64,000 bases of DNA, from contig KE159795.1 of NCBI GenBank assembly GCA_000403475.2, forward strand, positions 410,561-474,560. The letters run 5' to 3'. A program made the translations under genes and the position numbers. The DNA comes from Lachnospiraceae bacterium MD308. GTDB taxonomy: Bacteria; Bacillota; Clostridia; Lachnospirales; Lachnospiraceae. How positions within the stretch are numbered: the first letter of the stretch is position 1; each line of letters begins with the position of its first letter. The notes under the pieces are model-generated. The model did no database searches, was not told the DNA's origin, and saw nothing but the letters and a program-made list of their open reading frames with translations. Shown here piece by piece: positions 1-64,000 of this stretch.

Positions 1-602
1 CGGAAATTTTTCCAGACCGCCTCGTAGAAAAGTTTCGAATACTTCCCCGGAAAAGCAAGGCGGCGTTTCCGCTCCGCCTTTTCGCGCCGCTCCTTCTGCC
101 TGTAGGCATACATCTCCCTCAAAGACTCATCCCAGATTTCCATCATCTTTCGCCCCACGCACTCAAAGAAACTTCCCATTAAAAACACTGCCGGGAACAG
201 ATCAGCCTCCAGCTCATTCTCACAGATTTTCCCCGGCGTGCACATGTATTCCTCCCGGCAGGCAAACATGATCACAACGCACACAAAAAGCACCCCGTAA
301 TTAATATTCCATTTTTTCCGCAAAAGCACCGCCGCAACATAGAAGACGCTCAAAATCCCGTACACAAAAAACAATGTAAGGAACACCTGAAATCCCCCGC
401 CGTAAGCCTCGTCAAAGGGAACCCCCGCCAGCTCAAGCACTCCCTCAGTTCCCTCCCGCCGCCACAGCGCCGCAAAGGAAAACAGAGAATAGCGTCTCCC
501 GCCAATCATCATCCACGGATAAAAAAACGCTGCAAACACAAAAAGGTACATTGCCACAGAAAAACGTCTCTGGATCACGTCCATCTCTCTCTTGTTTTTC
601 AT
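1..602 (-). CDS. FtsX-like ABC transporter permease, N-terminal part (cut by window edge)
   Basis: The frame is open to the left window edge, so only about the first 200 residues are seen. A first membrane segment ends in FYPWMMIGG, two further hydrophobic stretches follow, then a basic cytosolic linker (QKERREKAERRRLAF) and YSKLFYEAVWKNF. The same order occurs in the complete permease at 4310-7018, so this is inferred to be a BceB/MacB-type FtsX permease that would pair with an ATPase beyond the edge. The ATG at 602 overlaps the stop of the anti-sigma gene (ATGA), which argues for translational coupling. An ATG at 608 is the alternative start. Its place in a sigma/anti-sigma operon suggests a cell-envelope stress role. 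Confidence 0.8.
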   Translation of the reverse strand, partial: MKNKREMDVIQRRFSVAMYLFVFAAFFYPWMMIGGRRYSLFSFAALWRREGTEGVLELAGVPFDEAYGGGFQVFLTLFFVYGILSVFYVAAVLLRKKWNINYGVLFVCVVIMFACREEYMCTPGKICENELEADLFPAVFLMGSFFECVGRKMMEIWDESLREMYAYRQKERREKAERKRRLAFPGKYSKLFYEAVWKNF

Positions 603-1210
603 CCGCATAACCCCGCCAGCTCATTGTATAGATAAAAAAATCCAACCATCGCCATAATCACCGCGTACAGTGATTTCAGGAAAAGCGACAGCGTCAAAGT
701 ATAATCCGAAAACATCCGGAAGTTCTCTCCCTTGCGCTTTTTAAGCGCCCAGATGGCCAAATCGCAGATAAGGAACAGAAAGCACCCCATGATAATTGAT
801 GTAAACTGGAGGAAAGTTTGAAAATCCTCCTGCATGTTCAGCTCATCATAAGACATGCTCTTCCCGTACCAGGGCAGCTCTATGGCATTTAAAAACAGGT
901 TCTTTACTTTCATCCCAAGGCATAAGAAGAAAATGTTAAAAAACACATCCGCCCACAAAAGCCTGTCCATAATCCTCCTCCGGACCCCGGTCTCGATCTG
1001 TTCCTTCCCTTCTTTTAAAAGCTGCTCCTCCACCGCCGCAAAATCTTCCTTACTCTCTTCCTCCAGGGCCGGAAGTTTCATCATCTGGTACTCCCTTCTG
1101 CACGCCTCGCATTCTTTTAAATGCTCCTCCACAAGCTCCCTGCTGCCCTCAAGGCATACGCCGTCAATATAAAGTGGCAGCAGATCCCGCACAATCTCAC
1201 ATGTCTTCAC
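599..1210 (-). CDS. Anti-sigma factor with zinc-binding (zf-HC2/ZAS) domain
   Basis: A protein of 203 residues. The N-terminus has Cys4 and a His30-x3-Cys34-x2-Cys37 motif (HLKECEAC), the zinc anti-sigma signature. Three hydrophobic segments follow (around IFFLCLGM, CFLFLICDLAIW and AVIMAMVGFFYLY). In this family the soluble domain holds an ECF sigma factor at the membrane until a signal arrives. The GTG at 1210 is preferred because GGGAGGTGA lies eight bases upstream; an ATG at 1237 would overlap the sigma gene more deeply and has no such site. The gene overlaps the end of the sigma gene and is followed by an ATGA overlap with the permease, so the three genes are very likely co-transcribed. 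Confidence 0.88.
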   Translation of the reverse strand: MKTCEIVRDLLPLYIDGVCLEGSRELVEEHLKECEACRREYQMMKLPALEEESKEDFAAVEEQLLKEGKEQIETGVRRRIMDRLLWADVFFNIFFLCLGMKVKNLFLNAIELPWYGKSMSYDELNMQEDFQTFLQFTSIIMGCFLFLICDLAIWALKKRKGENFRMFSDYTLTLSLFLKSLYAVIMAMVGFFYLYNELAGLCG

Positions 1211-1694
1211 AACCGTCACCTCCCATACGCTCCGCAATCATCTTCCTGGCGCGGAAAAATGTCACCCGCCCCCAGGACTCGCTCTTTCCAAATATTTTCC
1301 CGATATTCTTAAAGGACATCTCGCCCATCACACGCAATAAAAACACCTCCCGGTAAGGCTCCGGCAAGCCGTGAAGGATACGTTTCGCATTCTCGCCGTC
1401 CTCTTTCCTTATCATCTGCTCTAACGGCACTTCCTCCCCGGAAGGCAGCTCCTCGTCAAGCCTCTCCGTCCTGACTCTGTTCTTCCGGCACCACGCATAA
1501 TACTCAAGCTTTGCAATCTGGCACAGCCATACAATCGTCTTCCCTCTCTCCTGAAAACGTCCCAGCTTTTCAAACGCTATGGCAAAAGTCTGCTGCGTCA
1601 GCTCCTCCGCCACATCAGGACTGCCCGAAATCTTTAAGAGATACCGGTAGACCTCCATCAGATGCCTGCGGTATATCGCCTCAAAATCCTCCAC
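1197..1694 (-). CDS. ECF-type RNA polymerase sigma factor
   Basis: A short (165-residue) sigma-70 relative. Region 2 is seen as EDFEAIYRRHLMEVYRYLLKI followed by DVAEELTQQTF. Region 4 is seen as GLPEPYREVFLLRVMGEMSFKNIGKIFGKSESWGRVTFFRARKMI, split here by the normal helix-turn-helix pattern. Lengths and layout fit the ECF group. The GTG at 1694 is chosen because GGAGGTGAG lies just upstream. The ATG at 1712 would overlap the probable -10 element. The anti-sigma factor is encoded immediately downstream with an overlap. The sigma factor is inferred to direct its own operon and the transporter at 3448-7018, which carries the same promoter motif. Confidence 0.9.
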   Translation of the reverse strand: MEDFEAIYRRHLMEVYRYLLKISGSPDVAEELTQQTFAIAFEKLGRFQERGKTIVWLCQIAKLEYYAWCRKNRVRTERLDEELPSGEEVPLEQMIRKEDGENAKRILHGLPEPYREVFLLRVMGEMSFKNIGKIFGKSESWGRVTFFRARKMIAERMGGDGCEDM

Positions 1695-1713
1695 ATGCTC
1701 ACCTCCCTCCATA

Positions 1714-1744
1714 TATAAACGTCGTTTTTCAGCAAAACGTTACA
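1714..1744 (-). promoter_or_regulatory. Probable ECF sigma-dependent promoter of the sigma operon
   Basis: On the minus strand TGTAAC (1739-1744) is followed after 14 bases by CGACGTTTATA. TGTAAC-like -35 elements are typical of ECF sigma factors. The same layout, TGTAAC-14-CKACKYTTATA, recurs upstream of the ABC permease at 7051-7081. This placement puts the transcript start near 1708, consistent with translation from GTG at 1694. Confidence 0.6.
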
Positions 1745-1775
1745 AGATTTTTTTCATCTTTTTTAAAAATTTTTA

Positions 1776-1804
1776 TTGACTTTTTTCTTTTTATCGCATA
1801 AGAT
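1776..1804 (+). promoter_or_regulatory. Sigma-A-type promoter for the DUF3800 gene
   Basis: TTGACT at 1776-1781 and TAAGAT at 1799-1804 with a 17-base spacer. It would give a leader of about 115 bases before the DUF3800 start at 1926. Confidence 0.65.
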
Positions 1805-1848
1805 TAGCTTACAGAATATAATCTGTTTTGCACATGTGTAATTTTATT

Positions 1849-1903
1849 TGGGCTGTTCGAAAGATCTGGGTTCAACCTAATCGGCGGGGAGACTCCCCGC
1901 CAT
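1849..1903 (+). ncRNA. Structured leader upstream of DUF3800 (candidate DUF3800-type RNA motif)
   Basis: A perfect 8-bp GC-rich hairpin (GGCGGGGA, loop GAC, TCCCCGCC; 1883-1901) stands 24 bases before the start codon, preceded by a G-rich stretch with short self-complementary parts (GGGTTCAACC). There is no T-tract after the stem, so it is a poor terminator. Published surveys of structured RNAs list several DUF3800 motifs found upstream of such genes. Assignment to one of them is inference and needs a covariance-model search. Confidence 0.4.
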
Positions 1904-1925
1904 CTTTATTATTCTAAGGAGAAAC

Positions 1926-2365
1926 ATGAACAACTTAAGTATCTTTGTAGATGAATCTGGGGATTTCGGCCAATACCGCCCACATTCCCCATATTACATT
2001 ATCGCAATGGTTCTGCATGAACAATCAAAAAATCTATCCTCTGAAATCACAAAATTAAATATTGAGCTTGAAAATCTGGGGTACAAAAATCCTGTTGTAC
2101 ATACCGAACCGCTCATCCGGCGGGAAGAAGATTACTTGAACATGACCCCCGGGGAACGCAGAAGTATTTTTACAAAGCTATTTTACTTTCTATCCAGATG
2201 CGATGTCCGGTATAAATCTTTTATCTTCCATACACCCTGGAGCTGCTCCGCCTGAAATCACAGGCCGGCAGCCTCACCCGCTCAGAGACGCTGATCTTCC
2301 ACTCCAAAAGAGCCTTAAAAAAAGATTTCCTAAAAGCGCTTTCCAGGAAAGAGTTCCGTCCTTAA
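1926..2365 (+). pseudogene. DUF3800 protein gene with internal deletion and frame break
   Basis: The 5' part starts with SD AAGGAG and encodes a normal DUF3800 start (LSIFVDESGDFG, then HTEPLIRREEDY). It reads YKSFIFH and then runs out of frame to a stop at 2253-2255. The next frame resumes with YTLELLRLKSQAGSLTRSE and ends LKKDFLKALSRKEFRP at 2365, which looks like the usual end of this family (residues after the ADLICTLEL motif). Family members are about 230-250 residues, so about 100 middle residues with much of the RNase H-like core seem lost. DUF3800 function is unknown; an RNase H-like fold has been suggested. A functional short protein of 109 residues cannot be excluded. Confidence 0.7.
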
Positions 2366-3328
2366 CCCCCTTTTCCCGGCATATTCCTCCCTGTACGCTT
2401 TATCCGCCATCCAATATTTCTTTCCTTCCCTTTTCAGCTCATTCTCATACCCAGTCCTGCCGTTTGCAGGATCTACATCCAGCCGCGTATGGAGCCTGCC
2501 TATCCCCGCCACCCTCACTCTGTCGTTTTTGCAGTAATTAAAAGATTCCGTCTCTACGATAGATTTATACTCTTTTACCGTGTATGCTTTCGGGTCGCTG
2601 ACAAGCCTCCCCGTGTTCCGATCCACCTTCAGGTAATCCCACTGGGTCACGAACTGCCCGGCCTCCCCGTACTCATCCTCCCTCATCCGCACGATAAATT
2701 CCGACAGCCCATTCCTGCTTTTTATCTTGTCATTCACCTGCCTCTTTCGCTTTCCCAGCTCCTTTTTAAGCTTTCGGTTATGGAGCCTTGAACTTGAGCC
2801 GTAATCTAAAGGCTTCCCCGTTTCTTTCTCATACGCCAAAAGTTTTTCCAAATCAGTATCCCCCGGATACCGCGTCCTGATAAAAGATATGTTGTGAAGA
2901 TCAATATACATGCGAAACTGGTGGACAAGCGGGCAGTCAAGCCCGGATTTTCCGTATGCCTCCGCTACCGTCCGGGCATACTCCTCCAGAAATAAGCTGT
3001 TAGGCTCCATCTCCTCATCAAAGCAATAACCCCCGTCCTTTGCCCGCATGCCCGTAATCCTCCCGCTGCCAGAATCCGTCTTAAATTCCAGCCGGGTAAG
3101 CTGCAGCATCCCGTATTCGTCGATGACTCCTCCCATCTGCCAGATGGGGAGCCTTGCCTTCGCCCGGGCAGAATAGCTGCTTTCCAAAAACATCTTCCGG
3201 TAAAGCTCTGAGCCAATCCGCTTTGCCTCCTGCCGCCCCGCTGCGCCGCAGGCCGAAAGCGCCGCCGCGTCCCAGTACCCATCCCTTTTTATTTCCGAAG
3301 TTTCTATACATCCTCTCCCTGCTGCCAC
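2330..3328 (-). CDS. Uncharacterised protein, resembles DUF3114
   Basis: A soluble protein of 332 residues if started at the GTG at 3328, which has GGGAGG eight bases upstream; a longer form could start at 3400. There is no signal peptide or membrane segment. Recognisable stretches include HQFRMYIDLHNISFIRTRYPG, DTDLEKLLAYEKETGK, FVTQWDYLKVDRNTG and IVETESFNYC. These resemble the DUF3114 family of Firmicutes as remembered; that assignment is tentative. The C-terminal half is strongly basic. The 3' end runs tail to tail into the DUF3800 pseudogene with an overlap of about 36 bases. No function is proposed. Confidence 0.65.
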   Translation of the reverse strand: MAAGRGCIETSEIKRDGYWDAAALSACGAAGRQEAKRIGSELYRKMFLESSYSARAKARLPIWQMGGVIDEYGMLQLTRLEFKTDSGSGRITGMRAKDGGYCFDEEMEPNSLFLEEYARTVAEAYGKSGLDCPLVHQFRMYIDLHNISFIRTRYPGDTDLEKLLAYEKETGKPLDYGSSSRLHNRKLKKELGKRKRQVNDKIKSRNGLSEFIVRMREDEYGEAGQFVTQWDYLKVDRNTGRLVSDPKAYTVKEYKSIVETESFNYCKNDRVRVAGIGRLHTRLDVDPANGRTGYENELKREGKKYWMADKAYREEYAGKRGLRTELFPGKRF

Positions 3329-3447
3329 CTTTTTAACCTCCCAAAACCATCTTTCATTTATAATATGATGCACAGACACGAAAAGCGATGCCGCCCACAC
3401 TTATATAGGCATACACCGCTTTCCATACATTTTTATATCACATTATC

Positions 3448-4326
3448 TTACAAATCTTTCATCCTCTCGATGATCTTCTCGTAAAACTCCTCCTCGCTTG
3501 CCCCCTTGCGCCGCAGGTCTTCCAGTATCACCCCGTCTTTCAGAAAGATGATCCTCTTGCAGTGGCTTGCCACCTGGGGGTCGTGGGTTACCATGATGAT
3601 TGTCTTTTTCATCTTCCGGTTAATCCGCTCCAGAGCGTCTATCACAATCTTCCCTGACTTTGAATCCAGGTTCCCGGTAGGCTCATCCGCAAGGATCAAG
3701 TCCGGATTGTTAATGAGCGCCCGGCTGATGGCCACCCTCTGCTTTTCCCCGCCGGAAAGCTCGTAAGGATACTTTTTCATCAGGTGCGAAAGCCCAAAAT
3801 GCTCGGCGTACTCTTTCCCTTTCTCCATACATTTTCGGACATTCTTCTTATCTAACACCATAGGCAGCATGATATTCTCGCTGACAGACAGGCTATCCAT
3901 CAAGTAAAAATCCTGGAATACAAAGCCGATCTCCCTCCGGCGGATATCCGCCAGCTCATCGTTCCAGAGCTTTCTCGTCTCCTTGCCGCAGAAATAAAGA
4001 TTCCCCTTCGTAGGCTTGTCAATCAGCCCCAATGTCTTAAGGAGCGTCGTCTTCCCGCAGCCGGATTTCCCCATGATGCCTACAAACTCCTGCTCCTTCA
4101 CAACAAAATCCAGGCCTTTCAGCACTTTGATGCTCTCGGTCTCCTCATCCCCGTGGCTCAGTTTTGCATACTCCCGGTAAAGCTCTTCCACCTTGATGAC
4201 AGTCTTGCGCGGCTTTACGGCTGTCTTTTCTTTCTCTGCCACGCCCTCCGCTTTCGGCCGCCTCTGTTTCACAGGCTTGTTCTCCGCACTTACTTTCTTC
4301 TTTCTCTCCTTAATTCCGTTTTCCAT
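3448..4326 (-). CDS. ABC transporter ATP-binding protein (MacB/BceA type)
   Basis: 292 residues. A lysine-rich extension of about 42 residues precedes the ATPase core. Walker A is GKSGCGKT (86-93), the Q-loop is FVFQDFYL, the signature is LSGGEKQRVAISRAL, Walker B is LILADEPTGNLDS and the H-loop is MVTHD. ADEPTGNLDS is characteristic of the LolD/MacB/BceA branch that works with FtsX-like permeases. It overlaps the permease gene by 17 bases, so the two form a transporter. The basic N-terminal extension is unusual for the family and has no assigned role. Substrate is unknown; antimicrobial-peptide resistance or envelope sensing is an inference from the family. Confidence 0.92.
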   Translation of the reverse strand: MENGIKERKKKVSAENKPVKQRRPKAEGVAEKEKTAVKPRKTVIKVEELYREYAKLSHGDEETESIKVLKGLDFVVKEQEFVGIMGKSGCGKTTLLKTLGLIDKPTKGNLYFCGKETRKLWNDELADIRRREIGFVFQDFYLMDSLSVSENIMLPMVLDKKNVRKCMEKGKEYAEHFGLSHLMKKYPYELSGGEKQRVAISRALINNPDLILADEPTGNLDSKSGKIVIDALERINRKMKKTIIMVTHDPQVASHCKRIIFLKDGVILEDLRRKGASEEEFYEKIIERMKDL

Positions 4327-7018
4327 TTTTTTCTCCTTTCCCCTCTGCCTTTCTCACATATACTTCAACCATGCCAACCACAATCATCCCTATCGCCCCA
4401 AGGCATACCGCCCACATGGGCGCCATAAGATTTATGTACCTGAGGCGGTCCGCCCTCGTATACTGCCTTGCCAAGAATACCGCCGCTGTAAATGCGCCTG
4501 CGCTCCCCATGGCCACAGCTGTAGGCAGCAGATAATAGTACCGCAGCAGTTCCTTCCTCAAAAGCCTTCTTCTCTCTCCCGCTCGCATTCCCATACACTG
4601 CAGAAATTCCATCCTGCGGGCCGCCATATCAGACTCCGTCGCCATCTTCACATTCAACAGCACCAAATAGACTGTCAGCGACACAAGCATCACCAGCCCA
4701 TTCATGGCCTTTTTCATAACCCGCTCCACCGCAAGGTTCGAAACCGCCTGAGCCTTGTCATACAGACATGGCACTGTAAGGTCGTAATGCTCATCCTCAC
4801 GGTGGCGTTCCCTAAATTCCGCCAGATCCGACAGGATATCCGGCACATCCTCAGAGTCCGCTTTTATAAGAACCAGCCTCGTAAGGCCCTGGCGGATGTT
4901 CTCATCTACAATCTTCTCCTCATCCTCAGGGATAGGGGCGCCTGTATACATATTCGTCGTCCTCCAAAGTTCCTGGGCCTTTTCAAAATAAGCATCGGAA
5001 AACACAACAAGATTATCCCTCAGCCCCTGGCGGAATGCCCCTGTGACGCTGCCGATCTCCTCCCCCTGCACCGTCTTGTGATAATACCCAAAGTCACAGA
5101 CATTCGCTCTGTAAGCATCTAAGATCGACAGTATTCCCGGCGGCCCCACATGAAGGAGCGGTTTCTTTCGTGACAGGAAGAAATCAATAGGCTGCGCCTT
5201 TACCGACTTATCCTGCTGGTGCACGATGTACACCCGTTCCCCCTCCTTGTCCAGATGAAGAGGTTTCGCCTTATAGGACGCGTCAAGCTTTCCTTTTAAA
5301 GCATGGTATGTGCTCTCAGAAACCCCAAGATGCTGCCCCTGGGGAGGTTCCCCCTCATGCCGGCCTTCCGTCTTTTCCGTAGAATCATAGCTAGCAATCC
5401 GCACCATAGGATAGATTTCAAGCTCCATCCCGTATTTCCCCTTAAGCTCCTGAAACGTGCCCTCATCCTCCTCATCCCCGACGCACACGATATCGTAAGG
5501 GAACAGCGTGTCCGCATCCTCCGCAATCTCCGTCGATATAATCTGGAAGGAAAAGTAAAAAAGCGCACAAAACTGGATTGCCGCCATGGCAAAGATGTAA
5601 CCCGTGTTCGTCCTGGACTTGTGGTAAAGCTGGTTATGTAAAAGGAGTTTCTTGAGATAACTGCTCCGCCCCCGCTCCCCCATAAGCCACAGGGCAATCC
5701 CATACCGGAACACAAGATAAAGCCCGGCAAACAATACCATCAAAAGCCTTACACTCTCAAAATTCCTAAGCTGCCTGTACCCATAGACACTGTACGCACA
5801 GGCTAAAATCCCAATCACCAGCAGCACTTTCCGCCACCATCCCGGCAGCTTTTCCCGGACAGCCTTAAGATCCGTACTTCTCCCCATATTGAAATCCATA
5901 AAGATATCCCGCGCCGCCATAAAAGAGATGAGAAAGATAAGGAACAGCACACCCATTGCCTTCACGTAGGTAAGCGCCCCAATGGCCGACAGCCCCACAT
6001 GGCTCCCGATAAGCCCTTCGGACTTCAGGCAGAACAGGGCAAGGCATCCCGTTCCCGCTGCTCCGCCCACTGCAAGCGTCAGAACGAGGAGCGCCGCAAA
6101 TTCCACCGCCACAAAATATTTAAGCGTCCGTTTCCGCATTCCAAGAGTTAAGAAAATCCCGTAATTTTTCGCCCGGCACCTCAGATAATTAAAGACGAGG
6201 ATCACGATGATGATGACGGAAATCATCCCCATAGGCAGAACCGCGTTTTTCAGTATGATACTAAGGCCCCCGAACACCTGGCTCATCCCCTCATACCGGC
6301 TCCCCCGGCTCAGTATTGCCTGCATCCCAAAGCCAATTACAATAAACGCAAACACCATGCTGCTGCACAAAAACAGCAGGATATAATCCTTCCAGCTGCT
6401 TTTAAAATTCTTCCATATAAACCCATAGAAAAGCTCATTGTACCTGCCGGAGAAGGCAAGCCTCTCCCGCTTTTCTTCCCTCTCCTTACGCTCCCTCTCA
6501 TGGTACTCTTTCGAAACCCTCTTCGTCTCCTTCCAGATACCCATAATGCTCGTAAGCACAAGCTCCGCCGCAGACAGAAAAAGATAGAGGAACAAGAAAG
6601 CCGTTCCAATAGCCGAGTCTGTAGAAATATCCCGAATCGTGTACCCAAAAGCATTGAAGTAAAACGTGACAAGAGCAAACACACAAGCCGCAATATTAAA
6701 CGGCCGCTTTTTCCTCACCAATACCGACAAAAGATAAAAGATGCCTGACAGGAAAAACAGCCCGCAAAAGATAAGCTCCATCCAGACTCCCACTTGCAGG
6801 ATAGAAAAATCCTCTGCATTCACGTAAATATCTGCCCCTGCGAGCAATGCCTCAAGACCGGGGTCTGTCATTTTCATGGCAAGCTGAAAAGGATGATAGC
6901 TGGCATCTCCAATGACCACCCACGGATAGAAAAGAAGGGCAAAAATCAACCCATAGCAACATACGGACACCGCCGTCTGTTTCACATAAAGACTTTTCTT
7001 TTCTCTCTTATTTTCCAT
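4310..7018 (-). CDS. FtsX-like ABC transporter permease
   Basis: A 902-residue membrane protein. The N-terminal part has one segment ending FYPWVVIGD and further segments, then a charged linker (EYHERERKEREEKRER). A first FtsX domain follows (VFNYLRCRAKNYGIFLTLGMRKR, split by family pattern), then a large extracellular region of about 240 residues between LFYFSFQIIS and LVMLVSLTVYLVLLN, and a second FtsX domain with EFLQCMGMRAGERRRLLRK. Size and the large loop fit the BceB group. SD AAAGGAGAGG precedes the ATG. It is preceded by a TGTAAC-type promoter shared with the ECF sigma operon, so regulation by that sigma factor is inferred. The N-terminus parallels the partial permease at 1-602. Confidence 0.9.
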   Translation of the reverse strand: MENKREKKSLYVKQTAVSVCCYGLIFALLFYPWVVIGDASYHPFQLAMKMTDPGLEALLAGADIYVNAEDFSILQVGVWMELIFCGLFFLSGIFYLLSVLVRKKRPFNIAACVFALVTFYFNAFGYTIRDISTDSAIGTAFLFLYLFLSAAELVLTSIMGIWKETKRVSKEYHERERKEREEKRERLAFSGRYNELFYGFIWKNFKSSWKDYILLFLCSSMVFAFIVIGFGMQAILSRGSRYEGMSQVFGGLSIILKNAVLPMGMISVIIIVILVFNYLRCRAKNYGIFLTLGMRKRTLKYFVAVEFAALLVLTLAVGGAAGTGCLALFCLKSEGLIGSHVGLSAIGALTYVKAMGVLFLIFLISFMAARDIFMDFNMGRSTDLKAVREKLPGWWRKVLLVIGILACAYSVYGYRQLRNFESVRLLMVLFAGLYLVFRYGIALWLMGERGRSSYLKKLLLHNQLYHKSRTNTGYIFAMAAIQFCALFYFSFQIISTEIAEDADTLFPYDIVCVGDEEDEGTFQELKGKYGMELEIYPMVRIASYDSTEKTEGRHEGEPPQGQHLGVSESTYHALKGKLDASYKAKPLHLDKEGERVYIVHQQDKSVKAQPIDFFLSRKKPLLHVGPPGILSILDAYRANVCDFGYYHKTVQGEEIGSVTGAFRQGLRDNLVVFSDAYFEKAQELWRTTNMYTGAPIPEDEEKIVDENIRQGLTRLVLIKADSEDVPDILSDLAEFRERHREDEHYDLTVPCLYDKAQAVSNLAVERVMKKAMNGLVMLVSLTVYLVLLNVKMATESDMAARRMEFLQCMGMRAGERRRLLRKELLRYYYLLPTAVAMGSAGAFTAAVFLARQYTRADRLRYINLMAPMWAVCLGAIGMIVVGMVEVYVRKAEGKGEKNGKRN

Positions 7019-7050
7019 AGTCCTCTCCTTTCCGCAAAAACCTTTCTGTT

Positions 7051-7081
7051 TATAAGAGTAGAAAAATCTGTTTTTGTTACA
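7051..7081 (-). promoter_or_regulatory. Probable ECF sigma-dependent promoter of the ABC transporter
   Basis: On the minus strand TGTAAC (7076-7081), 14 bases, then CTACTCTTATA. It matches in sequence and spacing the element before the sigma gene at 1714-1744. The transcript would start about 25 bases before the ATG at 7018. Confidence 0.6.
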
Positions 7082-7165
7082 AAAATTTATAAAAAATCAT
7101 CAAAAAAAATGCGGAAGAAATCCTCAGCCGCAGTCTTTTATACATGTAACCCTATATCTAACATA

Positions 7166-8182
7166 TTATCTGCCGGAAAGCCTCTTTTCGATCACTGCCA
7201 TACAGGCATTTTTCACCGCTGCAAACAGCACCCCCGCCACTGGCCAGATAATCCAGGTCACTCTCCAGCCGTCCGTGTAAAAGCTCCATCCCAGATACAC
7301 CGCCGTCACAATCAGCCAGTACACGTTGCACACCGGCTCAAAAGCCGCATTCTTTTCTTTGTTGCTCACCGAATAGTCTCCCTCCTGCAAAAGTTTCTGC
7401 ATACTCTCCCAGCGGATTCCAGCAACGACAAAAAACCAGACACCTACAGCCACTAAAGCAAGTACACCGCACACTGCCGTCGCCATGGCAAAATCCTCCT
7501 CCGTAAACATCATCACGCCGAAAAGCGGGATCGCCGCCAGGATGCAGCAGCACGTTCCTATAATATTGTAGCGGGTATACACTTCCTGGTATTGGCTTTT
7601 CCTCTCCTTCACCATCCCGGTGACACCGTACTCCGTCTCTATCCTTTCGCTGTCCAGATATTCATAAGGTTTCGTCTTCATCCCGCAGCGGATAAAGACC
7701 GCCACCGCAGCAGCAACCATCAAAAGCAGTATGGTAATCCCAAGCCCGGCTACCATGTTCTCCGTGGCTTTCATTCTCCCCGCCTCCTGGGCGGCACTTA
7801 AAAAAATCAGGCACGCCGGAGAGACAATGCACAAAAACACTGCCCCTGCAACTTTCCCCGACATCCTCTCCTTAAGTTCCAGATAGCCCCTCGCCTCTTC
7901 CATTGTAACTTTGCGGAACGCCACTGCATCCTCCGAGGCCTTCTCCGTAAATATTTCCGCTCCCTGGTTCTCCTCCGTCATCTCCAGCTCATCTTTCAAT
8001 AAGAAATCTGTGCTGACTTCAAAAATCCGGCTCATCAGCAGTATCTTATTTAAGTCAGGAACAGACTGCGCCCCTTCCCATTTAGATACCGACTGTCTTG
8101 TAACGCCCAGCTTTTCCGCCAGCTCTTCCTGCGACCATCCGTTCTTTTTGCGGAGTGTAATTATCTTGTCTGCTAAAATCAT
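7166..8182 (-). CDS. XRE-family regulator with C-terminal membrane domain
   Basis: 338 residues. Residues 5-60 form an HTH_3 domain (WSQEELAEKLGVTRQSVSKWE, split by pattern, then IFEVSTDFLL). The rest carries about five hydrophobic segments in two groups (GAVFLCIVSPACLIFLS, LGITILLLMVAAAVAVF, ILAAIPLFGVMMF, GVLALVAVGVWFFVVAG, WLIVTAVYLGWSFY). The SD GAAGGAGG precedes the ATG. Membrane-tethered XRE regulators of this form are common in Lachnospiraceae and often sit next to transporters. Its position directly upstream of the ABC permease suggests it acts on, or senses with, that transporter, but a separate ECF promoter lies between them. Confidence 0.85.
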   Translation of the reverse strand: MILADKIITLRKKNGWSQEELAEKLGVTRQSVSKWEGAQSVPDLNKILLMSRIFEVSTDFLLKDELEMTEENQGAEIFTEKASEDAVAFRKVTMEEARGYLELKERMSGKVAGAVFLCIVSPACLIFLSAAQEAGRMKATENMVAGLGITILLLMVAAAVAVFIRCGMKTKPYEYLDSERIETEYGVTGMVKERKSQYQEVYTRYNIIGTCCCILAAIPLFGVMMFTEEDFAMATAVCGVLALVAVGVWFFVVAGIRWESMQKLLQEGDYSVSNKEKNAAFEPVCNVYWLIVTAVYLGWSFYTDGWRVTWIIWPVAGVLFAAVKNACMAVIEKRLSGR

Positions 8183-8203
8183 ATGTAGTTCCTCCTTCTA
8201 GTC

Positions 8204-8223
8204 TTCTCACTTCTTCTCACTTC
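8204..8223 (-). repeat. Two tandem copies of a 10-bp sequence upstream of the XRE gene
   Basis: TTCTCACTTC occurs twice in a row (8204-8213 and 8214-8223), about 20-40 bases before the XRE start codon. A regulator-binding site is possible but not shown. The rest of 8224-8449 holds no gene I can support. Confidence 0.45.
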
Positions 8224-8449
8224 TGAACGCAGCACCATCCGCTGCCTTCAAAAATAAGAATACCCTATTTTGCAGTTTCCCGCCAGAAATCACACCCGTC
8301 AATTTGTCAACCGGCAGTTGCATTCGTGTCAAAACCGCCGTTTTTGCGAAATATTCCCGGCTCCTGTTATAAATTTCCTTTACTAAAAATGCAGCCGCAT
8401 GAAATGTTAGAAAATTGTCCGAAAACAGAATACAGGCAATCCACTGACT

Positions 8450-8492
8450 AACAAAAATTCCGCAGGACAACTCTCATGCCTGTCCTGCGGAA
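8450..8492 (-). terminator. Rho-independent terminator after the 8500-9099 gene
   Basis: A perfect 12-bp stem TTCCGCAGGACA/TGTCCTGCGGAA (8458-8469 and 8481-8492) is followed on the minus strand by TTTTTG. Confidence 0.85.
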
Positions 8493-8499
8493 CATGTCC

Positions 8500-9099
8500 C
8501 TACCGTTCTTTTCGCCCCTTTTCCTGCGGATTCCTCCACACATTAAGTGCCGCGACGATACCTGCCACATAAAGAATACTGATCAGTATCGTCGGACTGT
8601 CCTGTAAAAAATATGTAACTGCCACAATGGCAGCCAGCACAACCACCAGCCGGAAGGTATCCAAGATACGTTTTTCTTTTGTCTCTTTGGTCTGCTGAAG
8701 GAATTCTACCCTCCGCTGCTCCAGCGCCAGATACTCCATGAGATCCTCGTCCCTGATGCGCGACAAAATCAGCTTATCCCGAGATTCCTCATCATTTCCG
8801 GTGCGAAAACGCCAAAAACGTCTGTAAGAACGCTTTTCCCCATTCGTATCCAGTCTGTCCCCAAAATCTTCCCTATATGGAGATTCCTGTTCTTGAAATT
8901 CACGTTCCGGTCCGGTATTTGCACTGGAGTGTGAGATGTTCGATGCTGTTTCGCCGTCCACTCCGTCAGAATCTCTCTCTTCCCGGGCATCAGATATCTC
9001 TGCCGCCTCATCGTCTGGCACCGCCTGTTGCTCTACCGTTACAGCCGCGTCCCCGGATTCGGCACAATCACTTTTCGCGCCGTTTAATTCATTAATCAC
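8500..9099 (-). CDS. Uncharacterised membrane protein with acidic N-terminal tail
   Basis: 199 residues if started at the GTG at 9099, which has AAAGGAGG eight bases upstream; an ATG at 9150 lacks a clear site. About the first 110 residues are acidic, low in hydrophobic residues and probably disordered. A helical stretch (YLALEQRRVEFLQQTKETKE) precedes two adjoining membrane segments (FRLVVVLAAIVAVTYFL and TILISILYVAGIVAALNVW). The protein ends in a basic tail. No family recognised. It lies just after the ten-gene ECF/peptidase unit in the direction of transcription, 167 bases downstream, and is followed by a strong terminator; whether it belongs to that transcript is unclear. Confidence 0.7.
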   Translation of the reverse strand: MINELNGAKSDCAESGDAAVTVEQQAVPDDEAAEISDAREERDSDGVDGETASNISHSSANTGPEREFQEQESPYREDFGDRLDTNGEKRSYRRFWRFRTGNDEESRDKLILSRIRDEDLMEYLALEQRRVEFLQQTKETKEKRILDTFRLVVVLAAIVAVTYFLQDSPTILISILYVAGIVAALNVWRNPQEKGRKER

Positions 9100-9266
9100 A
9101 AATACTCCCTCCTTTTGTGTATGAATGTACTTCCAGAATACCCTTTCCAAAAATACTTGTATGAATCACCTGATATAAACAGCTTGTTTTTTATCATACC
9201 AATTTTCGACACAAAATTCAAGGAATTCAGAAACATTATAAAATTATGGAATATTTTTATACAATG

Positions 9267-10520
9267 CTAAAGGACGGAAGAAAATTGGTTTACAGCATAC
9301 CGCCAATACATTTCCGCAAACCGCATCACGCTCCCCACCTCTATATGCTCGTCCGTGCAGTGCGCCTGCTTATCATCCCCCGGCCCTGCGATCACAAAGG
9401 GCACCGGCAGCACCGGGATCAGCTGGGAGGCGTCCGTGTAAAAGTGCGTTCCCCGCGGCTTGCCGGACATCCCCATCGCCTCCGACAGCCTTAGCATACG
9501 TGCCGCGATCCCTTCACTTTCTTTTGTTCCCACCGCCGGACGGCAGTTGAGCGTTTCTATGCAGATGTCAAGCCCGGGATGCGCCTCCTTAAGCTCCTTT
9601 CCCACCCTTACGGCATGCTCCTCCACTTCCCCGCAGCCAATTCCCGGCACTGTGCGGATATCTAAGACAAGCTCCGCCTCCGGAGGGATCATGTTCGTCA
9701 TAATGCCGCTCTCTATCTTTGTCACCGACGCGCTGGCTTTTCCCAGGATCGGATGTTCCCCCGCAGATTCCACATACTCTTTCATCCTCCCGGCAAATTT
9801 ATACGCAATCTCCGCCGCATTGATGCCAAGCTCCGGCCTTGAGGCGTGGGCGCTCACTCCCTTTACCCGCACTGACAGCCAGACAGCGCCTTTCTCGCAG
9901 ATGCTGACCTGCCCGTTTGACGGCTCGCAGATGATCACTTCCTTCACATCGGACAGGTATCCCCCTCCGGCAATGGCCTGTATGCCAAGGCCTTTGTATT
10001 CCTCGTCGGCAGTAAAGCAAAAATAAACGTCTCGTTTCAGCAGATGCCTTTCCTCCCATATCTTTTCCATGGCAAGGATCATCGCCGCCGCGCCGCCTTT
10101 CATATCCGCCGTTCCACGCCCGTACATGACCCCGTCTTCCATATGTGCGTCATGGGGCGGGTACTTCCACTCCTCTTTCTTTCCGCATGAAACCGTATCC
10201 AGATGGCCTATAAAGGCAAGCGCGCCATCATCTGACGTTTCCCCTGGCCGAGCCTGGTTCTCTGCATGAACCTTACTTTCCAGTTTCCTCCCGATCTCTA
10301 CAATCAGGGATGCCCTCCCCTCCCCGTGACTAAGTTTCGTATATGCGATGCCCTCCGGCAGCCTGCTTATGATCTTATCCACAAGCATTTCTTCCTTCCC
10401 CTCCGGCTGGCATGTATCCGTCTGCACAAGCTCCCTTAGCAGCTGCGCGCACCTGCTCTCAGAGGGTTTCCATATATCCTGCAATCCGCTGCCGCCCTGC
10501 GGCATTTTCTCTCTCATCAT
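9267..10520 (-). CDS. M20 family metallopeptidase (ArgE/DapE type)
   Basis: 417 residues. The two-zinc centre is seen in GHLDTVSCG (His and catalytic Asp), GRGTADMKGG (bridging Asp), TADEEYKG (catalytic Glu and Glu ligand) and a late His in THFYTDAS. A dimerisation insert (VKGVSAHASRPELG) interrupts the catalytic domain as usual. Family members cleave amide bonds of N-acyl amino acids or small peptides in the cytosol. SD GGAGG lies six bases before the ATG. It is the last gene of the ECF transporter unit, 12 bases after the amidohydrolase, and one of two M20 enzymes there. That arrangement suggests it processes an imported amide-linked compound; the substrate cannot be read from sequence. Confidence 0.9.
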   Translation of the reverse strand: MMREKMPQGGSGLQDIWKPSESRCAQLLRELVQTDTCQPEGKEEMLVDKIISRLPEGIAYTKLSHGEGRASLIVEIGRKLESKVHAENQARPGETSDDGALAFIGHLDTVSCGKKEEWKYPPHDAHMEDGVMYGRGTADMKGGAAAMILAMEKIWEERHLLKRDVYFCFTADEEYKGLGIQAIAGGGYLSDVKEVIICEPSNGQVSICEKGAVWLSVRVKGVSAHASRPELGINAAEIAYKFAGRMKEYVESAGEHPILGKASASVTKIESGIMTNMIPPEAELVLDIRTVPGIGCGEVEEHAVRVGKELKEAHPGLDICIETLNCRPAVGTKESEGIAARMLRLSEAMGMSGKPRGTHFYTDASQLIPVLPVPFVIAGPGDDKQAHCTDEHIEVGSVMRFAEMYWRYAVNQFSSVL

Positions 10521-10532
10521 CTGTTCCCTCCC

Positions 10533-11888
10533 TCATCTTACATAAGAATACATAGAAAGGTCTCCGACCCCGGTTTTTCTCACCATGCCGAACTTGCACA
10601 GCCACCCCCCGGCTCCAAGGCCCCTTCTCACAATCCTGTTTTCAAAGGATACGAGCTCGCCGTTTACTATCGTGTATGTGGCGAGCTTATCCTCCGGGTC
10701 GACGACCGTGATATTGGCAAGCGCCCCGGCTCCAAGATGCCCCATTTTTTCCTTCCACCAGGAATTTTTCGTCCTCCCGGCCAAAAGCCTTGCCGGGTTG
10801 CAGGTCATGGCCGCCACCGCCCCGCCAAGAGGCAGGACGCCCATCTGGGAAAGCTCTAAAATAGCAGGGATATTATCCCTTGTATCGCCAAAGCCTTTCA
10901 TCGTTCCCTGATTCTGCCCGTCGGAGACAAGGATATCCACCCTGCCCTCCGAGAGCGCGTCGTAGGCCAGCCTCTGTGACGACTTTGTCATCTGAAGGCC
11001 CTCCCTGCTGCCAAGGCCTGGGCGGAGCATGGTCGTGACAAACTCTCCCGTAATCTGTTCCCCGTCTATGAGCTTTAGCACTCTCTGCATCCCCTCCTCC
11101 GGGCCGCAGTGGGTTTTGCAGCCCGCCGCCGTCGCATGGGCAAGGTGAAGGGGCCTCCCCTTTGACAGCCCCGCCATGCGCTCCGCGTGTTCCGGGTCCT
11201 GAGTGTGAGACATATAGAGAAGACCCGCCTTCGAAGTAATCTCGTAAATCTTCTCAATGCTTTCATCCGGCATGATAAAATGCCCCATATGATCCTTGAT
11301 GCCGACGACCAGATTGGCCGTCGTATTGGTAACGGCGTTCCTTGTCATCTTCTCGGACAGGACCGCCGCATCTGCCCTGCCCTGGAACATCGCCGTAAGC
11401 TCCTCTGCCGTCATCCGGGTTCCAAGCACGTTTGCCGCGCCTAAGTACACCCCCAGATTAAGGGGCAGTCCCCTGTCAACCTCAGCCCCCAAAAGCGCCG
11501 GGGCCATAAACGTATTCCCCGCTCCCGGAGACAACCCTGCCGTCACGCCGTCTGCCGCCGCGCAGAAGACAGAATCCGTAGTAATCTCAAACAGATCCCC
11601 CAGATGGAGGTGCATGTCTATAAGCCCCGGCATCACAATAAGCCCCCCGCAGTCGATGACCCTGTCTCCGGTTTCCGGCATGATAAGCCCGCCTGCCTGG
11701 TACACGGTTCCGTCAAGAACCGCCAGATCCCCGATCTCATCTCTGTCATTTCCGGGATCCACAATACGACCCCCTTTTAAAATCAGACGCCCCCCGAAGG
11801 AGACGCCTGCATACCGGTCTCGCACCTTGTCTTTTGCAACATGTGCCAGATCCCCGCTCATGAAATTCAATTTATTTTTATACATCAT
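10533..11888 (-). CDS. Amidohydrolase-superfamily enzyme (deacetylase/dihydroorotase-like)
   Basis: 451 residues. A TIM-barrel metal hydrolase: GLIVMPGLIDMHLHLGD carries the HxH motif, VGIKDHMG is a possible carboxylated-lysine site, MSHTQDP and LHLAHATA supply later His ligands, and ILVSDGQNQG the catalytic Asp. A small beta-sandwich is formed by the ends (LILKGGRIVDPG and ANITVVDPEDKLATYTIVNGELV). The enzyme would hydrolyse a C-N bond in the cytosol. The ATG ATG start overlaps the end of the LacI gene by 11 bases, so the genes are coupled. It belongs to the ECF/peptidase unit. Exact substrate is unknown; D-aminoacylase, isoaspartyl dipeptidase or related activity are options. Confidence 0.85.
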   Translation of the reverse strand: MMYKNKLNFMSGDLAHVAKDKVRDRYAGVSFGGRLILKGGRIVDPGNDRDEIGDLAVLDGTVYQAGGLIMPETGDRVIDCGGLIVMPGLIDMHLHLGDLFEITTDSVFCAAADGVTAGLSPGAGNTFMAPALLGAEVDRGLPLNLGVYLGAANVLGTRMTAEELTAMFQGRADAAVLSEKMTRNAVTNTTANLVVGIKDHMGHFIMPDESIEKIYEITSKAGLLYMSHTQDPEHAERMAGLSKGRPLHLAHATAAGCKTHCGPEEGMQRVLKLIDGEQITGEFVTTMLRPGLGSREGLQMTKSSQRLAYDALSEGRVDILVSDGQNQGTMKGFGDTRDNIPAILELSQMGVLPLGGAVAAMTCNPARLLAGRTKNSWWKEKMGHLGAGALANITVVDPEDKLATYTIVNGELVSFENRIVRRGLGAGGWLCKFGMVRKTGVGDLSMYSYVR

Positions 11889-12900
11889 CCAACACCTTTA
11901 CACTTTTTCGGATAATCAGCTCCGGTTCAAACTGAATCTTTTCCTTTTTCTGTTTCTTCTCTTTGATGCCTGCAATCATCTGATGCACCGCCTCTTTTCC
12001 CATCTCATACACCGGCTGCCTCACACTTGTCAGCGGAGCGTTAAAGATATCCGAAAATCCCACATCGTCATACCCTACCACCGATATATCTTCCGGAACT
12101 GTCTTTCCGTTTTTCCCCGCCCAGCGGTATACGCCGTAGGCCGACAGCTCGTTGTAGGCAAAAATTGCCGTAACGCCGCGCTCCATAAGGTACTGCGCCC
12201 CCTGCTCGCCGCTCTCCATATCGTAATTTCCCACGTACATATTTTCCCGGTCAAAAGAAATCCCTGATTCCTCAAGCGCTCTTCGAAAGCCTGCCGTCCT
12301 CATGCGGGAGTCTTCCAGATTGTCCGGGCCTGTAATGCATCCGATTCTCTTATGGCCCATCTTTGCCAGATGCTTTCCTGCCAGATACCCGCCCTTCTCG
12401 TGATCCGTCGCCACAAAATAGGGCTCCACGTCAGACACATACCTGTCCACCATGACATGGGGAACCCCCAGCTCCCTGATAAGTCCCAAAGTCTCCCTTA
12501 GCTGCGACGTATCGTCCTCCTTGGCAAAGCACAGAATAATCCCGTCCGCGCCCTTGTCGTCCAGCGTGCGGATATACTCCATCTCCCGTTTATGGTAATC
12601 ATTCGTGTTGCAGAGGATGAGATTCCACCCCTCCCGGCGGCACTCATCCTCCACACCCTTAGTAAGCGTGGCAAAAAAGCTGTTGCTCACATCCGAAATG
12701 ACAAGCCCGATGGTTCTTGTCTGCTTTTTTATCAGCCCTACCGCCAGCTGGTTCGGGCGGTATTTAAGCTCCTTCACAACTTCCATCACTCTTTTCTGGG
12801 TCTGTTCCGGAATAGACCTTGCCTTATTGTTCAGCACAAGTGAAACTGTCGTCACAGAACACCCTGCATACTTCGCTATATCTTTCATTGTAACACGCAT
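11878..12900 (-). CDS. LacI-family transcriptional repressor
   Basis: 340 residues. The N-terminal DNA-binding domain is VTMKDIAKYAGCSVTTVSLVLN (split by pattern), with the hinge YRPNQLAVGLIKKQTRTIGLV. The periplasmic-binding-protein-like effector domain follows (DGIILCFAKED, VDRYVSDVEPYFVATDHEKGG, GCITGP, FAYNELSAYGVYRWAG, SVVGYDDVGFSDIFNAPLTSVRQP). It lies inside the ECF transporter/peptidase unit. A TAAAACGTTTTA palindrome of the LacI operator type sits just after the promoter of the first gene at 18865, so it is inferred to repress the whole unit until the transported compound or a breakdown product is present. Confidence 0.92.
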   Translation of the reverse strand: MRVTMKDIAKYAGCSVTTVSLVLNNKARSIPEQTQKRVMEVVKELKYRPNQLAVGLIKKQTRTIGLVISDVSNSFFATLTKGVEDECRREGWNLILCNTNDYHKREMEYIRTLDDKGADGIILCFAKEDDTSQLRETLGLIRELGVPHVMVDRYVSDVEPYFVATDHEKGGYLAGKHLAKMGHKRIGCITGPDNLEDSRMRTAGFRRALEESGISFDRENMYVGNYDMESGEQGAQYLMERGVTAIFAYNELSAYGVYRWAGKNGKTVPEDISVVGYDDVGFSDIFNAPLTSVRQPVYEMGKEAVHQMIAGIKEKKQKKEKIQFEPELIIRKSVKVLDDV

Positions 12901-12989
12901 TTTTTATTTTCCCCGACCTCTGCACATGATAAAAATATTTTACCAGTACGCCGCTTAATTGTCTAGGAAAAACTTTTTACCTGCCGCCT

Positions 12990-13736
12990 TTACTCGCTCT
13001 TCGTCACCCAGTCCGCCATATTTTTCCACAGCAGGCCATAGTGTTCCCATTCGCAGAACTCTACGGGGGCCCAGTGGGGGGCGCAGTCTGTCGTCACTAC
13101 GGCGGAGCGTCCTTTTTCACACTCCATGGCCGCGATAAACGGGTCGCCTTCCACCTCTGCCAGCACCTCAGCTCCTTCTCTTGCGATTGTCTTGTTGTAG
13201 CCCAGCACATCCGGGAACTCCTCCGGGATTCCTTCCAGTATCTTATGGGGCTTTACTGCCTTTGGCGTCACGCCTTCGCAGTGCTCCATCCGGTCGTCCA
13301 CAGTAAGGACTTCCACCGGCAGCACCTCCTGTACCGGGGTGTCATGCCATTTCCCTTTAGCGTCCACGCCGGAGAAGGTCAGGTAGCCGCCCACCATGAT
13401 AAGGCCGCCCCCCTCCCTGACATAATCCCGTATAAGCTTTGTCCGGTTGGGCCTCTTTTCGCTCCTTGCAAATGTAGCGCTCGGCAGCAGAAGGGTATTT
13501 GCCCCGATGTCGGAAAGAATCACGCAGTTGTATTCTTTCAGCTCTTCCATCGTAAAAGGGAACTCCTCCACCGCTAAATGGTTGGGGAGGAAGTCAACTT
13601 CGTACCCCCCTTTTTCAAGCGCCGCCTTAAGCCATTTCTCACCTGTCTCGTACACAGAGGTGTAGAATGCGTCCGCACCCTTTACATGCGTGGTATAACT
13701 CATCCATGACTCCCCTGCCAATAATATTTTCTTCAT
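12990..13736 (-). CDS. GATase1-like protein (putative cytoplasmic glutamine-amidotransferase fold)
   Basis: 248 residues, soluble. It opens with ILLAGESWMSYTTHVKGADAF and contains YNCVILSDIGANTLLLP, YVREGGGLIMVGGYLTFSG and CEKGRSAVVTTDCAPHW. These mark the family of short GATase1-like proteins (Pfam glutamine amidotransferase, PF07090) that are often found with amidohydrolases and sugar/amino-acid catabolic genes. I see no clear catalytic Cys nucleophile elbow, so amidotransferase activity is doubtful. SD GGAGG lies seven bases before the ATG. It is 16 bases downstream of the M24 peptidase gene and part of the same unit. Confidence 0.75.
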   Translation of the reverse strand: MKKILLAGESWMSYTTHVKGADAFYTSVYETGEKWLKAALEKGGYEVDFLPNHLAVEEFPFTMEELKEYNCVILSDIGANTLLLPSATFARSEKRPNRTKLIRDYVREGGGLIMVGGYLTFSGVDAKGKWHDTPVQEVLPVEVLTVDDRMEHCEGVTPKAVKPHKILEGIPEEFPDVLGYNKTIAREGAEVLAEVEGDPFIAAMECEKGRSAVVTTDCAPHWAPVEFCEWEHYGLLWKNMADWVTKSE

Positions 13737-13752
13737 CCTGCAACCTCCGGTT

Positions 13753-14460
13753 TTACATTCTTTTTAATCTGCCATCTTTGAAATAATAAATATCCTCTTT
13801 TTTAAATCCGTACTTTGACCCCGGCAGACTGATATGGGGCTCAAAAGTAAACATAGATACGGAAGACAGCTTGCACACATTGCCTTTCTCGCTGTATATC
13901 CTGTCCTCATCCCGCCTCTCAATGGAATGTCCGAAATTCCCCAGGCAGTCCAGGTTCCGATATCCCTTTTCCTCTGCCAGCGCGTCTATCCTCCCATGGA
14001 GCTCCTCAAAAGTCATATCCTCGCCGGCAATGTCCAAAAGCGTCTCATGGAGCAGCTCTTCCATGAAAAGCCCGCCTCTCCACTCCTCGTTCTTTATGTC
14101 TTTTATATCCCGCACAAGCTTTCCGTCCTCAAGGATGAGCGTCCTGGCAAAATCTCCCCATACGCCCTGCCTCTGGGGGCTTAAGTCTATGGTGATGATG
14201 TCGTCGCTCCCAATGAGCTTATCCGCCGCCTCGTACCCGGACTCCGGAACGACCGATACCGCCGTCTCATCCCCGGAAAACATAAATGCCCCCACGCCGC
14301 ACCACCAGAAGGAATCCGCGCCGCGGCTTAACATGTACTCCTCGCATTCTGCCCTCAGCTGCCTCAGATTCATGCCAGGCTTTACGATGCTCCTCACATA
14401 ATCCATCGTCTCCCGGCCCAGATCCTGCATGGCAAAATACTCTTTCGAAATCTCTGTCAC
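13753..14460 (-). CDS. M24 family metallopeptidase (Xaa-Pro peptidase/creatinase fold)
   Basis: 235 residues, only the pita-bread catalytic domain without the usual N-terminal creatinase domain. Metal ligands can be placed: Asp in IITIDLSPQ, Asp in GVWGDFART, His in LGNFGHSIE, Glu in FTFEPHI and Glu in FKKEDIYYF. The start is a GTG just after the end of the second M20 gene, with GAAAGGGG upstream. Related enzymes remove N-terminal residues or split creatine-like amides. In this unit it is one of three metallopeptidases, so a cascade that degrades an imported small peptide or amide is inferred. Confidence 0.85.
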   Translation of the reverse strand: MTEISKEYFAMQDLGRETMDYVRSIVKPGMNLRQLRAECEEYMLSRGADSFWWCGVGAFMFSGDETAVSVVPESGYEAADKLIGSDDIITIDLSPQRQGVWGDFARTLILEDGKLVRDIKDIKNEEWRGGLFMEELLHETLLDIAGEDMTFEELHGRIDALAEEKGYRNLDCLGNFGHSIERRDEDRIYSEKGNVCKLSSVSMFTFEPHISLPGSKYGFKKEDIYYFKDGRLKRM

Positions 14461-14464
14461 CGGC

Positions 14465-15766
14465 CTATGCCCCTTTCTGTTCTTCCGGCGCCTCGCCCCA
14501 CTCCATGATCAGGTTCGCGTAGATCTTAATGGCGTCCAGATATTGGTCTACTGTGACAAATTCATTGACCGCATGGCACTGCTCAAGAGAGCCCGGGCCG
14601 TACTGAAGGGTCGGGCATCCCACAATATTGTGCCACGTCCTGGAATCACATCCTGCCGGAGAGCCAACAAGCCTTACCTCCTGCCCCCTGGCATCCTTAT
14701 AAGCCTCCTTAAACGCTCCCACAAAAGGATGGTCAAGCTCCATCTCAAAAGGATTTCCCATCTGGTAGGTCGTAACTTTCGGAAGATGCCCGCTCAGCCA
14801 TCCGTCACCCTTGCACCGCTCATAGATCGCGCTGGTGTACTCTTCGATTACCTGCTCTCTGCTCATAACGCCCGGAAGATAATGGACGCAAGTCTTAAAG
14901 CAGCAGTAATCCGGTATGGTAGAGCCTGCCTCTCCCCCGTAAATGACGCCCACATTGCTGGACGGTGGCGGAAGGAGCGGGTGCTTGTACTTAAGGAGCC
15001 ACTTATGCTCCAGCTGGTTGATGGCGTCCATGAGAAGATACGCCTTTTCGATGGCGTTGACCCCCGCAAGCTTTAAGCCGGAATGTACCGCGATTCCCGG
15101 CACTTCCACCTGGAAGAACACCCATCCCATATGCGCCACGATGACTTCATAGTTGGTAGGCTCGCACACCACTACCGCGTCCGCCTTCACGCCGCTCATG
15201 GCAGCGCACAGAGAGCCGTTTCCGCCTCCCTCCTCGTCACAGACAGAGGCATACTTTACCGTGACAGGCAGTTCCATCCCCGCGTCCTTTAGCACCATGC
15301 CGGCCATGATCCCTGCCATCAGCCCGGCTTTCATATCGGCGACCCCAAGCCCTGTGATCCGGTCTCCTAAAACCTCCGGTTTCAGCGGGTCGATCTTCCA
15401 GTTCTCCAGGTTATCCGCCGGCATATGGTCGATATGCCCGTTAAAGAGAATGGACTTTTCAGATTTTCCCTTAAACGTGGCGTACACGTTAAAACGGTTG
15501 TCGTAGTTATGCCCTTTATTTCCCTCATTGTAAAGCTCGTTGCACTTAAGGATGGCCTCCTCGCTCAGCGGGTCTTTCACCACCTCGTCCGCACCCATCC
15601 CCTCAAACACTCCGGCAAGGTACTCCTGCCCCTCGCCCTCTAAGCCTCCGTCAATCCCATGGCCGATGTCATGAGTGTCGATGCTTACAAGTTTCAGCAG
15701 ATAGTCAATGTACTTCTGCCTGTTCTGTTCTATCGTTTTTTCAATAATCTCACTGTATTTTTTCAT
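14465..15766 (-). CDS. M20 family metallopeptidase (DapE/ArgE type)
   Basis: 433 residues. Zinc ligands and catalytic residues appear in FNGHIDHMPA, GLGVADMKAG, SVCDEEGGG and VVCEPTNYEV, with a dimerisation insert (VPGIAVHSGLKLAG) and a late His in PGSLEQCHAVNEF. SD AAGGAG lies eight bases before the ATG. It is not a close copy of the M20 enzyme at 9267; the two differ in length and in motif flanks, so they probably act on different substrates. It lies between the M24 peptidase and the transporter ATPase genes and is part of the same transcription unit. Confidence 0.9.
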   Translation of the reverse strand: MKKYSEIIEKTIEQNRQKYIDYLLKLVSIDTHDIGHGIDGGLEGEGQEYLAGVFEGMGADEVVKDPLSEEAILKCNELYNEGNKGHNYDNRFNVYATFKGKSEKSILFNGHIDHMPADNLENWKIDPLKPEVLGDRITGLGVADMKAGLMAGIMAGMVLKDAGMELPVTVKYASVCDEEGGGNGSLCAAMSGVKADAVVVCEPTNYEVIVAHMGWVFFQVEVPGIAVHSGLKLAGVNAIEKAYLLMDAINQLEHKWLLKYKHPLLPPPSSNVGVIYGGEAGSTIPDYCCFKTCVHYLPGVMSREQVIEEYTSAIYERCKGDGWLSGHLPKVTTYQMGNPFEMELDHPFVGAFKEAYKDARGQEVRLVGSPAGCDSRTWHNIVGCPTLQYGPGSLEQCHAVNEFVTVDQYLDAIKIYANLIMEWGEAPEEQKGA

Positions 15767-15770
15767 CCTG

Positions 15771-16583
15771 TCAACTCCTTAGCCTGCGTTCTGCCGCATC
15801 TGCAAGTTCCTTCGGGTTCAGGATATCGTTCCCAAGCCCAAGCTCTTTTGCCACCATTCCCATCTCCGTACGCTTTATCTTGCTCTCCTTTATGACCTCA
15901 TCCCTCGAGAAGATCTCCCTTGCGCTGCCGTCCGCGATAATATGCTTGTTCGCCATAGCGACGACTCTCCGGAAATTATCCGCCACAAATTCCATATCGT
16001 GGGTAATCGTCACAACTCCGATCTTCTGCTCCCTTAAGTACGACAAAAGCTCCTCCAAAAGCCGGATTCCCCGAAGGTCCTGCCCCGCCGTAGGCTCGTC
16101 CAGGATAATGTACTCCGGGCGTACTACAAGGATGGCCGCAATGGTGACCAGCTTTCGTATCGTGTACGGGATCTCATAAGGGTTGCTCTTTAAATACTCC
16201 CGGATCTGCATGACATCCGCCGCCTCATCCACACGCCTCTTCGTCTCTTTTTCCGTATATTTATAGTATTTCGGCATGTATGCGATCTCGTCATACACTG
16301 TCTGGTTGAAAATCTGGTCGTCCGGGTTCTGGAACACATAGCCTACAAACTTGGCAATCTGCGCCGTCGTATAATTCTTCGTGTCCATATCGTTGATGAA
16401 CACCGTACCTTCCGTTGGCTTATTTAACCCGTTCATCAGCTTTACAGCCGTCGTCTTTCCCGCGCCGTTCTGCCCTACGATGGCCACCTGCTCCTCCTGC
16501 GACACCGTGAGGTTTAAGTCCTCATTGGCAAGAAATCCGTTGGGATACCGAAAGCTTACATGGTCCAAGATAATCTGTTTCAT
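15771..16583 (-). CDS. ECF transporter ATPase with altered signature motif
   Basis: 270 residues. Walker A is GQNGAGKTT, the Q-loop is VFQNPDDQIF (the form typical of EcfA proteins), Walker B is YIILDEPTAGQD and the H-loop is ITHDMEF. The ABC signature LSGGQ is missing; the same place reads IPYTIRKLVTIAAIL. Such a form is, as far as I recall, seen in a subset of clostridial ECF modules, where the partner ATPase supplies the normal signature. The start overlaps the end of the first ATPase gene (ATGA). The two ATPases, EcfT and the S component make a complete energy-coupling-factor importer. Confidence 0.9.
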   Translation of the reverse strand: MKQIILDHVSFRYPNGFLANEDLNLTVSQEEQVAIVGQNGAGKTTAVKLMNGLNKPTEGTVFINDMDTKNYTTAQIAKFVGYVFQNPDDQIFNQTVYDEIAYMPKYYKYTEKETKRRVDEAADVMQIREYLKSNPYEIPYTIRKLVTIAAILVVRPEYIILDEPTAGQDLRGIRLLEELLSYLREQKIGVVTITHDMEFVADNFRRVVAMANKHIIADGSAREIFSRDEVIKESKIKRTEMGMVAKELGLGNDILNPKELADAAERRLRS

Positions 16584-17449
16584 ACGCTCCCCTCTCCTTC
16601 CCTCTCCTTAAGCATGCCCCCAAGCTGCCTGACGCAGCTTTCTTTCGTGATGGGCACTTCCGAAAATTCATGCCCCCGGGCTTTAAATTCCTTGTAGAAA
16701 GAAACCGTGTGGGGAATCATGGCTCCCTGCTCCGTCAGGGAAAAATCAGAAAGCACCTCCGAAGTCCGCCCCTTAGCAAGCAGCTCCCCTTTCTTTAAGA
16801 CAAGCACCTCGTCCGCATATTCCGCCAGAAGGTCAATCTTATGCTCCACAAGGACAATGGTCTTCCCCTGCTCTTTCAGCTTGTGGATGATCTCAAAAAT
16901 CCCTGCCGTCCCGTCGGGATCAAGCTGCGAAGTCGGCTCGTCGATCACAAAGGTATCGGTGTCCATGGCGATGACCGACGCAAACGCCACCTTCTGCCGC
17001 TGCCCGCCCGAGAGGGCATTGGGGTTGTTCTGCAAGAGATGCTCGATGTTCAAAAGCTCTGCGATAGCGAAAACCTTCTCAATCATCTCCTCCTTCGGCA
17101 CCCCGAGATTCTCCATGCCAAGGGCGATCTCTTCAAAAACCGAGCTTTTCACCCCGCTGATCTGGGTAAAGGGATTCTGAAAAATATATCCCATCTGCGT
17201 AGAGAGCACGTCCATATTAAGCGTCCGTATATCCTCTCCGTCAATGAGCACTTCCCCCGTCAGTTTCCCTTTGTAGAAATGAGGGATGAGGCCCCGGAGC
17301 AGATTGCAGAGAGTTGTCTTGCCCCCTGCGTTTTCCCCGATCACCCCGTAAAACTTCCCTCTCTCAAAAGATGCCGTGACGTTCTTAAGAGCCGGCTCCT
17401 TCGCCAGAGGATATACATAGTCCACATCCTTTAATTCAATATAAGCCAT
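16580..17449 (-). CDS. ECF transporter ATPase
   Basis: 289 residues from the ATG at 17449, chosen because GGAGG lies eight bases upstream. Walker A is GENAGGKTT (an unusual AGG instead of GAG/GCG), the Q-loop is IFQNPFTQI, the signature is LSGGQRQKVAFASVIA, Walker B is TFVIDEPTSQLD and the H-loop is VEHKIDLL. EcfA-type ATPase that heterodimerises with the neighbour at 15771. The gene overlaps the end of the EcfT gene by 19 bases and couples by ATGA to the next ATPase. The C-terminal 35 residues are a charged helical tail. Confidence 0.9.
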   Translation of the reverse strand: MAYIELKDVDYVYPLAKEPALKNVTASFERGKFYGVIGENAGGKTTLCNLLRGLIPHFYKGKLTGEVLIDGEDIRTLNMDVLSTQMGYIFQNPFTQISGVKSSVFEEIALGMENLGVPKEEMIEKVFAIAELLNIEHLLQNNPNALSGGQRQKVAFASVIAMDTDTFVIDEPTSQLDPDGTAGIFEIIHKLKEQGKTIVLVEHKIDLLAEYADEVLVLKKGELLAKGRTSEVLSDFSLTEQGAMIPHTVSFYKEFKARGHEFSEVPITKESCVRQLGGMLKEREGEGSV

Positions 17450-18234
17450 CCCGCAGCCCTCCATACAACAGATAATAAAAGCAAAATATCCACAATCACT
17501 ACAAGCGCCTTTTCTCCCGCCTTCACCTCCGGCAGCTCCGACAGGTACGTGTGGGTTCCTGCCGCGGAAAATGCCCTGGCGTCCATGGCGATGGACTTTT
17601 CCTCCACGCTTGAGATGGCGTTTAGCACCAGCGGCCCCATCACGGGGATGTAGGCTTTGACCCTCCGGATTACATTCCCTTCTGTCTCAATCCCTCTTGC
17701 TTTCTGGGATTCCATGATTACCTTCGCATTCACCCCCAGGTCGCTGATGGACTGGAACGCCGACAGGATCACGAAAGATGTCACATGGGATACGCCTTTC
17801 TTTTCAAGCGCATAGGTGAGGTCGCTCCACTCTGTCGTCTGCACGAACATAATGACCGCCGCGCAAAAGGCAAGCACCCCCGATGTCAGCACCAGCGCCG
17901 AATTAAGGCTTTCCACCGAGACGTGGATTCCCCATTTCTGCCATATGATCTGCTCTCCCGGAGAGAACGCTGCCTTCATCCCGAACAGGAATACGCCGAA
18001 AAACAGCAATATCTTCCAGTACACCTTAAGGTAGGAACCAAGGCACTGCGCCAGCACCGCCACCGCCAGCATAAATACCACCAGTCCGAACCCATACCGG
18101 TAATCCCCCAGGATGAGAGCGCTTAGGCCGAATGAAAGAAAGATATTCAGCTTGCTCAGAGGATTCAAGTCTTTGATAAAATTACCTGTCCGTTTCGGTT
18201 CAAGGAACTGGCTTGCAAATGTTCTGTTATCCAT
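17431..18234 (-). CDS. ECF transporter transmembrane component EcfT
   Basis: 267 residues with about five to six membrane segments (LSKLNIFLSFGLSALIL, FGLVVFMLAVAVLAQCLG, WKILLFFGVFLFGM, LTSGVLAFCAAVIMFV, ALVVIVDILLLLSVVWRAAG). Two cytosolic coupling helices are expected around SQKARGIETEGN and IAMDARAFSAAGTHTYL; the short ARG and ARA sequences there fit the EcfT coupling motifs that touch the ATPases. Located between the S component and the ATPase genes, as in dedicated (group I) ECF modules. Confidence 0.88.
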   Translation of the reverse strand: MDNRTFASQFLEPKRTGNFIKDLNPLSKLNIFLSFGLSALILGDYRYGFGLVVFMLAVAVLAQCLGSYLKVYWKILLFFGVFLFGMKAAFSPGEQIIWQKWGIHVSVESLNSALVLTSGVLAFCAAVIMFVQTTEWSDLTYALEKKGVSHVTSFVILSAFQSISDLGVNAKVIMESQKARGIETEGNVIRRVKAYIPVMGPLVLNAISSVEEKSIAMDARAFSAAGTHTYLSELPEVKAGEKALVVIVDILLLLSVVWRAAGWLILN

Positions 18235-18280
18235 AACACTCTCCCTCCTGCTGCCTTAAAAAAGGCAGCACAGGTTTTCT

Positions 18281-18865
18281 TTAGTCTTCCACTTCATCAA
18301 TAAAAAATCTCGCATTCGGCAATTTTACTTTTAACCTGTCCGGAATTGCCTTTAATACAAAGAAAATGATAATCAGGCATACGATCTTATCCGTTCCCTC
18401 GCTCACCGCCTCGCTCACAAAGGTTGCAGGCAATACTCCCCATCCGGACGCCATCAGCGCAGCCGCGATAGTGGTAGCTCCTGTTCCCGCAAACCCGCCG
18501 AGGAAAAATGCCGTCGTCGGTACTGCCAGGCACACTGCGACAAGCGCCACGGCGATTCCGGACAATGCGGATTTCCAGAGAGACTTAAAGATTCCCCACT
18601 TCGCAAAGAAGTAAGAAATGACAGCAAACAGCATGCCGATCTCGATATAGGCAAGCACTGTCGGCGTCGTAATGGCGTTGATCAGCTGGGTTCCGACGGC
18701 AACCACAAGCCCCGGTCCGATTCCGCACAGCGCCGCCGTGACAAATGTGCCGATACAGTCCAAAAATACCGGCAGCTTTAACGCCAGCGCCAACTGTCCG
18801 CCAACTGCATTGACTGCGATTCCGATAGGGATTAAAAAGATTGTCAGCTTGTTCCATTTCTTCAT
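18281..18865 (-). CDS. ECF transporter substrate-binding S component
   Basis: 194 residues, five to six membrane segments and small size, as in S components. Starts MKKWNKLTIFLIPIGIAVNAVGG; the N-terminal region and LDCIGTFVTAALCGIGPGLVVAVG carry the glycine-rich pattern of these proteins. It sets the specificity of the importer, but none of the well-known vitamin-specific sequences (BioY, ThiT, RibU, FolT) was recognised. SD AAGGAG lies nine bases before the ATG. First gene of the unit; the peptidase and amidohydrolase genes downstream suggest an amide-containing substrate rather than a free vitamin. Confidence 0.85.
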   Translation of the reverse strand: MKKWNKLTIFLIPIGIAVNAVGGQLALALKLPVFLDCIGTFVTAALCGIGPGLVVAVGTQLINAITTPTVLAYIEIGMLFAVISYFFAKWGIFKSLWKSALSGIAVALVAVCLAVPTTAFFLGGFAGTGATTIAAALMASGWGVLPATFVSEAVSEGTDKIVCLIIIFFVLKAIPDRLKVKLPNARFFIDEVED

Positions 18866-18889
18866 GAAAAATCACTCCTTTTCCTTTAG

Positions 18890-18901
18890 TAAAACGTTTT
18901 A
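18890..18901 (-). promoter_or_regulatory. LacI-type operator of the ECF/peptidase unit
   Basis: Perfect palindrome TAAAACGTTTTA with the central CG typical of LacI-family operators. It lies about 8-19 bases after the predicted transcript start, where bound repressor would block transcription. The LacI gene at 11878-12900 is the obvious partner. Confidence 0.7.
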
Positions 18902-18915
18902 TTAGTGTTTTTTAC

Positions 18916-18944
18916 ATAGTAGCACCATTGCTTTTATTTGTCAA
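18916..18944 (-). promoter_or_regulatory. Sigma-A-type promoter of the ECF/peptidase unit
   Basis: On the minus strand TTGACA (18939-18944), a 17-base spacer and TACTAT (18916-18921). It reads toward the S component gene at 18865. Confidence 0.8.
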
Positions 18945-19030
18945 TCACATTTTTATCACAGTAAAGTGAAAAATTGGAAAACTTGCCGAAATATGGGGAA
19001 AATTCAGAAACAAATTTTACATTAGCGTAA

Positions 19031-19070
19031 CAAAAAAAGGCATTGGCTATTCCTAGCCAATGCCCTTTTT
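19031..19070 (-). terminator. Rho-independent terminator (works in both directions)
   Basis: Perfect 11-bp stem GGCATTGGCTA/TAGCCAATGCC with a TTCC loop (19039-19064). On the minus strand seven Ts follow; on the plus strand CTTTTT follows. It ends the regulator/kinase operon and separates it from the ECF unit. No gene is seen between 18945 and 19182. Confidence 0.9.
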
Positions 19071-19182
19071 CAAAATTATATAATATATGTGACCCCGTCA
19101 CTGAACCGCCCGCCCCTCTCCTGGTGCGTATATTGCCCCATGGGAACGATGACGCAGCTTATATGCAAGGCAAAAAGCAGCC

Positions 19183-19857
19183 CTACAAAGTCAGTTTCCG
19201 AAGACGTTTCTTATCGATGATCTTAATCCCGCCCCGGGAGACTTCTACGATCCCTTCCCCGGCAAAATATTTCAGCACTCTCGACACCACCTCGCGGGCA
19301 GACCCCATATAGCGGGCAATCTGCCCGTGGGTCAGCGAGATCGTGTCAGACCCGGTTCTCGCCGATTCATCCGACAGGAAAATCGCAAGCCTTCTGTCCA
19401 TGCTCATGAAAAGAATCTGCTGCATCACCCACATCACATCCGAAAAGCGGCCGACGGCAGTCTCAAGCGCAAAGATCTTCACACACGGGTTGCGCTCCGA
19501 AACGGCGGCAAACGCCGCCCCGCCGATTACGCAGCACTCGCTGTCCTCCTCCGCGTCCACGAACACGTCGAAAGTGACGGCGGAGAGCACGCAGGAGGCG
19601 GAGAGCATGCACATGTCGCCCCGGTGCAGCCGGTAAAGGGTGATATCCCTGCCCTCCTCCGACATCATATAAAGCCTCAGGCTCCCCGACCGGACAAAGA
19701 TTACGCCCGAGCACTCATTTCCGTCGTGAATATGCGCTCCTTTCCGATAGGCATTAACGCCGGAATTCCGACAGATATATTCTCTGTCGGAATCCGGTAT
19801 CTTTTCCCAGAAAGGGAGTATCTCTTTAAAAAACTGTTCCAATGCTGGCTTTTCCAT
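19183..19857 (-). CDS. Crp/Fnr-family transcriptional regulator
   Basis: 224 residues. The N-terminal cyclic-nucleotide-binding-like beta barrel is seen as YRKGAHIHDGNECSGVIFV, SGSLRLYMMSEEGRDITLY and LHRGDMCMLSASCVL. A long helix (VKIFALETAVGRFSDVMWVMQQ) leads to an HTH_Crp domain (SLTHGQIARYMGSAREVVSRVL, split by pattern, then GIVEVSRGGIKIIDKKRL). It lacks the cysteine pattern of an FNR iron-sulphur cluster at the N-terminus and the arginine-serine pair for cAMP is not evident, so the ligand is unknown. The gene follows the HK-DegV gene by 24 bases and ends before a strong terminator, so it probably belongs to that operon. Confidence 0.88.
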   Translation of the reverse strand: MEKPALEQFFKEILPFWEKIPDSDREYICRNSGVNAYRKGAHIHDGNECSGVIFVRSGSLRLYMMSEEGRDITLYRLHRGDMCMLSASCVLSAVTFDVFVDAEEDSECCVIGGAAFAAVSERNPCVKIFALETAVGRFSDVMWVMQQILFMSMDRRLAIFLSDESARTGSDTISLTHGQIARYMGSAREVVSRVLKYFAGEGIVEVSRGGIKIIDKKRLRKLTL

Positions 19858-19881
19858 ACCAATATGCCCTCTTTCACAGGA

Positions 19882-22590
19882 TTAATACGATGCATCCGGC
19901 CTCGATGCCTGCGAAAATGAAATATCTATTTCATTTTTCTTCATAAACAGCAGCCCAAAAGTGCCGGGCCCGCAGTTGCTTGCTATCGCAGAAGATGCTT
20001 TCTGTAAGTAAACTCTCTCAAACGGGCAGTACTGGCGCACAAGATATTCAATATACTGAAGTTTATTCTCATCCAGCCCTGCATATGTGATAAATAAAAC
20101 ACGGCGGTCAATATTTCTTGCATCCCGGAGAACCTTCCGGACATAATTTTTTGCCGCCCGCTGAAAATCACCCAACACCAGACTCCCAACTGTCATCTTA
20201 CTCTTTTTCAATGCAACGACCGGATGCAAAAGCAACGCATCACAGAGAATCTGTATCCGCTTGGATAACTTCCCAGCCTGACACAGTCTGTCAGTATTAT
20301 CAATAATAAAGGCTGATGAAATATAATTTCTAAGCTTTTTCACGACTTCTACGACCTCTTCCTTGGGCGCATGATTTTCTGCTACAAATGCCGCGTATAA
20401 TACTGCCAGACCCATGCTGCTGGAGAGATGCCCGGAATCAACCACCATGACATTCTCAAAGGACTTCGCCGCCTCAACTGCATTTTGATATCCCTTGCTC
20501 ACGTGCTTTGCCATAGTTATATGCACTATATTCTGGGCCTCGGTAAGTTTCTCCGCAAAGAACTTTTCATAATCCTCCACATCCGGAGCCTGGGAAAAGC
20601 CATCGTCCCCCTCTGCTACATGATACAGCAATTCGTCTCCCGTAAGCTCCAATTCATCCAAAAACCGTCCCTGCTCCGTGCAAACATAATATGGACACAC
20701 TGAAATACGGAATTCTTTCCTAAGCGACTCCGGCAGGTCACACACACTGTCCGTCGTAACCATGAGAGAACGCCTTTTAGTCTGTTCAAAGATTAATATA
20801 TCCTTCCCAATCTCAGACCGTTCCGCCGCCTCGTTCAGTATTACCATCTCTTTGGGCAGGACGCTCAGCACTGCTGCCTCAAGCAGCGCGCCGCTGACAG
20901 GCTTTGCCAGATATCCGTCGAACCCTTCTTTTCGGTAAAGCTGCTGGTTATCGCTTCCCGCATTTGCAGTCAATGCAATCACCGGCACATTCTGACACAA
21001 ACCTCCCGGCTGCCTGCGAAGTTCATGAAAACACTCAACTCCATCCATCTCAGGCATCAGATGATCCATCAAGATGCAGTCATAATGCTGCATCTGAGTC
21101 ATCTCCAGACACTCAATGCCGCTTGACGCCGTATCAATCTGAATCCGTGTCTCCGAAAGAAGCTTTCGAACCACCACAAGATTCATGTCATTGTCATCCA
21201 CCACAAGTATGTGTGCATCCGGCGCTTCAAAGCTCTGCTTATACTGCTCCCCGTCATGAACCTTGGCACGTGAAGTCAGTGTAAAGGTTCCAAGCTCTCT
21301 GTCATCAATAATATCCTGCTCCATCATAACCGTGAATCTTGAGCCTTTTGTATACACACTGTTTACACTAATCTCGCCGCCCATCAGCTTCACAAGCTGC
21401 TGAACGATACTAAGCCCCAGCCCCGTACCTTCGATATGGCGGTTTTTTTCCTCATCCACACGCCTGAAAGCATTAAATATATAAGGGATATTTTCTTTCT
21501 TTACTCCCTGTCCCGTATCTTCCACTGTGTACCAGACGCGCACTCTGTTAAGCGTCAGGCGTTCGCAGCGGACAGAGAGAGTGACAGAGCCTTCACTCGT
21601 ATATTTCACGGCATTGTTAAGCAGATTAATCAAAACCTGCTTGATACGGATCTCGTCACCGCAAAGCATGCTTGGAATGGACGGATCCACCAGAAGCTTG
21701 AACTCCAGCCCCTTCTCCTTTGCTTTTATCCATATCATATTGACAATTTCCGAAAATACTGCCCCGGTTTCATAGGAAACATTCACAATTTCCATTTTTC
21801 CGGATTTAATCTTAGACAAGTCCAGAATGTCGTTAATCAGTGTCAGCAACATCTTGCTGGCGCCCTGAATGTTCCTTGCATTCTCAGCCACGTCCTCAGG
21901 AATGTCTCCCCGCAGTATAATCTCATTTAACCCGATGATAGTATTGATAGGCGTACGAATCTCGTGGCTCATACTGGAGAAAAAGTGATTCTCCGCTCTG
22001 TTAAGCTCTTCAATCTCTTTTTTCTGCTTTCGGGAAAGCTCGTTTTCCTCCTCATAAAGCCTGTTTAAAAAAATAAGCAGCACACTGGTCAGCAGCCCGA
22101 CCATAACAACAGAACAGGCAGAATCAAAAAAGGAATGCTGCTGCGTATTATTTGCGACAAATTCCGGAAATTCAAAGGCAATGTAGTAGCAAAGCATTGT
22201 CTCTGTTGTGCAGAGAATAAAAAACACAATTTTCCGCTTTCCTACAAGAGTAATGCTAATATAAATGAAATAAATCACAAGCCATTCCGGCACTCCACTG
22301 TAAAACCCTCCCGCCGAAAAAAAGCTGAACGGAAAAAGCACCAAAATCAGAACCGCAATTATAGTAGCCCCCCTGTTTATACAATTCATACAGTTTTTCT
22401 TGGTACTGAACCTCACAACTGCTGCCATGAAAATAAGGCTTGCCACCAACACAATATAGTTGAGCAGGCTTCTTCCCATAGGCAGAGCAAATACCGATGC
22501 AATCATACAACCGCCCGTCGCTATGCGGTACAGACGCTCTCTCAGACTGGTCTTATGGTCAAAGACGCTATCAAACCATTTTTTTATCAC
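19882..22590 (-). CDS. Hybrid histidine kinase fused to a C-terminal DegV fatty-acid-binding domain
   Basis: 902 residues. Five or six membrane segments (about 25-180); HisKA with SHEIRTPIN (phospho-His 209); HATPase with NLLNNAVKYT, VEDTGQG and IEGTGLGLSI; a receiver at about 458-580 with DDNDMN and phospho-Asp 509 in LMDHLMPEMDG. The last 295 residues are a complete DegV domain: MVTTDSVCDLPESL, DDGFSQAPDVEDYEKFF, VVDSGHLSSSMGL and the C-terminal SNCGPGTFGLLF, matching known fatty-acid-binding DegV/FakB proteins. The start is a GTG with GGAGGAG upstream. The frame is continuous through the junction. It lies third in an operon after a CheY-like regulator and another hybrid kinase. The fusion suggests that acyl-chain binding is read by, or controlled by, the phosphorelay. 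Confidence 0.9.
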   Translation of the reverse strand: MIKKWFDSVFDHKTSLRERLYRIATGGCMIASVFALPMGRSLLNYIVLVASLIFMAAVVRFSTKKNCMNCINRGATIIAVLILVLFPFSFFSAGGFYSGVPEWLVIYFIYISITLVGKRKIVFFILCTTETMLCYYIAFEFPEFVANNTQQHSFFDSACSVVMVGLLTSVLLIFLNRLYEEENELSRKQKKEIEELNRAENHFFSSMSHEIRTPINTIIGLNEIILRGDIPEDVAENARNIQGASKMLLTLINDILDLSKIKSGKMEIVNVSYETGAVFSEIVNMIWIKAKEKGLEFKLLVDPSIPSMLCGDEIRIKQVLINLLNNAVKYTSEGSVTLSVRCERLTLNRVRVWYTVEDTGQGVKKENIPYIFNAFRRVDEEKNRHIEGTGLGLSIVQQLVKLMGGEISVNSVYTKGSRFTVMMEQDIIDDRELGTFTLTSRAKVHDGEQYKQSFEAPDAHILVVDDNDMNLVVVRKLLSETRIQIDTASSGIECLEMTQMQHYDCILMDHLMPEMDGVECFHELRRQPGGLCQNVPVIALTANAGSDNQQLYRKEGFDGYLAKPVSGALLEAAVLSVLPKEMVILNEAAERSEIGKDILIFEQTKRRSLMVTTDSVCDLPESLRKEFRISVCPYYVCTEQGRFLDELELTGDELLYHVAEGDDGFSQAPDVEDYEKFFAEKLTEAQNIVHITMAKHVSKGYQNAVEAAKSFENVMVVDSGHLSSSMGLAVLYAAFVAENHAPKEEVVEVVKKLRNYISSAFIIDNTDRLCQAGKLSKRIQILCDALLLHPVVALKKSKMTVGSLVLGDFQRAAKNYVRKVLRDARNIDRRVLFITYAGLDENKLQYIEYLVRQYCPFERVYLQKASSAIASNCGPGTFGLLFMKKNEIDISFSQASRPDASY

Positions 22591-22623
22591 GCAATGTCTC
22601 CTCCTCTCAAGATGCAGAAAATC

Positions 22624-25080
22624 CTATAGTCCGGCAATACTGCTGCAGACTTCTTCATGCATACGCAAAAGCTCTGGATGATTCTCGCGGATAAAAGCCA
22701 CATCCTCTTTCTTTCCCGCATGTTCTAACGCTTTCGCGCGCTCCGAAAGCTCTTCTGCCCCTATAGTCAGCGACGTACTCTTGAGCGCATGGACTTTCAC
22801 AGCATAATCTTCCCAATTCTCAGTCTCGTACAAAAAGATGATTTCTTCCCTCTTTTCTACGCTCTGGTCATAGTACATCCGCAGCATCTCCAGATAAAAG
22901 TTTTCATCCCCACAGCAATAATCCAGCCCAATCTTCGAATTAATGCCTACCTCTGAGAGAACGTCAAAAGGATTGAACGGCTCTTCGATGATTTCCGGTA
23001 TGCTGTCCTCAGCTACCGGCTCATCACCATACTTCAAATATTCCTTTGGCAGCACCCTGCGCAGAACACGCTCCAGTGTCGCCCTTTCAATGGGCTTCGG
23101 TATAAACTCTGTAAACCCTTCATTCCTGAACATCTCCCTGGCTCCGCTGATAGTGTTAGCCGTCAGAGCAATCACCGGAAGGTCTTGGTATATTCCATTA
23201 TGAATCATGCGTATGCGCCTTAATGTCTCCACTCCGTCAAGCCCCGGCATCATATGGTCAAGGAAAATAATGTCATAAGGTGCGTTGGTGCACAGCTCTA
23301 TCGCCTCTTTTCCGCTAAGGCACGTCTCCACATCTATCCCGTAACTGCCCAAAACTCCTTTTGCCACCACAAGGTTCATCTCTTCGTCATCCACGGCAAG
23401 CGCCCGCACTCCCGTGCAGTAAAACGGCTTACGTCCTGCATTCTGCGCCTCTTCAAATCCATTTTGCTGCACGTCTCCATTTAAAAGATTCACAACAGAA
23501 AGCGCAAAGAACGGCTTACGTATCATAAGCAGCTTACTGTTTCTGCTAAGCGCATAATCTCTCTCCGCAATTACCACAACCCGCAACGTATCTGCCAGCT
23601 CCTCATAATATGTACGGTTCTCTTCATATTCTGCCTGCGTGATAAATATGTGAGTCAGCTTATATGTGCGCTGTAACTTCAAAAGCCCCTCAAAATTGTG
23701 AGCCTGATATCCTTTTAACCCTAATCCTTCCATCAAGTGAAAGATTAATCTGTCATAATATTCCTTTACCTCGTCACAGCTATATTTTTCCGGCCGGAAA
23801 TAACAAGCGATGCAAAGTTTTTCCGCATTATCCACCGACATACAGGGCGTATCATCTGACACTCCCTGAGGAAGTGTAATATGCGCCTGCAGCCCTCGTT
23901 GTCCTTTGCTTTCAAAATGAATAAAACCGCCCATCGCATGGAGAAGCCCCCTCGCAATGGGAATTCCAAGCCCCAGCCCGCTGGAAAAGCGATTGCTTCC
24001 CGTATCTGCCTGATAAAACTCATCATATATCTGGGCAAGCTGAGAGTCCGTCATCCCAATGCCCGTATCATACACATCTATAACCAGATTGACCCCATAA
24101 CTCTCCTCACGGTACTCAATACAGACATTAATGCCCCCTTCTTCCGTGAACTTTATGGAGTTTTCCAACAGTATCTTAAGCACGTGAGAAAGCTTCTCCG
24201 CATCTCCGATAAGAATCGACGGCATCTTTAAGTTCATGTCAAATACAATCTCCAACTGCTTGCCGCTCTGCACCGCCGTCATGGTAATCACGTCATTGAG
24301 CACTGACGTAATCATGTACTCTTCCTTCGCCGGAACCAGTGTTCCCTCCTCAATCTCTGTATAATCAAGAATATTGTTAATCTGGCTGGAAAGACGTTTT
24401 CCTGCCATCTGTATAGAATGAATATCTGTCCAGATTTCAGAAGAAATGCTCTTTTCGAGCGCAACTTCACTGATTCCGATTACCATATTGATAGGCGTCC
24501 GCAATTCGTGTGAGACATTCGACAGGAAATCCGCGTTCTGCCTCCCTACGATTTCCAGCTGCTCCGCCACCTTGTCATACTTCTTTCTGACCTCCTGCCT
24601 TCTGTTAATCCGGTATCTGGCAATCGCCGTCGCTCCCGTTGCCACCGATATTCCAATTCCAAGGCGTATCGCATCTTGTATTCCCATCTCGCCGTCAAAT
24701 ACGTTCAGGGCAAAAACATGAAACAAAAGCTGCATCACGTACAACGTCACCGTCACATACACCAATCTCTTGCTGTCCAGCATGGAAAAAACAAGAATCA
24801 TAATGCACACCACGGCAGGCAGGTCAAAAAAGCTCTCTGTATGTACACCAAAAAAGAAAAATTCAAATATTATCACTCCGGCGCACAAATTTTCATAGTG
24901 CGCCTGAGACCCAACTCTCCCAATGTGAAGACACCACACGCCGAACATTCCAAACACAATCACGGGAATCATCCACATCTCCCATGACATAGCTACCGTA
25001 ATTATAGCCAGCATCACGCTGAACACGCTGACAATGCTGGCCAAAAGCAGATATTTACTTGTCTGCCCCTCAGTTCTCAT
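22624..25080 (-). CDS. Hybrid histidine kinase with receiver and Hpt domains
   Basis: 818 residues. Membrane segments fill about residues 10-155. HisKA has SHELRTPIN (His191); HATPase has ILLENSIKFT, VYDTGIGM and SGLGLGI. Residues 420-545 look like a degenerate receiver (ends LMIRKPFFALSVVNLL) with no clear phospho-Asp. A normal receiver follows at about 557-680 (VDDEEMN, Asp608 in FLDHMMPGLDG), then an Hpt domain at about 710-810 with His763 in VHALKSTSL. All parts of a phosphorelay are therefore in one chain. It starts two bases after the CheY-like gene and is 33 bases before the HK-DegV gene. No DNA-binding domain is present, so output is through other proteins. Confidence 0.92.
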   Translation of the reverse strand: MRTEGQTSKYLLLASIVSVFSVMLAIITVAMSWEMWMIPVIVFGMFGVWCLHIGRVGSQAHYENLCAGVIIFEFFFFGVHTESFFDLPAVVCIMILVFSMLDSKRLVYVTVTLYVMQLLFHVFALNVFDGEMGIQDAIRLGIGISVATGATAIARYRINRRQEVRKKYDKVAEQLEIVGRQNADFLSNVSHELRTPINMVIGISEVALEKSISSEIWTDIHSIQMAGKRLSSQINNILDYTEIEEGTLVPAKEEYMITSVLNDVITMTAVQSGKQLEIVFDMNLKMPSILIGDAEKLSHVLKILLENSIKFTEEGGINVCIEYREESYGVNLVIDVYDTGIGMTDSQLAQIYDEFYQADTGSNRFSSGLGLGIPIARGLLHAMGGFIHFESKGQRGLQAHITLPQGVSDDTPCMSVDNAEKLCIACYFRPEKYSCDEVKEYYDRLIFHLMEGLGLKGYQAHNFEGLLKLQRTYKLTHIFITQAEYEENRTYYEELADTLRVVVIAERDYALSRNSKLLMIRKPFFALSVVNLLNGDVQQNGFEEAQNAGRKPFYCTGVRALAVDDEEMNLVVAKGVLGSYGIDVETCLSGKEAIELCTNAPYDIIFLDHMMPGLDGVETLRRIRMIHNGIYQDLPVIALTANTISGAREMFRNEGFTEFIPKPIERATLERVLRRVLPKEYLKYGDEPVAEDSIPEIIEEPFNPFDVLSEVGINSKIGLDYCCGDENFYLEMLRMYYDQSVEKREEIIFLYETENWEDYAVKVHALKSTSLTIGAEELSERAKALEHAGKKEDVAFIRENHPELLRMHEEVCSSIAGL

Positions 25081-25082
25081 CT

Positions 25083-25439
25083 TTATTCAAACTCCTTTGC
25101 CACCCGTTTTAATAATTCCTGCGGCTGGAACGGTTTCTTCAGATAATTGACTGCCCCCAGCCTAATCGCACTCATTACATCTTCCTCATGTCCTGACGCC
25201 GTAAGAAAGATTACCGGAATATCAGCAGAACTCTCTTTCATGCGCTCAAAAGTCTCAATACCGTTCATCTTCGGCATAGCAATGTCAAGAAGAACCAAAT
25301 CTATCTTTTCACTCCTGAGCACATAAAGTGCCTTCTCCCCTGAGTCTGCAAGAACTATTTCATAGTACTTATCCAGTATCATCTTCGTTCTCATCAAATT
25401 CATCGTGTCATCGTCCACTACTAAAATACGTTTCTGCAT
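25083..25439 (-). CDS. Single-domain response regulator (CheY-like)
   Basis: 118 residues, receiver domain only: acidic pair in VVDDDTMN, phospho-Asp in LVLLDIAMPKMNG, Thr in IFLTASG and Lys in YLKKPF. No output domain, so it most likely shuttles phosphate between the two hybrid kinases encoded directly downstream or acts by protein contact. SD GGAGG lies seven bases before the ATG. First gene of the operon, with a good promoter at 25491-25519. Confidence 0.92.
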   Translation of the reverse strand: MQKRILVVDDDTMNLMRTKMILDKYYEIVLADSGEKALYVLRSEKIDLVLLDIAMPKMNGIETFERMKESSADIPVIFLTASGHEEDVMSAIRLGAVNYLKKPFQPQELLKRVAKEFE

Positions 25440-25490
25440 ATATCTGCCTCCTGTTCGCTCCTGGAAATTTTTAAAATATCCGCAAGCTAT

Positions 25491-25519
25491 ATTTTAAAAC
25501 AATACAGTGATAAAATCAA
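25491..25519 (-). promoter_or_regulatory. Promoter of the response regulator/kinase operon
   Basis: On the minus strand TTGATT (25514-25519), a 17-base spacer, TAAAAT (25491-25496). It is about 50 bases before the CheY-like start. Confidence 0.65.
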
Positions 25520-25589
25520 GCATAACTGTTGATTTTCAGCCCTAATTTCAACCCTAATGATCCTGATATATTATCCTCTTTCGTATCCG

Positions 25590-25886
25590 TCAATTGCTAA
25601 TGTTTTTCGTACCATCGAAATATAAAATAACTTGTTCATCAAACTGTTCATAGCCTGAAAGAATCACCTCTGCATAGTCCTCATACCATGTAACCTCCCA
25701 ACAACTGCTGCTGATGCATGCACCGTCATTGTGCAGCTCAAAATCTGTTTGAGATATGTTATCTTTGCCTTCTTTAAGGACTAACCGTCCGCTTGCCGAA
25801 CCGAACGGCCAGTCTGGTTCTCCAACAGCCTGAAGTATCAATTCGTATTTGCCATCCGGCGAAAAAGATGTATCGCAAGTATCAGA
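25590..25886 (-). pseudogene. 5'-truncated fragment of an uncharacterised protein
   Basis: An open frame of 98 codons begins right after a TGA with no start codon beyond a TTG at 25841 and no ribosome site. The reading CDTSFSPDGKYELILQ, then DWPFGSASGRLVLKEG, CWEVTWYEDYAEVILSG and QVILYFDGT looks like the globular part of a secreted or lipid-anchored protein whose signal peptide has been lost. CDTSFSPDG could follow a lipobox cysteine or lie within the chain. It lies 25 bases after the DUF6070 gene. A short protein from the TTG is possible but less likely. The family was not recognised. Confidence 0.5.
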
Positions 25887-25910
25887 TCATCCTTTCCTTC
25901 AAGATTTCAT

Positions 25911-27245
25911 TTACTGTGATCTTGCTGCCTCCGGCAGTTCCAATTCCATTTCCTCTATAGAATTAGAAAGATACTGGAAAGTCCCGTCTTCAAATGGCCG
26001 GACCACAACCTTATTTCGAAAAGCAAGGTCAGAATTATAATCCGGCCATACTCCATCTACGATAAGCGTGATCGTTCCATCTGCATTTTTTATATAGTCA
26101 ACTACCTCTCCAAAAGGCGGGTATGGGCTGGCATAAATCATCTCATATTCATAGCTGTTGCTGCCCTCATCATAGCCGCAGCGCTCCCTCAGCTGGTCCA
26201 CAGATACCGGAAAATAAGTGGTCATTATTCTTTCATATTCCTCTGCCGGAATCTTCCAGTCCTCAACTTTCAGATTTTCGCCAGTATAAATCCGATAAAT
26301 ATCTTCATACATGCAAGGCATCAGAATGTCCTCTGCATTGCTGCTGTTCCAGTTTGTGACAAGCACATTGTAATTCACATAGCTCAGACCTGATATGTAT
26401 TTCCTCGTCAGTTCCCGGCAGTCTTCTGAAAACGGCTCAATTCTCCAATACTGCCTCAAGCTTTCATGTGCAATCACATGTTCATATGCATAGATAAAAT
26501 ACCCTTTTTCCGTAAGGTTAATTTCAGCCACATTGCTTACCGAAGTTCCCTGTATTTCCGGCATGCCGCCTTGTTTCCACCGAACTCCTATGTAATAGGT
26601 CTGCAGCCATTCTTCCCGATAAATAAAAGTTACTGCCCCAATCAGTCCATCCCGCTGCACTTCGAATACAGTAACCATCGAATCCTGCCCATTCAGATAA
26701 TCTGAGTAAAATGCTTTTATCTTTTCAGGATTCTGCATATTAGTATCTTCTTCAACACTTACCAATCCTGCCGCCCCTAATTGCTCCGCAACCGCCCTCC
26801 GCTGCTCCCTTGTAAATTCACTAACACCAGAAGAGTAATTCGCAGCATCTGCAATTATCACATCCTTATAGATTTCTTTGACCGATTCCGCTGCTGACAA
26901 AGCTGTACTCTCCAGTTGCTCTTTTTCCTCTTCCGAAATAAGGCAATCACTGGATTGCGGAAGAAACCAATATGCTGAATCTCCAGAAGATTCCATATCG
27001 CTTTCTTCTTCCGTTATCATCTCACCATCCTCGACTTCTTCCGTTATCATCTCACCATCCTTAACTTCCACCGGAGGCTCCCATACTTCCTCCGCCACCT
27101 TCTTTTCTTCTGTATGCGACCTTCCCCAGCAGGCCGCTCCTGCTATTCCCGCAGTCAGCAATATGAAAATCAGAAATCCCCATTTCTTCAACAGCCATTT
27201 TACATCTTCCATCACTCGCCCCATACACTTCTTCCCATTCCTCAT
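25911..27245 (-). CDS. DUF6070-like membrane-anchored extracytoplasmic protein
   Basis: 444 residues. One membrane segment near the N-terminus (WGFLIFILLTAGIAGAACWG) could be a signal anchor; the AACWG end might also be a lipobox-like site, but a basic region precedes it and an ATG is 18 residues upstream. A short acidic linker with a ten-residue repeat follows, then a globular domain of about 330 residues with no known catalytic motif (EWLQTYYIGVRWKQGG, EHVIAHESLRQYWRIEPF, GLSYVNYNVLVTNWNSSN). The layout matches DUF6070 proteins common in Lachnospiraceae, whose function is unknown. Two BlaI/MecI-like dyads lie in its promoter region, suggesting control by a BlaI-type repressor encoded elsewhere. 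Confidence 0.75.
   Translation of the reverse strand: MRNGKKCMGRVMEDVKWLLKKWGFLIFILLTAGIAGAACWGRSHTEEKKVAEEVWEPPVEVKDGEMITEEVEDGEMITEEESDMESSGDSAYWFLPQSSDCLISEEEKEQLESTALSAAESVKEIYKDVIIADAANYSSGVSEFTREQRRAVAEQLGAAGLVSVEEDTNMQNPEKIKAFYSDYLNGQDSMVTVFEVQRDGLIGAVTFIYREEWLQTYYIGVRWKQGGMPEIQGTSVSNVAEINLTEKGYFIYAYEHVIAHESLRQYWRIEPFSEDCRELTRKYISGLSYVNYNVLVTNWNSSNAEDILMPCMYEDIYRIYTGENLKVEDWKIPAEEYERIMTTYFPVSVDQLRERCGYDEGSNSYEYEMIYASPYPPFGEVVDYIKNADGTITLIVDGVWPDYNSDLAFRNKVVVRPFEDGTFQYLSNSIEEMELELPEAARSQ
27005..27060 (-). repeat. Two 30-bp tandem repeats in the DUF6070 gene
   Basis: A 26-base identical block starts at 27005 and again at 27035. It encodes two copies of VxDGEMITEE in the linker after the membrane anchor. 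The period of 30 keeps the reading frame, so length variation between strains is likely. Confidence 0.8.
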
Positions 27246-27250
27246 TTTTA

Positions 27251-27262
27251 TTACATATGTAA
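27251..27262 (-). promoter_or_regulatory. BlaI/MecI-like operator, proximal
   Basis: Perfect dyad TTACATATGTAA between promoter and start codon of the DUF6070 gene, ending six bases from the ATG. TTACAnnTGTAA-like dyads are the known BlaI/MecI recognition type. Confidence 0.5.
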
Positions 27263-27311
27263 GATTTCATAGCAAAAAAATTTCGTCTCCCCTCTTGCTG
27301 CACTTGCACAA

Positions 27312-27340
27312 ATATTACATCAGTAAGATTTGGATGTCAA
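27312..27340 (-). promoter_or_regulatory. Promoter of the DUF6070 gene with embedded operator
   Basis: On the minus strand TTGACA (27335-27340), 17-base spacer, TAATAT (27312-27317). A second dyad, TTACATCAGTAA (27315-27326), lies between the two elements and overlaps the -10, the classic site for repression. The remaining sequence up to 27762 is A+T-rich and shows no gene or RNA I can support. Confidence 0.7.
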
Positions 27341-27762
27341 GTTATCTTTATATAAAAAAGCTCCTGCCAGAAGGTATCGTACATTTTCACAATAGTAATA
27401 CCTTTTCACAAAAGCCTATTATCCAGCAGAGTTTCAAAACATCCCACTGTTATAATATTCAGATAGTTCATTCATAAGACTACAGAACACACATCAATTT
27501 TCCTTCCTTAATATCCCATGAGCCAACATGGCTTGCATCCCATTTGACCAATATTTTCAGACCCTTTTTGAATCAGTTTGTAATTGTCTAATAAATTTAT
27601 CGAATTTACAAAATCTGCATCATCTTGTTTTCCTTTACAACAAAGCTTATATTTTTTTCACTTCAAAATCGCAGAAACCTTTGATTTATTAGGCTTTTCT
27701 CGATAGAAAGCAGACTGTTTTGATATGTTCATCTTTGTCCAAACTTAACTCTATAATTTGTC

Positions 27763-28041
27763 TCAACGCTGTTGAGAGTTTTTGCTTTCATCTGCCACAT
27801 CATATAATTCTTCCAATTTTTTCTGTAAAACTTCTTTACTAATTAACTTAGTACGATATTCAGAAATCATGGTAGAGCTCATGTTACGGCTCAATGCATA
27901 TTCTACCACATCCTTGTCGTTACTTTTACATAGAATAATACCAACACTAGGATTCTCATGTGGTTTCCTTATATCACGATCTAAGGCTTCCAGATAAAAT
28001 TCCATTTTACTCAGATATTCCGGCTTGAAATCATCAATCCT
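27763..28041 (-). pseudogene. C-terminal fragment of a YhcG-like PDDEXK nuclease (DUF1016)
   Basis: About 93 codons: IDDFKPEYLSKMEFYLEALD, ENPSVGIILCKSNDKDVVEYAL and EYRTKLISKEVLQKKLEELY are the end of the DUF1016/YhcG nuclease domain, starting just after where the catalytic ELK would be. The active-site strand and whole N-terminal domain are absent. The sequence upstream (from about 28042) is phage lysin, so this gene was cut at the left border of the prophage remnant. A full-length member of the same superfamily, not a close copy, lies at 50960-52036 on the other side of the prophage. Confidence 0.8.
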
Positions 28042-28501
28042 CCAGGCAGGACTGGGCAAAAGCCACGTCACCCCTCACGCCTTCCGTCTCCCCCTCGGAC
28101 AGATACAGCGGCACCATATCCAGGACCGACTGCGCCACAGACGGATTCTTCCTCTTCACATACTCCCACATCTGCTCCGCCGTGGCTTCTGCCTTCCCCA
28201 TAATCCCCGTAAGCCCGGAACCGCCGTCCCCGCCGCTGCCACTCCCAACTCCAGAACCGTTCATAGCCGCCCTAATATCCTTCCGGAACTGCCCCATAGA
28301 CAGCCCAAACCTCTTCCAGATATGCTCCACATCCCCGTGATTGCTGGCAATCCCCCTCCTGTGCCCCTCGGAATGGGAAATCACCACCCAGTCCGAACCG
28401 CCCGTATACCGGATCGTGGCAGGCTCCGTCATCTCCACCCCGATATGCGGCCCGCTCCCAAAAGCCGCCGCCCTGTTCCCAATCCCATTATCAGAACATC
28501 A
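28034..28501 (-). pseudogene. Phage endolysin remnant (amidase plus glucosaminidase parts)
   Basis: The open part reads NRAAAFGSGPHIGVEMTEPA, the middle of an N-acetylmuramoyl-L-alanine amidase, then jumps from IRYTGG to SDWVVISHSEGHRRGIASNH. Intact enzymes usually have roughly 40 more residues between these. A glycine-rich linker leads to the start of a glucosaminidase-like domain (MGKAEATAEQMWEYV, EGVRGDVAFAQSCLE) that stops at the prophage border. The N-terminal third of the amidase is also gone, as the frame is closed by TGA upstream. The gene is thus cut at both ends and inside, and should be inactive. Confidence 0.75.
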
Positions 28502-28576
28502 TTCCCTGACATTCCATGCCATTTTCACACATCCCAAACCATTTCCCAGCACCTCATATCATTCTAACCCCGCCGC

Positions 28577-29983
28577 TCACGCCCCGGTATCCTCAACCTC
28601 CGTCAGCGTATAAGTAATCTTCATAGTCTTATTGGCGTCCTTCACCACCGCCGAAGAAAGATTGTTAATAGTAGCCAGATACGGCGTCAGCAGATACATA
28701 TGCCGGTATTCATTCCCGTAACTGCCTCCCCACCCCACCAGAAACTGCTTATACTGGAACAGAGGCGTGGCCGCGCTCCCCAGCCTCGCGCTCCCCTGGG
28801 TATGGACCACCGTGTCCTCTGTCGTCACCTGAAAATCCCCGCCCACAATCAAATCCCCAACCAGCGTCAGGAACAGCTCACAGGTTCCCGACTCGCACAA
28901 AGGCTTCATCTTGGACGTAAACCCAAAAGCAATCAGCGACACGTCCGCCGTATTCGCCACATTGATCTTATAAATCCCCTTCTTGTCATAGGCAGGCACA
29001 TACAGATACCCTTTCCTCATACAGCACCGGCACTTCCGTTCCAGATAACTCCCGGTCATGTCCCGCTCCCCCACAGCCATCAGCTTCGCATTGGAAAGCG
29101 TCCACTCCCCCTCCGTCATGGAATAGTCCGTTTTAGAAACCCTCACCCACAGCACCCTGGCATTCCCCGAAGAATTAGCCTCATTGGAAAACCCGTACCA
29201 GTACCCGTCCTGCCCGTCCAGGAACTCCCCGTACTTCGTATAGCTCCCCAAAAACAGAAACGTCTGTACAGGCACCGCATGGTCCTCCAGCACCGTATAA
29301 GTGGAATCGTCCAGCCTCTCATTCAGCCCGATACTGAAAACCGGAATCCTCACCTTCCGCACCCGCACACTGGAATCCTCAAAAGTAATAGAATACAGCA
29401 GGTCCCTCTCAAAATCCATCTCCGCCGCCTCAAACAACACAGCCTGCTCCGCCTTCCCCAAGTCCCCGATATCCAGCTTCTTAATCTGCAGAAAGGCACT
29501 GGCATCCCCCACCAGGCTCCCGTACCCGTTCTGCCCGCCCTGGGCGCTGGTCAGCGCCACCGCCGCAATCGTCCCGTTCCCCTGGCTCGGCGTAAACTCC
29601 CACACAAACTTATACCCGTTCTCCAAAACCTTGCTCTCCGTCTGGTTCAGGCTCCCCCTGGCCGCATTCGCCGTAGTATTCACGTTATTAGAAGCATAAG
29701 CCACCGGCAGGTTGTCCGACATCTCATAGATATGCCCCGCGTCCTCTTCCAGCGTCTTCGGGAACAGCAGAATCCCCCCTATCATGTTGGGGCAGACCGG
29801 CAGCATGGTATCATTCCACGACATCACATCCGCCAGCCGTTCCTCGGAATAGAACACCCCCATAGGGTTCATCCCCAGGATATTGTTCACCGCCTCCGTC
29901 ACCATGTTTTCCTCCGTGACCGTCTCCACGTCCCCCGTGGCCCCATCCGTCAGTTCCAGAACCATTGTCCCTTTCAGCTTCAT
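28577..29983 (-). CDS. Phage tail/baseplate protein, possible receptor-binding component
   Basis: 468 residues from the ATG at 29983 (SD AGGAGCGGAAG). It begins MKLKGTMVLELTDGATGDVE with a short element typical of phage tail-fibre or baseplate accessory proteins of Clostridia prophages, followed by beta-rich sequence (FVWEFTPSQGNGTIAAVALT, GNARVLWVRVSKTDYSMTEG). There is no enzymatic motif. It lies between the baseplate protein and the lysin remnant, where receptor-binding proteins are usually found. The exact family is not recognised. Confidence 0.7.
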   Translation of the reverse strand: MKLKGTMVLELTDGATGDVETVTEENMVTEAVNNILGMNPMGVFYSEERLADVMSWNDTMLPVCPNMIGGILLFPKTLEEDAGHIYEMSDNLPVAYASNNVNTTANAARGSLNQTESKVLENGYKFVWEFTPSQGNGTIAAVALTSAQGGQNGYGSLVGDASAFLQIKKLDIGDLGKAEQAVLFEAAEMDFERDLLYSITFEDSSVRVRKVRIPVFSIGLNERLDDSTYTVLEDHAVPVQTFLFLGSYTKYGEFLDGQDGYWYGFSNEANSSGNARVLWVRVSKTDYSMTEGEWTLSNAKLMAVGERDMTGSYLERKCRCCMRKGYLYVPAYDKKGIYKINVANTADVSLIAFGFTSKMKPLCESGTCELFLTLVGDLIVGGDFQVTTEDTVVHTQGSARLGSAATPLFQYKQFLVGWGGSYGNEYRHMYLLTPYLATINNLSSAVVKDANKTMKITYTLTEVEDTGA

Positions 29984-29999
29984 ACACTTCCGCTCCTTC

Positions 30000-31889
30000 C
30001 TATGCCAAATCAATGGGCTTCCCAAACGTCCCGATCAGCGCCTTCCCGATACTGTCCGCATAACTCTTCCGCACCAGCTCCATGGTCTCAATCCCCATCT
30101 CCCCGGCAAACCCCTTCATACCCAGGCCGCCGCCAAAAGCAAAACGGGAGACATATTCCTCCATCGTAACCGTACCGTCCCATGCGGCCGCCGCAGCCAT
30201 GCCCTGCCCGCTGATAGAAGCAATGCACCCTCCCGTCTCAATCTCCCCCATACCGTTCTCCATCCGCAGATACACATTGAACGTATTGGTAATGTTCGGC
30301 ACAAGATTGTCAATAGGATAATACAGGGACAAAATATGCTTCCCGCTCCCCCAGGTCTCCGCCGGACAGTGCGCCAGAATCTCCGAATCGTTAAACTCAT
30401 AAGTAACGTAAGCCACGGCCTTCCCGTCCTCCGTCCAAGTGACCGGAAGCTCCACCTCCACAGTAACATCTTGTGTGCTTCCCCCGGTTCCGGAACCGTC
30501 CCCTGCGCTCCCCTCATTTTCTCCGGCACTGTCCCCGTTTCCGCCGGTTTCCGCTCCGGCATCCGTCCCCACCGCCGGAATCGGGACCACGATACTCCCG
30601 GACGCACTGGCCGTCCTCTCCGCCTGCACCGCCCTCACGTCCACAACCGCCTGCCCGAAAAACTGCACATGGGTCTCTTCCTTCGCCGCAAACTCAATAC
30701 TGATGATCCGCACATTATCCTCCGCCACCGTATAAGCAGAAGCATTGGTAAACGTATGAATCCCCACTTTCCCGGCCTCAATCTGGTTCAAAAGCCCGGA
30801 AATATTCTTATCATTCTTAGACTTCGCCTGGGCCAGCCGCGGGTTCTTCCCCACACATTTCAGGCTCTGCCTCCCTCCGATCCTGCACTGAAAAGACGTG
30901 ATACAGGCCACCTGCTCCCCGTCCGCCTGCCCTCCCGAAAAAGTCAGCACGTCCCCCAGGTCCAGAGCCGGGTTCCCTATAGTGCTGGAATCAAAAGGCA
31001 CATAATTCACCACGGACAAATCATTTAGGATATTCTCACACAAGTGCCTCCTGGTCTCTTCCAGCCCAAACTGCAGGAGCGGGTTCACCCCCAGGTTCAT
31101 GGTCAGCCCGTCGTCCGTATCCAGGGCATAATACTCCGCCGTCTGCGTCCGCAGGTTCGTGGAGCTCACCGCCGTATACCTGGTAATAAAATCCGAAAAA
31201 CTGCTGGAAAACCTGTGCCTCCCCTGCACCTCCATTACCGGCTCCGCCCCGTACTTCCGAAGCTCCAGCCTCCCCCTCCGGTTGATACAGAAGAACCCGC
31301 CCAGCACCTGCCCCACAAAAAACAGCACGTCCCGGTATGTCCCAATATCATTCTCCGGATAAATAGAAAGCAGCTCCCTCCCGTTGGGCATACCCTCAAT
31401 CTCCGCCCTCGTATTCTCCATCTCCACGCCGCAGGCCTTACAGCACAGTTCCAGAAAAGCCCAGGCATTCCCCACGGATTCAAACCCGTTAAAACTCTTC
31501 TCAAACCGCAGCATGTAGTCATAGGCTTTCAGCTCCAGGCAGTGCAACCTCCGGTTCGCCTCGCTCACCTCAAAAACCCCCATCGGCACTTCCTCAAAAC
31601 TGCCGTCCGCCACCCGCAGATGATAAGACAGCTCCACCCTCGCCCCGTCCAGCGTATACCGGTCAATCTGCGAAAACAGCGTAACGCCCATCTCCGTCGC
31701 ATACACCGTCCCCAGCTCAATCTCCGCACTCCCGCAGCACTGGGCGGAAACATACCCGCTCCCCTTCACAATATCCTCATACCCGAACGGATACACCGCC
31801 CCGCCCTTTGTGGTGATCTTCCCCGTCCAGTAATACCTCCGGGTATTCTCCTGCACCGCCCGCAGGAATGCCTCGCTCACCGGATACAT
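30000..31889 (-). CDS. Phage baseplate/tail-tip protein
   Basis: 629 residues from the ATG at 31889 (SD GAAAGGGGTG). N-terminal MYPVSEAFLRAVQENTRRYY and YEDIVKGSGYVSAQCCGSAE, then YDYMLRFEKSFNGFESVGNA, are typical of the tail proteins of the DUF5048 kind in Firmicutes prophages; a gp27-like hub role is inferred. Residues about 330-400 (GNPALDLGDVLTFSGG) resemble the hub beta domain. A Gly/Ser/Thr-rich linker at about 440-500 (GAETGGNGDSAGENEGSAGD) separates a C-terminal domain. It follows the cargo genes and precedes the probable receptor-binding protein. Confidence 0.75.
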   Translation of the reverse strand: MYPVSEAFLRAVQENTRRYYWTGKITTKGGAVYPFGYEDIVKGSGYVSAQCCGSAEIELGTVYATEMGVTLFSQIDRYTLDGARVELSYHLRVADGSFEEVPMGVFEVSEANRRLHCLELKAYDYMLRFEKSFNGFESVGNAWAFLELCCKACGVEMENTRAEIEGMPNGRELLSIYPENDIGTYRDVLFFVGQVLGGFFCINRRGRLELRKYGAEPVMEVQGRHRFSSSFSDFITRYTAVSSTNLRTQTAEYYALDTDDGLTMNLGVNPLLQFGLEETRRHLCENILNDLSVVNYVPFDSSTIGNPALDLGDVLTFSGGQADGEQVACITSFQCRIGGRQSLKCVGKNPRLAQAKSKNDKNISGLLNQIEAGKVGIHTFTNASAYTVAEDNVRIISIEFAAKEETHVQFFGQAVVDVRAVQAERTASASGSIVVPIPAVGTDAGAETGGNGDSAGENEGSAGDGSGTGGSTQDVTVEVELPVTWTEDGKAVAYVTYEFNDSEILAHCPAETWGSGKHILSLYYPIDNLVPNITNTFNVYLRMENGMGEIETGGCIASISGQGMAAAAAWDGTVTMEEYVSRFAFGGGLGMKGFAGEMGIETMELVRKSYADSIGKALIGTFGKPIDLA

Positions 31890-31972
31890 GAAAACACCCC
31901 TTTCCACACAAAAAGCACCAGCCATTCCTGACTGATGCCCATTGATACTGCTGTTCCCGAAGCACAGAAAAC

Positions 31973-32389
31973 CTATCTGCCCCTGTGCTTCTCCTTCCGC
32001 TTCTGCTGTTTCAGCTCAAACAGCCGCTCCTTCCTGGCCTCCCTCTGCTCCCTGCCGGCCTTCCTGCGCTCCGTCTTCCTCTCTTCCCTCTGCAGCTGTA
32101 GCGCCTGCTGGGACTTTGTGCCTATCCCCGCCTGCATGGTCTGCCTCCCGGCCTCCCTCTGCCTCCGCTTCGGACTGACCTTGCCGTCTTTCACAGCCGC
32201 CTCAACAGCCGGACTGAATCTCAGGCCATAATAATTTTTGAGGACAAAATCCCATACCTCACAGTCCCTGGGCTCACTCCCAAAGACCACCCGGCATACC
32301 GAAAGTCTCCCGTCTTCAACCTTCTCAAATACGCCGACCCAGAACGGCCCCTCAAAAAATACCGTCAGACCTGCCTTTCCTCTGTCCAT
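31973..32389 (-). CDS. yjdF: YjdF-like protein (DUF2992)
   Basis: 138 residues: LTVFFEGPFWVGVFEKVEDG, VCRVVFGSEPRDCEVWDFVL and NYYGLRFSPAVE form the DUF2992 core, followed by a highly basic helical tail of about 60 residues (KRRQREAGRQT, then QKRKEKHRGR). The family is known as YjdF and is often controlled by the yjdF (azaaromatic) riboswitch; its biochemical role is unsettled. SD GGAGG lies eight bases before the ATG and a leader with several hairpins is directly upstream. It sits among phage tail genes together with HEAT and GNAT genes, so it is cargo rather than a virion part. Confidence 0.85.
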   Translation of the reverse strand: MDRGKAGLTVFFEGPFWVGVFEKVEDGRLSVCRVVFGSEPRDCEVWDFVLKNYYGLRFSPAVEAAVKDGKVSPKRRQREAGRQTMQAGIGTKSQQALQLQREERKTERRKAGREQREARKERLFELKQQKRKEKHRGR

Positions 32390-32409
32390 AACGAAACCCT
32401 CCTTAAATG

Positions 32410-32525
32410 TGTTATGAACAAAGAACGGACAACCCAGGAGAGCAGGTTACTTACCCTGATACCATCAGGACGGCCGGGCTACCTACCGGCTCTGGTGCAT
32501 CCAAAAGATGCACGTTGCGTTTTTA
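32410..32525 (-). promoter_or_regulatory. Candidate yjdF (azaaromatic) riboswitch
   Basis: The leader before the DUF2992 gene has stacked hairpins: GTGCATC/GATGCAC (32495-32513), GCCGG/CCGGC (32473-32490) and CCTGAT/ATCAGG (32455-32469), then a short pairing just before the AAGGAGGG site. Position, length of about 115 bases and the attached DUF2992 gene fit the yjdF riboswitch class, which responds to azaaromatic compounds by translation control. I could not compare it with the covariance model. Confidence 0.6.
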
Positions 32526-32585
32526 TCTTTGCTTTTTCTATTTCCAGCAGGATCTACTCCCGCTAAAAACCAAATCTGTATCTGC

Positions 32586-33035
32586 CTATAACTTCTGTAT
32601 CTCTTTCAACGCCTTTTGGATGTCCTTATAAACTAACGGCCGCATACTGTCCTCATAAAAAGATACATCCGCCCTGCGCAGTGCTGAAAGAATATCCTCT
32701 TTCAGTTCGGGCTTATCCTTCGCAATCACAGGCAACAGCTTTATACACTGTCTTGCCGTAATCGGCTTAACATCTGTTATATGTTCCAAGTATCCATCAA
32801 TGATCTCATCTATCTTATTAGCCCTGTCCCACTTTGCATTATAGGCAAGCAGTGTAAGACCCCTGGTACGGATATAAGAATTATCACTTTCAAGCATATC
32901 ACTCAATCTTTCCATATAAGGGTAGACATGATCCGTTTCCTCACTCTCTTTCTGCAATTCCTGTAATGCCTTGTACGCCGTCTTATTATCTTTATCAAAT
33001 AGCAATTCAAATGCTTCTGCTGTATTCGTTGACAT
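32586..33035 (-). CDS. Small HEAT-repeat-like protein
   Basis: 149 residues from the ATG at 33035 (alternative 33083). All-helical and soluble, with repeated helix pairs: TAYKALQELQKESEETDHVY, MLESDNSYIRTRGLTLLAYN, PITARQCIKLLPVIAKDKPE. The pattern of DNSYIRTRGLTLL followed by a second helix is HEAT/SufBD-like. It probably serves protein contacts. It is A+T-richer than the phage genes, lies 12 bases after the GNAT gene, and both interrupt the tail gene order, so this is cargo. Confidence 0.75.
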   Translation of the reverse strand: MSTNTAEAFELLFDKDNKTAYKALQELQKESEETDHVYPYMERLSDMLESDNSYIRTRGLTLLAYNAKWDRANKIDEIIDGYLEHITDVKPITARQCIKLLPVIAKDKPELKEDILSALRRADVSFYEDSMRPLVYKDIQKALKEIQKL

Positions 33036-33095
33036 AACCACACCCTTGCCTTTCGCTACTGTGTTTGTTTTATTCATACCCAAACGGGAATTTAT

Positions 33096-33578
33096 CTATT
33101 TTTCCATGATCAATTCTTTGCACTTCCATTCTTCACCCAGAATACAATATTTTTCTGTTGCATCAAGAATTGTATCGCTAAAACCAACTGCTCTATAACA
33201 ATAATAAGCCGGAAGATTATTCTCAAAAACGCCCAATGATACTTTTTTTGCCCCATATATTTCAAATACAAATTTTAGACCTAATCGGAGCATAGCTTTT
33301 CCATAGCCTTTTCCTCTCTTGTGCGGATCAACAATAACAAATCCAAAGCGCAATTCATCCAATGATTCATTCGGGTTCCTTAGTGTAAAAAAACCAATAG
33401 TTCCCGTTTCGTCAAATACAGTAAACGGCATTAGAGATTCAACAAAACAAAATTCATTTTGCGTTATAGGATATTTACCAAGTATGCCTGCTGTCCATTG
33501 ATAAAATGCTTTTTCATCTTGACACCACGATAATATCGTGTCTGCATCCGAAGCTTTATATGGTCTTATTCTAATCAT
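33096..33578 (-). CDS. GNAT-family N-acetyltransferase (RimJ/RimL type)
   Basis: 160 residues. N-terminal IRIRPYKASDADTILSWC, the acetyl-CoA pyrophosphate loop VDPHKRGKGYGKAMLRLGL and the C-terminal NLPAYYCYRAVGF place it in GNAT. The acceptor is unknown. The gene is A+T-rich compared with the surrounding tail genes. A TATAAT-like -10 on the minus strand (33615-33620) lies about 40 bases before the ATG, with no good -35, so independent transcription is possible. It forms a small cargo group with the HEAT and yjdF genes. Confidence 0.85.
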   Translation of the reverse strand: MIRIRPYKASDADTILSWCQDEKAFYQWTAGILGKYPITQNEFCFVESLMPFTVFDETGTIGFFTLRNPNESLDELRFGFVIVDPHKRGKGYGKAMLRLGLKFVFEIYGAKKVSLGVFENNLPAYYCYRAVGFSDTILDATEKYCILGEEWKCKELIMEK

Positions 33579-33654
33579 ACACTTTCCCTCACCAAATTCT
33601 AATCCATGCTTCCCATTATACAGGATATCCCATCAAAAATCACTCTCTATTTCC

Positions 33655-34017
33655 TTAAAATTCCCTCAACGTAAAACTCACCTTCCACAGCCCCTTAAAA
33701 GACGTATCCTTTACCAGCACCGCCTTATACCCCTCAACAAACATTTCCGCCTCCTTCATCTCCAACATCTCCGTATCAAAATACGCCACCGCTATCTTCT
33801 CCCTCTGCTTAAACCCCGTCAGCACTTTCAACCACTTCGGGGAAACCGAAAAACTCACCGCAATAGACACCACCCCCAGCCTCACCACGTCCCTCTGGGT
33901 AGTCCCCGCCTCCGTCTCCCCGCCGGAATCCGCCTCCACGTCATCCATCTGCACCTCATAAGAATCCGGCAGAGGGAGCGGAACACCATCAAACACCAGA
34001 TATTGCACAAACGCCAT
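33655..34017 (-). CDS. Phage tail protein, unassigned
   Basis: 120 residues, beta-rich, directly after the tape measure gene with two bases between. It reads MAFVQYLVFDGVPLPLPDSY, then TTQRDVVRLGVVSIAVSF and GYKAVLVKDTSFKGLWKVSF. Small proteins of this sort with the DSYEV and LKGLWEVSF-like ends are common in siphovirus tail modules of Clostridia between tape measure and baseplate genes. A Dit-like or tail-tip accessory role is inferred from position only. Confidence 0.7.
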   Translation of the reverse strand: MAFVQYLVFDGVPLPLPDSYEVQMDDVEADSGGETEAGTTQRDVVRLGVVSIAVSFSVSPKWLKVLTGFKQREKIAVAYFDTEMLEMKEAEMFVEGYKAVLVKDTSFKGLWKVSFTLREF

Positions 34018-34019
34018 CC

Positions 34020-36950
34020 CTATCTCCCTCCTGACCTCAGATTCTGCCTCGCCTGCGCGTCCACCACCACTTCGTCCAGCAGCGTGCCGCCCACATACAC
34101 CGGAATACAGATCGTCCCCATCCCGTCTCCGCCCTGCATCCCCGCAAACATCTCCTGCAGGCCGGAAACCATCTGCCGCACAGCCTCCATGGAAGCCCCC
34201 TGCGCCTGGACTGCCTGCATATCCGCCAGCTTCGGGCTGACCACCATATCCCCGGCCACGCCCTCCACAGCCTTCCTCACCAGCCCCCGGCTCTTCTCAA
34301 TCCCTCTCGCCAGACCACCCATAAAATCCGGCATCCAGCTCTCATAATCCGTCAGAGGCCCCACGTCCGGCACAGAGAAATGCAGGTAAGACCGGATGGC
34401 ATCCGCCACATCGGAAACCGCGCCCACCACGTTCCCGATGGCTCTGCGGACACCCTCCGCAATCCCGTTGATAAAATCCATCCCCCACTGCAAAGCCCTC
34501 CCCGGCAGGGACGTGATAAAACTGATGGCAGACTGGAACCCGTCCTGCACCACACTCCCCAGAGAAGACAATGCAGAACCAATCCCCGACACCATAGCCC
34601 GGAAAGCCTCCACCGCCGACTGCTTCAAATTCGACGCCGTAGACACCACCAGATTTTTCAGCCCGTTCCAGGCCGAAGCTGCCGCAGAGGACACCGCAGA
34701 CCACAGGTTCCCCATGAAATCCCGCAGCCCCGACAGCAGGATAGAAACATGGTTCACCAGCCCCTGCACCGCAGAACCCACCATCTGCTGAATGCCGGAC
34801 CAGATCGTGGATGCCGCCTGCTGAATGTTCGTCCAGATATGCAGCGCGTCCTCTTTCAGCTTCGTAAAATTCCCCGTCACCAAGTCAATCAGCAACAGAA
34901 CCGGCCCCAGAATCACGTTCTTAATCAACTCCCAGGCACCCGAAGCAGCCGTCTGAATCCCCTGCCAGATGCCCTGCAAAGCAGTGGAAAGATTCTCCCA
35001 AAGAGACCGTATCATATCCACAATCCCGGACAGCACCGGATTCTCCATCATGCCCGTCCAGACATTATTAAAAAAGTCACCCACCGACTGCCACAGCCCC
35101 GACCACCACGTTGGAATCCCCTGGAAAAATGAAACCAGAGACTCCCACGCCGCCGGTATCGTCTCCGTAAAAAACGAACAGATAACCTCCCAGGCAGAGA
35201 CAAAAAAGTCCCTCACCTGCGTCCAGACTGCATTCACCGCGTCCCGGAACCACTCACACTTATTATAAAGCAGCACAACAGCCCCGATCACCGCGGCAAT
35301 GGCAATAGGAACCCACCCGATAGCCGCCACAACAGCCGACAGCGCCGGAATCACCGTCCCCGACACAAACTCGGCCACGCCGGAAACCGCCCCCGCAATC
35401 TTCGGGACCACCGTCAGAATCGTCCCCACGGCGCCTACCACCTTACCAATCACAATCAGCACCGGCCCCAGGGCCGCAGCCACCAGAGCCACCGTGACAA
35501 TGACCTTCTTCGTCCCCTCGTCCAGCCCGTTCAGCCAGTCCACAAGCCCCTGAATCCACCCCACAATCTGCCGGATGGACGGCATCAGAATCTCCCCGAT
35601 AGAGATCGCCAGTTCCTCCAACTGGCTCTTCAAAATCGTAAGCTGCCCCGCCAGATTGTCCTGCATGGTCTCGGCCATCCGCTCCGCCGTGCCGTCACAG
35701 TTATTGATAGCATTGTTCAGCTTCTCAATATCCCCAGGAGCCGCGTTCATCACCGCCAGGAACCCGCTCATGGCGTTCTTCCCCACCAACGCCTCCGCAT
35801 TGGCCGCCCGCTCCGACTCCGACATCTGCGCGAACGCCGCCCGGCAGTCCGTCAGGATATCCCCCAGGCTCCGCATACTCCCGTCCGCATTGGTAGTCTG
35901 CACCGTCAGCTCCCCAAACGCATCCCCAACGAAAGTCACTTCCCCCGTCAGGCTGGTCAGCATGGTCCTCATGGCCGTACCGGCCTGGGAAGACTTGATG
36001 CCCGCATTCGCCATCAGCCCGATGGCTTCCGCCGTATCCTCCGCCGTGAACCCCAAAGCCCCTGCAACCGGCGCGCAATACTTGAACGTCTCCCCCATCA
36101 TAGCCACATTCGTGTTCGCATTAGAGCTTGCCGCCGCAAGAATATCCGCAAAATGCCCCGAATCCGCCGCCGACAGCCCCAGCGCCGTCAAAGCGTCCGT
36201 CACAATATCCGAAGTAGCAGCCAGATCCTCCCCGGAAGCCGCGGCAAGGTTCATGATCCCCTCAATGCCGTCCAGCATGTCCCCGGTCTTCCACCCGGCC
36301 ATAGCCATGTAGTTCATAGCCTCCGCCGCCTCGGAAGCAGAGAACTTGGTCTTGCTCCCCATCTCCCTGGCCTTGTCCCGCAGGGCCTCCAGCTCCTTCC
36401 CCGTGGCCCCGGACACCGCCGCCACCTGGCTCATGGCAGAATCAAAATCAGACGCCACCTTCACCGCAGCCGCAGAAAGCCCGCCCACAGCCGCCGTGAC
36501 CGGCATCAGCTTCCGCCCGGCCCCCTCAATGGCAGAACCCACGCCCTGCAGCTTCTCCCCGGCAGCCCCAATCTTCTGCAACGCCACCGAAGACTGCTCC
36601 GCCTGCCGCTCCAAATCCCGCAGGGCATGTTCCGTCTCTATGATCTCCCTCTGCAAAGCGTCATACTGGCTCCGGGAAATCTCCCCCTTCGCCAGCGCCT
36701 CATTGGCCTGCTGCCCCGCCAGCTTCAAAACGTCCAGCTTCTCCTTCGTCTCACTGACCGCCTGGGACAAAAGCCTCTGCTTCTGCGCCATCAGCTCCGC
36801 ATTGCCGGGGTCCAGCTTCAACAGCTTGTTCACGTCCTTCAACTGTGCCTGCGTATCCCGAATCTCCTTATTCACCTTTGAAAGCGCCGTGGAGAGCTTC
36901 GTAGTATCCCCGCCGATCTCCACCGTAATCCCCTGAATCCTGGATGCCAC
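34020..36950 (-). CDS. Phage tail tape measure protein
   Basis: 976 residues. The N-terminal 150 residues are coiled coil (VNKEIRDTQAQLKDVNKLLK, ALQREIIETEHALRDLERQA). The TP901-type core follows: ASDFDSAMSQVAAVSGATGK, LRDKAREMGSKTKFSASEAA, MAMAGWKTGDMLDGIEGIMN and GIKSSQAGTAMRTMLTSLTG. Several hydrophobic stretches are seen at about 490-570, then tryptophan-rich repeats (LWENLSTALQGIWQGIQTAA and similar). The protein sets tail length and guides DNA; its size predicts a tail near 145 nm if the usual 0.15 nm per residue holds. The order is interrupted upstream by the HNH cargo gene. Confidence 0.92.
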   Translation of the reverse strand: MASRIQGITVEIGGDTTKLSTALSKVNKEIRDTQAQLKDVNKLLKLDPGNAELMAQKQRLLSQAVSETKEKLDVLKLAGQQANEALAKGEISRSQYDALQREIIETEHALRDLERQAEQSSVALQKIGAAGEKLQGVGSAIEGAGRKLMPVTAAVGGLSAAAVKVASDFDSAMSQVAAVSGATGKELEALRDKAREMGSKTKFSASEAAEAMNYMAMAGWKTGDMLDGIEGIMNLAAASGEDLAATSDIVTDALTALGLSAADSGHFADILAAASSNANTNVAMMGETFKYCAPVAGALGFTAEDTAEAIGLMANAGIKSSQAGTAMRTMLTSLTGEVTFVGDAFGELTVQTTNADGSMRSLGDILTDCRAAFAQMSESERAANAEALVGKNAMSGFLAVMNAAPGDIEKLNNAINNCDGTAERMAETMQDNLAGQLTILKSQLEELAISIGEILMPSIRQIVGWIQGLVDWLNGLDEGTKKVIVTVALVAAALGPVLIVIGKVVGAVGTILTVVPKIAGAVSGVAEFVSGTVIPALSAVVAAIGWVPIAIAAVIGAVVLLYNKCEWFRDAVNAVWTQVRDFFVSAWEVICSFFTETIPAAWESLVSFFQGIPTWWSGLWQSVGDFFNNVWTGMMENPVLSGIVDMIRSLWENLSTALQGIWQGIQTAASGAWELIKNVILGPVLLLIDLVTGNFTKLKEDALHIWTNIQQAASTIWSGIQQMVGSAVQGLVNHVSILLSGLRDFMGNLWSAVSSAAASAWNGLKNLVVSTASNLKQSAVEAFRAMVSGIGSALSSLGSVVQDGFQSAISFITSLPGRALQWGMDFINGIAEGVRRAIGNVVGAVSDVADAIRSYLHFSVPDVGPLTDYESWMPDFMGGLARGIEKSRGLVRKAVEGVAGDMVVSPKLADMQAVQAQGASMEAVRQMVSGLQEMFAGMQGGDGMGTICIPVYVGGTLLDEVVVDAQARQNLRSGGR

Positions 36951-36975
36951 GAACCCTCACCCGCCTTTCTTCCAC

Positions 36976-36998
36976 GAAAAAAGAGCCGTTTCCGGCTC
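36976..36998 (-). terminator. Terminator of the HNH cargo gene
   Basis: Stem GAGCCG/CGGCTC with a TTTC loop (36983-36998), followed on the minus strand by six Ts. It lies between the HNH stop and the tape measure start and would also stop read-through from upstream tail genes. Confidence 0.7.
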
Positions 36999-37071
36999 CC
37001 GTAAAAATGCATGAAAAAAGCGCCTATCATTTCTGACAAACGCCCTATGTATACACTAATTTAGCTACCAT

Positions 37072-37824
37072 TTAGTATTCAAAATTTAACATTACCTTCG
37101 CAACATTTTCATATGCCTCCCAAATATCATTACACAAATCATTACATTTATTTTGATCAGACTTTCTATCAATAATGTATGAACCATTTCCATACTTTGC
37201 CGGCCCACCTTTTAATGCAATCATCCATCTAAATTGATTTATCTTTTCAATTAGAATATCTGTTACTGCTTTTAATTCATAATGCTGAACAGCGTTCATT
37301 GGTTTATTTAAGAAGTCTAACAAATTAAATAGCGGATCCAAATAAATTCTTTGAAAATCGCCATGAAAATCATGTTCCTTGAGCATATACATTGTATTGG
37401 GTTCTTCCATTGTATTTACAATTTGTTCCACTATTCTACAATCATTTTTAGATAATCTATCTTTTCCCATTGGGGATTTCCCCATTTGAATTGCTTGATT
37501 CGCTTCTCTCTCCGCAAGTTCTTTCCATAAATATAATATTTCTTTTGTGAAATACTCCTCATCCCTATCTATCATAGCTGCACAATTCCTACAGAGCCAT
37601 ATGCCATTTGAAATATCAGATCGCTCTTCTGGCGTCATATTTTCATCATACCTTTTTCCACCTGGTGAAGCGGCACATATATGTGCTGCTTCACCTATAT
37701 TAATCGTACCTCCTTGCCCATCTTGGGCCCCAATTGTTGTTTTACGACACTGTGGATTAGAGCACAAATACCCCACCCTTTTAGCCAATTCTTCTTTTGT
37801 CTTTGCCGAAAAATCATCTCTCAT
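37072..37824 (-). CDS. HNH-endonuclease-domain protein (cargo gene inside the tail module)
   Basis: 250 residues. The first 100 hold an HNH zinc-finger nuclease layout: Cys21 and Cys26 in LCSNPQCRKTT, His48 in IGEAAHICAASPGG, Asn73 in NGIWLCRNC (Cys78, Cys81) and Asp86. The GEAAHI...NGIWLC signature is shared by HNH effectors often found in defence or mobile contexts. The C-terminal 150 residues are helical with no family I recognise. Base composition is markedly A+T-richer than its neighbours. It has its own promoter (37897-37925) and terminator, separating the tail chaperone from the tape measure gene. A defence or lysogenic-conversion role is inferred. Confidence 0.8.
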   Translation of the reverse strand: MRDDFSAKTKEELAKRVGYLCSNPQCRKTTIGAQDGQGGTINIGEAAHICAASPGGKRYDENMTPEERSDISNGIWLCRNCAAMIDRDEEYFTKEILYLWKELAEREANQAIQMGKSPMGKDRLSKNDCRIVEQIVNTMEEPNTMYMLKEHDFHGDFQRIYLDPLFNLLDFLNKPMNAVQHYELKAVTDILIEKINQFRWMIALKGGPAKYGNGSYIIDRKSDQNKCNDLCNDIWEAYENVAKVMLNFEY

Positions 37825-37896
37825 ACTTTCATGCTCCTTTATTATGCCATTTTATAACTATCCATTATCATCAAATCACCGTTCCATATATCATAA

Positions 37897-37925
37897 AATA
37901 TAGCATAAAACCAGCATTTCTTCAA
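37897..37925 (-). promoter_or_regulatory. Promoter of the HNH cargo gene
   Basis: On the minus strand TTGAAG (37920-37925), 17-base spacer, TATATT (37897-37902), in an A+T-rich gap right after the tail chaperone gene. The SD AAAGGAG precedes the HNH ATG. Confidence 0.65.
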
Positions 37926-37932
37926 TCAGATT

Positions 37933-38097
37933 TCAGAACCAATCCATATCCTCCTGCGTACCCAGCTCACAGTACCGATATCCGTCATTCACCTGCTCCG
38001 TATACATATCGTTCACCAGCCCGATAGACAAAAGCTCCGTATCCGCCATAGACAGCCCCAACTGCACGCACCTAAGCAGAAACAGCGGCGTGGTCAT
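37933..38097 (-). CDS. Tail assembly chaperone, downstream frameshift part (gpGT-like)
   Basis: 54 codons from an ATG at 38097 that overlaps the stop of the upstream gene (ATGA): MTTPLFLLRCVQLGLSMADT, then YCELGTQEDMDWF. This is the usual extension of gpG in the gpGT fusion. The frame lies at -1 to the upstream gene and is open back through the A8 run at 38119-38126, giving KLRPTEREMTTPLF at the junction. So it is most likely made as a frameshift product, although coupled re-initiation at the ATG is possible. Confidence 0.8.
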   Translation of the reverse strand: MTTPLFLLRCVQLGLSMADTELLSIGLVNDMYTEQVNDGYRYCELGTQEDMDWF

Positions 38098-38471
38098 CTC
38101 CCGCTCTGTAGGGCGAAGTTTTTTTTAGCCTCCGCATCCGTCTGCACATTCAGCCCCCACAGCTTAATCAGCTCCGGCAGCACCTGGTAAATAGAAAACG
38201 TATTGAACCCGTCCAGCCATTCCTCCACATCGTCCGGGATCGCCGGGTCTGCGTGCTTCGCCATGGTATAAGCGATATTCTCAAACATCTCCAGAGAAAA
38301 TAAATCCAGATTGGAATGTTCCTCATCCCCCTCCCCAATGCTCTTTTCCAGAATCCGCAGGTCCTTATAAATATCCCTCTGGAACTTCAACCGGTAAATC
38401 CTCGGGATCGCCGCCGAAGCCTTGAACAGCACCTCTTTCCCGTCAATACCCACCTTCTTCACAATGCTCAT
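38094..38471 (-). CDS. Tail assembly chaperone (gpG-like)
   Basis: 125 residues: MSIVKKVGIDGKEVLFKASA, then YRLKFQRDIYKDLRILEKSI, SLEMFENIAYTMAKHADPAI and EWLDGFNTFSIYQVLPELIK. It belongs to the phage tail chaperone group that coats the tape measure protein before tail assembly. It ends AEAKKNFALQSGR just after the slippery run. The gene lies between the major tail protein and, in intact relatives, the tape measure gene. Confidence 0.88.
   Translation of the reverse strand: MSIVKKVGIDGKEVLFKASAAIPRIYRLKFQRDIYKDLRILEKSIGEGDEEHSNLDLFSLEMFENIAYTMAKHADPAIPDDVEEWLDGFNTFSIYQVLPELIKLWGLNVQTDAEAKKNFALQSGR
38119..38126 (-). promoter_or_regulatory. Programmed -1 ribosomal frameshift site
   Basis: Eight As on the minus strand (GCT AAA AAA AAC in the zero frame), nine codons before the gpG stop. 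The -1 frame continues into the gpGT extension without a stop. Position, run and joined product match the conserved frameshift of tailed-phage tail chaperones. Confidence 0.75.
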
Positions 38472-38486
38472 ACCCTTTCAGCCTCC

Positions 38487-39089
38487 TTAACCCTGACCTT
38501 CCAAATCATCTCTACCGCCGCCCGTCTCCGCCTTCGGAACCGGCAGATACACGCTCTTATACCACCCCTCATACGTCTCCGCAGAAGTCTTATTCCCCGT
38601 CTTCGCCTTCACATACCCGCTTGCCAGCGGCCTCGCCTTCACCGTCAGCGTCTCCGTCTGCACCTCCCGGCTTTCCTCATTGGTCTTCCCCTCAATCTTC
38701 GGCCTGCTGGCAGAACAGTTGTACAGCACATGCCGGATCTTCCGGACATCCCCGTCAAACTCAAACAGCAGGGCAAAAGCCCCGGTCTCCGAATTGGCAT
38801 TCTCCACCAGCACCTCATTCCCGTCCGCTTCCTCCTTCAGCACGTCCGTCCGGAAACTCTCCGGGATCAATGCCAGCTCCAGGTCCCCGTCATAGCCCAT
38901 ATTGTTGGCAATGATATAATACTCAATGCCGTCCGCATAAAAAGACTCCGGCTCCCCGTTGGGGTCCAGCGCCAGCGAAACCGCGCCGGGCATCGCCACC
39001 GGCGTATCAAACGTCATCTCCCCGTTCTCCGCCGCCCTCTGCAGCGCATAATGGCAGTTGCAGATATTGAACTTCACCTTGTTATTCAT
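38487..39089 (-). CDS. Phage major tail protein
   Basis: 200 residues, beta-rich: MNNKVKFNICNCHYALQRAA, VAMPGAVSLALDPNGEPESF, YYIIANNMGYDGDLELALIP and FALLFEFDGDVRKIRHVLYN. These are features of the phi13-type major tail tube proteins of Firmicutes siphophages. It is located before the tail chaperone in the usual order. The C-terminal part (VKAKTGNKTSAETYEGWYKS) is the variable surface region of these proteins. Confidence 0.88.
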   Translation of the reverse strand: MNNKVKFNICNCHYALQRAAENGEMTFDTPVAMPGAVSLALDPNGEPESFYADGIEYYIIANNMGYDGDLELALIPESFRTDVLKEEADGNEVLVENANSETGAFALLFEFDGDVRKIRHVLYNCSASRPKIEGKTNEESREVQTETLTVKARPLASGYVKAKTGNKTSAETYEGWYKSVYLPVPKAETGGGRDDLEGQG

Positions 39090-39092
39090 CGT

Positions 39093-39410
39093 CTATACCT
39101 CCGTCTCATACAGAACCTCATACAGCTTCTCCGACTCAATCCACACCTCGCTCTTCCCGTAGAAAATCCCGTGCCTCAACAACACCGCCTCCACAGCCTC
39201 TTCCAGCTCCGGGTCCTTCAAGTCCGTATAAAGCTCAATGTCCAGCTCATTCTTCTTGAAATACGCAATCCCGTCCGCCGAAAAATTATCGGCCCTGGGA
39301 TACAGAAACACCGCAAACGGCGGCTCCGGCGCCTCCCCTTCCACGAAATGGTCATAGGCAAAAGGAAGCCCCATTTCCTCCATCATTTCCAGCACATCCC
39401 CATGGCTCAT
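39093..39410 (-). CDS. Phage tail completion/terminator-like protein
   Basis: 105 residues. Reads LPFAYDHFVEGEAPEPPFAV and FFxYPRAD-like sequence, then AYFKKNELDIELYTDLKDPE and LEEAVEAVLLRHGIFYGKSE. Such proteins between the gp10 adaptor and the major tail protein usually close the head-tail joint or the tail end. The start overlaps the end of the gp10 gene by four bases (ATGA-like coupling). Family assignment is by position and general likeness. Confidence 0.75.
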   Translation of the reverse strand: MSHGDVLEMMEEMGLPFAYDHFVEGEAPEPPFAVFLYPRADNFSADGIAYFKKNELDIELYTDLKDPELEEAVEAVLLRHGIFYGKSEVWIESEKLYEVLYETEV

Positions 39411-39793
39411 TTGGACAGCCCCCTCTTTATCCCCTCTTCCAGCTCCCGGATGCCCTTTTCCTCCGCCGGGGCAATATGCGGAATGGCTCTCACCCTTCCG
39501 CCGCCCCGCTTCGCATGGCCCTTCTCCAAAAGATGGGTAAGCTGATACCGGTTCCTGCTGTGTACCACCACCTCCAGCGTATTGGAAGTCTCCCTCTGCC
39601 GCTTCACCGCCCAGCTCTTCTTATACTTCCCGGTCCTCACCGGAGCGCCCGCCTGCGTCTCCTTCTTCACCGTGTTCCCGGCCTTCTTCACACAGTCCTT
39701 CATCACGTCCGTTGCAAGCTCCGCATACTCCAAAAGCCCGTCCATAACGGCATCCGCCATCTGGTCCACAGACACCCTCTGATTATCCGCCAT
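39407..39793 (-). CDS. HK97 gp10-family head-tail joining protein
   Basis: 128 residues: MDGLLEYAELATDVMKDCVK, the AGAPVRTGKYKKSW motif and VVVHSRNRYQLTHLLEKGHA with HIAPAEEKGIRELEEGI. The PVRTGxxKxSW and YxLTHLLExGHAxRxGG motifs are characteristic of gp10-like adaptor proteins. It is part of the neck, between the head-closure protein and the tail terminator, in normal order. Confidence 0.9.
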   Translation of the reverse strand: MADNQRVSVDQMADAVMDGLLEYAELATDVMKDCVKKAGNTVKKETQAGAPVRTGKYKKSWAVKRQRETSNTLEVVVHSRNRYQLTHLLEKGHAKRGGGRVRAIPHIAPAEEKGIRELEEGIKRGLSK

Positions 39794-39797
39794 CCCG

Positions 39798-40181
39798 TCA
39801 CCTCTTCGCCAAAGAAGCCCGCAGCTTCAACGTCCTATTCTGATACCGCACATTATCAATAAAAGAGATATTGTAGACCTGCCCCCGAAACAAAATCCGG
39901 TAATGCTCCGTGTCCATATCAGCCGCTTCCGAACAGTACCGGATAATGAAATAGACATCCTTCTGTGCGTTAATCTGCGCCGCCTCCCAGTATTCCTTCC
40001 CGGAAAGACTGTTCACAAAAGCAGAACAGGAAAAATGATCCTCCCAGACCAGCACATGGTTCCCCGCCTTATCGTTCCCCAGGGAGCTCTTCTGGATCGT
40101 GATCCGCTCCTTCCACTCCCCCAAAGGATACCTCTGCCGGGAACTCCCGCCTGCCCCGCTGTCCCTCCATTCCTCCGCCAT
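39798..40181 (-). CDS. Phage head closure protein (SPP1 gp16-like)
   Basis: 127 residues: WKERITIQKSSLGNDKAGNH, VWEDHFSCSAFVNSLSGKEY, AQINAQKDVYFIIRYCSEAA and YRILFRGQVYNISFIDNVRY. The pattern is that of the SPP1 gp16/HK97 gp7 head-tail adaptor family, which seals the connector after packaging. It shares its first base with the last base of the upstream connector gene. Confidence 0.88.
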   Translation of the reverse strand: MAEEWRDSGAGGSSRQRYPLGEWKERITIQKSSLGNDKAGNHVLVWEDHFSCSAFVNSLSGKEYWEAAQINAQKDVYFIIRYCSEAADMDTEHYRILFRGQVYNISFIDNVRYQNRTLKLRASLAKR

Positions 40182-40459
40182 CAGAACACTTCCTTCCTGA
40201 TACCGAACAGCAGGGAGCGCAAAGTCTGCACCAGTTCCTCATGGTCCGCCTGCTCCCTGTGCTCATACAGATAAGCAATGACATACAAGACGGCAATCCG
40301 CGCCATGGGAAGATGTCCTTCCAGCTCTCCCGCTTCCATCCGCGCCATATCCGCGCACATGCTCTCCCCGGTCTCCAGCAGCCCGGAGATAAACCCGTCC
40401 TCGTCCGCGCTGTCCACCCGGAGATACTGCTTCGCCTCTTCCAGCGTCACAACCGCCAT
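40181..40459 (-). CDS. Head-tail connector protein (HK97 gp6-like)
   Basis: 92 residues: VVTLEEAKQYLRVDSADEDG, FISGLLETGESMCADMAR and HLPMARIAVLYVIAYLYEHR. The LxxAKxYLRVDxxxxD start is the hallmark of gp6-like connectors, which form a ring below the portal. It lies directly after the capsid gene in the usual order. Confidence 0.9.
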   Translation of the reverse strand: MAVVTLEEAKQYLRVDSADEDGFISGLLETGESMCADMARMEAGELEGHLPMARIAVLYVIAYLYEHREQADHEELVQTLRSLLFGIRKEVF

Positions 40460-40540
40460 CCTGCATCCCTCCCGCCTTTCATACTTTATTTCATGCCGGA
40501 GATTTCACACCCCCGGCATCACTCACAACACGTCAGAACC

Positions 40541-41752
40541 TTATGCCCCGGAGCCGTTCCCCTTGATCGCCATGGTCTTCACAGCCTCCGACAAGATCAG
40601 CTTCCCGTCCACCCTCTGGCTTGCCAGGAACCCCACCTGTCCGTTTGCCGCAAACAGCTCATTCAGCCTCTTAAAAGACCTCCCCTGCCGGTCCGCGATC
40701 CAGTAATAAGAGAAATCCCCAAAGGCCATCACCTTCGCACCCGCCGCAACCTCCGGCACATAGGCGGAAGTATGGTACGGGCGGTTCAGGATCATGTCCG
40801 GCTGCCCCGCCTGCACGGACGGCTGCCAGATATAATTGCCGTTATTGTCTTTCAGCTTCCGCAGGGCCTTCACCGTGGTATCATTCAGCACCCAGACCGC
40901 CTTCTTCCGGTACGGGGACTTCACCGCATAGAACAGGTCCATCACATCGTCAAACGTGATACCGGCAGCCGCCGTGGTCACTCCGTCAGAAGCCCCGCCC
41001 GCGGCATTAAAAATACCCGTAGGCTTGCCCTTCCCGTCCCCGGTAAAGAACGCCTCTTCCTCCTTCGCCCCGATCCTGCGCCCGAACTCCTTAGAGATAT
41101 ATGCCTCCAGGTCAAACACACTGTCATTCAGAAGCTCATCCGACACTTTCAGCATCGTCGCCACCTTGTACGCCCCGATGGAAACCTGCCCGAAAGAATC
41201 ATCCGACTCCGGGTAAGCCCCTTCCTCGTCAATCCAGGAAGCCGTCCCCTTCGTGGCAACCACCGGGATCTTCCGGTCCCCGCTGGAAGTCCGGATCACC
41301 GTGGCGATACTCCGGAAAAAGTTCTCTTCCTCCAGAGCCTCCACCAGCGTATGCTCAAACTCGTCCGGCACCAGATATCCGCCCTCGGAATCCGTCCCCA
41401 CCTGCAGGGCATTCTCCACGTCATAAAAATTCTTCCTCCGCATGGCGTTCCAGAATGTCTTTTTATACTTATCCGTCGCCCTGCCTTTCTTCTCTTCGCC
41501 GTCCGGATTGTTGTTCGGCTTATTCGTGATCGGCTCGGAGACAGGCTTATTCAGCTCCGCGTCAATCGCCGCCTGCCGTTCCAGCCGCTCAATCTCCTTC
41601 CCCAGATCCACAACCTCCTGCTCCATCTTCTCATAGGCAGCCGTATCTTCCGCCGACAGCAGGCCGTCCTCGCCCCGCTTGCTGTCCAGGAAAGCCTTTG
41701 CCGCCTCCCATGCCTTTGCACGCTTCTCCCTCAACTCCAAAATCGTCTTCAT
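40541..41752 (-). CDS. Major capsid protein, HK97 family
   Basis: 403 residues from the ATG at 41752 (GGAGG seven bases upstream); longer starts run into a repeat block. Residues 1-75 are a coiled-coil scaffold-like delta domain (ELREKRAKAWEAAKAFLDSK, AAYEKMEQEVVDLGKEIERL), which the neighbouring protease would remove. The HK97 fold follows: VGTDSEGGYLVPDEFEHTLV, SGDRKIPVVATKGTASWIDE, SDDSFGQVSIGAYKVATMLK and YYWIADRQGRSFKRLNELFA. Its sequence looks intact. Confidence 0.93.
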   Translation of the reverse strand: MKTILELREKRAKAWEAAKAFLDSKRGEDGLLSAEDTAAYEKMEQEVVDLGKEIERLERQAAIDAELNKPVSEPITNKPNNNPDGEEKKGRATDKYKKTFWNAMRRKNFYDVENALQVGTDSEGGYLVPDEFEHTLVEALEEENFFRSIATVIRTSSGDRKIPVVATKGTASWIDEEGAYPESDDSFGQVSIGAYKVATMLKVSDELLNDSVFDLEAYISKEFGRRIGAKEEEAFFTGDGKGKPTGIFNAAGGASDGVTTAAAGITFDDVMDLFYAVKSPYRKKAVWVLNDTTVKALRKLKDNNGNYIWQPSVQAGQPDMILNRPYHTSAYVPEVAAGAKVMAFGDFSYYWIADRQGRSFKRLNELFAANGQVGFLASQRVDGKLILSEAVKTMAIKGNGSGA

Positions 41753-41814
41753 CTCCATACCTCCGTCAATCTGTTTTTTGAATTTACAAAAACCTCTTTT
41801 ACAGGCCCCGTACA

Positions 41815-41909
41815 GCCGCAGCACCTCACAGTCGCTTTCCAGGCTCCACATAACCGCAGCACCTCTAAACCGCTTCCCAGGTTCCACATAGCCGCAGTAC
41901 CTCACAGCC
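41815..41909 (-). repeat. 2.5 tandem copies of a 38-bp sequence before the capsid gene
   Basis: Copies at 41815-41852 and 41853-41890 differ at several positions; a third partial copy covers 41891-41909. Each contains a CCGCAGCACCTC block and a TTCCACATA/CTCCACATA block. The period is not a multiple of three, so it is not a coding repeat. It fills the gap between the protease and capsid genes. Copy number and spacing do not fit a CRISPR array. Confidence 0.75.
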
Positions 41910-41963
41910 CTCCCCTGCTCTGCCGGTTCACAAACCGCCTCAGCCCATGACCACTCCGAAATC

Positions 41964-42671
41964 TCAATGCCGCAGAAGTCCCAGCCGCTTCTCCAACTGC
42001 TCCACCGGAACCCTCTCTTCTGTCTCCTTCGGCACCAGCTTGGACAGCAGGGAATTAGTCACCGCCATGCGCGAAAACATCACGCCCTCTGGCTCCGCGC
42101 CTCTCACTGCATCTTCCGTACCTTCCCCTTCATGCAGAACCCCGTCCGCAAACCCAAGCTCCACCGCCTTCTTCGCATTGAACCAGCTCTCCGCATCCAT
42201 CAGATGGGAAATCCTCGCCCGGCTCATTCCTGTCTTGATCTCATAGGCGTTCATGATGCTCTCCTTCACCTCGTCCAGCATCTCCCCGGCCCTCTGCATC
42301 TCCTTACTGTCACCGATAGCAATCGTCATGGGATTGTGGATCATCATCATACCCACCGGGGACATCAGGACCTCCGTCCCAGCCATGGCAATCACAGACG
42401 CCGCCGAAGCCGCCAGAGCGTCCACCTTCACCGTCACATCCCCTTTGTACTCCATCAGCATGTTGTAAATCTGCGCCGCCGCAAACACGTCCCCGCCCGG
42501 AGAATTGATCCAGACCGTGATATTCCCCGTCCCTGCGTTTAACTCCTTCCGGAACAGCGCCGGCGTCACCTCGTCCCCGTACCAGGTCTCATCCGAAATC
42601 TCCCCATTCAATACCAAGGTTCTCTCCCCGTCCGTCTCATTCCGTATCCAGTTCCAAAACTTCCGCTTCAT
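41964..42671 (-). CDS. Prohead maturation protease (ClpP-like)
   Basis: 235 residues. ClpP/crotonase-type serine protease: VWINSPGGDVFAAAQIYNML, DALAASAASVIAMAG with the nucleophile Ser, MMMIHNPMTIAIG with the catalytic His, and DAESWFNAKKAVELGFADGV. It would cut the capsid delta domain during head maturation. It is located between portal and capsid genes as expected. The C-terminal 45 residues are a variable tail. No damage was seen. Confidence 0.92.
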   Translation of the reverse strand: MKRKFWNWIRNETDGERTLVLNGEISDETWYGDEVTPALFRKELNAGTGNITVWINSPGGDVFAAAQIYNMLMEYKGDVTVKVDALAASAASVIAMAGTEVLMSPVGMMMIHNPMTIAIGDSKEMQRAGEMLDEVKESIMNAYEIKTGMSRARISHLMDAESWFNAKKAVELGFADGVLHEGEGTEDAVRGAEPEGVMFSRMAVTNSLLSKLVPKETEERVPVEQLEKRLGLLRH

Positions 42672-42811
42672 CCCTGCACCTCACTTTCCGCTTCTTCCAA
42701 TACTTCCCACCGATTCTCATAAAACGGCGCACAAAAAAGCCGACAGATACATTCACCTGCCATCTCCCAAAACACCTTTATTTAGCTATTATGCTTTCAT
42801 CTTCCCATGCC

Positions 42812-44116
42812 TCACTGCCCCTGTCCGGAGCCTCCCTGCCGAAACTGCCTCCCGTCCGGCGGCTCCTGCTCCTGCAGGTTCTTCCCCGCAAACAGCCCCG
42901 CATCTTCCAGCCTGCACAGATTCCCGTTCACCAGATATAGGTCCCCGCCTTCCTCCGCCGGGATCGGGTTCATATCCTCCATCTCCCTGATATCATTCGC
43001 AGACAGCCACCCATTCTGCCGCCCCACAGAATACCCGGTCATACGGCTCTGGTAATCCCCCCGCAGAAGCCCGTCCACGTTCAGCTTCACGAAATACTCC
43101 CGCTTCTCCTGGGGCAGCAATAAGGCTTTCTGTAAAGACTGCTCCCACCGGATCACCCATGGGTCCAGCGTATACTTCACAAACTCCAAAGACTGCTGCT
43201 CAATATTAGAAAAACTGCTCTTATCCAGATCCCCCACCATATGCGGTGGAATCCGGTACAGCCTGGCGATCTCGTCCACCTGGAACTTCCTGGTCTCCAG
43301 AAACTGCGCTTCCTCCGGCGGAATCCCAATCTGCTGGTACTTCATGCCCTCTTCCAGAACGGCAACCTTCCCCGCATTCTTAGAGCCCCCGTAAACAGCG
43401 TGCCAGCTCTCCCGCACCTTCGCCGGGTCCTTCAACACCCCCGGATGCTCCAATACACCGCCAGGCGTGGCCCCGTTCTCAAAGAACCCCGCCCCGTATT
43501 CCTCACAAGCCAGCGTCATCCCCACCGCATTCTTCGCCATGGCGATAGGAGAATACCCCACCAGCCCGTCAAACCCAAGCCCAGGGATATGCAGCACATC
43601 CTCCCGCGCAAGATACACCCTGCCGTACTCCCCAAAGTTCGGGTTCTCGTCACCGTACCGGTTATAAACATAATAAAGCTCCCCCTTACCGTCCCGGTCA
43701 ACCTCCACCTTGTCCGGCAGCAGCGGGTACAGCCCCAGCACCCGTCCCCCGCCGTCCCGTATGATCTGCGCATAGGCATTCCCCCAGATCAAAAGATGGC
43801 TCATAAGCGTCTCCCGGAACACAAAAGAAGTCATCTCCGGGTTCGGCTCGTCATGCAGGAGATAATACAAAGGATGGTCATACACCCGTTCCTTCCCCCT
43901 CCCCGCATACCGGTACAAATGCACCGGCAGAGACGCCACAGCCTCCGCCAGAATCCGCACACAGGAATAGACCGCCGTGGTCTGCATGGCCGTCCGCTCA
44001 TTCACGACCTTCCCGCTGCTGCTCCGCCCAAAGAAAAAGGAATAAGCCGTACTCCCGTAACTGTCCCTCGGCTTATCCCTCGCCCCTCTGATACCCAAAA
44101 CAGACGCCAGCTTCAT
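42812..44116 (-). CDS. Phage portal protein, HK97 family
   Basis: 434 residues from the ATG at 44116 (GGAGG upstream). AYSFFFGRSSSGKVVNERTA, TAVYSCVRILAEAVASLPVH, HPLYYLLHDEPNPEMTSFVF and WGNAYAQIIRDGGGRVLGLY belong to the HK97/lambda-B-like portal family. GLDERSNFS-like KSSFSNIEQQSLEFVKYTL and GVLRPNEVR-like NGWLSANDIREMEDMNPI are also present. It is a dodecameric ring for DNA passage. Its neighbour upstream would normally be the terminase, but a HEPN cargo gene lies between. Confidence 0.93.
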   Translation of the reverse strand: MKLASVLGIRGARDKPRDSYGSTAYSFFFGRSSSGKVVNERTAMQTTAVYSCVRILAEAVASLPVHLYRYAGRGKERVYDHPLYYLLHDEPNPEMTSFVFRETLMSHLLIWGNAYAQIIRDGGGRVLGLYPLLPDKVEVDRDGKGELYYVYNRYGDENPNFGEYGRVYLAREDVLHIPGLGFDGLVGYSPIAMAKNAVGMTLACEEYGAGFFENGATPGGVLEHPGVLKDPAKVRESWHAVYGGSKNAGKVAVLEEGMKYQQIGIPPEEAQFLETRKFQVDEIARLYRIPPHMVGDLDKSSFSNIEQQSLEFVKYTLDPWVIRWEQSLQKALLLPQEKREYFVKLNVDGLLRGDYQSRMTGYSVGRQNGWLSANDIREMEDMNPIPAEEGGDLYLVNGNLCRLEDAGLFAGKNLQEQEPPDGRQFRQGGSGQGQ

Positions 44117-44137
44117 ACACACCTCCTAAAAATACGC

Positions 44138-44164
44138 AAAAGAAAAGCACCTCCGAAGAGATGC
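44138..44164 (-). terminator. Terminator of the HEPN cargo gene
   Basis: Stem GCATCTC/GAGGTGC with a TTCG loop (44147-44164), followed on the minus strand by TTTTCTTTT. It lies between the cargo gene stop and the portal start. Confidence 0.7.
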
Positions 44165-44199
44165 CTTAAAAATATATTCCTACAAAAAAACAAATTGGT

Positions 44200-45303
44200 T
44201 CATTTCTCTAACATGCAAATGTTTTTAATAAATGAAACCAACATAACAGATATCTCCAAATAATACTCACTCTTTATATATGCGACATCTCCACATTTAA
44301 GATTGTACTTATTACCTTGTGACTGGCTAAAATAGCCTTGATCTATTATTCCTCGCTTATGAATATGCAGATTTCTCCTAGCAATAATCTCGCATAAATC
44401 TTTATAAACATCCCTATCTTCAATAACAAAATAATCTCTTCTATACTTATAAAGCAGCTTCAACAATCCCGAAACATAATTATTTTTTAAGATTTTTTCA
44501 ATTACCTCCGATTGAAACGATGAAAAAGATCCCGCTTTTATTATCTCCTTTAACTCATACTTATCTGATAATATTTCCTCATTTTTATTACAGAAATCAA
44601 AAAAATGGCAAGTAATTATCAATTCAGCAATATCAAATACAGCAGCATCAAAAGCAGTCATAAGTAAAATAAACGATTGCCTAAAAATATTAAGGGGGTT
44701 TTTAAAGTCCATAACATTACATAATGTCATATACTCTGATAATTCATGCTCATGCCTTCTTTCATCATCTATATGTGCATTAAAACAATCGATTCTACAA
44801 TACTCTAATAATTTTTCATAATCCTTAACAGAATAATTGCGATAGTGTGATTCATTTCCTGATTCATTGTCAATGTCTCTTTTTAAAGAATCTGCTGACA
44901 TAGAACATAACGCAGCATAATGATCCTCAAATCTTTCATCTTCAAATCTGCTTTCCAAATATATTGCAAGTTTCTGTTCTTTCTTAACGATGCTACAATT
45001 CCTTAATTCATCTGTAATTTCTCTTTTGCAATTTTCATCTAAATACCTTGCACATTTTTCTCTTTCCTCAACTATTCTTTGTTTTATTTTTTCTATTATT
45101 GCCTGATTATTATCTTCAATCTCTGGTTCGACAAAATTACACTCATATCGGTCTAGCAAATTCTTAATTTCCGCATTACCTGAAAATTCTTCAATAATAA
45201 TCCTTTTATATTGCTCAAAAGATATTATAGAATGCATAGTATACTGAAATAAATTAGTATTTTCATCAGAAAATCTTTTTTCAATTTCTTCAATTTTATA
45301 CAT
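44200..45303 (-). CDS. Uncharacterised HEPN-type protein (cargo gene between terminase and portal)
   Basis: 367 residues, A+T-rich, soluble. The first 230 residues are highly charged and helical with no recognised domain. The C-terminal third is mostly helical and carries VYKDLCEIIARRNLHIHKRG, where Arg310-Asn311 and His315 form the R-x4-H motif of HEPN ribonuclease domains; helices FRQSFILLMTAFDAAVFDIA and YYLEISVMLVSFIKNICMLE frame it. This layout resembles the RiboL-PSP/ApeA-like HEPN proteins linked to abortive infection. SD AAAGGA precedes the ATG; there is a private promoter and terminator. A role in defence against other phages is inferred, not shown. Confidence 0.72.
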   Translation of the reverse strand: MYKIEEIEKRFSDENTNLFQYTMHSIISFEQYKRIIIEEFSGNAEIKNLLDRYECNFVEPEIEDNNQAIIEKIKQRIVEEREKCARYLDENCKREITDELRNCSIVKKEQKLAIYLESRFEDERFEDHYAALCSMSADSLKRDIDNESGNESHYRNYSVKDYEKLLEYCRIDCFNAHIDDERRHEHELSEYMTLCNVMDFKNPLNIFRQSFILLMTAFDAAVFDIAELIITCHFFDFCNKNEEILSDKYELKEIIKAGSFSSFQSEVIEKILKNNYVSGLLKLLYKYRRDYFVIEDRDVYKDLCEIIARRNLHIHKRGIIDQGYFSQSQGNKYNLKCGDVAYIKSEYYLEISVMLVSFIKNICMLEK

Positions 45304-45374
45304 AGATATCCTTTCAGTTTTTTAACCCAATATTGTCATGAGTCAATACAAACATTTTTAGATTTATGTGATTC

Positions 45375-45383
45375 AGTATACCA
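45375..45383 (-). promoter_or_regulatory. Extended -10 promoter of the HEPN cargo gene
   Basis: TGGTATACT on the minus strand is an extended -10 (TGn plus TATACT); the -35 is weak. A loose dyad (TTGACTCATGACAA) about 25 bases downstream could bind a repressor. Confidence 0.45.
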
Positions 45384-45397
45384 GAAACCCGCCAACA

Positions 45398-47800
45398 TTA
45401 AAAGGACAAAATCCCCCTCTCATCATACACGCTCCCCGTACTCCCGCCATGCCTTACCGCCCGGTCAAGCGCCATAACCGCCGCCACCGCGCCGTCAATC
45501 TTCTCCGTTGACTTCTCCTTGTCCGGCTTGATATTCCCCGCCGGGTCCGTCCGCACAAAAATATTGTCCATCATCCACCGCAGCACCGGATGCCCGCCGT
45601 GGGCAACATTCCTCTCCAGCACCAGCTCCATCAGCCTCTTTGTAGGCGGCGACATATCCTTGAACCCCTGCCCGAACGGGACCACCGTAAACCCAAGCCC
45701 CTCCAGGTTCTGGACCATCTGCACCGCTCCCCACCGGTCAAAGGCAATCTCCTTTATGTGGAACCTCTTCCCCAAATCCTCTATAAAACTCTCAATAAAC
45801 CCATAATGGATCACATCCCCCTCCGTAGTCTCCAGGAACCCCTGCTTCTCCCACACATCATACGGCACATGGTCACGCCGCACCCTCCGCGCCATGTTCT
45901 CCTCCGGTATCCAGAAAAACGGCAGGAACACATACCTCTCCGTATCGTCCCTGGGCTGAAACACCAGCACAAAAGCCGTGATATCAATAGAGCTTGACAA
46001 ATCCAGCCCTCCGTAACACTCCCGCCCCAGAAGCTCCCCCTCGTCCACCGGGAAAGCACAGGCATCCCACTTCTCCATCTGCATCCAGCGTGTGGACTGC
46101 TTCACCCACTGGTTCAGCCGGAGCTGCCGGAAAATATTTTCCTCCGCCGGATTGTCCCTGGCGCTCAAACAAGCATTCCGCACCTTCCCGATATCAATCG
46201 TATGCCCCAAAGACGGGTTCGCCCGGTACCACACTTCCTCCGAAGTCCAGTCCGCATCATCCTCCGCCCCGTAAATCACCGGATAAAACGTGGGGTCCGC
46301 CTTTCTACCGCACAGAATATCCTCCGCCTTCTGATGCTGCTCAAAACACACCGAATGCCGGTCTGTCCCCGCCGTAGTGATCAGGAAGAACAAAGGCTGT
46401 GTCCTGGCATCCCCGGAGCCCTTCGTCATAACGTCAAACAACTCCCACACAGCCTCTGTCCGCACCAGAAGCTCCCGGCTCTCCGGCAGCGCCATGGCCA
46501 CCGCATAAGCCACCGTCGCCGTGACCGCGTTCCCGGCCTGCTTATAAAGCTGTGTTTCCGAATTGACAGCCGCCGCCCGCTCATACAGCTCATCCGGGAA
46601 CCCCTGCAGGCGGAAACACTCACGGGGAGTCAGCCGCCGAATCTTCCCGCACTTCGTCACCGTCCCCATCATGCACCCCGTATCCAGCGTCTGCGAACAC
46701 CCCTTTCCAACCCGGCCCCGCCTGGAACCGCTTTTCGGATATGACAGCACAATCCCGTCTCCCGGACGCGCCATGTCATACCCCTGCTTCGTGGCATTGC
46801 GGACAGGCAGCGCCGTCTCCGCACCCCCGGACACCTCTTCCGGCAGGTACACCCCATGCTGGTCCTGCGCCGTCAGCGTGAACATCGGCTCCCCGGTTTC
46901 TTTCATCCGCCTCCCGTTCTGCCGCTTCTCCACCCGATCCGGCGTCAGCACCGCCCTGGCTTCCTGCACCGCAGAATCAGTCTCCAATACCCCGGAATTG
47001 CCATAATTCGTCAGCCCGCCATTATACTGTGCAATCAGGCACCGAGCAACCTCCGTAACCTTCGGATGGTTCAGCGTCTGGTCCACAAATATCCGGCCGC
47101 CTGGCTCTGCATCTCCCACGCAGTACAGCCCGGTCTTCGCGCCCATGCCCCCGCCGTTCGCCCCGATACTCACCGAAACCCCGGACGGGTCATACACCCG
47201 GTATCCCTGCATCCCGCCTATAACCTCTTTAAGAGCTCCGCCGTCTTCTCCGGAGACAGGTAATACTTCCCGTCCGCCTCTGCTTCTAAGAACTGCGATA
47301 AGGAATACCCTCTCCCGGTTCTGCGGGACTCCGAAGTCTTTAGAATTAAGCACCTGCCACCGCACGTCATACCCTGCCTCGTCCATTTCAGAGAGAACGG
47401 CGGCAAAATCGAATCCTGCATTGACTGATAACAGGTTCTTAACGTTCTCAACAAGTAGGTATGTGGGCTTATCACCTTCCTCTTTGCCTTTGATGAGGTC
47501 AATAATGCTGTAATAGATTCCACTTCGCTTCCCTCTAAGCCCCCTCTGCTTTCCTGCGATGGAAATATCTTGACAAGGGAATCCGTAGCACCAGATATCG
47601 GCGTATGGGATATCCCCCGGTCTAAGTTCTGTAACGTCATATGCCTTCCACTCCCCTTCCGTGTCATACATGGCCTCATAGGAAGCCCGCGCAAACTTAT
47701 CATACTCACAATACCCAACGCATTTATGTCCGGCCCATTCCAGCCCCAGCCGGAACCCGCCAATCCCCGAACAGATATCCAGAAATGTAAGCCGCCCCAT
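45398..47800 (-). CDS. In-frame fusion of C5-cytosine DNA methyltransferase and terminase large subunit C-terminal part
   Basis: 800 residues from the ATG at 47800 (GGAGG nine bases upstream). Residues 1-437 are a Dcm-type methyltransferase: LDICSGIGGFRLGLEWAG, FPCQDISIAG (Cys76), LLVENVKNLL (ENV), DFGVPQNRERVFLI and RRLTPRECFRLQGFPDEL with KQAGNAVTA. Residues about 450-800 are the end of a TerL protein: LFDVMTKGSGDARTQPLFFL, NQWVKQSTRWMQMEKWDACA, GGLDLSSSIDITAFVL (nuclease Asp), IAFDRWGAVQMVQNLEGLG and EKIDGAVAAVMALDRAV. The terminase Walker A and B ATPase half (about 200 residues) is absent. A deletion that joined two neighbouring genes is the simplest cause; packaging should fail. Confidence 0.88.
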   Translation of the reverse strand: MGRLTFLDICSGIGGFRLGLEWAGHKCVGYCEYDKFARASYEAMYDTEGEWKAYDVTELRPGDIPYADIWCYGFPCQDISIAGKQRGLRGKRSGIYYSIIDLIKGKEEGDKPTYLLVENVKNLLSVNAGFDFAAVLSEMDEAGYDVRWQVLNSKDFGVPQNRERVFLIAVLRSRGGREVLPVSGEDGGALKEVIGGMQGYRVYDPSGVSVSIGANGGGMGAKTGLYCVGDAEPGGRIFVDQTLNHPKVTEVARCLIAQYNGGLTNYGNSGVLETDSAVQEARAVLTPDRVEKRQNGRRMKETGEPMFTLTAQDQHGVYLPEEVSGGAETALPVRNATKQGYDMARPGDGIVLSYPKSGSRRGRVGKGCSQTLDTGCMMGTVTKCGKIRRLTPRECFRLQGFPDELYERAAAVNSETQLYKQAGNAVTATVAYAVAMALPESRELLVRTEAVWELFDVMTKGSGDARTQPLFFLITTAGTDRHSVCFEQHQKAEDILCGRKADPTFYPVIYGAEDDADWTSEEVWYRANPSLGHTIDIGKVRNACLSARDNPAEENIFRQLRLNQWVKQSTRWMQMEKWDACAFPVDEGELLGRECYGGLDLSSSIDITAFVLVFQPRDDTERYVFLPFFWIPEENMARRVRRDHVPYDVWEKQGFLETTEGDVIHYGFIESFIEDLGKRFHIKEIAFDRWGAVQMVQNLEGLGFTVVPFGQGFKDMSPPTKRLMELVLERNVAHGGHPVLRWMMDNIFVRTDPAGNIKPDKEKSTEKIDGAVAAVMALDRAVRHGGSTGSVYDERGILSF

Positions 47801-47801
47801 A

Positions 47802-48929
47802 TCAGCTTTCCTCCCCTCTGCCGTCTGCTCCCAAAGCACACACCTTCTCAAATTTCAGGTCATAAAAATAAGCGGCCTCCGAGAACCGCCGTTCAAAATC
47901 ATCCAGATATTTAAAACAGGCGCTCCGCCTGCCGTTCATCTCCCCAAACTCCCTCAGACTCTTTTTACAAAAAAGCCCCGGCTGGTTCACCCATCTCGCA
48001 ATGGTGACATACATCCCCCAGAACGGGCTCTCCCTGTACCGCCCAAACCGCATCACATAAGGCAGGCACCCATACTTCATCAGGAGCTCCACCCGTTCCA
48101 GCAGCCCGAAAACATCATCCCTCCAGAAAGCCCCGTCCCACACGTCCTCCCGGTCAAACCCGCAGAAACAGTAAAACCGCAGACGTACATCCGTATACTT
48201 CCTGGCAAGAATGAGCTTCTTTTCAATCAGCCCTGCGTCCCTCACGTCATCAAATGCAAATGTATATGTCCCGTCATACCTGGCGGAAAACAGCTCCCGG
48301 CACTTCTCGTCATCCAAGAGCCGCTCGTCCAGCCCCTGCCGGAACTGAAAAGGCTTCCCCGTCCGCTTTAATGCGTCCAGCATCTCCTTCCAGCGGGGAT
48401 GCCCCAGGAAATTGTCATCCAGAAGGCATATCTTCTTCCGCTCCGGGTTCAGGAACTCCTCCAGGGGGCTGTGCATACATACCCGGTCATAATTCCTGTT
48501 CACGCAGAACGCGCATTTCCGGAAACACCCCCTTGAGAGGAAACCGATGGAATAATCCAGGTAAAACTGAAAATCACTTCTCCTTGCCCCGGCATCCAGC
48601 TTCTCCTGCACCCACCTGTCATACAGATGGTAGTCCGTCATACAGTGTTCCGCTTCCTCCGGCAGAGACGGCGCCCTGTCGTAAAAGAACCCCGTCCCTC
48701 CGTAAGAGACGTTCCCCATCCCAAGGACACCCTCCGGCACTTCCGTATCCGTGAACACCTTCGACAGATACACCCGGTCAAACTTATCCAGCCCCTCATA
48801 GTACATTTTCAGCGCCACGTCATCCCCGCGCCCCTTGTGCTATCCCGACAGCTTCATGCAGGCAAGGTTCGGGAACCTGTACTTCTTCCTGCCAATCAAA
48901 TCCGCATCAACCACCGCAATCCGTTCCAT
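47802..48929 (-). pseudogene. Phage radical SAM protein gene with in-frame amber codon
   Basis: The frame from ATG 48929 (GGAGG six bases upstream) reads MERIAVVDADLIGRKKYRF, then LACMKLSG, TAG at 48840-48842, and continues HKGRGDDVALKMYYEGLDKF without other stops to 47802. Both sides belong to one protein. The CxxxCxxC cluster motif is in SRGCFRKCAFCVN, after a B12-binding-like start. The tail part could be translated from a start near 48818 but would lack the first 37 residues. The gene overlaps the PAPS-reductase-like gene upstream and abuts the methyltransferase fusion. Radical SAM proteins of this phage group have no known substrate. Confidence 0.72.
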
Positions 48930-49611
48930 CCTGCACCTCCCCTTCCGGCTCTTCCCAGATCTTTTCTCCGGCCGGAAAACACAGACCGTCCATGCTCCCC
49001 AGTCTCTCCCTCAATTCCCGGAAGAACTCCTTCCCCCGGATACGCTTTCCTTCCCGTATCCGTTCTTCCTCAAACCGGAACCGAACCTCCAGCTCCTGCA
49101 CAGAAAAATCCTTCCGGAAATTCCGCCAGGTTTTGCCTTCCCCTTCCAGAAGCCGGCTCCACAGCTCCGGAAACTCCCTCACCCTCTGGGGCTCATCCGC
49201 CGCTATGCCGATATACTTCACAATCTCATAATTCTTCCTAAACCCAGACAGATACTTGTTGATCACCACCGTCTTCAACACCGAAGTACACCAGCGGTTC
49301 TTAGGCCCCGCCCAGCTCATGCCTGGCCTGCCCGCATAGGGGGAATCCAGGTCCTTCCGCTCCGGCGTATAACGGAGCAGGTAATACTCAAATCCTTTCT
49401 CCTCTTTCAAATGCACCACCGGAACCGGCAGCGCCTTCTCCAGCTTCTCCACATGCTCATACATCCGGAGAAATTCCAGCCCCGTGTCACAGAACATCAC
49501 AAAATCCAAAGGCCATCCTTCCTCCACCAGCCGCAGGACCATGGCCGTGGAATCCTTCCCGCCAGACAGCGAAGCCGCATACAGCTTTTCCTTTCCGCCG
49601 TCCTTATGCAC
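48907..49611 (-). CDS. PAPS-reductase-like protein, possibly internally deleted
   Basis: 234 residues. The PP-loop is SLSGGKDSTAM, followed by FVMFCDTGLEFLRMYEHVEK and NRWCTSVLKTVVINKY, as in phage and Dnd-type members of the PAPS reductase family. The protein then reads IGIAADEPQRVRE and goes directly to FPELWSRLLEGEGKTWRNFR. In relatives I recall a further stretch of roughly 60 residues with a CWCCP-like motif between these. An in-frame deletion is inferred. Such enzymes activate substrates by adenylation or handle sulphur, and a nucleic-acid modification role with the adjoining radical SAM protein is possible. It overlaps the small HTH gene by eight bases. Confidence 0.72.
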   Translation of the reverse strand: MHKDGGKEKLYAASLSGGKDSTAMVLRLVEEGWPLDFVMFCDTGLEFLRMYEHVEKLEKALPVPVVHLKEEKGFEYYLLRYTPERKDLDSPYAGRPGMSWAGPKNRWCTSVLKTVVINKYLSGFRKNYEIVKYIGIAADEPQRVREFPELWSRLLEGEGKTWRNFRKDFSVQELEVRFRFEEERIREGKRIRGKEFFRELRERLGSMDGLCFPAGEKIWEEPEGEVQDGTDCGG

Positions 49612-49804
49612 CCAGCATGGCGGTATCTTCCGCCATCTCTCTCTGCTGGTTCAGCTTCACCGCTTCCCCATAGCCTTCCATCCCGTTCGCCCTGCAGTAA
49701 TTCCGCACAATATCACGGGACAGCCCAACGGCAGAGGCAGCAGCCTTATAGCCCTTCCCCTGCATCCGAAGCTCTTTAATCCGCTCCGCCTGTTCCTTCG
49801 TCAT
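49604..49804 (-). CDS. Small HTH protein of the phage packaging region
   Basis: 66 residues: MTKEQAERIKELRMQGKGYK, then AAASAVGLSRDIVRNYCRANG is a sigma-70 region 4/resolvase-like helix-turn-helix. In relatives that I remember this start is followed by a C-terminal zinc-knuckle segment (CxxC...CxxxC) which is missing here, so the gene may be shortened. It overlaps the PAPS-reductase-like gene. A regulatory role for the late phage genes is possible. It is the first gene of the remnant. Confidence 0.6.
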   Translation of the reverse strand: MTKEQAERIKELRMQGKGYKAAASAVGLSRDIVRNYCRANGMEGYGEAVKLNQQREMAEDTAMLGA

Positions 49805-49864
49805 ACCTTCACTCCAAATAAAAAGAGCCGAAAACCACCTTTTTCCGATAGTTTTTCAGCCCCA

Positions 49865-49931
49865 AAATGCAGGATTTATAAAGACTCCCGAAACCGCTTC
49901 CTCCCCGGAAATCCTTATAAATCCCGCATTT
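49865..49931. repeat. 17-bp inverted repeat with a 33-base gap
   Basis: AAATGCAGGATTTATAA (49865-49881) pairs with TTATAAATCCCGCATTT (49915-49931) with one mismatch, which is a G-U pair in RNA. It lies between the end of the prophage gene block and the SymE-like gene and may be a long hairpin or a border signal. The rest of 49932-50163 holds no gene I can support and should be the leader of the plus-strand gene. Confidence 0.65.
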
Positions 49932-50185
49932 ATGTATAACAGAACAACGCCCTGCCTATCCCCCCTGCTAATTTCTGCGAAAATCCACGTTTGAGGGGGC
50001 GGCGGTGTCCAGGGGGACAGCTTCCGGAGATTTGCACCGCCCCTCCCCTCCGGCTATATACAGAACCCACAGCTCACGGGAAAAATCTTTGTGGAGATCA
50101 CCGGCCGGATTTCACGGGAGATCCGCACGGTTCCACAGTAAAATAATAGCCAGCACCACACCAAATCTAAAGGAGGCACACGTCC

Positions 50186-50413
50186 ATGAAATCAAAGCTG
50201 ATCAAAGTAATCACTTCCTCACGCCTTACCTATCCCAAAAAACCTTTTGATGACACCAAGTACATCCGGACACCCAAAACCCAGTTAGAGGGAAACTGGC
50301 TGGAATCCCTCGGCTTCCACATCGGGGACCGCCTGCAGGTGGACTATGAAGAAGGCTCCATACATATCCACCCAGCACCGCCGGAGCCGGACTATCCCGC
50401 AGAACCCGCATGA
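50186..50413 (+). CDS. SymE-like toxin-family protein
   Basis: 75 residues on the plus strand, opposite to its neighbours. LIKVITSSRLTYPKKPFDDT leads to IRTPKTQLEGNWLESLGFHI and GDRLQVDYEEGSIHIHPAPP. The LxGxWLExxGFxxGxxxxVxxxxGxIxI pattern is that of SymE, the AbrB-derived endoribonuclease toxin of type I toxin-antitoxin systems. SD AAAGGAGG lies nine bases before the ATG. The 5' leader is long, and an antisense RNA, as in SymR, would be expected there but cannot be read. Many Firmicutes members lie in mobile DNA. Confidence 0.8.
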   Translation: MKSKLIKVITSSRLTYPKKPFDDTKYIRTPKTQLEGNWLESLGFHIGDRLQVDYEEGSIHIHPAPPEPDYPAEPA

Positions 50414-50438
50414 TAAAAACAGCATATACCGCAAAAAA

Positions 50439-50480
50439 GGGTGTCGCAAAATCATCAAATTAGATGATTTTGCGACACCC
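50439..50480 (-). terminator. Strong hairpin terminator
   Basis: Perfect 18-bp stem (GGGTGTCGCAAAATCATC and its complement) with a 6-base loop; on the minus strand six Ts follow. It ends the 50497 reading frame and may also stop the SymE-like transcript. Confidence 0.85.
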
Positions 50481-50496
50481 TCTCCACGCTGAAAAC

Positions 50497-50904
50497 TCAT
50501 ATCATATTAAAATGCCTGAAAGCCGCCATAATCGCTTTTTCTTTCTCCTGCGGACATTTCGGCACATGGCTTTTATTATCGCCTAAATTATAATTCAGAC
50601 GCTTTTCAAACCCGCATTTGTCTTTTATCTGTGCCACATACAAGGATGATACTTTTAAATCATACTCTGATTTTATCCATTCTTTGATTTCTGTATAAGT
50701 TGCACACCATTTTACGTCTTTCAGATATTCGTTGTCTTTCGGCTCATAATCAACATACGCATAGACAGTATCAGCGGTGTAACTATTTCCTACCCAAAAG
50801 GACGCACGTCTCCAAATGTTCATCATTGTCCAAACCTATACTTAAATCACCTTCAATAATCGGCAGCTTAAACCGAATTGATTTAAGCCACTGACCGCCC
50901 CTCA
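50497..50904 (-). pseudogene. 3' remnant of an RlmD/RumA-like methyltransferase gene
   Basis: A frame from 50826 reads ATYTEIKEWIKSEYDLKVSS, LYVAQIKDKCGFEKRLNYNL and KEKAIMAAFRHFNMI. This is the C-terminal extension often found on RlmD/RumA proteins of Lachnospiraceae. The next frame upstream (50789-50904) contains LDNDEHLETCVLLGRK, which resembles the HVETVVLLSRK region just before that extension, so the remnant seems to be split by a frameshift. The catalytic domain is missing. The complete rlmD at 52060 lacks such an extension. A small stand-alone protein of 109 residues is an alternative. Confidence 0.5.
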
Positions 50905-50921
50905 TGGCTGTTATCCCATTT

Positions 50922-50939
50922 GTGCAACGGCCGTTGCAC
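50922..50939. repeat. Perfect 18-bp palindrome related to a site inside the adjacent yhcG gene
   Basis: GTGCAACGGCCGTTGCAC. Within the downstream gene at about 51668-51686 the related GTGCAACGACCCGTTGCAC occurs, and both continue with an ACAAAT-type flank on the minus strand. The match suggests a short duplication rather than a regulator site. Confidence 0.5.
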
Positions 50940-50959
50940 TTTTGCTGTTAATTTTGTTA

Positions 50960-52036
50960 TTATTCTAATTCTTTTTCTATTTCTTCAATAGAAGGCAAAC
51001 TGCTCTGGAACTCCTCTGGCAAAGACTGTGTGAACTGATTCTGCCAATCTGCAACACCAATTGGGTTCTGATAACCAGATAAAGAATATTCCACTACAGT
51101 TTTATTCTTACCCTTAACCAACAAAAGTCCAATTGTAGGTTTATCGTCAGGATGACACAAAATATCATTTACTATATTCTGATACATATTTAATTGGCTG
51201 ATAAATCCCGGTTCAAAATCACAGGCTTTCAATTCTATCACAACATAGCAGCGTAATTTCAAGTGATAAAACAAAAGATCCAAATAGAAATCCTGTCCTC
51301 CAACCTCTAAATGAACCTGCCGACCAACAAATGCAAATCCCTGTCCTAATTCTAATAGAAAACTTTGAATATGTTCTGTTAGTTTCTGTTCTATTTCCAC
51401 TTCACGTCTTGGCATATCAGTTCCCAAAAAGTCAAACAAATAAGGATCTTTAAATATCTGATTCGCCATATCAGAATCAAGCGGTGGCAGTGCCGCAGGA
51501 AAATTGTTGACTGTTTTTCCAGTTCGTTCCATTAATTTACTTTGTATCTGTAACTCAAGTATCGTTTTACTCCAACCATTTTCTATTGTTTTACCAGCAT
51601 ACCATATACGTTCTTCCTGCGTTTTTAATTTATCCATCAAAGTAATATTTGTCCGCCATGGTATTTGTGCAACGACCCGTTGCACAATTTCATAATCCCC
51701 CCAACACTTGGCAAATTTTCGCATATACTTAATATTACGTGGAGAAAAGCCAGACATTTCTGGAAAAGCAATTTTCAGATCCTTTGACATACGGTCAATA
51801 ACCTTTGCACCCCATCCCTCTTCCTCTTGTTTTTTCAAAATAGCCCTGCCAATATTCCAGTAAAGGCAAATCATGCTTGTATTGGCGTTCATTACAACAG
51901 AAACTCTCTGCTTCTGAATCTCTTTCTTGATTTCTTCTATAAATTGCAAATAACTATCACTCATTTCAAAAAGATTTGGAGCAACAGGAAAAATCACTCC
52001 CTCTTTATCTTTTCCCATGTGCTTTCGTTTATCCAT
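50960..52036 (-). CDS. YhcG-like PDDEXK nuclease (DUF1016)
   Basis: 358 residues, full length. N-terminal DUF1016 helical domain: LYWNIGRAILKKQEEEGWGA, GFSPRNIKYMRKFAKCW, QIPWRTNITLMDKLKTQEER and AGKTIENGWSKTILELQI. C-terminal nuclease: FAFVGRQVHLEVGGQDFYLD, LLFYHLKLRCYVVIELKACD, with the Glu, Asp and ELK of the PD-D/E-X-K site, and VGKNKTVVEYSLSG-like end. Found near restriction-modification and mobile DNA; possibly a defence or repair nuclease. No methylase or restriction partner lies beside it. Base composition is A+T-rich. Confidence 0.88.
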   Translation of the reverse strand: MDKRKHMGKDKEGVIFPVAPNLFEMSDSYLQFIEEIKKEIQKQRVSVVMNANTSMICLYWNIGRAILKKQEEEGWGAKVIDRMSKDLKIAFPEMSGFSPRNIKYMRKFAKCWGDYEIVQRVVAQIPWRTNITLMDKLKTQEERIWYAGKTIENGWSKTILELQIQSKLMERTGKTVNNFPAALPPLDSDMANQIFKDPYLFDFLGTDMPRREVEIEQKLTEHIQSFLLELGQGFAFVGRQVHLEVGGQDFYLDLLFYHLKLRCYVVIELKACDFEPGFISQLNMYQNIVNDILCHPDDKPTIGLLLVKGKNKTVVEYSLSGYQNPIGVADWQNQFTQSLPEEFQSSLPSIEEIEKELE

Positions 52037-52059
52037 AAGCGCTCTCCTTTTTCTATTCT

Positions 52060-53556
52060 TTAATCATGGATGACAGTATTAAGTTTCTCTTCAAGTTGCT
52101 TACACTTTGTTGAATTTTTAAAAATATTGGCAGGGTAAGACTCTGGAAAAAGTTCATCCATCTCTAATTTCACATTGATATGCTTCAACTTATTTGATTT
52201 AAGTTTGGAAAGCAAGGCGATACTTTCCACATGGTAAGTTCCCGGAAATAAATCAATGCATGCTATCCTTTCCACTCTATACCCCCGCCCTTGCAGCATC
52301 TCCAAATCCCTCACAAGGCTTGTCGGCTTACATGCGATATAGACCATCTTTTCCACTCCAAATCCTATAATCTTTTCCAGCGCCTTTGGATTCACGCCGT
52401 CTCTTGGAGGATCAAGCACGATAAGCTCAGGAGTTTCCTCAAGTCCGTCAATCACCTTCAGAACATCACCAGCTATAAACGTACAGTTCCTAAGTCCATT
52501 AAGCTCTGCGTTCTCCTTCGCAGCCCTGACAGCCTCTTCTACAATCTCCACCCCCACGACCTCTTTCGCCACAGGCGCAAGAATCTGTGCAATCGTTCCC
52601 GTTCCGCTGTACAGGTCAAATATTACTTTGTCCTTTGTATCGCCGATATACTGGCGGGCCGTTTCATAAAGTACCTCGGCTCCCAGAGAATTTGTCTGAA
52701 AAAAAGAAAACGGCGTAATCTTAAATTTAAGTCCGAGAAGTTCCTCGTAAAAATAATCCTGTCCGTATAAAACAGTCGTGCCTTCATCTTTCACCACATC
52801 TGCAACGCTGTCATTTTTTGTGTGAAGAATACCTGATATCCTTCCGTTAAGCGGCAGTTCAAGGAGCTGCCTGGCCCAAGGCTCAAAAGACGGCGCACCG
52901 CCTGTCGTAACCAGATCTATGAGTATCTCTCCCGTCCTTACAGCTTTTCTCACGAGAAGGTGACGGAAAACTCCCGTATGCCTCATGCGGTGATAATAAG
53001 GAAGCCCCGTCTCTTTTGCATAGTCCAGCGTACATTTGCGAATCATGCGGAAATCTTCATCTACGATACAGCATTCTTCCACATTCACGATATCATGAAA
53101 ACTTCCTCTTTTATGCATCCCCAGCGCCAACGGCCCATCCTTGTATTCATCCCCAAAGGAAAACTCCATCTTATTGCGGTATGTATTCTTTGCCGGGCTT
53201 TCTTTAATGCCATCCCAGATATAATCTCCGTCTACAGCATGGTCCATCATTTTTTTTATCTGCTGTTCCTTTAAATTCAGCTGCTCCTCATAAGGAAGAT
53301 TCTGGTATGTACAGCCCCCACACTGTCCAAAATGAGGACAGGCAGGCTCTACTTCCACAGAAGCCTTTTCCAGAACCTCAAGAATTCTTCCCTCCGCTTT
53401 CCCTTGACGAATTTTATTGACAGACACCCTGACCTTCTGTCCCGGCACTCCGTTTTTTACTACTACCACCTTTTCTTCCATCGGCAAATGTATACGCCCT
53501 TTATTCGGAAAATCAACCGCTTCTATAATTCCTTCATATACTTGCCCCTTTTTCAT
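52060..53556 (-). CDS. rlmD: 23S rRNA (uracil-C5)-methyltransferase, RlmD/RumA type
   Basis: 498 residues from the ATG at 53556. A TRAM domain (GIIEAVDFPNKGRIHLPMEE) and a 4Fe-4S cysteine set (CPHFGQCGGC with a later Cys) precede the catalytic domain: IFDLYSGTGTIAQILAPVAK, VVGVEIVEEAVRAAKENAEL, LIVLDPPRDGVNPKALEKI and the nucleophile in VYIACKPTSLVRDLEML. It methylates U1939 or a related position of 23S rRNA with SAM. The last 40 residues (NIFKNSTKCKQLEEKLNTVI) replace the extension usually seen in relatives; a remnant resembling that extension lies at 50497, beyond the yhcG gene. Confidence 0.88.
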   Translation of the reverse strand: MKKGQVYEGIIEAVDFPNKGRIHLPMEEKVVVVKNGVPGQKVRVSVNKIRQGKAEGRILEVLEKASVEVEPACPHFGQCGGCTYQNLPYEEQLNLKEQQIKKMMDHAVDGDYIWDGIKESPAKNTYRNKMEFSFGDEYKDGPLALGMHKRGSFHDIVNVEECCIVDEDFRMIRKCTLDYAKETGLPYYHRMRHTGVFRHLLVRKAVRTGEILIDLVTTGGAPSFEPWARQLLELPLNGRISGILHTKNDSVADVVKDEGTTVLYGQDYFYEELLGLKFKITPFSFFQTNSLGAEVLYETARQYIGDTKDKVIFDLYSGTGTIAQILAPVAKEVVGVEIVEEAVRAAKENAELNGLRNCTFIAGDVLKVIDGLEETPELIVLDPPRDGVNPKALEKIIGFGVEKMVYIACKPTSLVRDLEMLQGRGYRVERIACIDLFPGTYHVESIALLSKLKSNKLKHINVKLEMDELFPESYPANIFKNSTKCKQLEEKLNTVIHD

Positions 53557-53601
53557 AAAACTATTTTCCTTTCCTCCGTTTTTCTGCCGGACCACCACTG
53601 T

Positions 53602-54528
53602 TTACTCTACATATTTCGCCTTAAGAATTGTTCCGTCCTTCTCGATTTTCATGTGCACAATGCTTTTTACATATTGATTAAACTGGGAATATCCGTACCT
53701 TCCAATCTTAAAATCTTTATATTTTTCATACACTTTATTGCCCAAAACACTCAGTTCAATTCCATTCTTTCCTGCTTCCTTCACAACTGCAATAACGTAT
53801 TTATCTATATCTTTTTTCCGCCCTCTGTCTTCTTTCAATGCAACAGACACAAAATTGCCCTTTTTTACCAATTCAATCCGCCTGAATTCTTCAAGAAACT
53901 TAGACAGCATATTGTAACCGTAACTGCGGACGTCAAAATCCGGATGAAGGCTCACCAGCCGGCTTCCGACTTCTCCAAGACCAGTCTGCCGATTATCATC
54001 CTGATTTTCCAAGATCATCTGAACGACCTCATCTTCAATACGCTCTTTACTGATAGCGCTCTGTGACTCCCCTGAAGTGTCTCCCAGCGTCTGCTCATTT
54101 AACAAATTTTCCAAAATCGTAAACTTATCACACGCCTTACGAAATGGCTCCGGAGTTTTATTCTCACCCATACCGATAACTGTCTTTCCGCTCTCTCTCA
54201 GCCTGCTGACTAATCTGGTAAAATCACTGTCACTGGACACAATACAGAATCCATCCACATCATGTGCATATAATATGTCCATTGCATCTATAATCATCGC
54301 CGAATCTGTAGCATTTTTCCCTTGTGTATAGCTAAACTGCTGTATTGGCATAATCGAATTTTTCAACAGCTCGTCTTTCCAACTAGAATGCTGAGTATTC
54401 GTCCAGTCTCCATATATTCTCTTATAGGTAATATTACCATACTTTGATAACTCAGTTAGTATTGGCTTAATATACCTTGCTGACACATTATCTGCATCAA
54501 TTAGTAACGCATAGTATTGTCCATCCAT
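53602..54528 (-). CDS. NYN-domain RNase-like protein with LOTUS/OST-HTH domains
   Basis: 308 residues. The NYN domain (1-150) has YALLIDADNVSARYIKPIL, RIYGDWTNTQHSSWKDEL, KNATDSAMIIDAMDILY and GFCIVSSDSDFTRLVSRLRE with the acidic metal site of the PIN-like fold. A linker leads to one or two OST-HTH/LOTUS-like winged helices (VGSRLVSLHPDFDVRSYGYN, LGNKVYEKYKDFKIGRYGYS). The LabA/OST type is thought to cleave or bind RNA. It lies three bases downstream of a terminator hairpin and 45 bases upstream of rlmD. Confidence 0.9.
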   Translation of the reverse strand: MDGQYYALLIDADNVSARYIKPILTELSKYGNITYKRIYGDWTNTQHSSWKDELLKNSIMPIQQFSYTQGKNATDSAMIIDAMDILYAHDVDGFCIVSSDSDFTRLVSRLRESGKTVIGMGENKTPEPFRKACDKFTILENLLNEQTLGDTSGESQSAISKERIEDEVVQMILENQDDNRQTGLGEVGSRLVSLHPDFDVRSYGYNMLSKFLEEFRRIELVKKGNFVSVALKEDRGRKKDIDKYVIAVVKEAGKNGIELSVLGNKVYEKYKDFKIGRYGYSQFNQYVKSIVHMKIEKDGTILKAKYVE

Positions 54529-54546
54529 ACTTCCAAACTCCTTACC

Positions 54547-54587
54547 ATCATGATAAAAGCAGGCCGCAAGCCTGCTTTTATCATGAT
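54547..54587 (-). terminator. Hairpin terminator between two genes
   Basis: Perfect 18-bp stem (ATCATGATAAAAGCAGGC and its complement) with loop CGCAA. The stem contains its own T-rich part; it ends the transcript of the 54603 gene. Confidence 0.75.
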
Positions 54588-54602
54588 ATCCTAACTATAT
54601 TT

Positions 54603-54890
54603 TTATACTTGGTCTTCGTCATTAAAAAAGTCATCGTCAAAATCATCTTCGAAATCTTCTTCGAAGTCTTCCAGATAATCCGGTGTAAAGAAGCAGTAAA
54701 CCGCATAAGCAATTGCCGCTACAGCCGCCACTGCACCAATTATGGCAAGCACCCACAATACAGTCTTAGCTTGCTTTTCTTCTTCCTTTTTATTCAATAA
54801 CTCATTTAATTTGGTCGTTGCAATGATCTCCTCTACTCTGTTCATGCTCTCCCACATCCTTTCTCCTGCTGTCCGCAGCATATTCATCAT
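54603..54890 (-). CDS. Small membrane protein with acidic C-terminus
   Basis: 95 residues. A helical, charged N-terminal half (VEEIIATTKLNELLNKKEEE) leads to one membrane segment (TVLWVLAIIGAVAAVAAIAYAV) and a strongly acidic tail (FEEDFEDDFDDDFFNDED). This form is widespread in Lachnospiraceae and resembles DUF4366-type proteins; no function is known. It is followed by a hairpin terminator. A start a few codons inside is also possible. Confidence 0.75.
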   Translation of the reverse strand: MMNMLRTAGERMWESMNRVEEIIATTKLNELLNKKEEEKQAKTVLWVLAIIGAVAAVAAIAYAVYCFFTPDYLEDFEEDFEDDFDDDFFNDEDQV

Positions 54891-54972
54891 TGAATATATT
54901 ATAGCACCAGCGCGAAAATATTACTATCATTTTATTAATAAAACAAATAAATTTTTGATTTGATAATACATC

Positions 54973-55458
54973 TTAACGAACAAACTCCTGTTCATTTGCC
55001 GTAATCCAAGCAAAAAGTCCTTCGCAGCCTTCTAAAATATCATTATATGTCCGTCCAAACTTCCCCGTATACCAAGGGTCTGCAATATCTCTCGGATTTT
55101 CTGTATACTCTAAGAGCATGCGCACCTTATGAGCCGGATCAGAACCAATAATCCGGTTAATATTGCGAATATTACGGTATTCCATCCCTATAATATAATC
55201 ATATCGCTGATAATCTTGTTTTGTTAATTGAACTGCGCGCTTTCCTGCACAAGAAATCCCATGGCGGGCAAGCTCTTCCCTCGCCGGAGGGTATACCGGA
55301 TTGCCGACTCCTCCCCAGATTTCCTCAGAACTGGTGGCGGCAGAGGCAATCTCAAATCGGTCGGCTAAACCGGCTTCCTTGACCATGTTTTTAAAAACGA
55401 ATTCAGCCATAGGGCTGCGGCAGATGTTGCCGTGGCAAATAAAAAGTATTTTTATCAT
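54973..55458 (-). CDS. Low-molecular-weight protein tyrosine phosphatase
   Basis: 161 residues from the ATG at 55458 (AAGGAG ten bases upstream). The P-loop is FICHGNICRSPMAE (C-x5-R-S), the catalytic Asp loop is AHKVRMLLEYTENPRDIADP followed by WYTGKFGRTYNDILEGC. The DPWY motif holds the general acid Asp and the tyrosines. It dephosphorylates tyrosine-phosphorylated proteins, often in capsule regulation. The integrase-type element lies directly upstream, between this gene and its former upstream neighbour. Confidence 0.92.
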   Translation of the reverse strand: MIKILFICHGNICRSPMAEFVFKNMVKEAGLADRFEIASAATSSEEIWGGVGNPVYPPAREELARHGISCAGKRAVQLTKQDYQRYDYIIGMEYRNIRNINRIIGSDPAHKVRMLLEYTENPRDIADPWYTGKFGRTYNDILEGCEGLFAWITANEQEFVR

Positions 55459-55497
55459 TTTTCCATAACTCCTTAAATGTTCTGTATTTCTTCTCAA

Positions 55498-55642
55498 ATG
55501 CTTGATTTTACAGGTTTTTTCGACTGTTCCTACGTTCTGTGTTTCTAGAGTATTTTCTCAAATCGTTTCATACTTTCTCATATTTGTCCCTGTAAAATTG
55601 GTAAATTCGTTGGTAAAGTAAGCAGCTTTACCAATGGGGTTT
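55498..55642. other. Left border region of the integrase element, candidate att/arm sites
   Basis: 145 bases between the phosphatase gene and the integrase stop. It contains the repeated TTGGTAAA (twice) and its inverse TTTACCAA around the GGTAAAG/CTTTACC dyad (55611-55632). Tn916-type integrases bind short repeats near the element ends, so this is the likely attL zone. The exact border cannot be fixed without the right end. Confidence 0.4.
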
Positions 55643-56842
55643 TTAAGAATTCACTACCCGGTGCAGTTCTTCTTTCGCGTCATCAAAGTTTACATGGGTG
55701 TAAGTATTCAAGGTTACACTGATGTCTGCATGACCCATGATGTACTGTAAAGTCTTAGGGTTCATTCCCGACTTCGCCATATTAGAGCAAAAGGTGTGCC
55801 TGCATACATGAGGGGTTACTTTTGGCATTTGAATACGATAAATCTTGTTGTACTTTTCAATGATATGTTCCAGATATTTCTCCCAGTGAAGGGCAACCTT
55901 TGGCATATCATTCTTATCCAGACACAAGAAACGGATATAACCATCTACCATAGGCTCAACTTTTGGTATTTCCCGATTGGCAATCATTCTGTGAAAACAA
56001 GCTGCTACTTCTTCTGTCATAGGAACATAGCGAACACCATTTTCCGTTTTTGGCTCCTGAATCACATATTCCATCTGTGATGTACGCTGTAGCTGATGGT
56101 CTACCTTAATACGCATTTCTCCAAACTCAATATCAGGTATTGTCAATCCGCAAAACTCCGAAATACGGAGTCCCGTATGAAAGAGGATGTAGATTGCGTC
56201 ATAGTATTTACTGAAATGAGTATCTTCCTGAATAAACTTAAGTAAATCCCTTTCCTGTTTCCGGGTAATCGCTTCTCTGGTAACAGAATCATTGACAATT
56301 ACCGATGCCAGTTCAAACCCAAATGGATTTTTACGAATCAGGTCGTCATCTACAGCCATCTGAAATGCGGGTCTGAGAACACCACGGATAGAATGAATGG
56401 AACTATATCCTCTGCCATCCACCTGCTGAAGCTTAATGAGCCACGCCTTTGCGTCTGACAAACGTACCTTATCAATACGCTGCCTGCCAAATGCTTCTTT
56501 TTTCAAGACATTGATGACTGTTTTATATCCGGCAACTGTGTTGTGGCGGACTCCTGTTTTCAGGGACACATACTTCTCCACCAGCTCCAGTACCGTGTAA
56601 TTGCCGCCATTGGTTACGATATGGTCAAATAAATCCGCTTCAATCTGTTTTTCTTTCTCTCGTAATGAAAGTTCCCGCTTCTTGCCTTTTGGCATTGGGT
56701 CATTCTTATCCAAACGCCAACTGTAAACATTTTTCTCTTTTCCGTCCTCGTCAATATAACGGAACCGATACCTCCCATCTGAGCGCTGATACTCGCCCTC
56801 ACGCAAAATACGATTACGGTTATCCCTTCTTTTCTCACTCAT
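55643..56842 (-). CDS. int: Tn916-family tyrosine integrase
   Basis: 399 residues, close in size and start to Tn916 Int (MSEKRRDNRNRIL). The N-terminal arm-binding domain is at 1-60 (GEYQRSDGRYRFRYIDEDGK), then a SAM-like core-binding domain (about 80-170) and the catalytic domain with Arg225 (HTGLRISEF), Lys265, His345 and Arg348 (HVCRHTF), His371 (MGHADI) and Tyr381 (LNTYTHV). It carries out excision and integration with Xis encoded upstream. All catalytic residues are present, so it should be active. Confidence 0.95.
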   Translation of the reverse strand: MSEKRRDNRNRILREGEYQRSDGRYRFRYIDEDGKEKNVYSWRLDKNDPMPKGKKRELSLREKEKQIEADLFDHIVTNGGNYTVLELVEKYVSLKTGVRHNTVAGYKTVINVLKKEAFGRQRIDKVRLSDAKAWLIKLQQVDGRGYSSIHSIRGVLRPAFQMAVDDDLIRKNPFGFELASVIVNDSVTREAITRKQERDLLKFIQEDTHFSKYYDAIYILFHTGLRISEFCGLTIPDIEFGEMRIKVDHQLQRTSQMEYVIQEPKTENGVRYVPMTEEVAACFHRMIANREIPKVEPMVDGYIRFLCLDKNDMPKVALHWEKYLEHIIEKYNKIYRIQMPKVTPHVCRHTFCSNMAKSGMNPKTLQYIMGHADISVTLNTYTHVNFDDAKEELHRVVNS

Positions 56843-56961
56843 CGAATCTCTCCTTTCAAAGAAGGAGAGTCAGACTTGCAAAATTATCATACCACAAATC
56901 TGACTCTCCGTATAGCTTTATCATAGGATTCCGGCAATCTGCCGCTCTTTTTCAGGATTTT

Positions 56962-57195
56962 TTATACAGCAGTTGCCTGGTCTAAATATCGTTCAAATTT
57001 TTCACGTTTAATTAAAACCCTGTTTCCATTCATCATGTAGAAATCTTCATTGGGATGTGTGTCAACAAGAGTCCGCAGCTTTCCTTCGCCGATATGATAA
57101 TATCCGGCTGCTTCTTCTATGGTCATCGTATATCTACGCCAGACAGGAATATCTGAATAATCTTTTCCATCAATATTCATCTTTTTATTTGCCAT
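56962..57195 (-). CDS. xis: Excisionase (Tn916 Xis-like)
   Basis: 77 residues from the ATG at 57195 (GGAGG ten bases upstream). A winged-helix MerR-like DNA-binding fold: WRRYTMTIEEAAGYYHIGEG, KLRTLVDTHPNEDFYMMNGN and RVLIKREKFERYLDQATAV. Length, basic nature and place next to int match Xis of Tn916 and relatives. It directs the integrase toward excision. Confidence 0.92.
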   Translation of the reverse strand: MANKKMNIDGKDYSDIPVWRRYTMTIEEAAGYYHIGEGKLRTLVDTHPNEDFYMMNGNRVLIKREKFERYLDQATAV

Positions 57196-57299
57196 AGGCA
57201 GTTGTCCTCCATAACTGTTGTTGTCGCGGCAGTCTCCAAATGGATGTGCAGGCATATCCGCTTGGCTCATTGCTCACGCACATGAAAAAGCCAGACAGG

Positions 57300-57500
57300 G
57301 AAGGTCGGCAACGAAGTCCGGCAACGGGCGCGGGAAAACCTTGGAACTAATCCTTGTCTGGCAGTTGGGTTATTTTATACTTTTTCTTTTATTTTTCTGT
57401 TGCTTTGGTTGTTAAAGGGGAGAAAAGCCGATAGTTACGGGATTTTCCCCGGCAACCGGCTCGGCAACGGGATAGCAACGAAGTGTGCAACGGGCTGTCA
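57300..57500. repeat. Cluster of GGCAACG-type short repeats
   Basis: GGCAACG or near copies occur at least five times between the xis start and the VapE-like gene (for example around 57308, 57319, 57461 and 57487). No gene is seen in 57196-57514. They might bind a replication or excision protein, but their spacing is irregular. Confidence 0.35.
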
Positions 57501-57514
57501 TTTGCCGGATTTTT

Positions 57515-58912
57515 TCAGAAAGGAAGTTCCATCTGCTCCGGCACTGGTGTAAATCCCTCTAGCGTTTTTCCCGCCCCGTTGCCGGTGTCCGTTGTCGGCT
57601 GCTCCCGTTCCCATCCTTTTTGTCTGCCGTATCCGGCAAACATCCGGGGATTGGAGAAATACTTCCAGCCGGTGACGCACTGGTTCATTATCTCGTTGAT
57701 TTCCCGGATTTCCCATTGTTTCGGCTCGTCAAAAGCGTGGTTTAAGGCTTCTTTGTAAAGCTGCTTGGAGCAGATGGTATCGCCGGGGTAGCTGTCAAGG
57801 AAAGCCTGAATCATCCCTGCTTTGGTGTCCTCCGGCATAAAGTCCCGCTGGTGTTCTTTTAGATAGCGCACCATTTCCGGGCTGAATGTCAGCTTCCATC
57901 TGCCGCTTTTGTAAATCTCCATCGCTTCCGCCCATACCTGGCTTAAATAGGCTCTGGAAGCGGCTTCGTTCTCTAAGATATGGATTTGTGCCTGTTCCGG
58001 GCATACCTGTATGGGGATAAAGCGGCGGTTGCCGGAGCGGTCAAGGGGCAGGAAGTCAAGGGCATTGGACGTGCCGCCAAACACGCACTGCCTTGGGCGG
58101 TCTGCCGGGTGGGTTTCGTAGGGTATCTTGTAGACTTCCTTCTGGCGGCTCAAAAATGACTTGATTTCCTCTATGCTCTTTGCGTTTGCGGTGGCAATCA
58201 TCTCCGACATTTCGATTATCCAGTGACCTTGCAGCTTCCGGTATACATTGTCATCGTCCAGCTTCCGCAAATCGTCCGAAAACCACTCGTCTTTGACTGC
58301 CAGCAGACGGAAGAAGGTGGACTTCCCGGCTCCCTGACCGCCCACCAGACAGAGCATGACTTCAAACTTGCAGCCAGGGGAAAATGCCCGGTGGATGGCT
58401 CCCAACAAAAACAGGCGCAGGGATTGGTATGTGTAATCGTCCTCACCGGCTCCTAAAAAATACCGCAGGCAGGAGCGTATCCGTTCAGTCCCGTCCCATG
58501 TCAGGCTGTTTAAATACTCCCGGACAGGGTGGTAGCTGTTCTCGTTGGCGGCAAGGTCGGCAGCGTCCTGTATCTTCTTTTCGCTGGTCAGACCGTAAGT
58601 TTCTTCCAGATACAGCCGGATATATTTCATGTCCGTGTCGGTCATGGGGCTGTTTGGGGTTCTTTGGTAGCCGATGGGCTTTAAAATATCGGTGCGGTCG
58701 GTCAGCAGGTTATAGGCAACCGCCCCGGAAAGGAGCGGGTCGCACTGAAACACGGTCAGGCAGTTGCGGATACTGTTTCGGAAGCCGCCTTTTTCGGTGG
58801 TTTCCAGCAAGGCTTTGACGTCCTCAACGCTCTGGGGCGGCTCGGTGTTTTCTGCCATGTTCTTTACTTCCTGCCGTATCTGGGGCGGTAAGTTCTGCCA
58901 TTCGTCTTTCAA
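57515..58912 (-). CDS. VapE/virulence-associated E family ATPase
   Basis: 465 residues from a TTG at 58912 (GAGG just upstream); an ATG at 58858 is the alternative. The N-terminal region has GGFRNSIRNCLTVFQCDPLL and HPVREYLNSLTWDGTERI. The P-loop is CLVGGQGAGKSTFFRLLA, followed by the acidic HWIIEMSEMIATANAKSIEE and the arginine region FGGTSNALDFLPLDRSGNRR. These helicase-like ATPases of the SF3/VirE type serve element replication together with a CHC2 primase. It overlaps the upstream primase gene by 89 bases, so the two are coupled. Confidence 0.88.
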   Translation of the reverse strand: MKDEWQNLPPQIRQEVKNMAENTEPPQSVEDVKALLETTEKGGFRNSIRNCLTVFQCDPLLSGAVAYNLLTDRTDILKPIGYQRTPNSPMTDTDMKYIRLYLEETYGLTSEKKIQDAADLAANENSYHPVREYLNSLTWDGTERIRSCLRYFLGAGEDDYTYQSLRLFLLGAIHRAFSPGCKFEVMLCLVGGQGAGKSTFFRLLAVKDEWFSDDLRKLDDDNVYRKLQGHWIIEMSEMIATANAKSIEEIKSFLSRQKEVYKIPYETHPADRPRQCVFGGTSNALDFLPLDRSGNRRFIPIQVCPEQAQIHILENEAASRAYLSQVWAEAMEIYKSGRWKLTFSPEMVRYLKEHQRDFMPEDTKAGMIQAFLDSYPGDTICSKQLYKEALNHAFDEPKQWEIREINEIMNQCVTGWKYFSNPRMFAGYGRQKGWEREQPTTDTGNGAGKTLEGFTPVPEQMELPF

Positions 58913-59471
58913 GGTTCCTCACTTCCTTTCCGTGTCCTGTGATAAGGGCTGCCCGCTCTGGAAGTTCCCCCGATAGAAGTACTTCCATCAGATATTCCAG
59001 ACGGCTCATGTTTTGCAGGGCTTCTATAAACCGGGGATTCCATGCCTCATCTGGCTGTTTGGGGGCGTATTCTTCCTTCCAGCGGCGCAGGAGATGGTAA
59101 TAGTCGGACAGCACCCGGAAGCAGTGCCGCTCCATGCGCTTAAATTTCTGTTCCTCCGTTTCCCTACGCAGGCGTGGTCGGATGGGCTGCTTCCCTGCGT
59201 TCCTTCCGTCCTCATAGGGGATGGAGAAGTCCTGTGCCAGCATGAGGGCGGCTTCTTTGCTGCCGATACCGTGGAGCCGGGAAACGAAGTCAATCACGTC
59301 CCCGGTGGCTCCGCAGCCGAAACAGTAAAAGCGGCGGTCAACCTTCATGCTTGGGTTTTTGTCGTTATGGAACGGACAGACGCACATCCCATTCCGGTTT
59401 ACTTTTATTCCGTAACGCTCCGCAGCCTGCCTTGTGGTGACGGACTGTTTCACGGCTTCAAATACGTTCAA
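58824..59471 (-). CDS. CHC2 zinc-finger primase-like protein
   Basis: 215 residues from a TTG at 59471 (GGAGG nine bases upstream; earlier starts have no site). The zinc ribbon of DnaG primases is seen as CVCPFHNDKNPSMKVD and FYCFGCGATGDVIDF, with VTTRQAAERYGIKVNRNG before it. The TOPRIM catalytic domain is missing; the rest is charged and helical (EEQKFKRMERHCFRVLSDYY). It likely aids priming for element replication or transfer with the VapE-like ATPase. Confidence 0.85.
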   Translation of the reverse strand: MNVFEAVKQSVTTRQAAERYGIKVNRNGMCVCPFHNDKNPSMKVDRRFYCFGCGATGDVIDFVSRLHGIGSKEAALMLAQDFSIPYEDGRNAGKQPIRPRLRRETEEQKFKRMERHCFRVLSDYYHLLRRWKEEYAPKQPDEAWNPRFIEALQNMSRLEYLMEVLLSGELPERAALITGHGKEVRNLERRMAELTAPDTAGSKEHGRKHRAAPER

Positions 59472-59540
59472 TAGGCGTTCCCTCCTTAATCCGGCAACGT
59501 GAGCGACACAATGTCGTTCACGTACCGATAAATCTTGTTC

Positions 59541-59589
59541 AAAAGAAAAAGGCACTTGCCAGCGATTTCAAATCACAAAACAAGTGCCT
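59541..59589 (-). terminator. Terminator after the relaxase gene
   Basis: Stem AGGCACTTG/CAAGTGCCT (59550-59558 and 59581-59589) with a 22-base loop; on the minus strand TTTTTCTTTT follows. Confidence 0.7.
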
Positions 59590-59591
59590 GT

Positions 59592-61178
59592 TTAAAGTTC
59601 CATATTCTGTTGTTTCTTTGGTGTCTGCTGCTGTTTCTGTGCTTCCCTCTGTCTGGCGGCTTCGGTTTTCCAGCTTAATGTCTGTGCAATGGACGGCTTC
59701 TTTCCCGGCTCGGCGGTGGCTCTCCGCTGTTCTGGCGGGAGTACCTGATTGAGCCAGTTCCGCACGTCACGGAGTACCTTCACATCTGCCTGAACCGTTT
59801 CCAGTTCCTTCTTCTGTCCAGGCAGAGCGGCGGCAAGCTGTTCCCGTTCCACTTCCAAATCTTTGCGGGAGTAGGTATTGCCTTTCAGGTTTGCCTTAAA
59901 ATATCGGATGGCGGCATGGTAAGCGTCCAGTTCCTCCCGATGGCTCTCTGCAAACTTCTCTTTTTTCTTTTTCCAGCCGATAGCGGCATATTCCGCATGG
60001 ACTGGCTTGGTGGCTTCGTATTTGTCAATATAGGATAGCATGGTGTTGATGGCTTTTATCCGCTTCTCACTTTTTTTCATGCTCCCCATGATGGAAACGG
60101 CACTTTGGCTGATTTCGTCCAGCCGGGTGTCAAGGCTCTCTATGGTAGTGATTTCTTTTCCCCGCAGAAAATCCATAGCCGCCTGCACTTTATTGAAGTC
60201 GGCAACAGTGCCTTTTAACTTCCCTTTGGAAGTCCAGTCGGCACGCTGCCCGCTCCGCAGTTCTAAATACTGGTGGAGCAGTTCCGGGAGTGTCGGCTCC
60301 CTGTCCTGTTCCAATGCTTCCAGCAGCATGGCTTTTTTCTCCTTTAAATCGGCAATCCAGCCTTTTAAGTGGCGTACCATCTGGCGGATGGACTGCATAA
60401 GGGAGTTGGCGGCTTTAATGTCCCGGTTCAGGTTGCCGATGTTGGTCTGGATTCCTTTCTTTTCCATCTGGCAGACGGCTGCCCCCATGTGGACGGTGGG
60501 GATTTTATCAATCCCTTGTCGGGCATAGGAGCGCAGGTCAAGCCGTTCCGGGCGGTGATTGGCTTCTAAGTAGCGGTTAGCCGTGTCCGCCCATCCCTGC
60601 CGCCAGATTTCAGCATACTTCTGGTCGTTCCAGTCTACCGTATTCTCCTTGTGACTTTTCCACCTGCCGGACGGGAGCCGGATTCTTTCGCCGTTCTCGT
60701 CAAGGTCGTATACCTTGCGGCACTTGGGGAGCCATTTGCCTTTTTCGTCCATTGCCCGCATGGTGAGCAGGATATGGGCGTGGGGGTTGCCGTCCCCCTT
60801 GTCGTGGATGGCAAAGTCGGCTATCATGCCTTTGGAAACAAAAAACTCCCGGCAATAGTCACGGATAAGGTCGGCATACTGTTCTGATGGGAGTTCCCTT
60901 GGGATGGCAAGCACGAACCTCCGGGCAAGTTGGGAGTTCCATTGTTTTTCCTGTGCTTCGGCGGAGTTCCATAAGGTATTGCGGTCTGCAAACTCTGGCG
61001 GCACATGGGGCGGGAGCATGATTTCCTTGTGGGTGACTTCGGTTTTATAGGGATAGTATTTCTGTTCTTGGTCGTATTCAGAGAACAGCTTCTCGCCGCT
61101 CTGGTAGGCGGCGGCAGAAACAGCGGATTCATTGTTGCTCCGCTTAATGATGGTGATTTTACAATGCGGGCATGGCAA
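59592..61178 (-). CDS. MobA/MobL-family relaxase
   Basis: 528 residues. The relaxase domain (about 1-240) starts CHCKITIIKRSNNESAVSAA with the tyrosine in AAYQSGEKL, and carries the metal-binding histidines in GDGNPHAHILLTMR. ALCEMEKKGI-like HMGAAVCQMEKKGIQTNIG closes it. The remainder is long helical, coiled-coil sequence (LKEKKAMLLEALEQDREPTL, DLEVEREQLAAALPGQKKEL). The enzyme nicks oriT and starts transfer. A GNAT gene and a long intergenic hairpin are upstream. The gene appears intact. Confidence 0.92.
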   Translation of the reverse strand: MPCPHCKITIIKRSNNESAVSAAAYQSGEKLFSEYDQEQKYYPYKTEVTHKEIMLPPHVPPEFADRNTLWNSAEAQEKQWNSQLARRFVLAIPRELPSEQYADLIRDYCREFFVSKGMIADFAIHDKGDGNPHAHILLTMRAMDEKGKWLPKCRKVYDLDENGERIRLPSGRWKSHKENTVDWNDQKYAEIWRQGWADTANRYLEANHRPERLDLRSYARQGIDKIPTVHMGAAVCQMEKKGIQTNIGNLNRDIKAANSLMQSIRQMVRHLKGWIADLKEKKAMLLEALEQDREPTLPELLHQYLELRSGQRADWTSKGKLKGTVADFNKVQAAMDFLRGKEITTIESLDTRLDEISQSAVSIMGSMKKSEKRIKAINTMLSYIDKYEATKPVHAEYAAIGWKKKKEKFAESHREELDAYHAAIRYFKANLKGNTYSRKDLEVEREQLAAALPGQKKELETVQADVKVLRDVRNWLNQVLPPEQRRATAEPGKKPSIAQTLSWKTEAARQREAQKQQQTPKKQQNMEL

Positions 61179-61325
61179 GTGTGCGCCCTCCTTTCTCCCG
61201 GATTCCGGGCAAAAAAATAGCAGGATACCTTTTCAGATTTCCTGCTTGGGTGTGCCGCTGGTGGGCGGCGGGTTATTTAGTTCTTTGATAGGCTGTTAGT
61301 TCGACAAATCGAAAGTTGTTAAACT

Positions 61326-61808
61326 TTATTTCATCACTTTCTGCATTTTATACTGACCTTCTAACCTGTTTTTAGGATTATCAATTTTAACAATATGAAA
61401 CCCGCACTTATTGACATAGAAATTATGATTTCTACTCGAAAAAATAGGTGTTTCTGTTTCCCAAATCTCTGTATCAGGATATAATTTTTCAATCATATTC
61501 CACACCTTTATTCCCAATCCCTGATTTTCATAAGCCGGGTCAATAAAAATATTCCCCAGAAAGTTGTGATTATTTTCATTTATCCACAAGATTACTCCAC
61601 CAATCAACTGTTCATTTAGAGAAATACAATATGAAGAAGAATCGTTATGTAATCCCCATTTTCTTAAAAACTCTCCATTGTTATATCCATCTGGCCCGCC
61701 TTTTTCCTTACCAAGATGTATTCTTGTATCTTCATCAAAAGCCCGCTCCATTATTTTAGTTAATGTATCTATATGTAATTCCTCTAATCTAATGAGTTTT
61801 AGTTCCAT
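61326..61808 (-). CDS. GNAT-family N-acetyltransferase
   Basis: 160 residues, A+T-rich compared with the rest of the element. ELKLIRLEELHIDTLTKIME, FLGNIFIDPAYENQGLGIKV with the acetyl-CoA loop, and FYVNKCGFHIVKIDNPKN at the end. The substrate is unknown; some such genes on mobile elements confer drug or toxin resistance, but nothing here allows that claim. SD AAAGGAG precedes the ATG. It is a cargo gene inserted between relaxase and small element genes. Confidence 0.88.
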   Translation of the reverse strand: MELKLIRLEELHIDTLTKIMERAFDEDTRIHLGKEKGGPDGYNNGEFLRKWGLHNDSSSYCISLNEQLIGGVILWINENNHNFLGNIFIDPAYENQGLGIKVWNMIEKLYPDTEIWETETPIFSSRNHNFYVNKCGFHIVKIDNPKNRLEGQYKMQKVMK

Positions 61809-62064
61809 ATCCGTTCTCCTTTCAGCTTGGTTAATTCCGATTTTTCACTAACTCCATTATACGTTATCCCGTTGAAAAAGTGTAGCTGAATTTCGGAAAA
61901 CTTGTCGGACGGAAATAGTTTTCAACGCAAGGTAGTTCCGGGCGGCAAGTCTACAAAGGGGTAGCTGGCGGAGCCAGCGCAGGGGAAGGGTAGCTTCCCC
62001 TGTGATGATTGGAGCAGATTGAAAATCTACGAAAATCATCTGCTGTCCGCAGGACGCTCCCGGC

Positions 62065-62106
62065 AGGGCGCAATGCACCACTTTCCCAAGTGGTGCATTG
62101 CGCCCT
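62065..62106. repeat. Perfect 19-bp hairpin, candidate oriT or regulatory structure
   Basis: Arms at 62065-62083 and 62088-62106 with a TCCC loop. It lies in a gap of 340 bases (61809-62149) without a gene, upstream of the relaxase. No T-tract follows on the minus strand beyond GCC ends. Mobilisable elements often carry oriT hairpins near the relaxase gene; a bidirectional terminator is the other option. Confidence 0.55.
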
Positions 62107-62149
62107 CTTTCAGAGGGGAGTTTTTCGGGTTTCTGCTTTTCCGGCATTT

Positions 62150-62665
62150 TTACCGTTCTTGCTGTTTGGGCTTCTTGTCGGGATAGATTTCCCCGGCAAC
62201 TACAGCGGCGTGACTTTTTATCTTGATTTCTCCTTCCTGCTCGCTCCGTTTTGCGTTCCGGTAGCCTTCATCGGAAAGGTAGAATCGGAACCGCTCCCCC
62301 TTAAAACCGACAAAGCATTGCTTCTGTACTTCCAACATAATCATGTGGCGGGTTTCCGGGCGGAACCGTTCTTTCCCTGACAGGTCATGCCCCTGTAAAA
62401 CCTGCTCCTGTACTTTTGCCGCCGCAAGACGTTGACGTATAGAATTGTCACGTTCTGCCAGGAAGCGTGCCTTTGTAGCAGCTATAAACTGGCTGCACTC
62501 CGGTTCCGGTATCCTGTCCAATCTTCGGATGGCGTTCTCCATGATTGCTTTTGCCATCAAATCCTTGATTACCGGCACGGTTTCTTTCATGGCTGCAAGG
62601 GTTTCCGCTTTTGTTGGTGCGGCATATTGACAGATAATATCCAGTTCATTTTTTGTGAATTTCAT
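62150..62665 (-). CDS. Uncharacterised conserved element protein
   Basis: 171 residues, helical and basic. The first half is MKFTKNELDIICQYAAPTKA, ETLAAMKETVPVIKDLMAKA and ENAIRRLDRIPEPECSQFIA. The second half is rich in charged residues (MIMLEVQKQCFVGFKGERFR). Proteins of this kind accompany MobL relaxases in Lachnospiraceae elements; I recognise no domain. It overlaps the DUF3847 gene by four bases (ATGA), so the two are made together. Confidence 0.75.
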   Translation of the reverse strand: MKFTKNELDIICQYAAPTKAETLAAMKETVPVIKDLMAKAIMENAIRRLDRIPEPECSQFIAATKARFLAERDNSIRQRLAAAKVQEQVLQGHDLSGKERFRPETRHMIMLEVQKQCFVGFKGERFRFYLSDEGYRNAKRSEQEGEIKIKSHAAVVAGEIYPDKKPKQQER

Positions 62666-62955
62666 TCGGTGTCCTCCTTTCGGTTTTCTGCAAGAACCTG
62701 TTCTACAAGGCGTGTTGTATCACTCCAATGGAACAGTATTTTCAAGATAGTGCTAACCTGTTCGTCCGTCACGGATTCCGGGCAGGGGAGATGGCTTTCC
62801 AGCATTGCCCCTCTGGTACAGAGCCGGTGTGTCCGTTCTTTCCGGTTCAGCGTCTTTATCTGGTGTTCCAGCATTTTTTCTTTATGCTCTGCCCGCCGCA
62901 GTTTCGCTTCGGTCTTTGCAATCTCCTGATTCAGTTTTTCCAGTTTTTCATGCAT
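62662..62955 (-). CDS. DUF3847-like small element protein
   Basis: 97 residues from the ATG at 62955 (GGAGG nine bases upstream). Coiled coil EKLEKLNQEIAKTEAKLRRA is followed by KMLEHQIKTLNRKERTHRLC and TRGAMLESHLP. The KxRTHRLxxRGAxLE motif is the mark of DUF3847 proteins, found only on integrative elements of Firmicutes, with unknown role. It overlaps the RepA-like gene by eight bases and couples by ATGA to the next gene. Confidence 0.85.
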   Translation of the reverse strand: MHEKLEKLNQEIAKTEAKLRRAEHKEKMLEHQIKTLNRKERTHRLCTRGAMLESHLPCPESVTDEQVSTILKILFHWSDTTRLVEQVLAENRKEDTE

Positions 62956-63286
62956 GGGCGGTGTCCTCCTTGGGAAGCAGGATATAAATATGGCTGACCT
63001 CCCCAACACCCTGACGGACACGCATTATCATTCCGGCTTGTTCCAACTCATTCAGGGAGCGTTTGCAGGTCTGTGGGCTTCGGGAAAGTGCCGCCGCAAG
63101 TTTGGTAATGGGGAATCGGATAAATAAGATTCCGTTGCTGTCCGGGATTCCTCTTGTCAGGATTTCATCCAGAAGTCGGGCATACATGACCTTTGCCGTA
63201 TTGCTGACCGGCAGCCTAAGCATGACCTTTGGAAGCGGCATACAGGGCGGCAGGGGTGTTCCGGTTATCATAAATTCATAATTCAT
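62948..63286 (-). CDS. RepA N-terminal-domain protein (putative replication initiator)
   Basis: 112 residues from the ATG at 63286 (GGAGG ten bases upstream). PLPKVMLRLPVSNTAKVMYA and RLLDEILTRGIPDSNGILFI lead to FPITKLAAALSRSPQTCKRS and LNELEQAGMIMRVRQGVGEV, a winged helix-turn-helix as in the RepA N-terminal family of Firmicutes plasmid initiators. Only the DNA-binding domain is present, as usual on integrative elements. Direct repeats that look like iterons lie about 200 bases upstream. Confidence 0.8.
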   Translation of the reverse strand: MNYEFMITGTPLPPCMPLPKVMLRLPVSNTAKVMYARLLDEILTRGIPDSNGILFIRFPITKLAAALSRSPQTCKRSLNELEQAGMIMRVRQGVGEVSHIYILLPKEDTAHA

Positions 63287-63466
63287 TGGGCGGTGTCCTC
63301 CTTTTGGCTCGTTTGGATAGATAGCGGGGGCAGTCGATAATGACAGCCCGGAAACTCTGCTTGCACCCATGCTGACATTTCCGGCAGAGTTCGTTATAGC
63401 TTCTACGCCCCGGTCGTTCAGGAAGAAAGCAAGTTCTTTCTTCAACTTTTTTGACATTCTCGGCAT
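63276..63466 (-). pseudogene. Cys-rich small element protein, probably frameshifted
   Basis: One frame starts at ATG 63466 (or 63457) with MSKKLKKELAFFLNDRG. The next frame continues RRSYNELCRKCQHGCKQSFR and ends CPRYLSKRAKRRTPPNEL at 63276. Adding one base in the C4 run (plus strand 63408-63411) would join them into a protein of about 60 residues. As I recall, small conserved element proteins have just this joined form, with a CxxC...C zinc-knuckle pattern. A sequencing error in the homopolymer is also possible. Confidence 0.5.
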
Positions 63467-63484
63467 AGTGCAAATTCCGCACGA

Positions 63485-63566
63485 ACGGCGTAGCCATTCC
63501 GCTTCCGACGGCGTAATCATTCCACAGTAACGGCGTGCTCATTCCGCTTCAAACGGCGTATCTTCC
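63485..63566 (-). repeat. Iteron-like direct repeats upstream of the RepA-like gene
   Basis: ACGGCGT starts at 63485, 63508, 63530 and 63553, each of the first three followed by a CATTCC block. Spacings of 23, 22 and 23 bases are close to two helical turns. Such an array next to a RepA N-terminal protein suggests an origin of replication or an autoregulatory site. Confidence 0.6.
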
Positions 63567-63619
63567 TTTATACTTTGAGATGGAACAAGCAGATCAGAGT
63601 GTAAAGAAAGGAGCATGTC

Positions 63620-64000
63620 ATGCAAAGTTACACTACTATTATCGGCGTTGTAGAACTACGCCTACAAAAACAGAGTTACACCACTGTACAAAAGCGTTAT
63701 TCCATCGGATCCAGTACAGTGACGCTCATTATGAAACGCTTTAAAGAATTAGGACTTTCTCTTGATGATTTGAAGAGGACGGAACCTGTAAAAGTGGAGA
63801 AGGCATTTTATCCGCCAGAAAATCTCCGCCATCAAGATATTCCTCTCCCTGATTTTGAAGCAATCCATGACCGTATGATCGCCATGGGGAAAAATGCGGA
63901 TCTGGGATTCTTGTGGTTGGAATACAAGGAGCAACACCCAGATGGATATCAGCAGTCACAGTTTTATCATTTATACCGCCGATTTATGGAAGAGAATTAT
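63620..64000 (+). CDS. istA: IS21-family transposase IstA, N-terminal part (cut by window edge)
   Basis: 127 codons up to the window end, plus strand. ELRLQKQSYTTVQKRYSIGS then STVTLIMKRFKELGLSLDDL is the HTH start; DFEAIHDRMIAMGKNADLGF and LWLEYKEQHPDGYQQSQFYH lead to LYRRFMEENY, the typical IS21 IstA start before the DDE core. SD AAGGAG lies seven bases upstream. The element is in opposite orientation to the integrative element genes and probably interrupts or ends it. The left terminal repeat should lie within about 63560-63600 but was not identified. Confidence 0.9.
   Translation, partial: MQSYTTIIGVVELRLQKQSYTTVQKRYSIGSSTVTLIMKRFKELGLSLDDLKRTEPVKVEKAFYPPENLRHQDIPLPDFEAIHDRMIAMGKNADLGFLWLEYKEQHPDGYQQSQFYHLYRRFMEENY

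Follow-up and report, generated by a model that had tools for sequence, protein, structure and literature searches.

In prophages of Lachnospiraceae, e.g., Schaedlerella arabinosiphila DSM 106076 (L115, L118), a DNA methyltransferase (MTase) gene is followed by the genes for the small (TerS) and large (TerL) subunits of the terminase. The same families, in the same order, recur in the locus described here. In its near relatives, these are separate genes, with MTase frames of 545 to 551 codons (longer in those with an intein), a TerS of the PF05119 family, and a 531-codon TerL that combines PF03354 and PF20441; the TerS and TerL domains were tested by Pfam in the relative locus L037. In Streptococcus phages, e.g., Javan244 and Javan113, all three genes are found within 4 kb, and both halves of the fusion have matches there that are ~60% identical. 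A literature search found no paper on an MTase-terminase fusion.

The fused open reading frame and its domains

In the 64,000-nucleotide stretch of Lachnospiraceae bacterium MD308 that was analyzed here (the window), the MTase and the C-terminal part of TerL share a single open frame.

45398..47800, minus strand: fused ORF, C5-cytosine DNA methyltransferase with the C-terminal (nuclease) part of TerL (ORF list, Pfam, PHROG)
46487..47800, minus strand: methyltransferase part, aligned to relatives over the full conserved length (alignment A5)
45398..46446, minus strand: C-terminal part of TerL, the complete nuclease domain preceded by ~40 residues from the end of the ATPase domain (Pfam, alignment A4)

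In the ORF list, the frame spans 45398..47851 (minus strand) and has 817 residues counted from a TTG codon. The ATG at 47800 gives an 800-residue protein, with the coordinates of the initial annotation, and is more likely to be the start than the TTG at 47851 because it has a likely ribosome-binding site, GGAGGAAAGCTGATATG (minus strand), just upstream. A Pfam search assigns the product to the C5-cytosine DNA methyltransferases (PF00145, E value of 2.5e-65, 221.5 bits with the cut-off at 22, best stretch at residues 22 to 190) and finds TerL_nuclease (PF20441, E value of 1.1e-46) at residues 519 to 801, covering positions 4 to 285 of the 286-position profile; no match to TerL_ATPase (PF03354) was reported for the fused ORF. 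Likewise, PHROG assigns one half to a DNA methyltransferase family and the other to a terminase large subunit family. The joined gene, a complete MTase running into the TerL nuclease domain as the initial annotation described it, is thus confirmed in the given sequence. Calling the terminase "headless" agrees with the missing PF03354 match and is slightly too strong, since ~40 residues from the end of the ATPase domain, including FLITTAGT, remain ahead of the nuclease domain. An AlphaFold model of the fusion (alignment A3, 30 relatives) has a mean pLDDT of 47.9 and a pTM of 0.34, too low for judging how the halves pack.

In alignment A5 (the window and 22 relatives, numbered by the 800-residue protein), the invariant positions of the MTase half are D8, G12, G14, P75-C76-Q77, E118-N119-V120, Q160-R164, and G423-N424. 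These include the Pro-Cys-Gln, Glu-Asn-Val, and C-terminal Gly-Asn motifs of C5-cytosine methyltransferases, with Pro-Cys-Gln as the catalytic site. The MTase tail that is lost in the fusion is not conserved; many relatives' MTase frames stop 4 to 17 codons past the equivalent of fusion residue 455. The MTase half is probably still folded and, if expressed, may methylate cytosine.

The catalytic cysteine is also the site of an intein in some relatives. An insert of ~345 residues (GFP / C...HN / CQDIS) is found there in 19 ORFs, from loci L039, L040, L066, L070, L079, L112-L120, L122, L123, L125, L133, and L135 (in L040, it is seen only at its end), and the insert of L066 has Pfam matches to intein splicing and LAGLIDADG domains. 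In the window, this intein site (47573-47575) is empty.

The nuclease half retains the PF20441 match and six acidic residues, D600, D606, D643, D688, D752, and D769, that are invariant in alignment A4 (the window and 25 relatives). The intact 531-residue TerL of L037 has PF03354 at residues 49 to 223, and its tblastn match to the window begins only at residue 184. No match to the L037 TerS (PF05119) was found in the window by tblastn at E values of <=1e-3, and elsewhere in the genome there is a 25% match. The TerL tail is predicted to be unable to package DNA, because both the ATPase core and TerS are missing. The terminase of some relatives has its own insertion: in L081 (6924-9500) and L155 (Robinsoniella peoriensis), the TerL frame is 859 codons long and has ~330 additional residues, placed ahead of or inside the ATPase half. 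The L081 frame has a Pfam match to LAGLIDADG, so that the insertion is probably a TerL intein.

Deletion junction

Base-by-base comparison with ten relatives shows that the window lacks 1205 to 1325 bp at one place.

46443..46446, minus strand: deletion junction, GGGA at both ends (ten relatives)
Missing length: 1205 bp relative to L187-189; 1260 bp to L006, L038, and L066; 1277 bp to L036 and L037; 1324 bp to L041; 1325 bp to L039, L040, and L190-192

Thirteen loci were aligned to the window by nucleotide sequence; one of them, L035, is identical to it, and eight (L006, L036-L041, and L066) break exactly at 46443/46446. Of the more diverged loci, L070 breaks at 46464/46446, and the MTase-side match of L079 stops at 46493, its TerL part being absent from the nucleotide matches listed; L042 matches the TerL part alone, and L050 has no listed match. 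Two longer relatives, L187-189 (Schaedlerella arabinosiphila) and L190-192, bring the number compared base by base to ten, of which L036 and L037 resemble each other; GGGA stands at both deletion ends in all of them. Measured on L037, the window has lost ~86 codons at the end of the MTase frame, the complete TerS gene, and ~182 TerL codons, among them those for VIFDEL, a Walker-B-like motif.

A random join would share a repeat of at least 4 bp with a chance of about 2%. Joins made at random between the two L037 genes are in frame in one third of the cases, and those sharing 4 bp or more (n = 4278) in 42%; a single in-frame case therefore needs no selection. The fusion very probably reflects a single deletion inside a decaying prophage, after which the two remaining pieces were joined in frame by chance. 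Slippage at the short repeat, or end joining there, would have produced this event, in which the end of the MTase gene, all of TerS, and the larger part of the TerL ATPase domain were removed. This reading is favored because of the exact breakpoint and short repeat relative to ten relatives and because of three further deletions in the same prophage (see below); the separate genes in the relatives speak for it as well. It corresponds to the first of two explanations in the initial annotation, a deletion scar that left an MTase with a tail, which thereby has strong support. The deletion is probably recent.

Distribution of the fusion

A search of the viral collection for the 39-base junction gave a single hit, IMGVR_UViG_2600255140_000002; the stretch L035 of this record does not differ from the window over 11,013 bp and therefore probably comes from the same strain. 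Both halves are present in 60 of the 186 related loci (the underlying searches retained the top 80 among 248 viral matches and the top 80 among 156 genome matches); three of the 60 are the window's own sequence or the above viral record. In the other 57 loci, some of them near-copies of one another, the halves are in separate open frames, and the MTase half is >40% identical in 53. The initial annotation had proposed looking for the same fusion in other genomes, and none of these 57 loci carries it; recurrence of the architecture in independent genomes, the mark of a functional fusion enzyme, is thus not seen among them. In the genome search, some match was found in 93 of 145 genomes, the own one among them, and, among the matches listed, only the own genome matched across both halves. 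The phage collection yielded 2935 matching records. In 12 of them, a single place accounts for at least 80% of the query; all 12 are Streptococcus phages with separately annotated MTase, TerS, and TerL (40 of the 2935 records were listed). A 1623-residue open frame in a genome of the same genus (G005) was considered as a natural MTase-TerL fusion and rejected, the L006 frames being separate (160 codons, cut at the locus start, 174 codons, and 531 codons).

That the sole second record, L035, may be the same assembly would be in line with the join having been made by the assembler at a locus that truly contains three genes. Such an error is nevertheless quite unlikely: the joined places share only 4 bp, which is too short to mislead an assembler, and no further copy of the missing stretch was found in the genome, the only other TerL being an intact one in a second prophage that is 74-75% identical and the match to the L037 TerS being just 25%. 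Besides, the genome assembly (4.46 Mb in 4 contigs) is 98.7% complete.

State of the prophage and neighboring genes

The deletion that we consider responsible for the fusion lies in a prophage with other losses.

28034..50436, minus strand: defective prophage remnant containing the fusion (homology to two fuller relatives)
49173..49178, minus strand: second deletion scar, in the PAPS-reductase-like gene 48907-49611, with 165 bp missing (compared with four relatives)
28384..28454, minus strand: two further deletion scars in the endolysin region, 865 or 978 bp and 117 bp (compared with two relatives)
42812..44122, minus strand: portal protein, full length compared with two relatives (PHROG, frame comparison)
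47802..48818, minus strand: radical-SAM-like phage gene upstream of the fusion (phrog_9298)

Homology to L187-189 and L190-192 extends from 50436 to 28040; beyond these ends, the relatives continue with phage genes. In L187-189, the latter encode, according to Pfam, DNA polymerase A, a VapE-like protein, an SNF2 helicase, an amidase/glucosaminidase endolysin, and a serine recombinase; their L190-192 counterparts were assigned by eye according to the lengths and starts of the frames. The relatives' PolA, SNF2, serine recombinase, and TerS have no tblastn match in the window (E values of <=1e-3), the VapE-like protein has only a 32-35% match, at 57.6-58.9 kb in the neighboring mobile element, and just residues 107 to 289 of a relative's 558-residue endolysin frame are matched, at 28040-28456. 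By this comparison, the packaging, lysis, replication, and integration genes are gone by deletion, and the prophage would be unable to complete a lytic cycle alone. The ends of the 165-bp deletion share 4 to 6 identical bases (GGGAGT in 2 of the 4 relatives) and those of the 117-bp deletion 5 to 6; in the 865/978-bp deletion, the repeat has just 3 to 4 bases, little above chance. Other length differences between the window and its relatives exist besides these four deletions, e.g., at 37.0-37.9 kb.

The frames that were compared between portal and tail are covered in full relative to L187-189, without frameshifts: portal (437 codons), protease (238), capsid (411), tape measure (978), a tail-region frame (485), and smaller ones. 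An in-frame gap of 66 bp sets the window apart from a 715-codon frame of L187-189; it is not seen relative to L190-192. Since the structural frames compared are full length, there is no decay by point mutation, and it is arguable that something keeps the prophage. As far as the account of incomplete prophages in PMC7744054 goes, they preferentially lose terminase and lysis genes, in line with the window prophage; their described enrichment in integrases and loss of portal genes does not fit it.

A tyrosine recombinase frame, 55643-56842, was considered as the prophage integrase and not counted to the prophage because it has a Tn916-type DNA-binding domain (Pfam) and, as judged by eye, host-like genes lie between. 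It belongs to a mobile element (55643-63520) with a Tn916-type integrase and, by eye, relaxase- and primase-like frames, separate from the prophage. The protein encoded at 50960-52036, which adjoins the prophage end, has PADLOC matches to candidate PDC-S02 and PD_DExK and is presumably YhcG/DUF1016-like.

The PAPS-reductase-like gene 48907-49611 is matched by PADLOC SspD (E value of 1.9e-19); together with the radical-SAM-like gene, it forms a stretch near the MTase (47802-49611) that possibly contributes further DNA-modification functions. Between terL and the portal gene lies a low-GC gene (44200-45303) for a 367-residue protein that has no Pfam, PHROG, or PADLOC match; its RNLHIH stretch resembles, by eye, HEPN ribonucleases. 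Relatives carry different genes of 287, 306, or 469 codons after terL, and this position is therefore perhaps a slot for defense genes; the 469- and 287-codon genes have weak PADLOC matches to PDC-M01A and mad1.

Selection on the fusion

Relative to the nearest relative, pairwise dN/dS is 0.134 in the MTase part and 0.085 in the nuclease part, values similar to those of the portal (0.130) and the protease (0.080). For the most part, they reflect constraint from before the deletion and suggest a young deletion, not upkeep of the fusion. At MTase codons that are invariant in 15 relatives, the window alone has 14 silent and 5 changing differences, and at residues invariant in these relatives it has 7 amino acid changes; the nuclease part, set against 71 relatives, has no such codon difference and one amino acid change, counts that are not comparable with those of the MTase because the numbers of relatives differ.

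The second explanation of the initial annotation, domestication that tethers a nuclease to methylation, is left without support here apart from the open frame and the intact residues. A selected host protein in which the MTase directs or holds back the terminase nuclease, akin to a restriction-modification system or an anti-phage device, is highly improbable: the open frame, the two full-length domains with their conserved residues (A4, A5), and the absence of signs of decay in the substitution analysis of either half are compatible with it, but the fusion is known from one strain only within the collections searched, a short repeat marks the breakpoint in a prophage with three other deletions, a one-in-three chance explains the open frame without selection, and the dN/dS values suggest that the fusion is too young for post-fusion selection to show. 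There is very little chance that the product works as a sequence-specific MTase bringing the TerL nuclease to its sites, i.e., as a modification-plus-cleavage protein. If it did, the chimera could act, e.g., against phages related to the strain's own prophage, and it would be a natural test of whether a terminase nuclease domain still works once it is released from its ATPase and attached to an enzyme that binds DNA. Taken as a deletion scar, the locus is a base-level example of how prophage decay yields chimeric open frames, which annotation pipelines may mistake for new multidomain enzymes.

Comparison with known systems

The fusion looks like an ordinary deletion scar rather than a new kind of enzyme. 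Among the Lachnospiraceae prophages, its nearest relatives have a TerL nuclease half that is 93-99% identical to that of the window; in contrast to the fusion, the three genes of the Lachnospiraceae cluster are separate and complete. In phages of the Javan244/Javan113 type, MTase, TerS, and TerL are also annotated as separate features. Among proteins of known structure, residues 177 to 495 of a terminase large subunit (PDB 6z6d), which we take to be of the HK97 type, match residues 456 to 783 of the 800-residue protein, whereas the first ~176 residues of 6z6d have no counterpart in the fusion. M.HhaI-like C5 methyltransferases (e.g., PDB 10mh) match residues 4 to 169; these enzymes are shorter than the phage MTase, which here carries a TerL tail.
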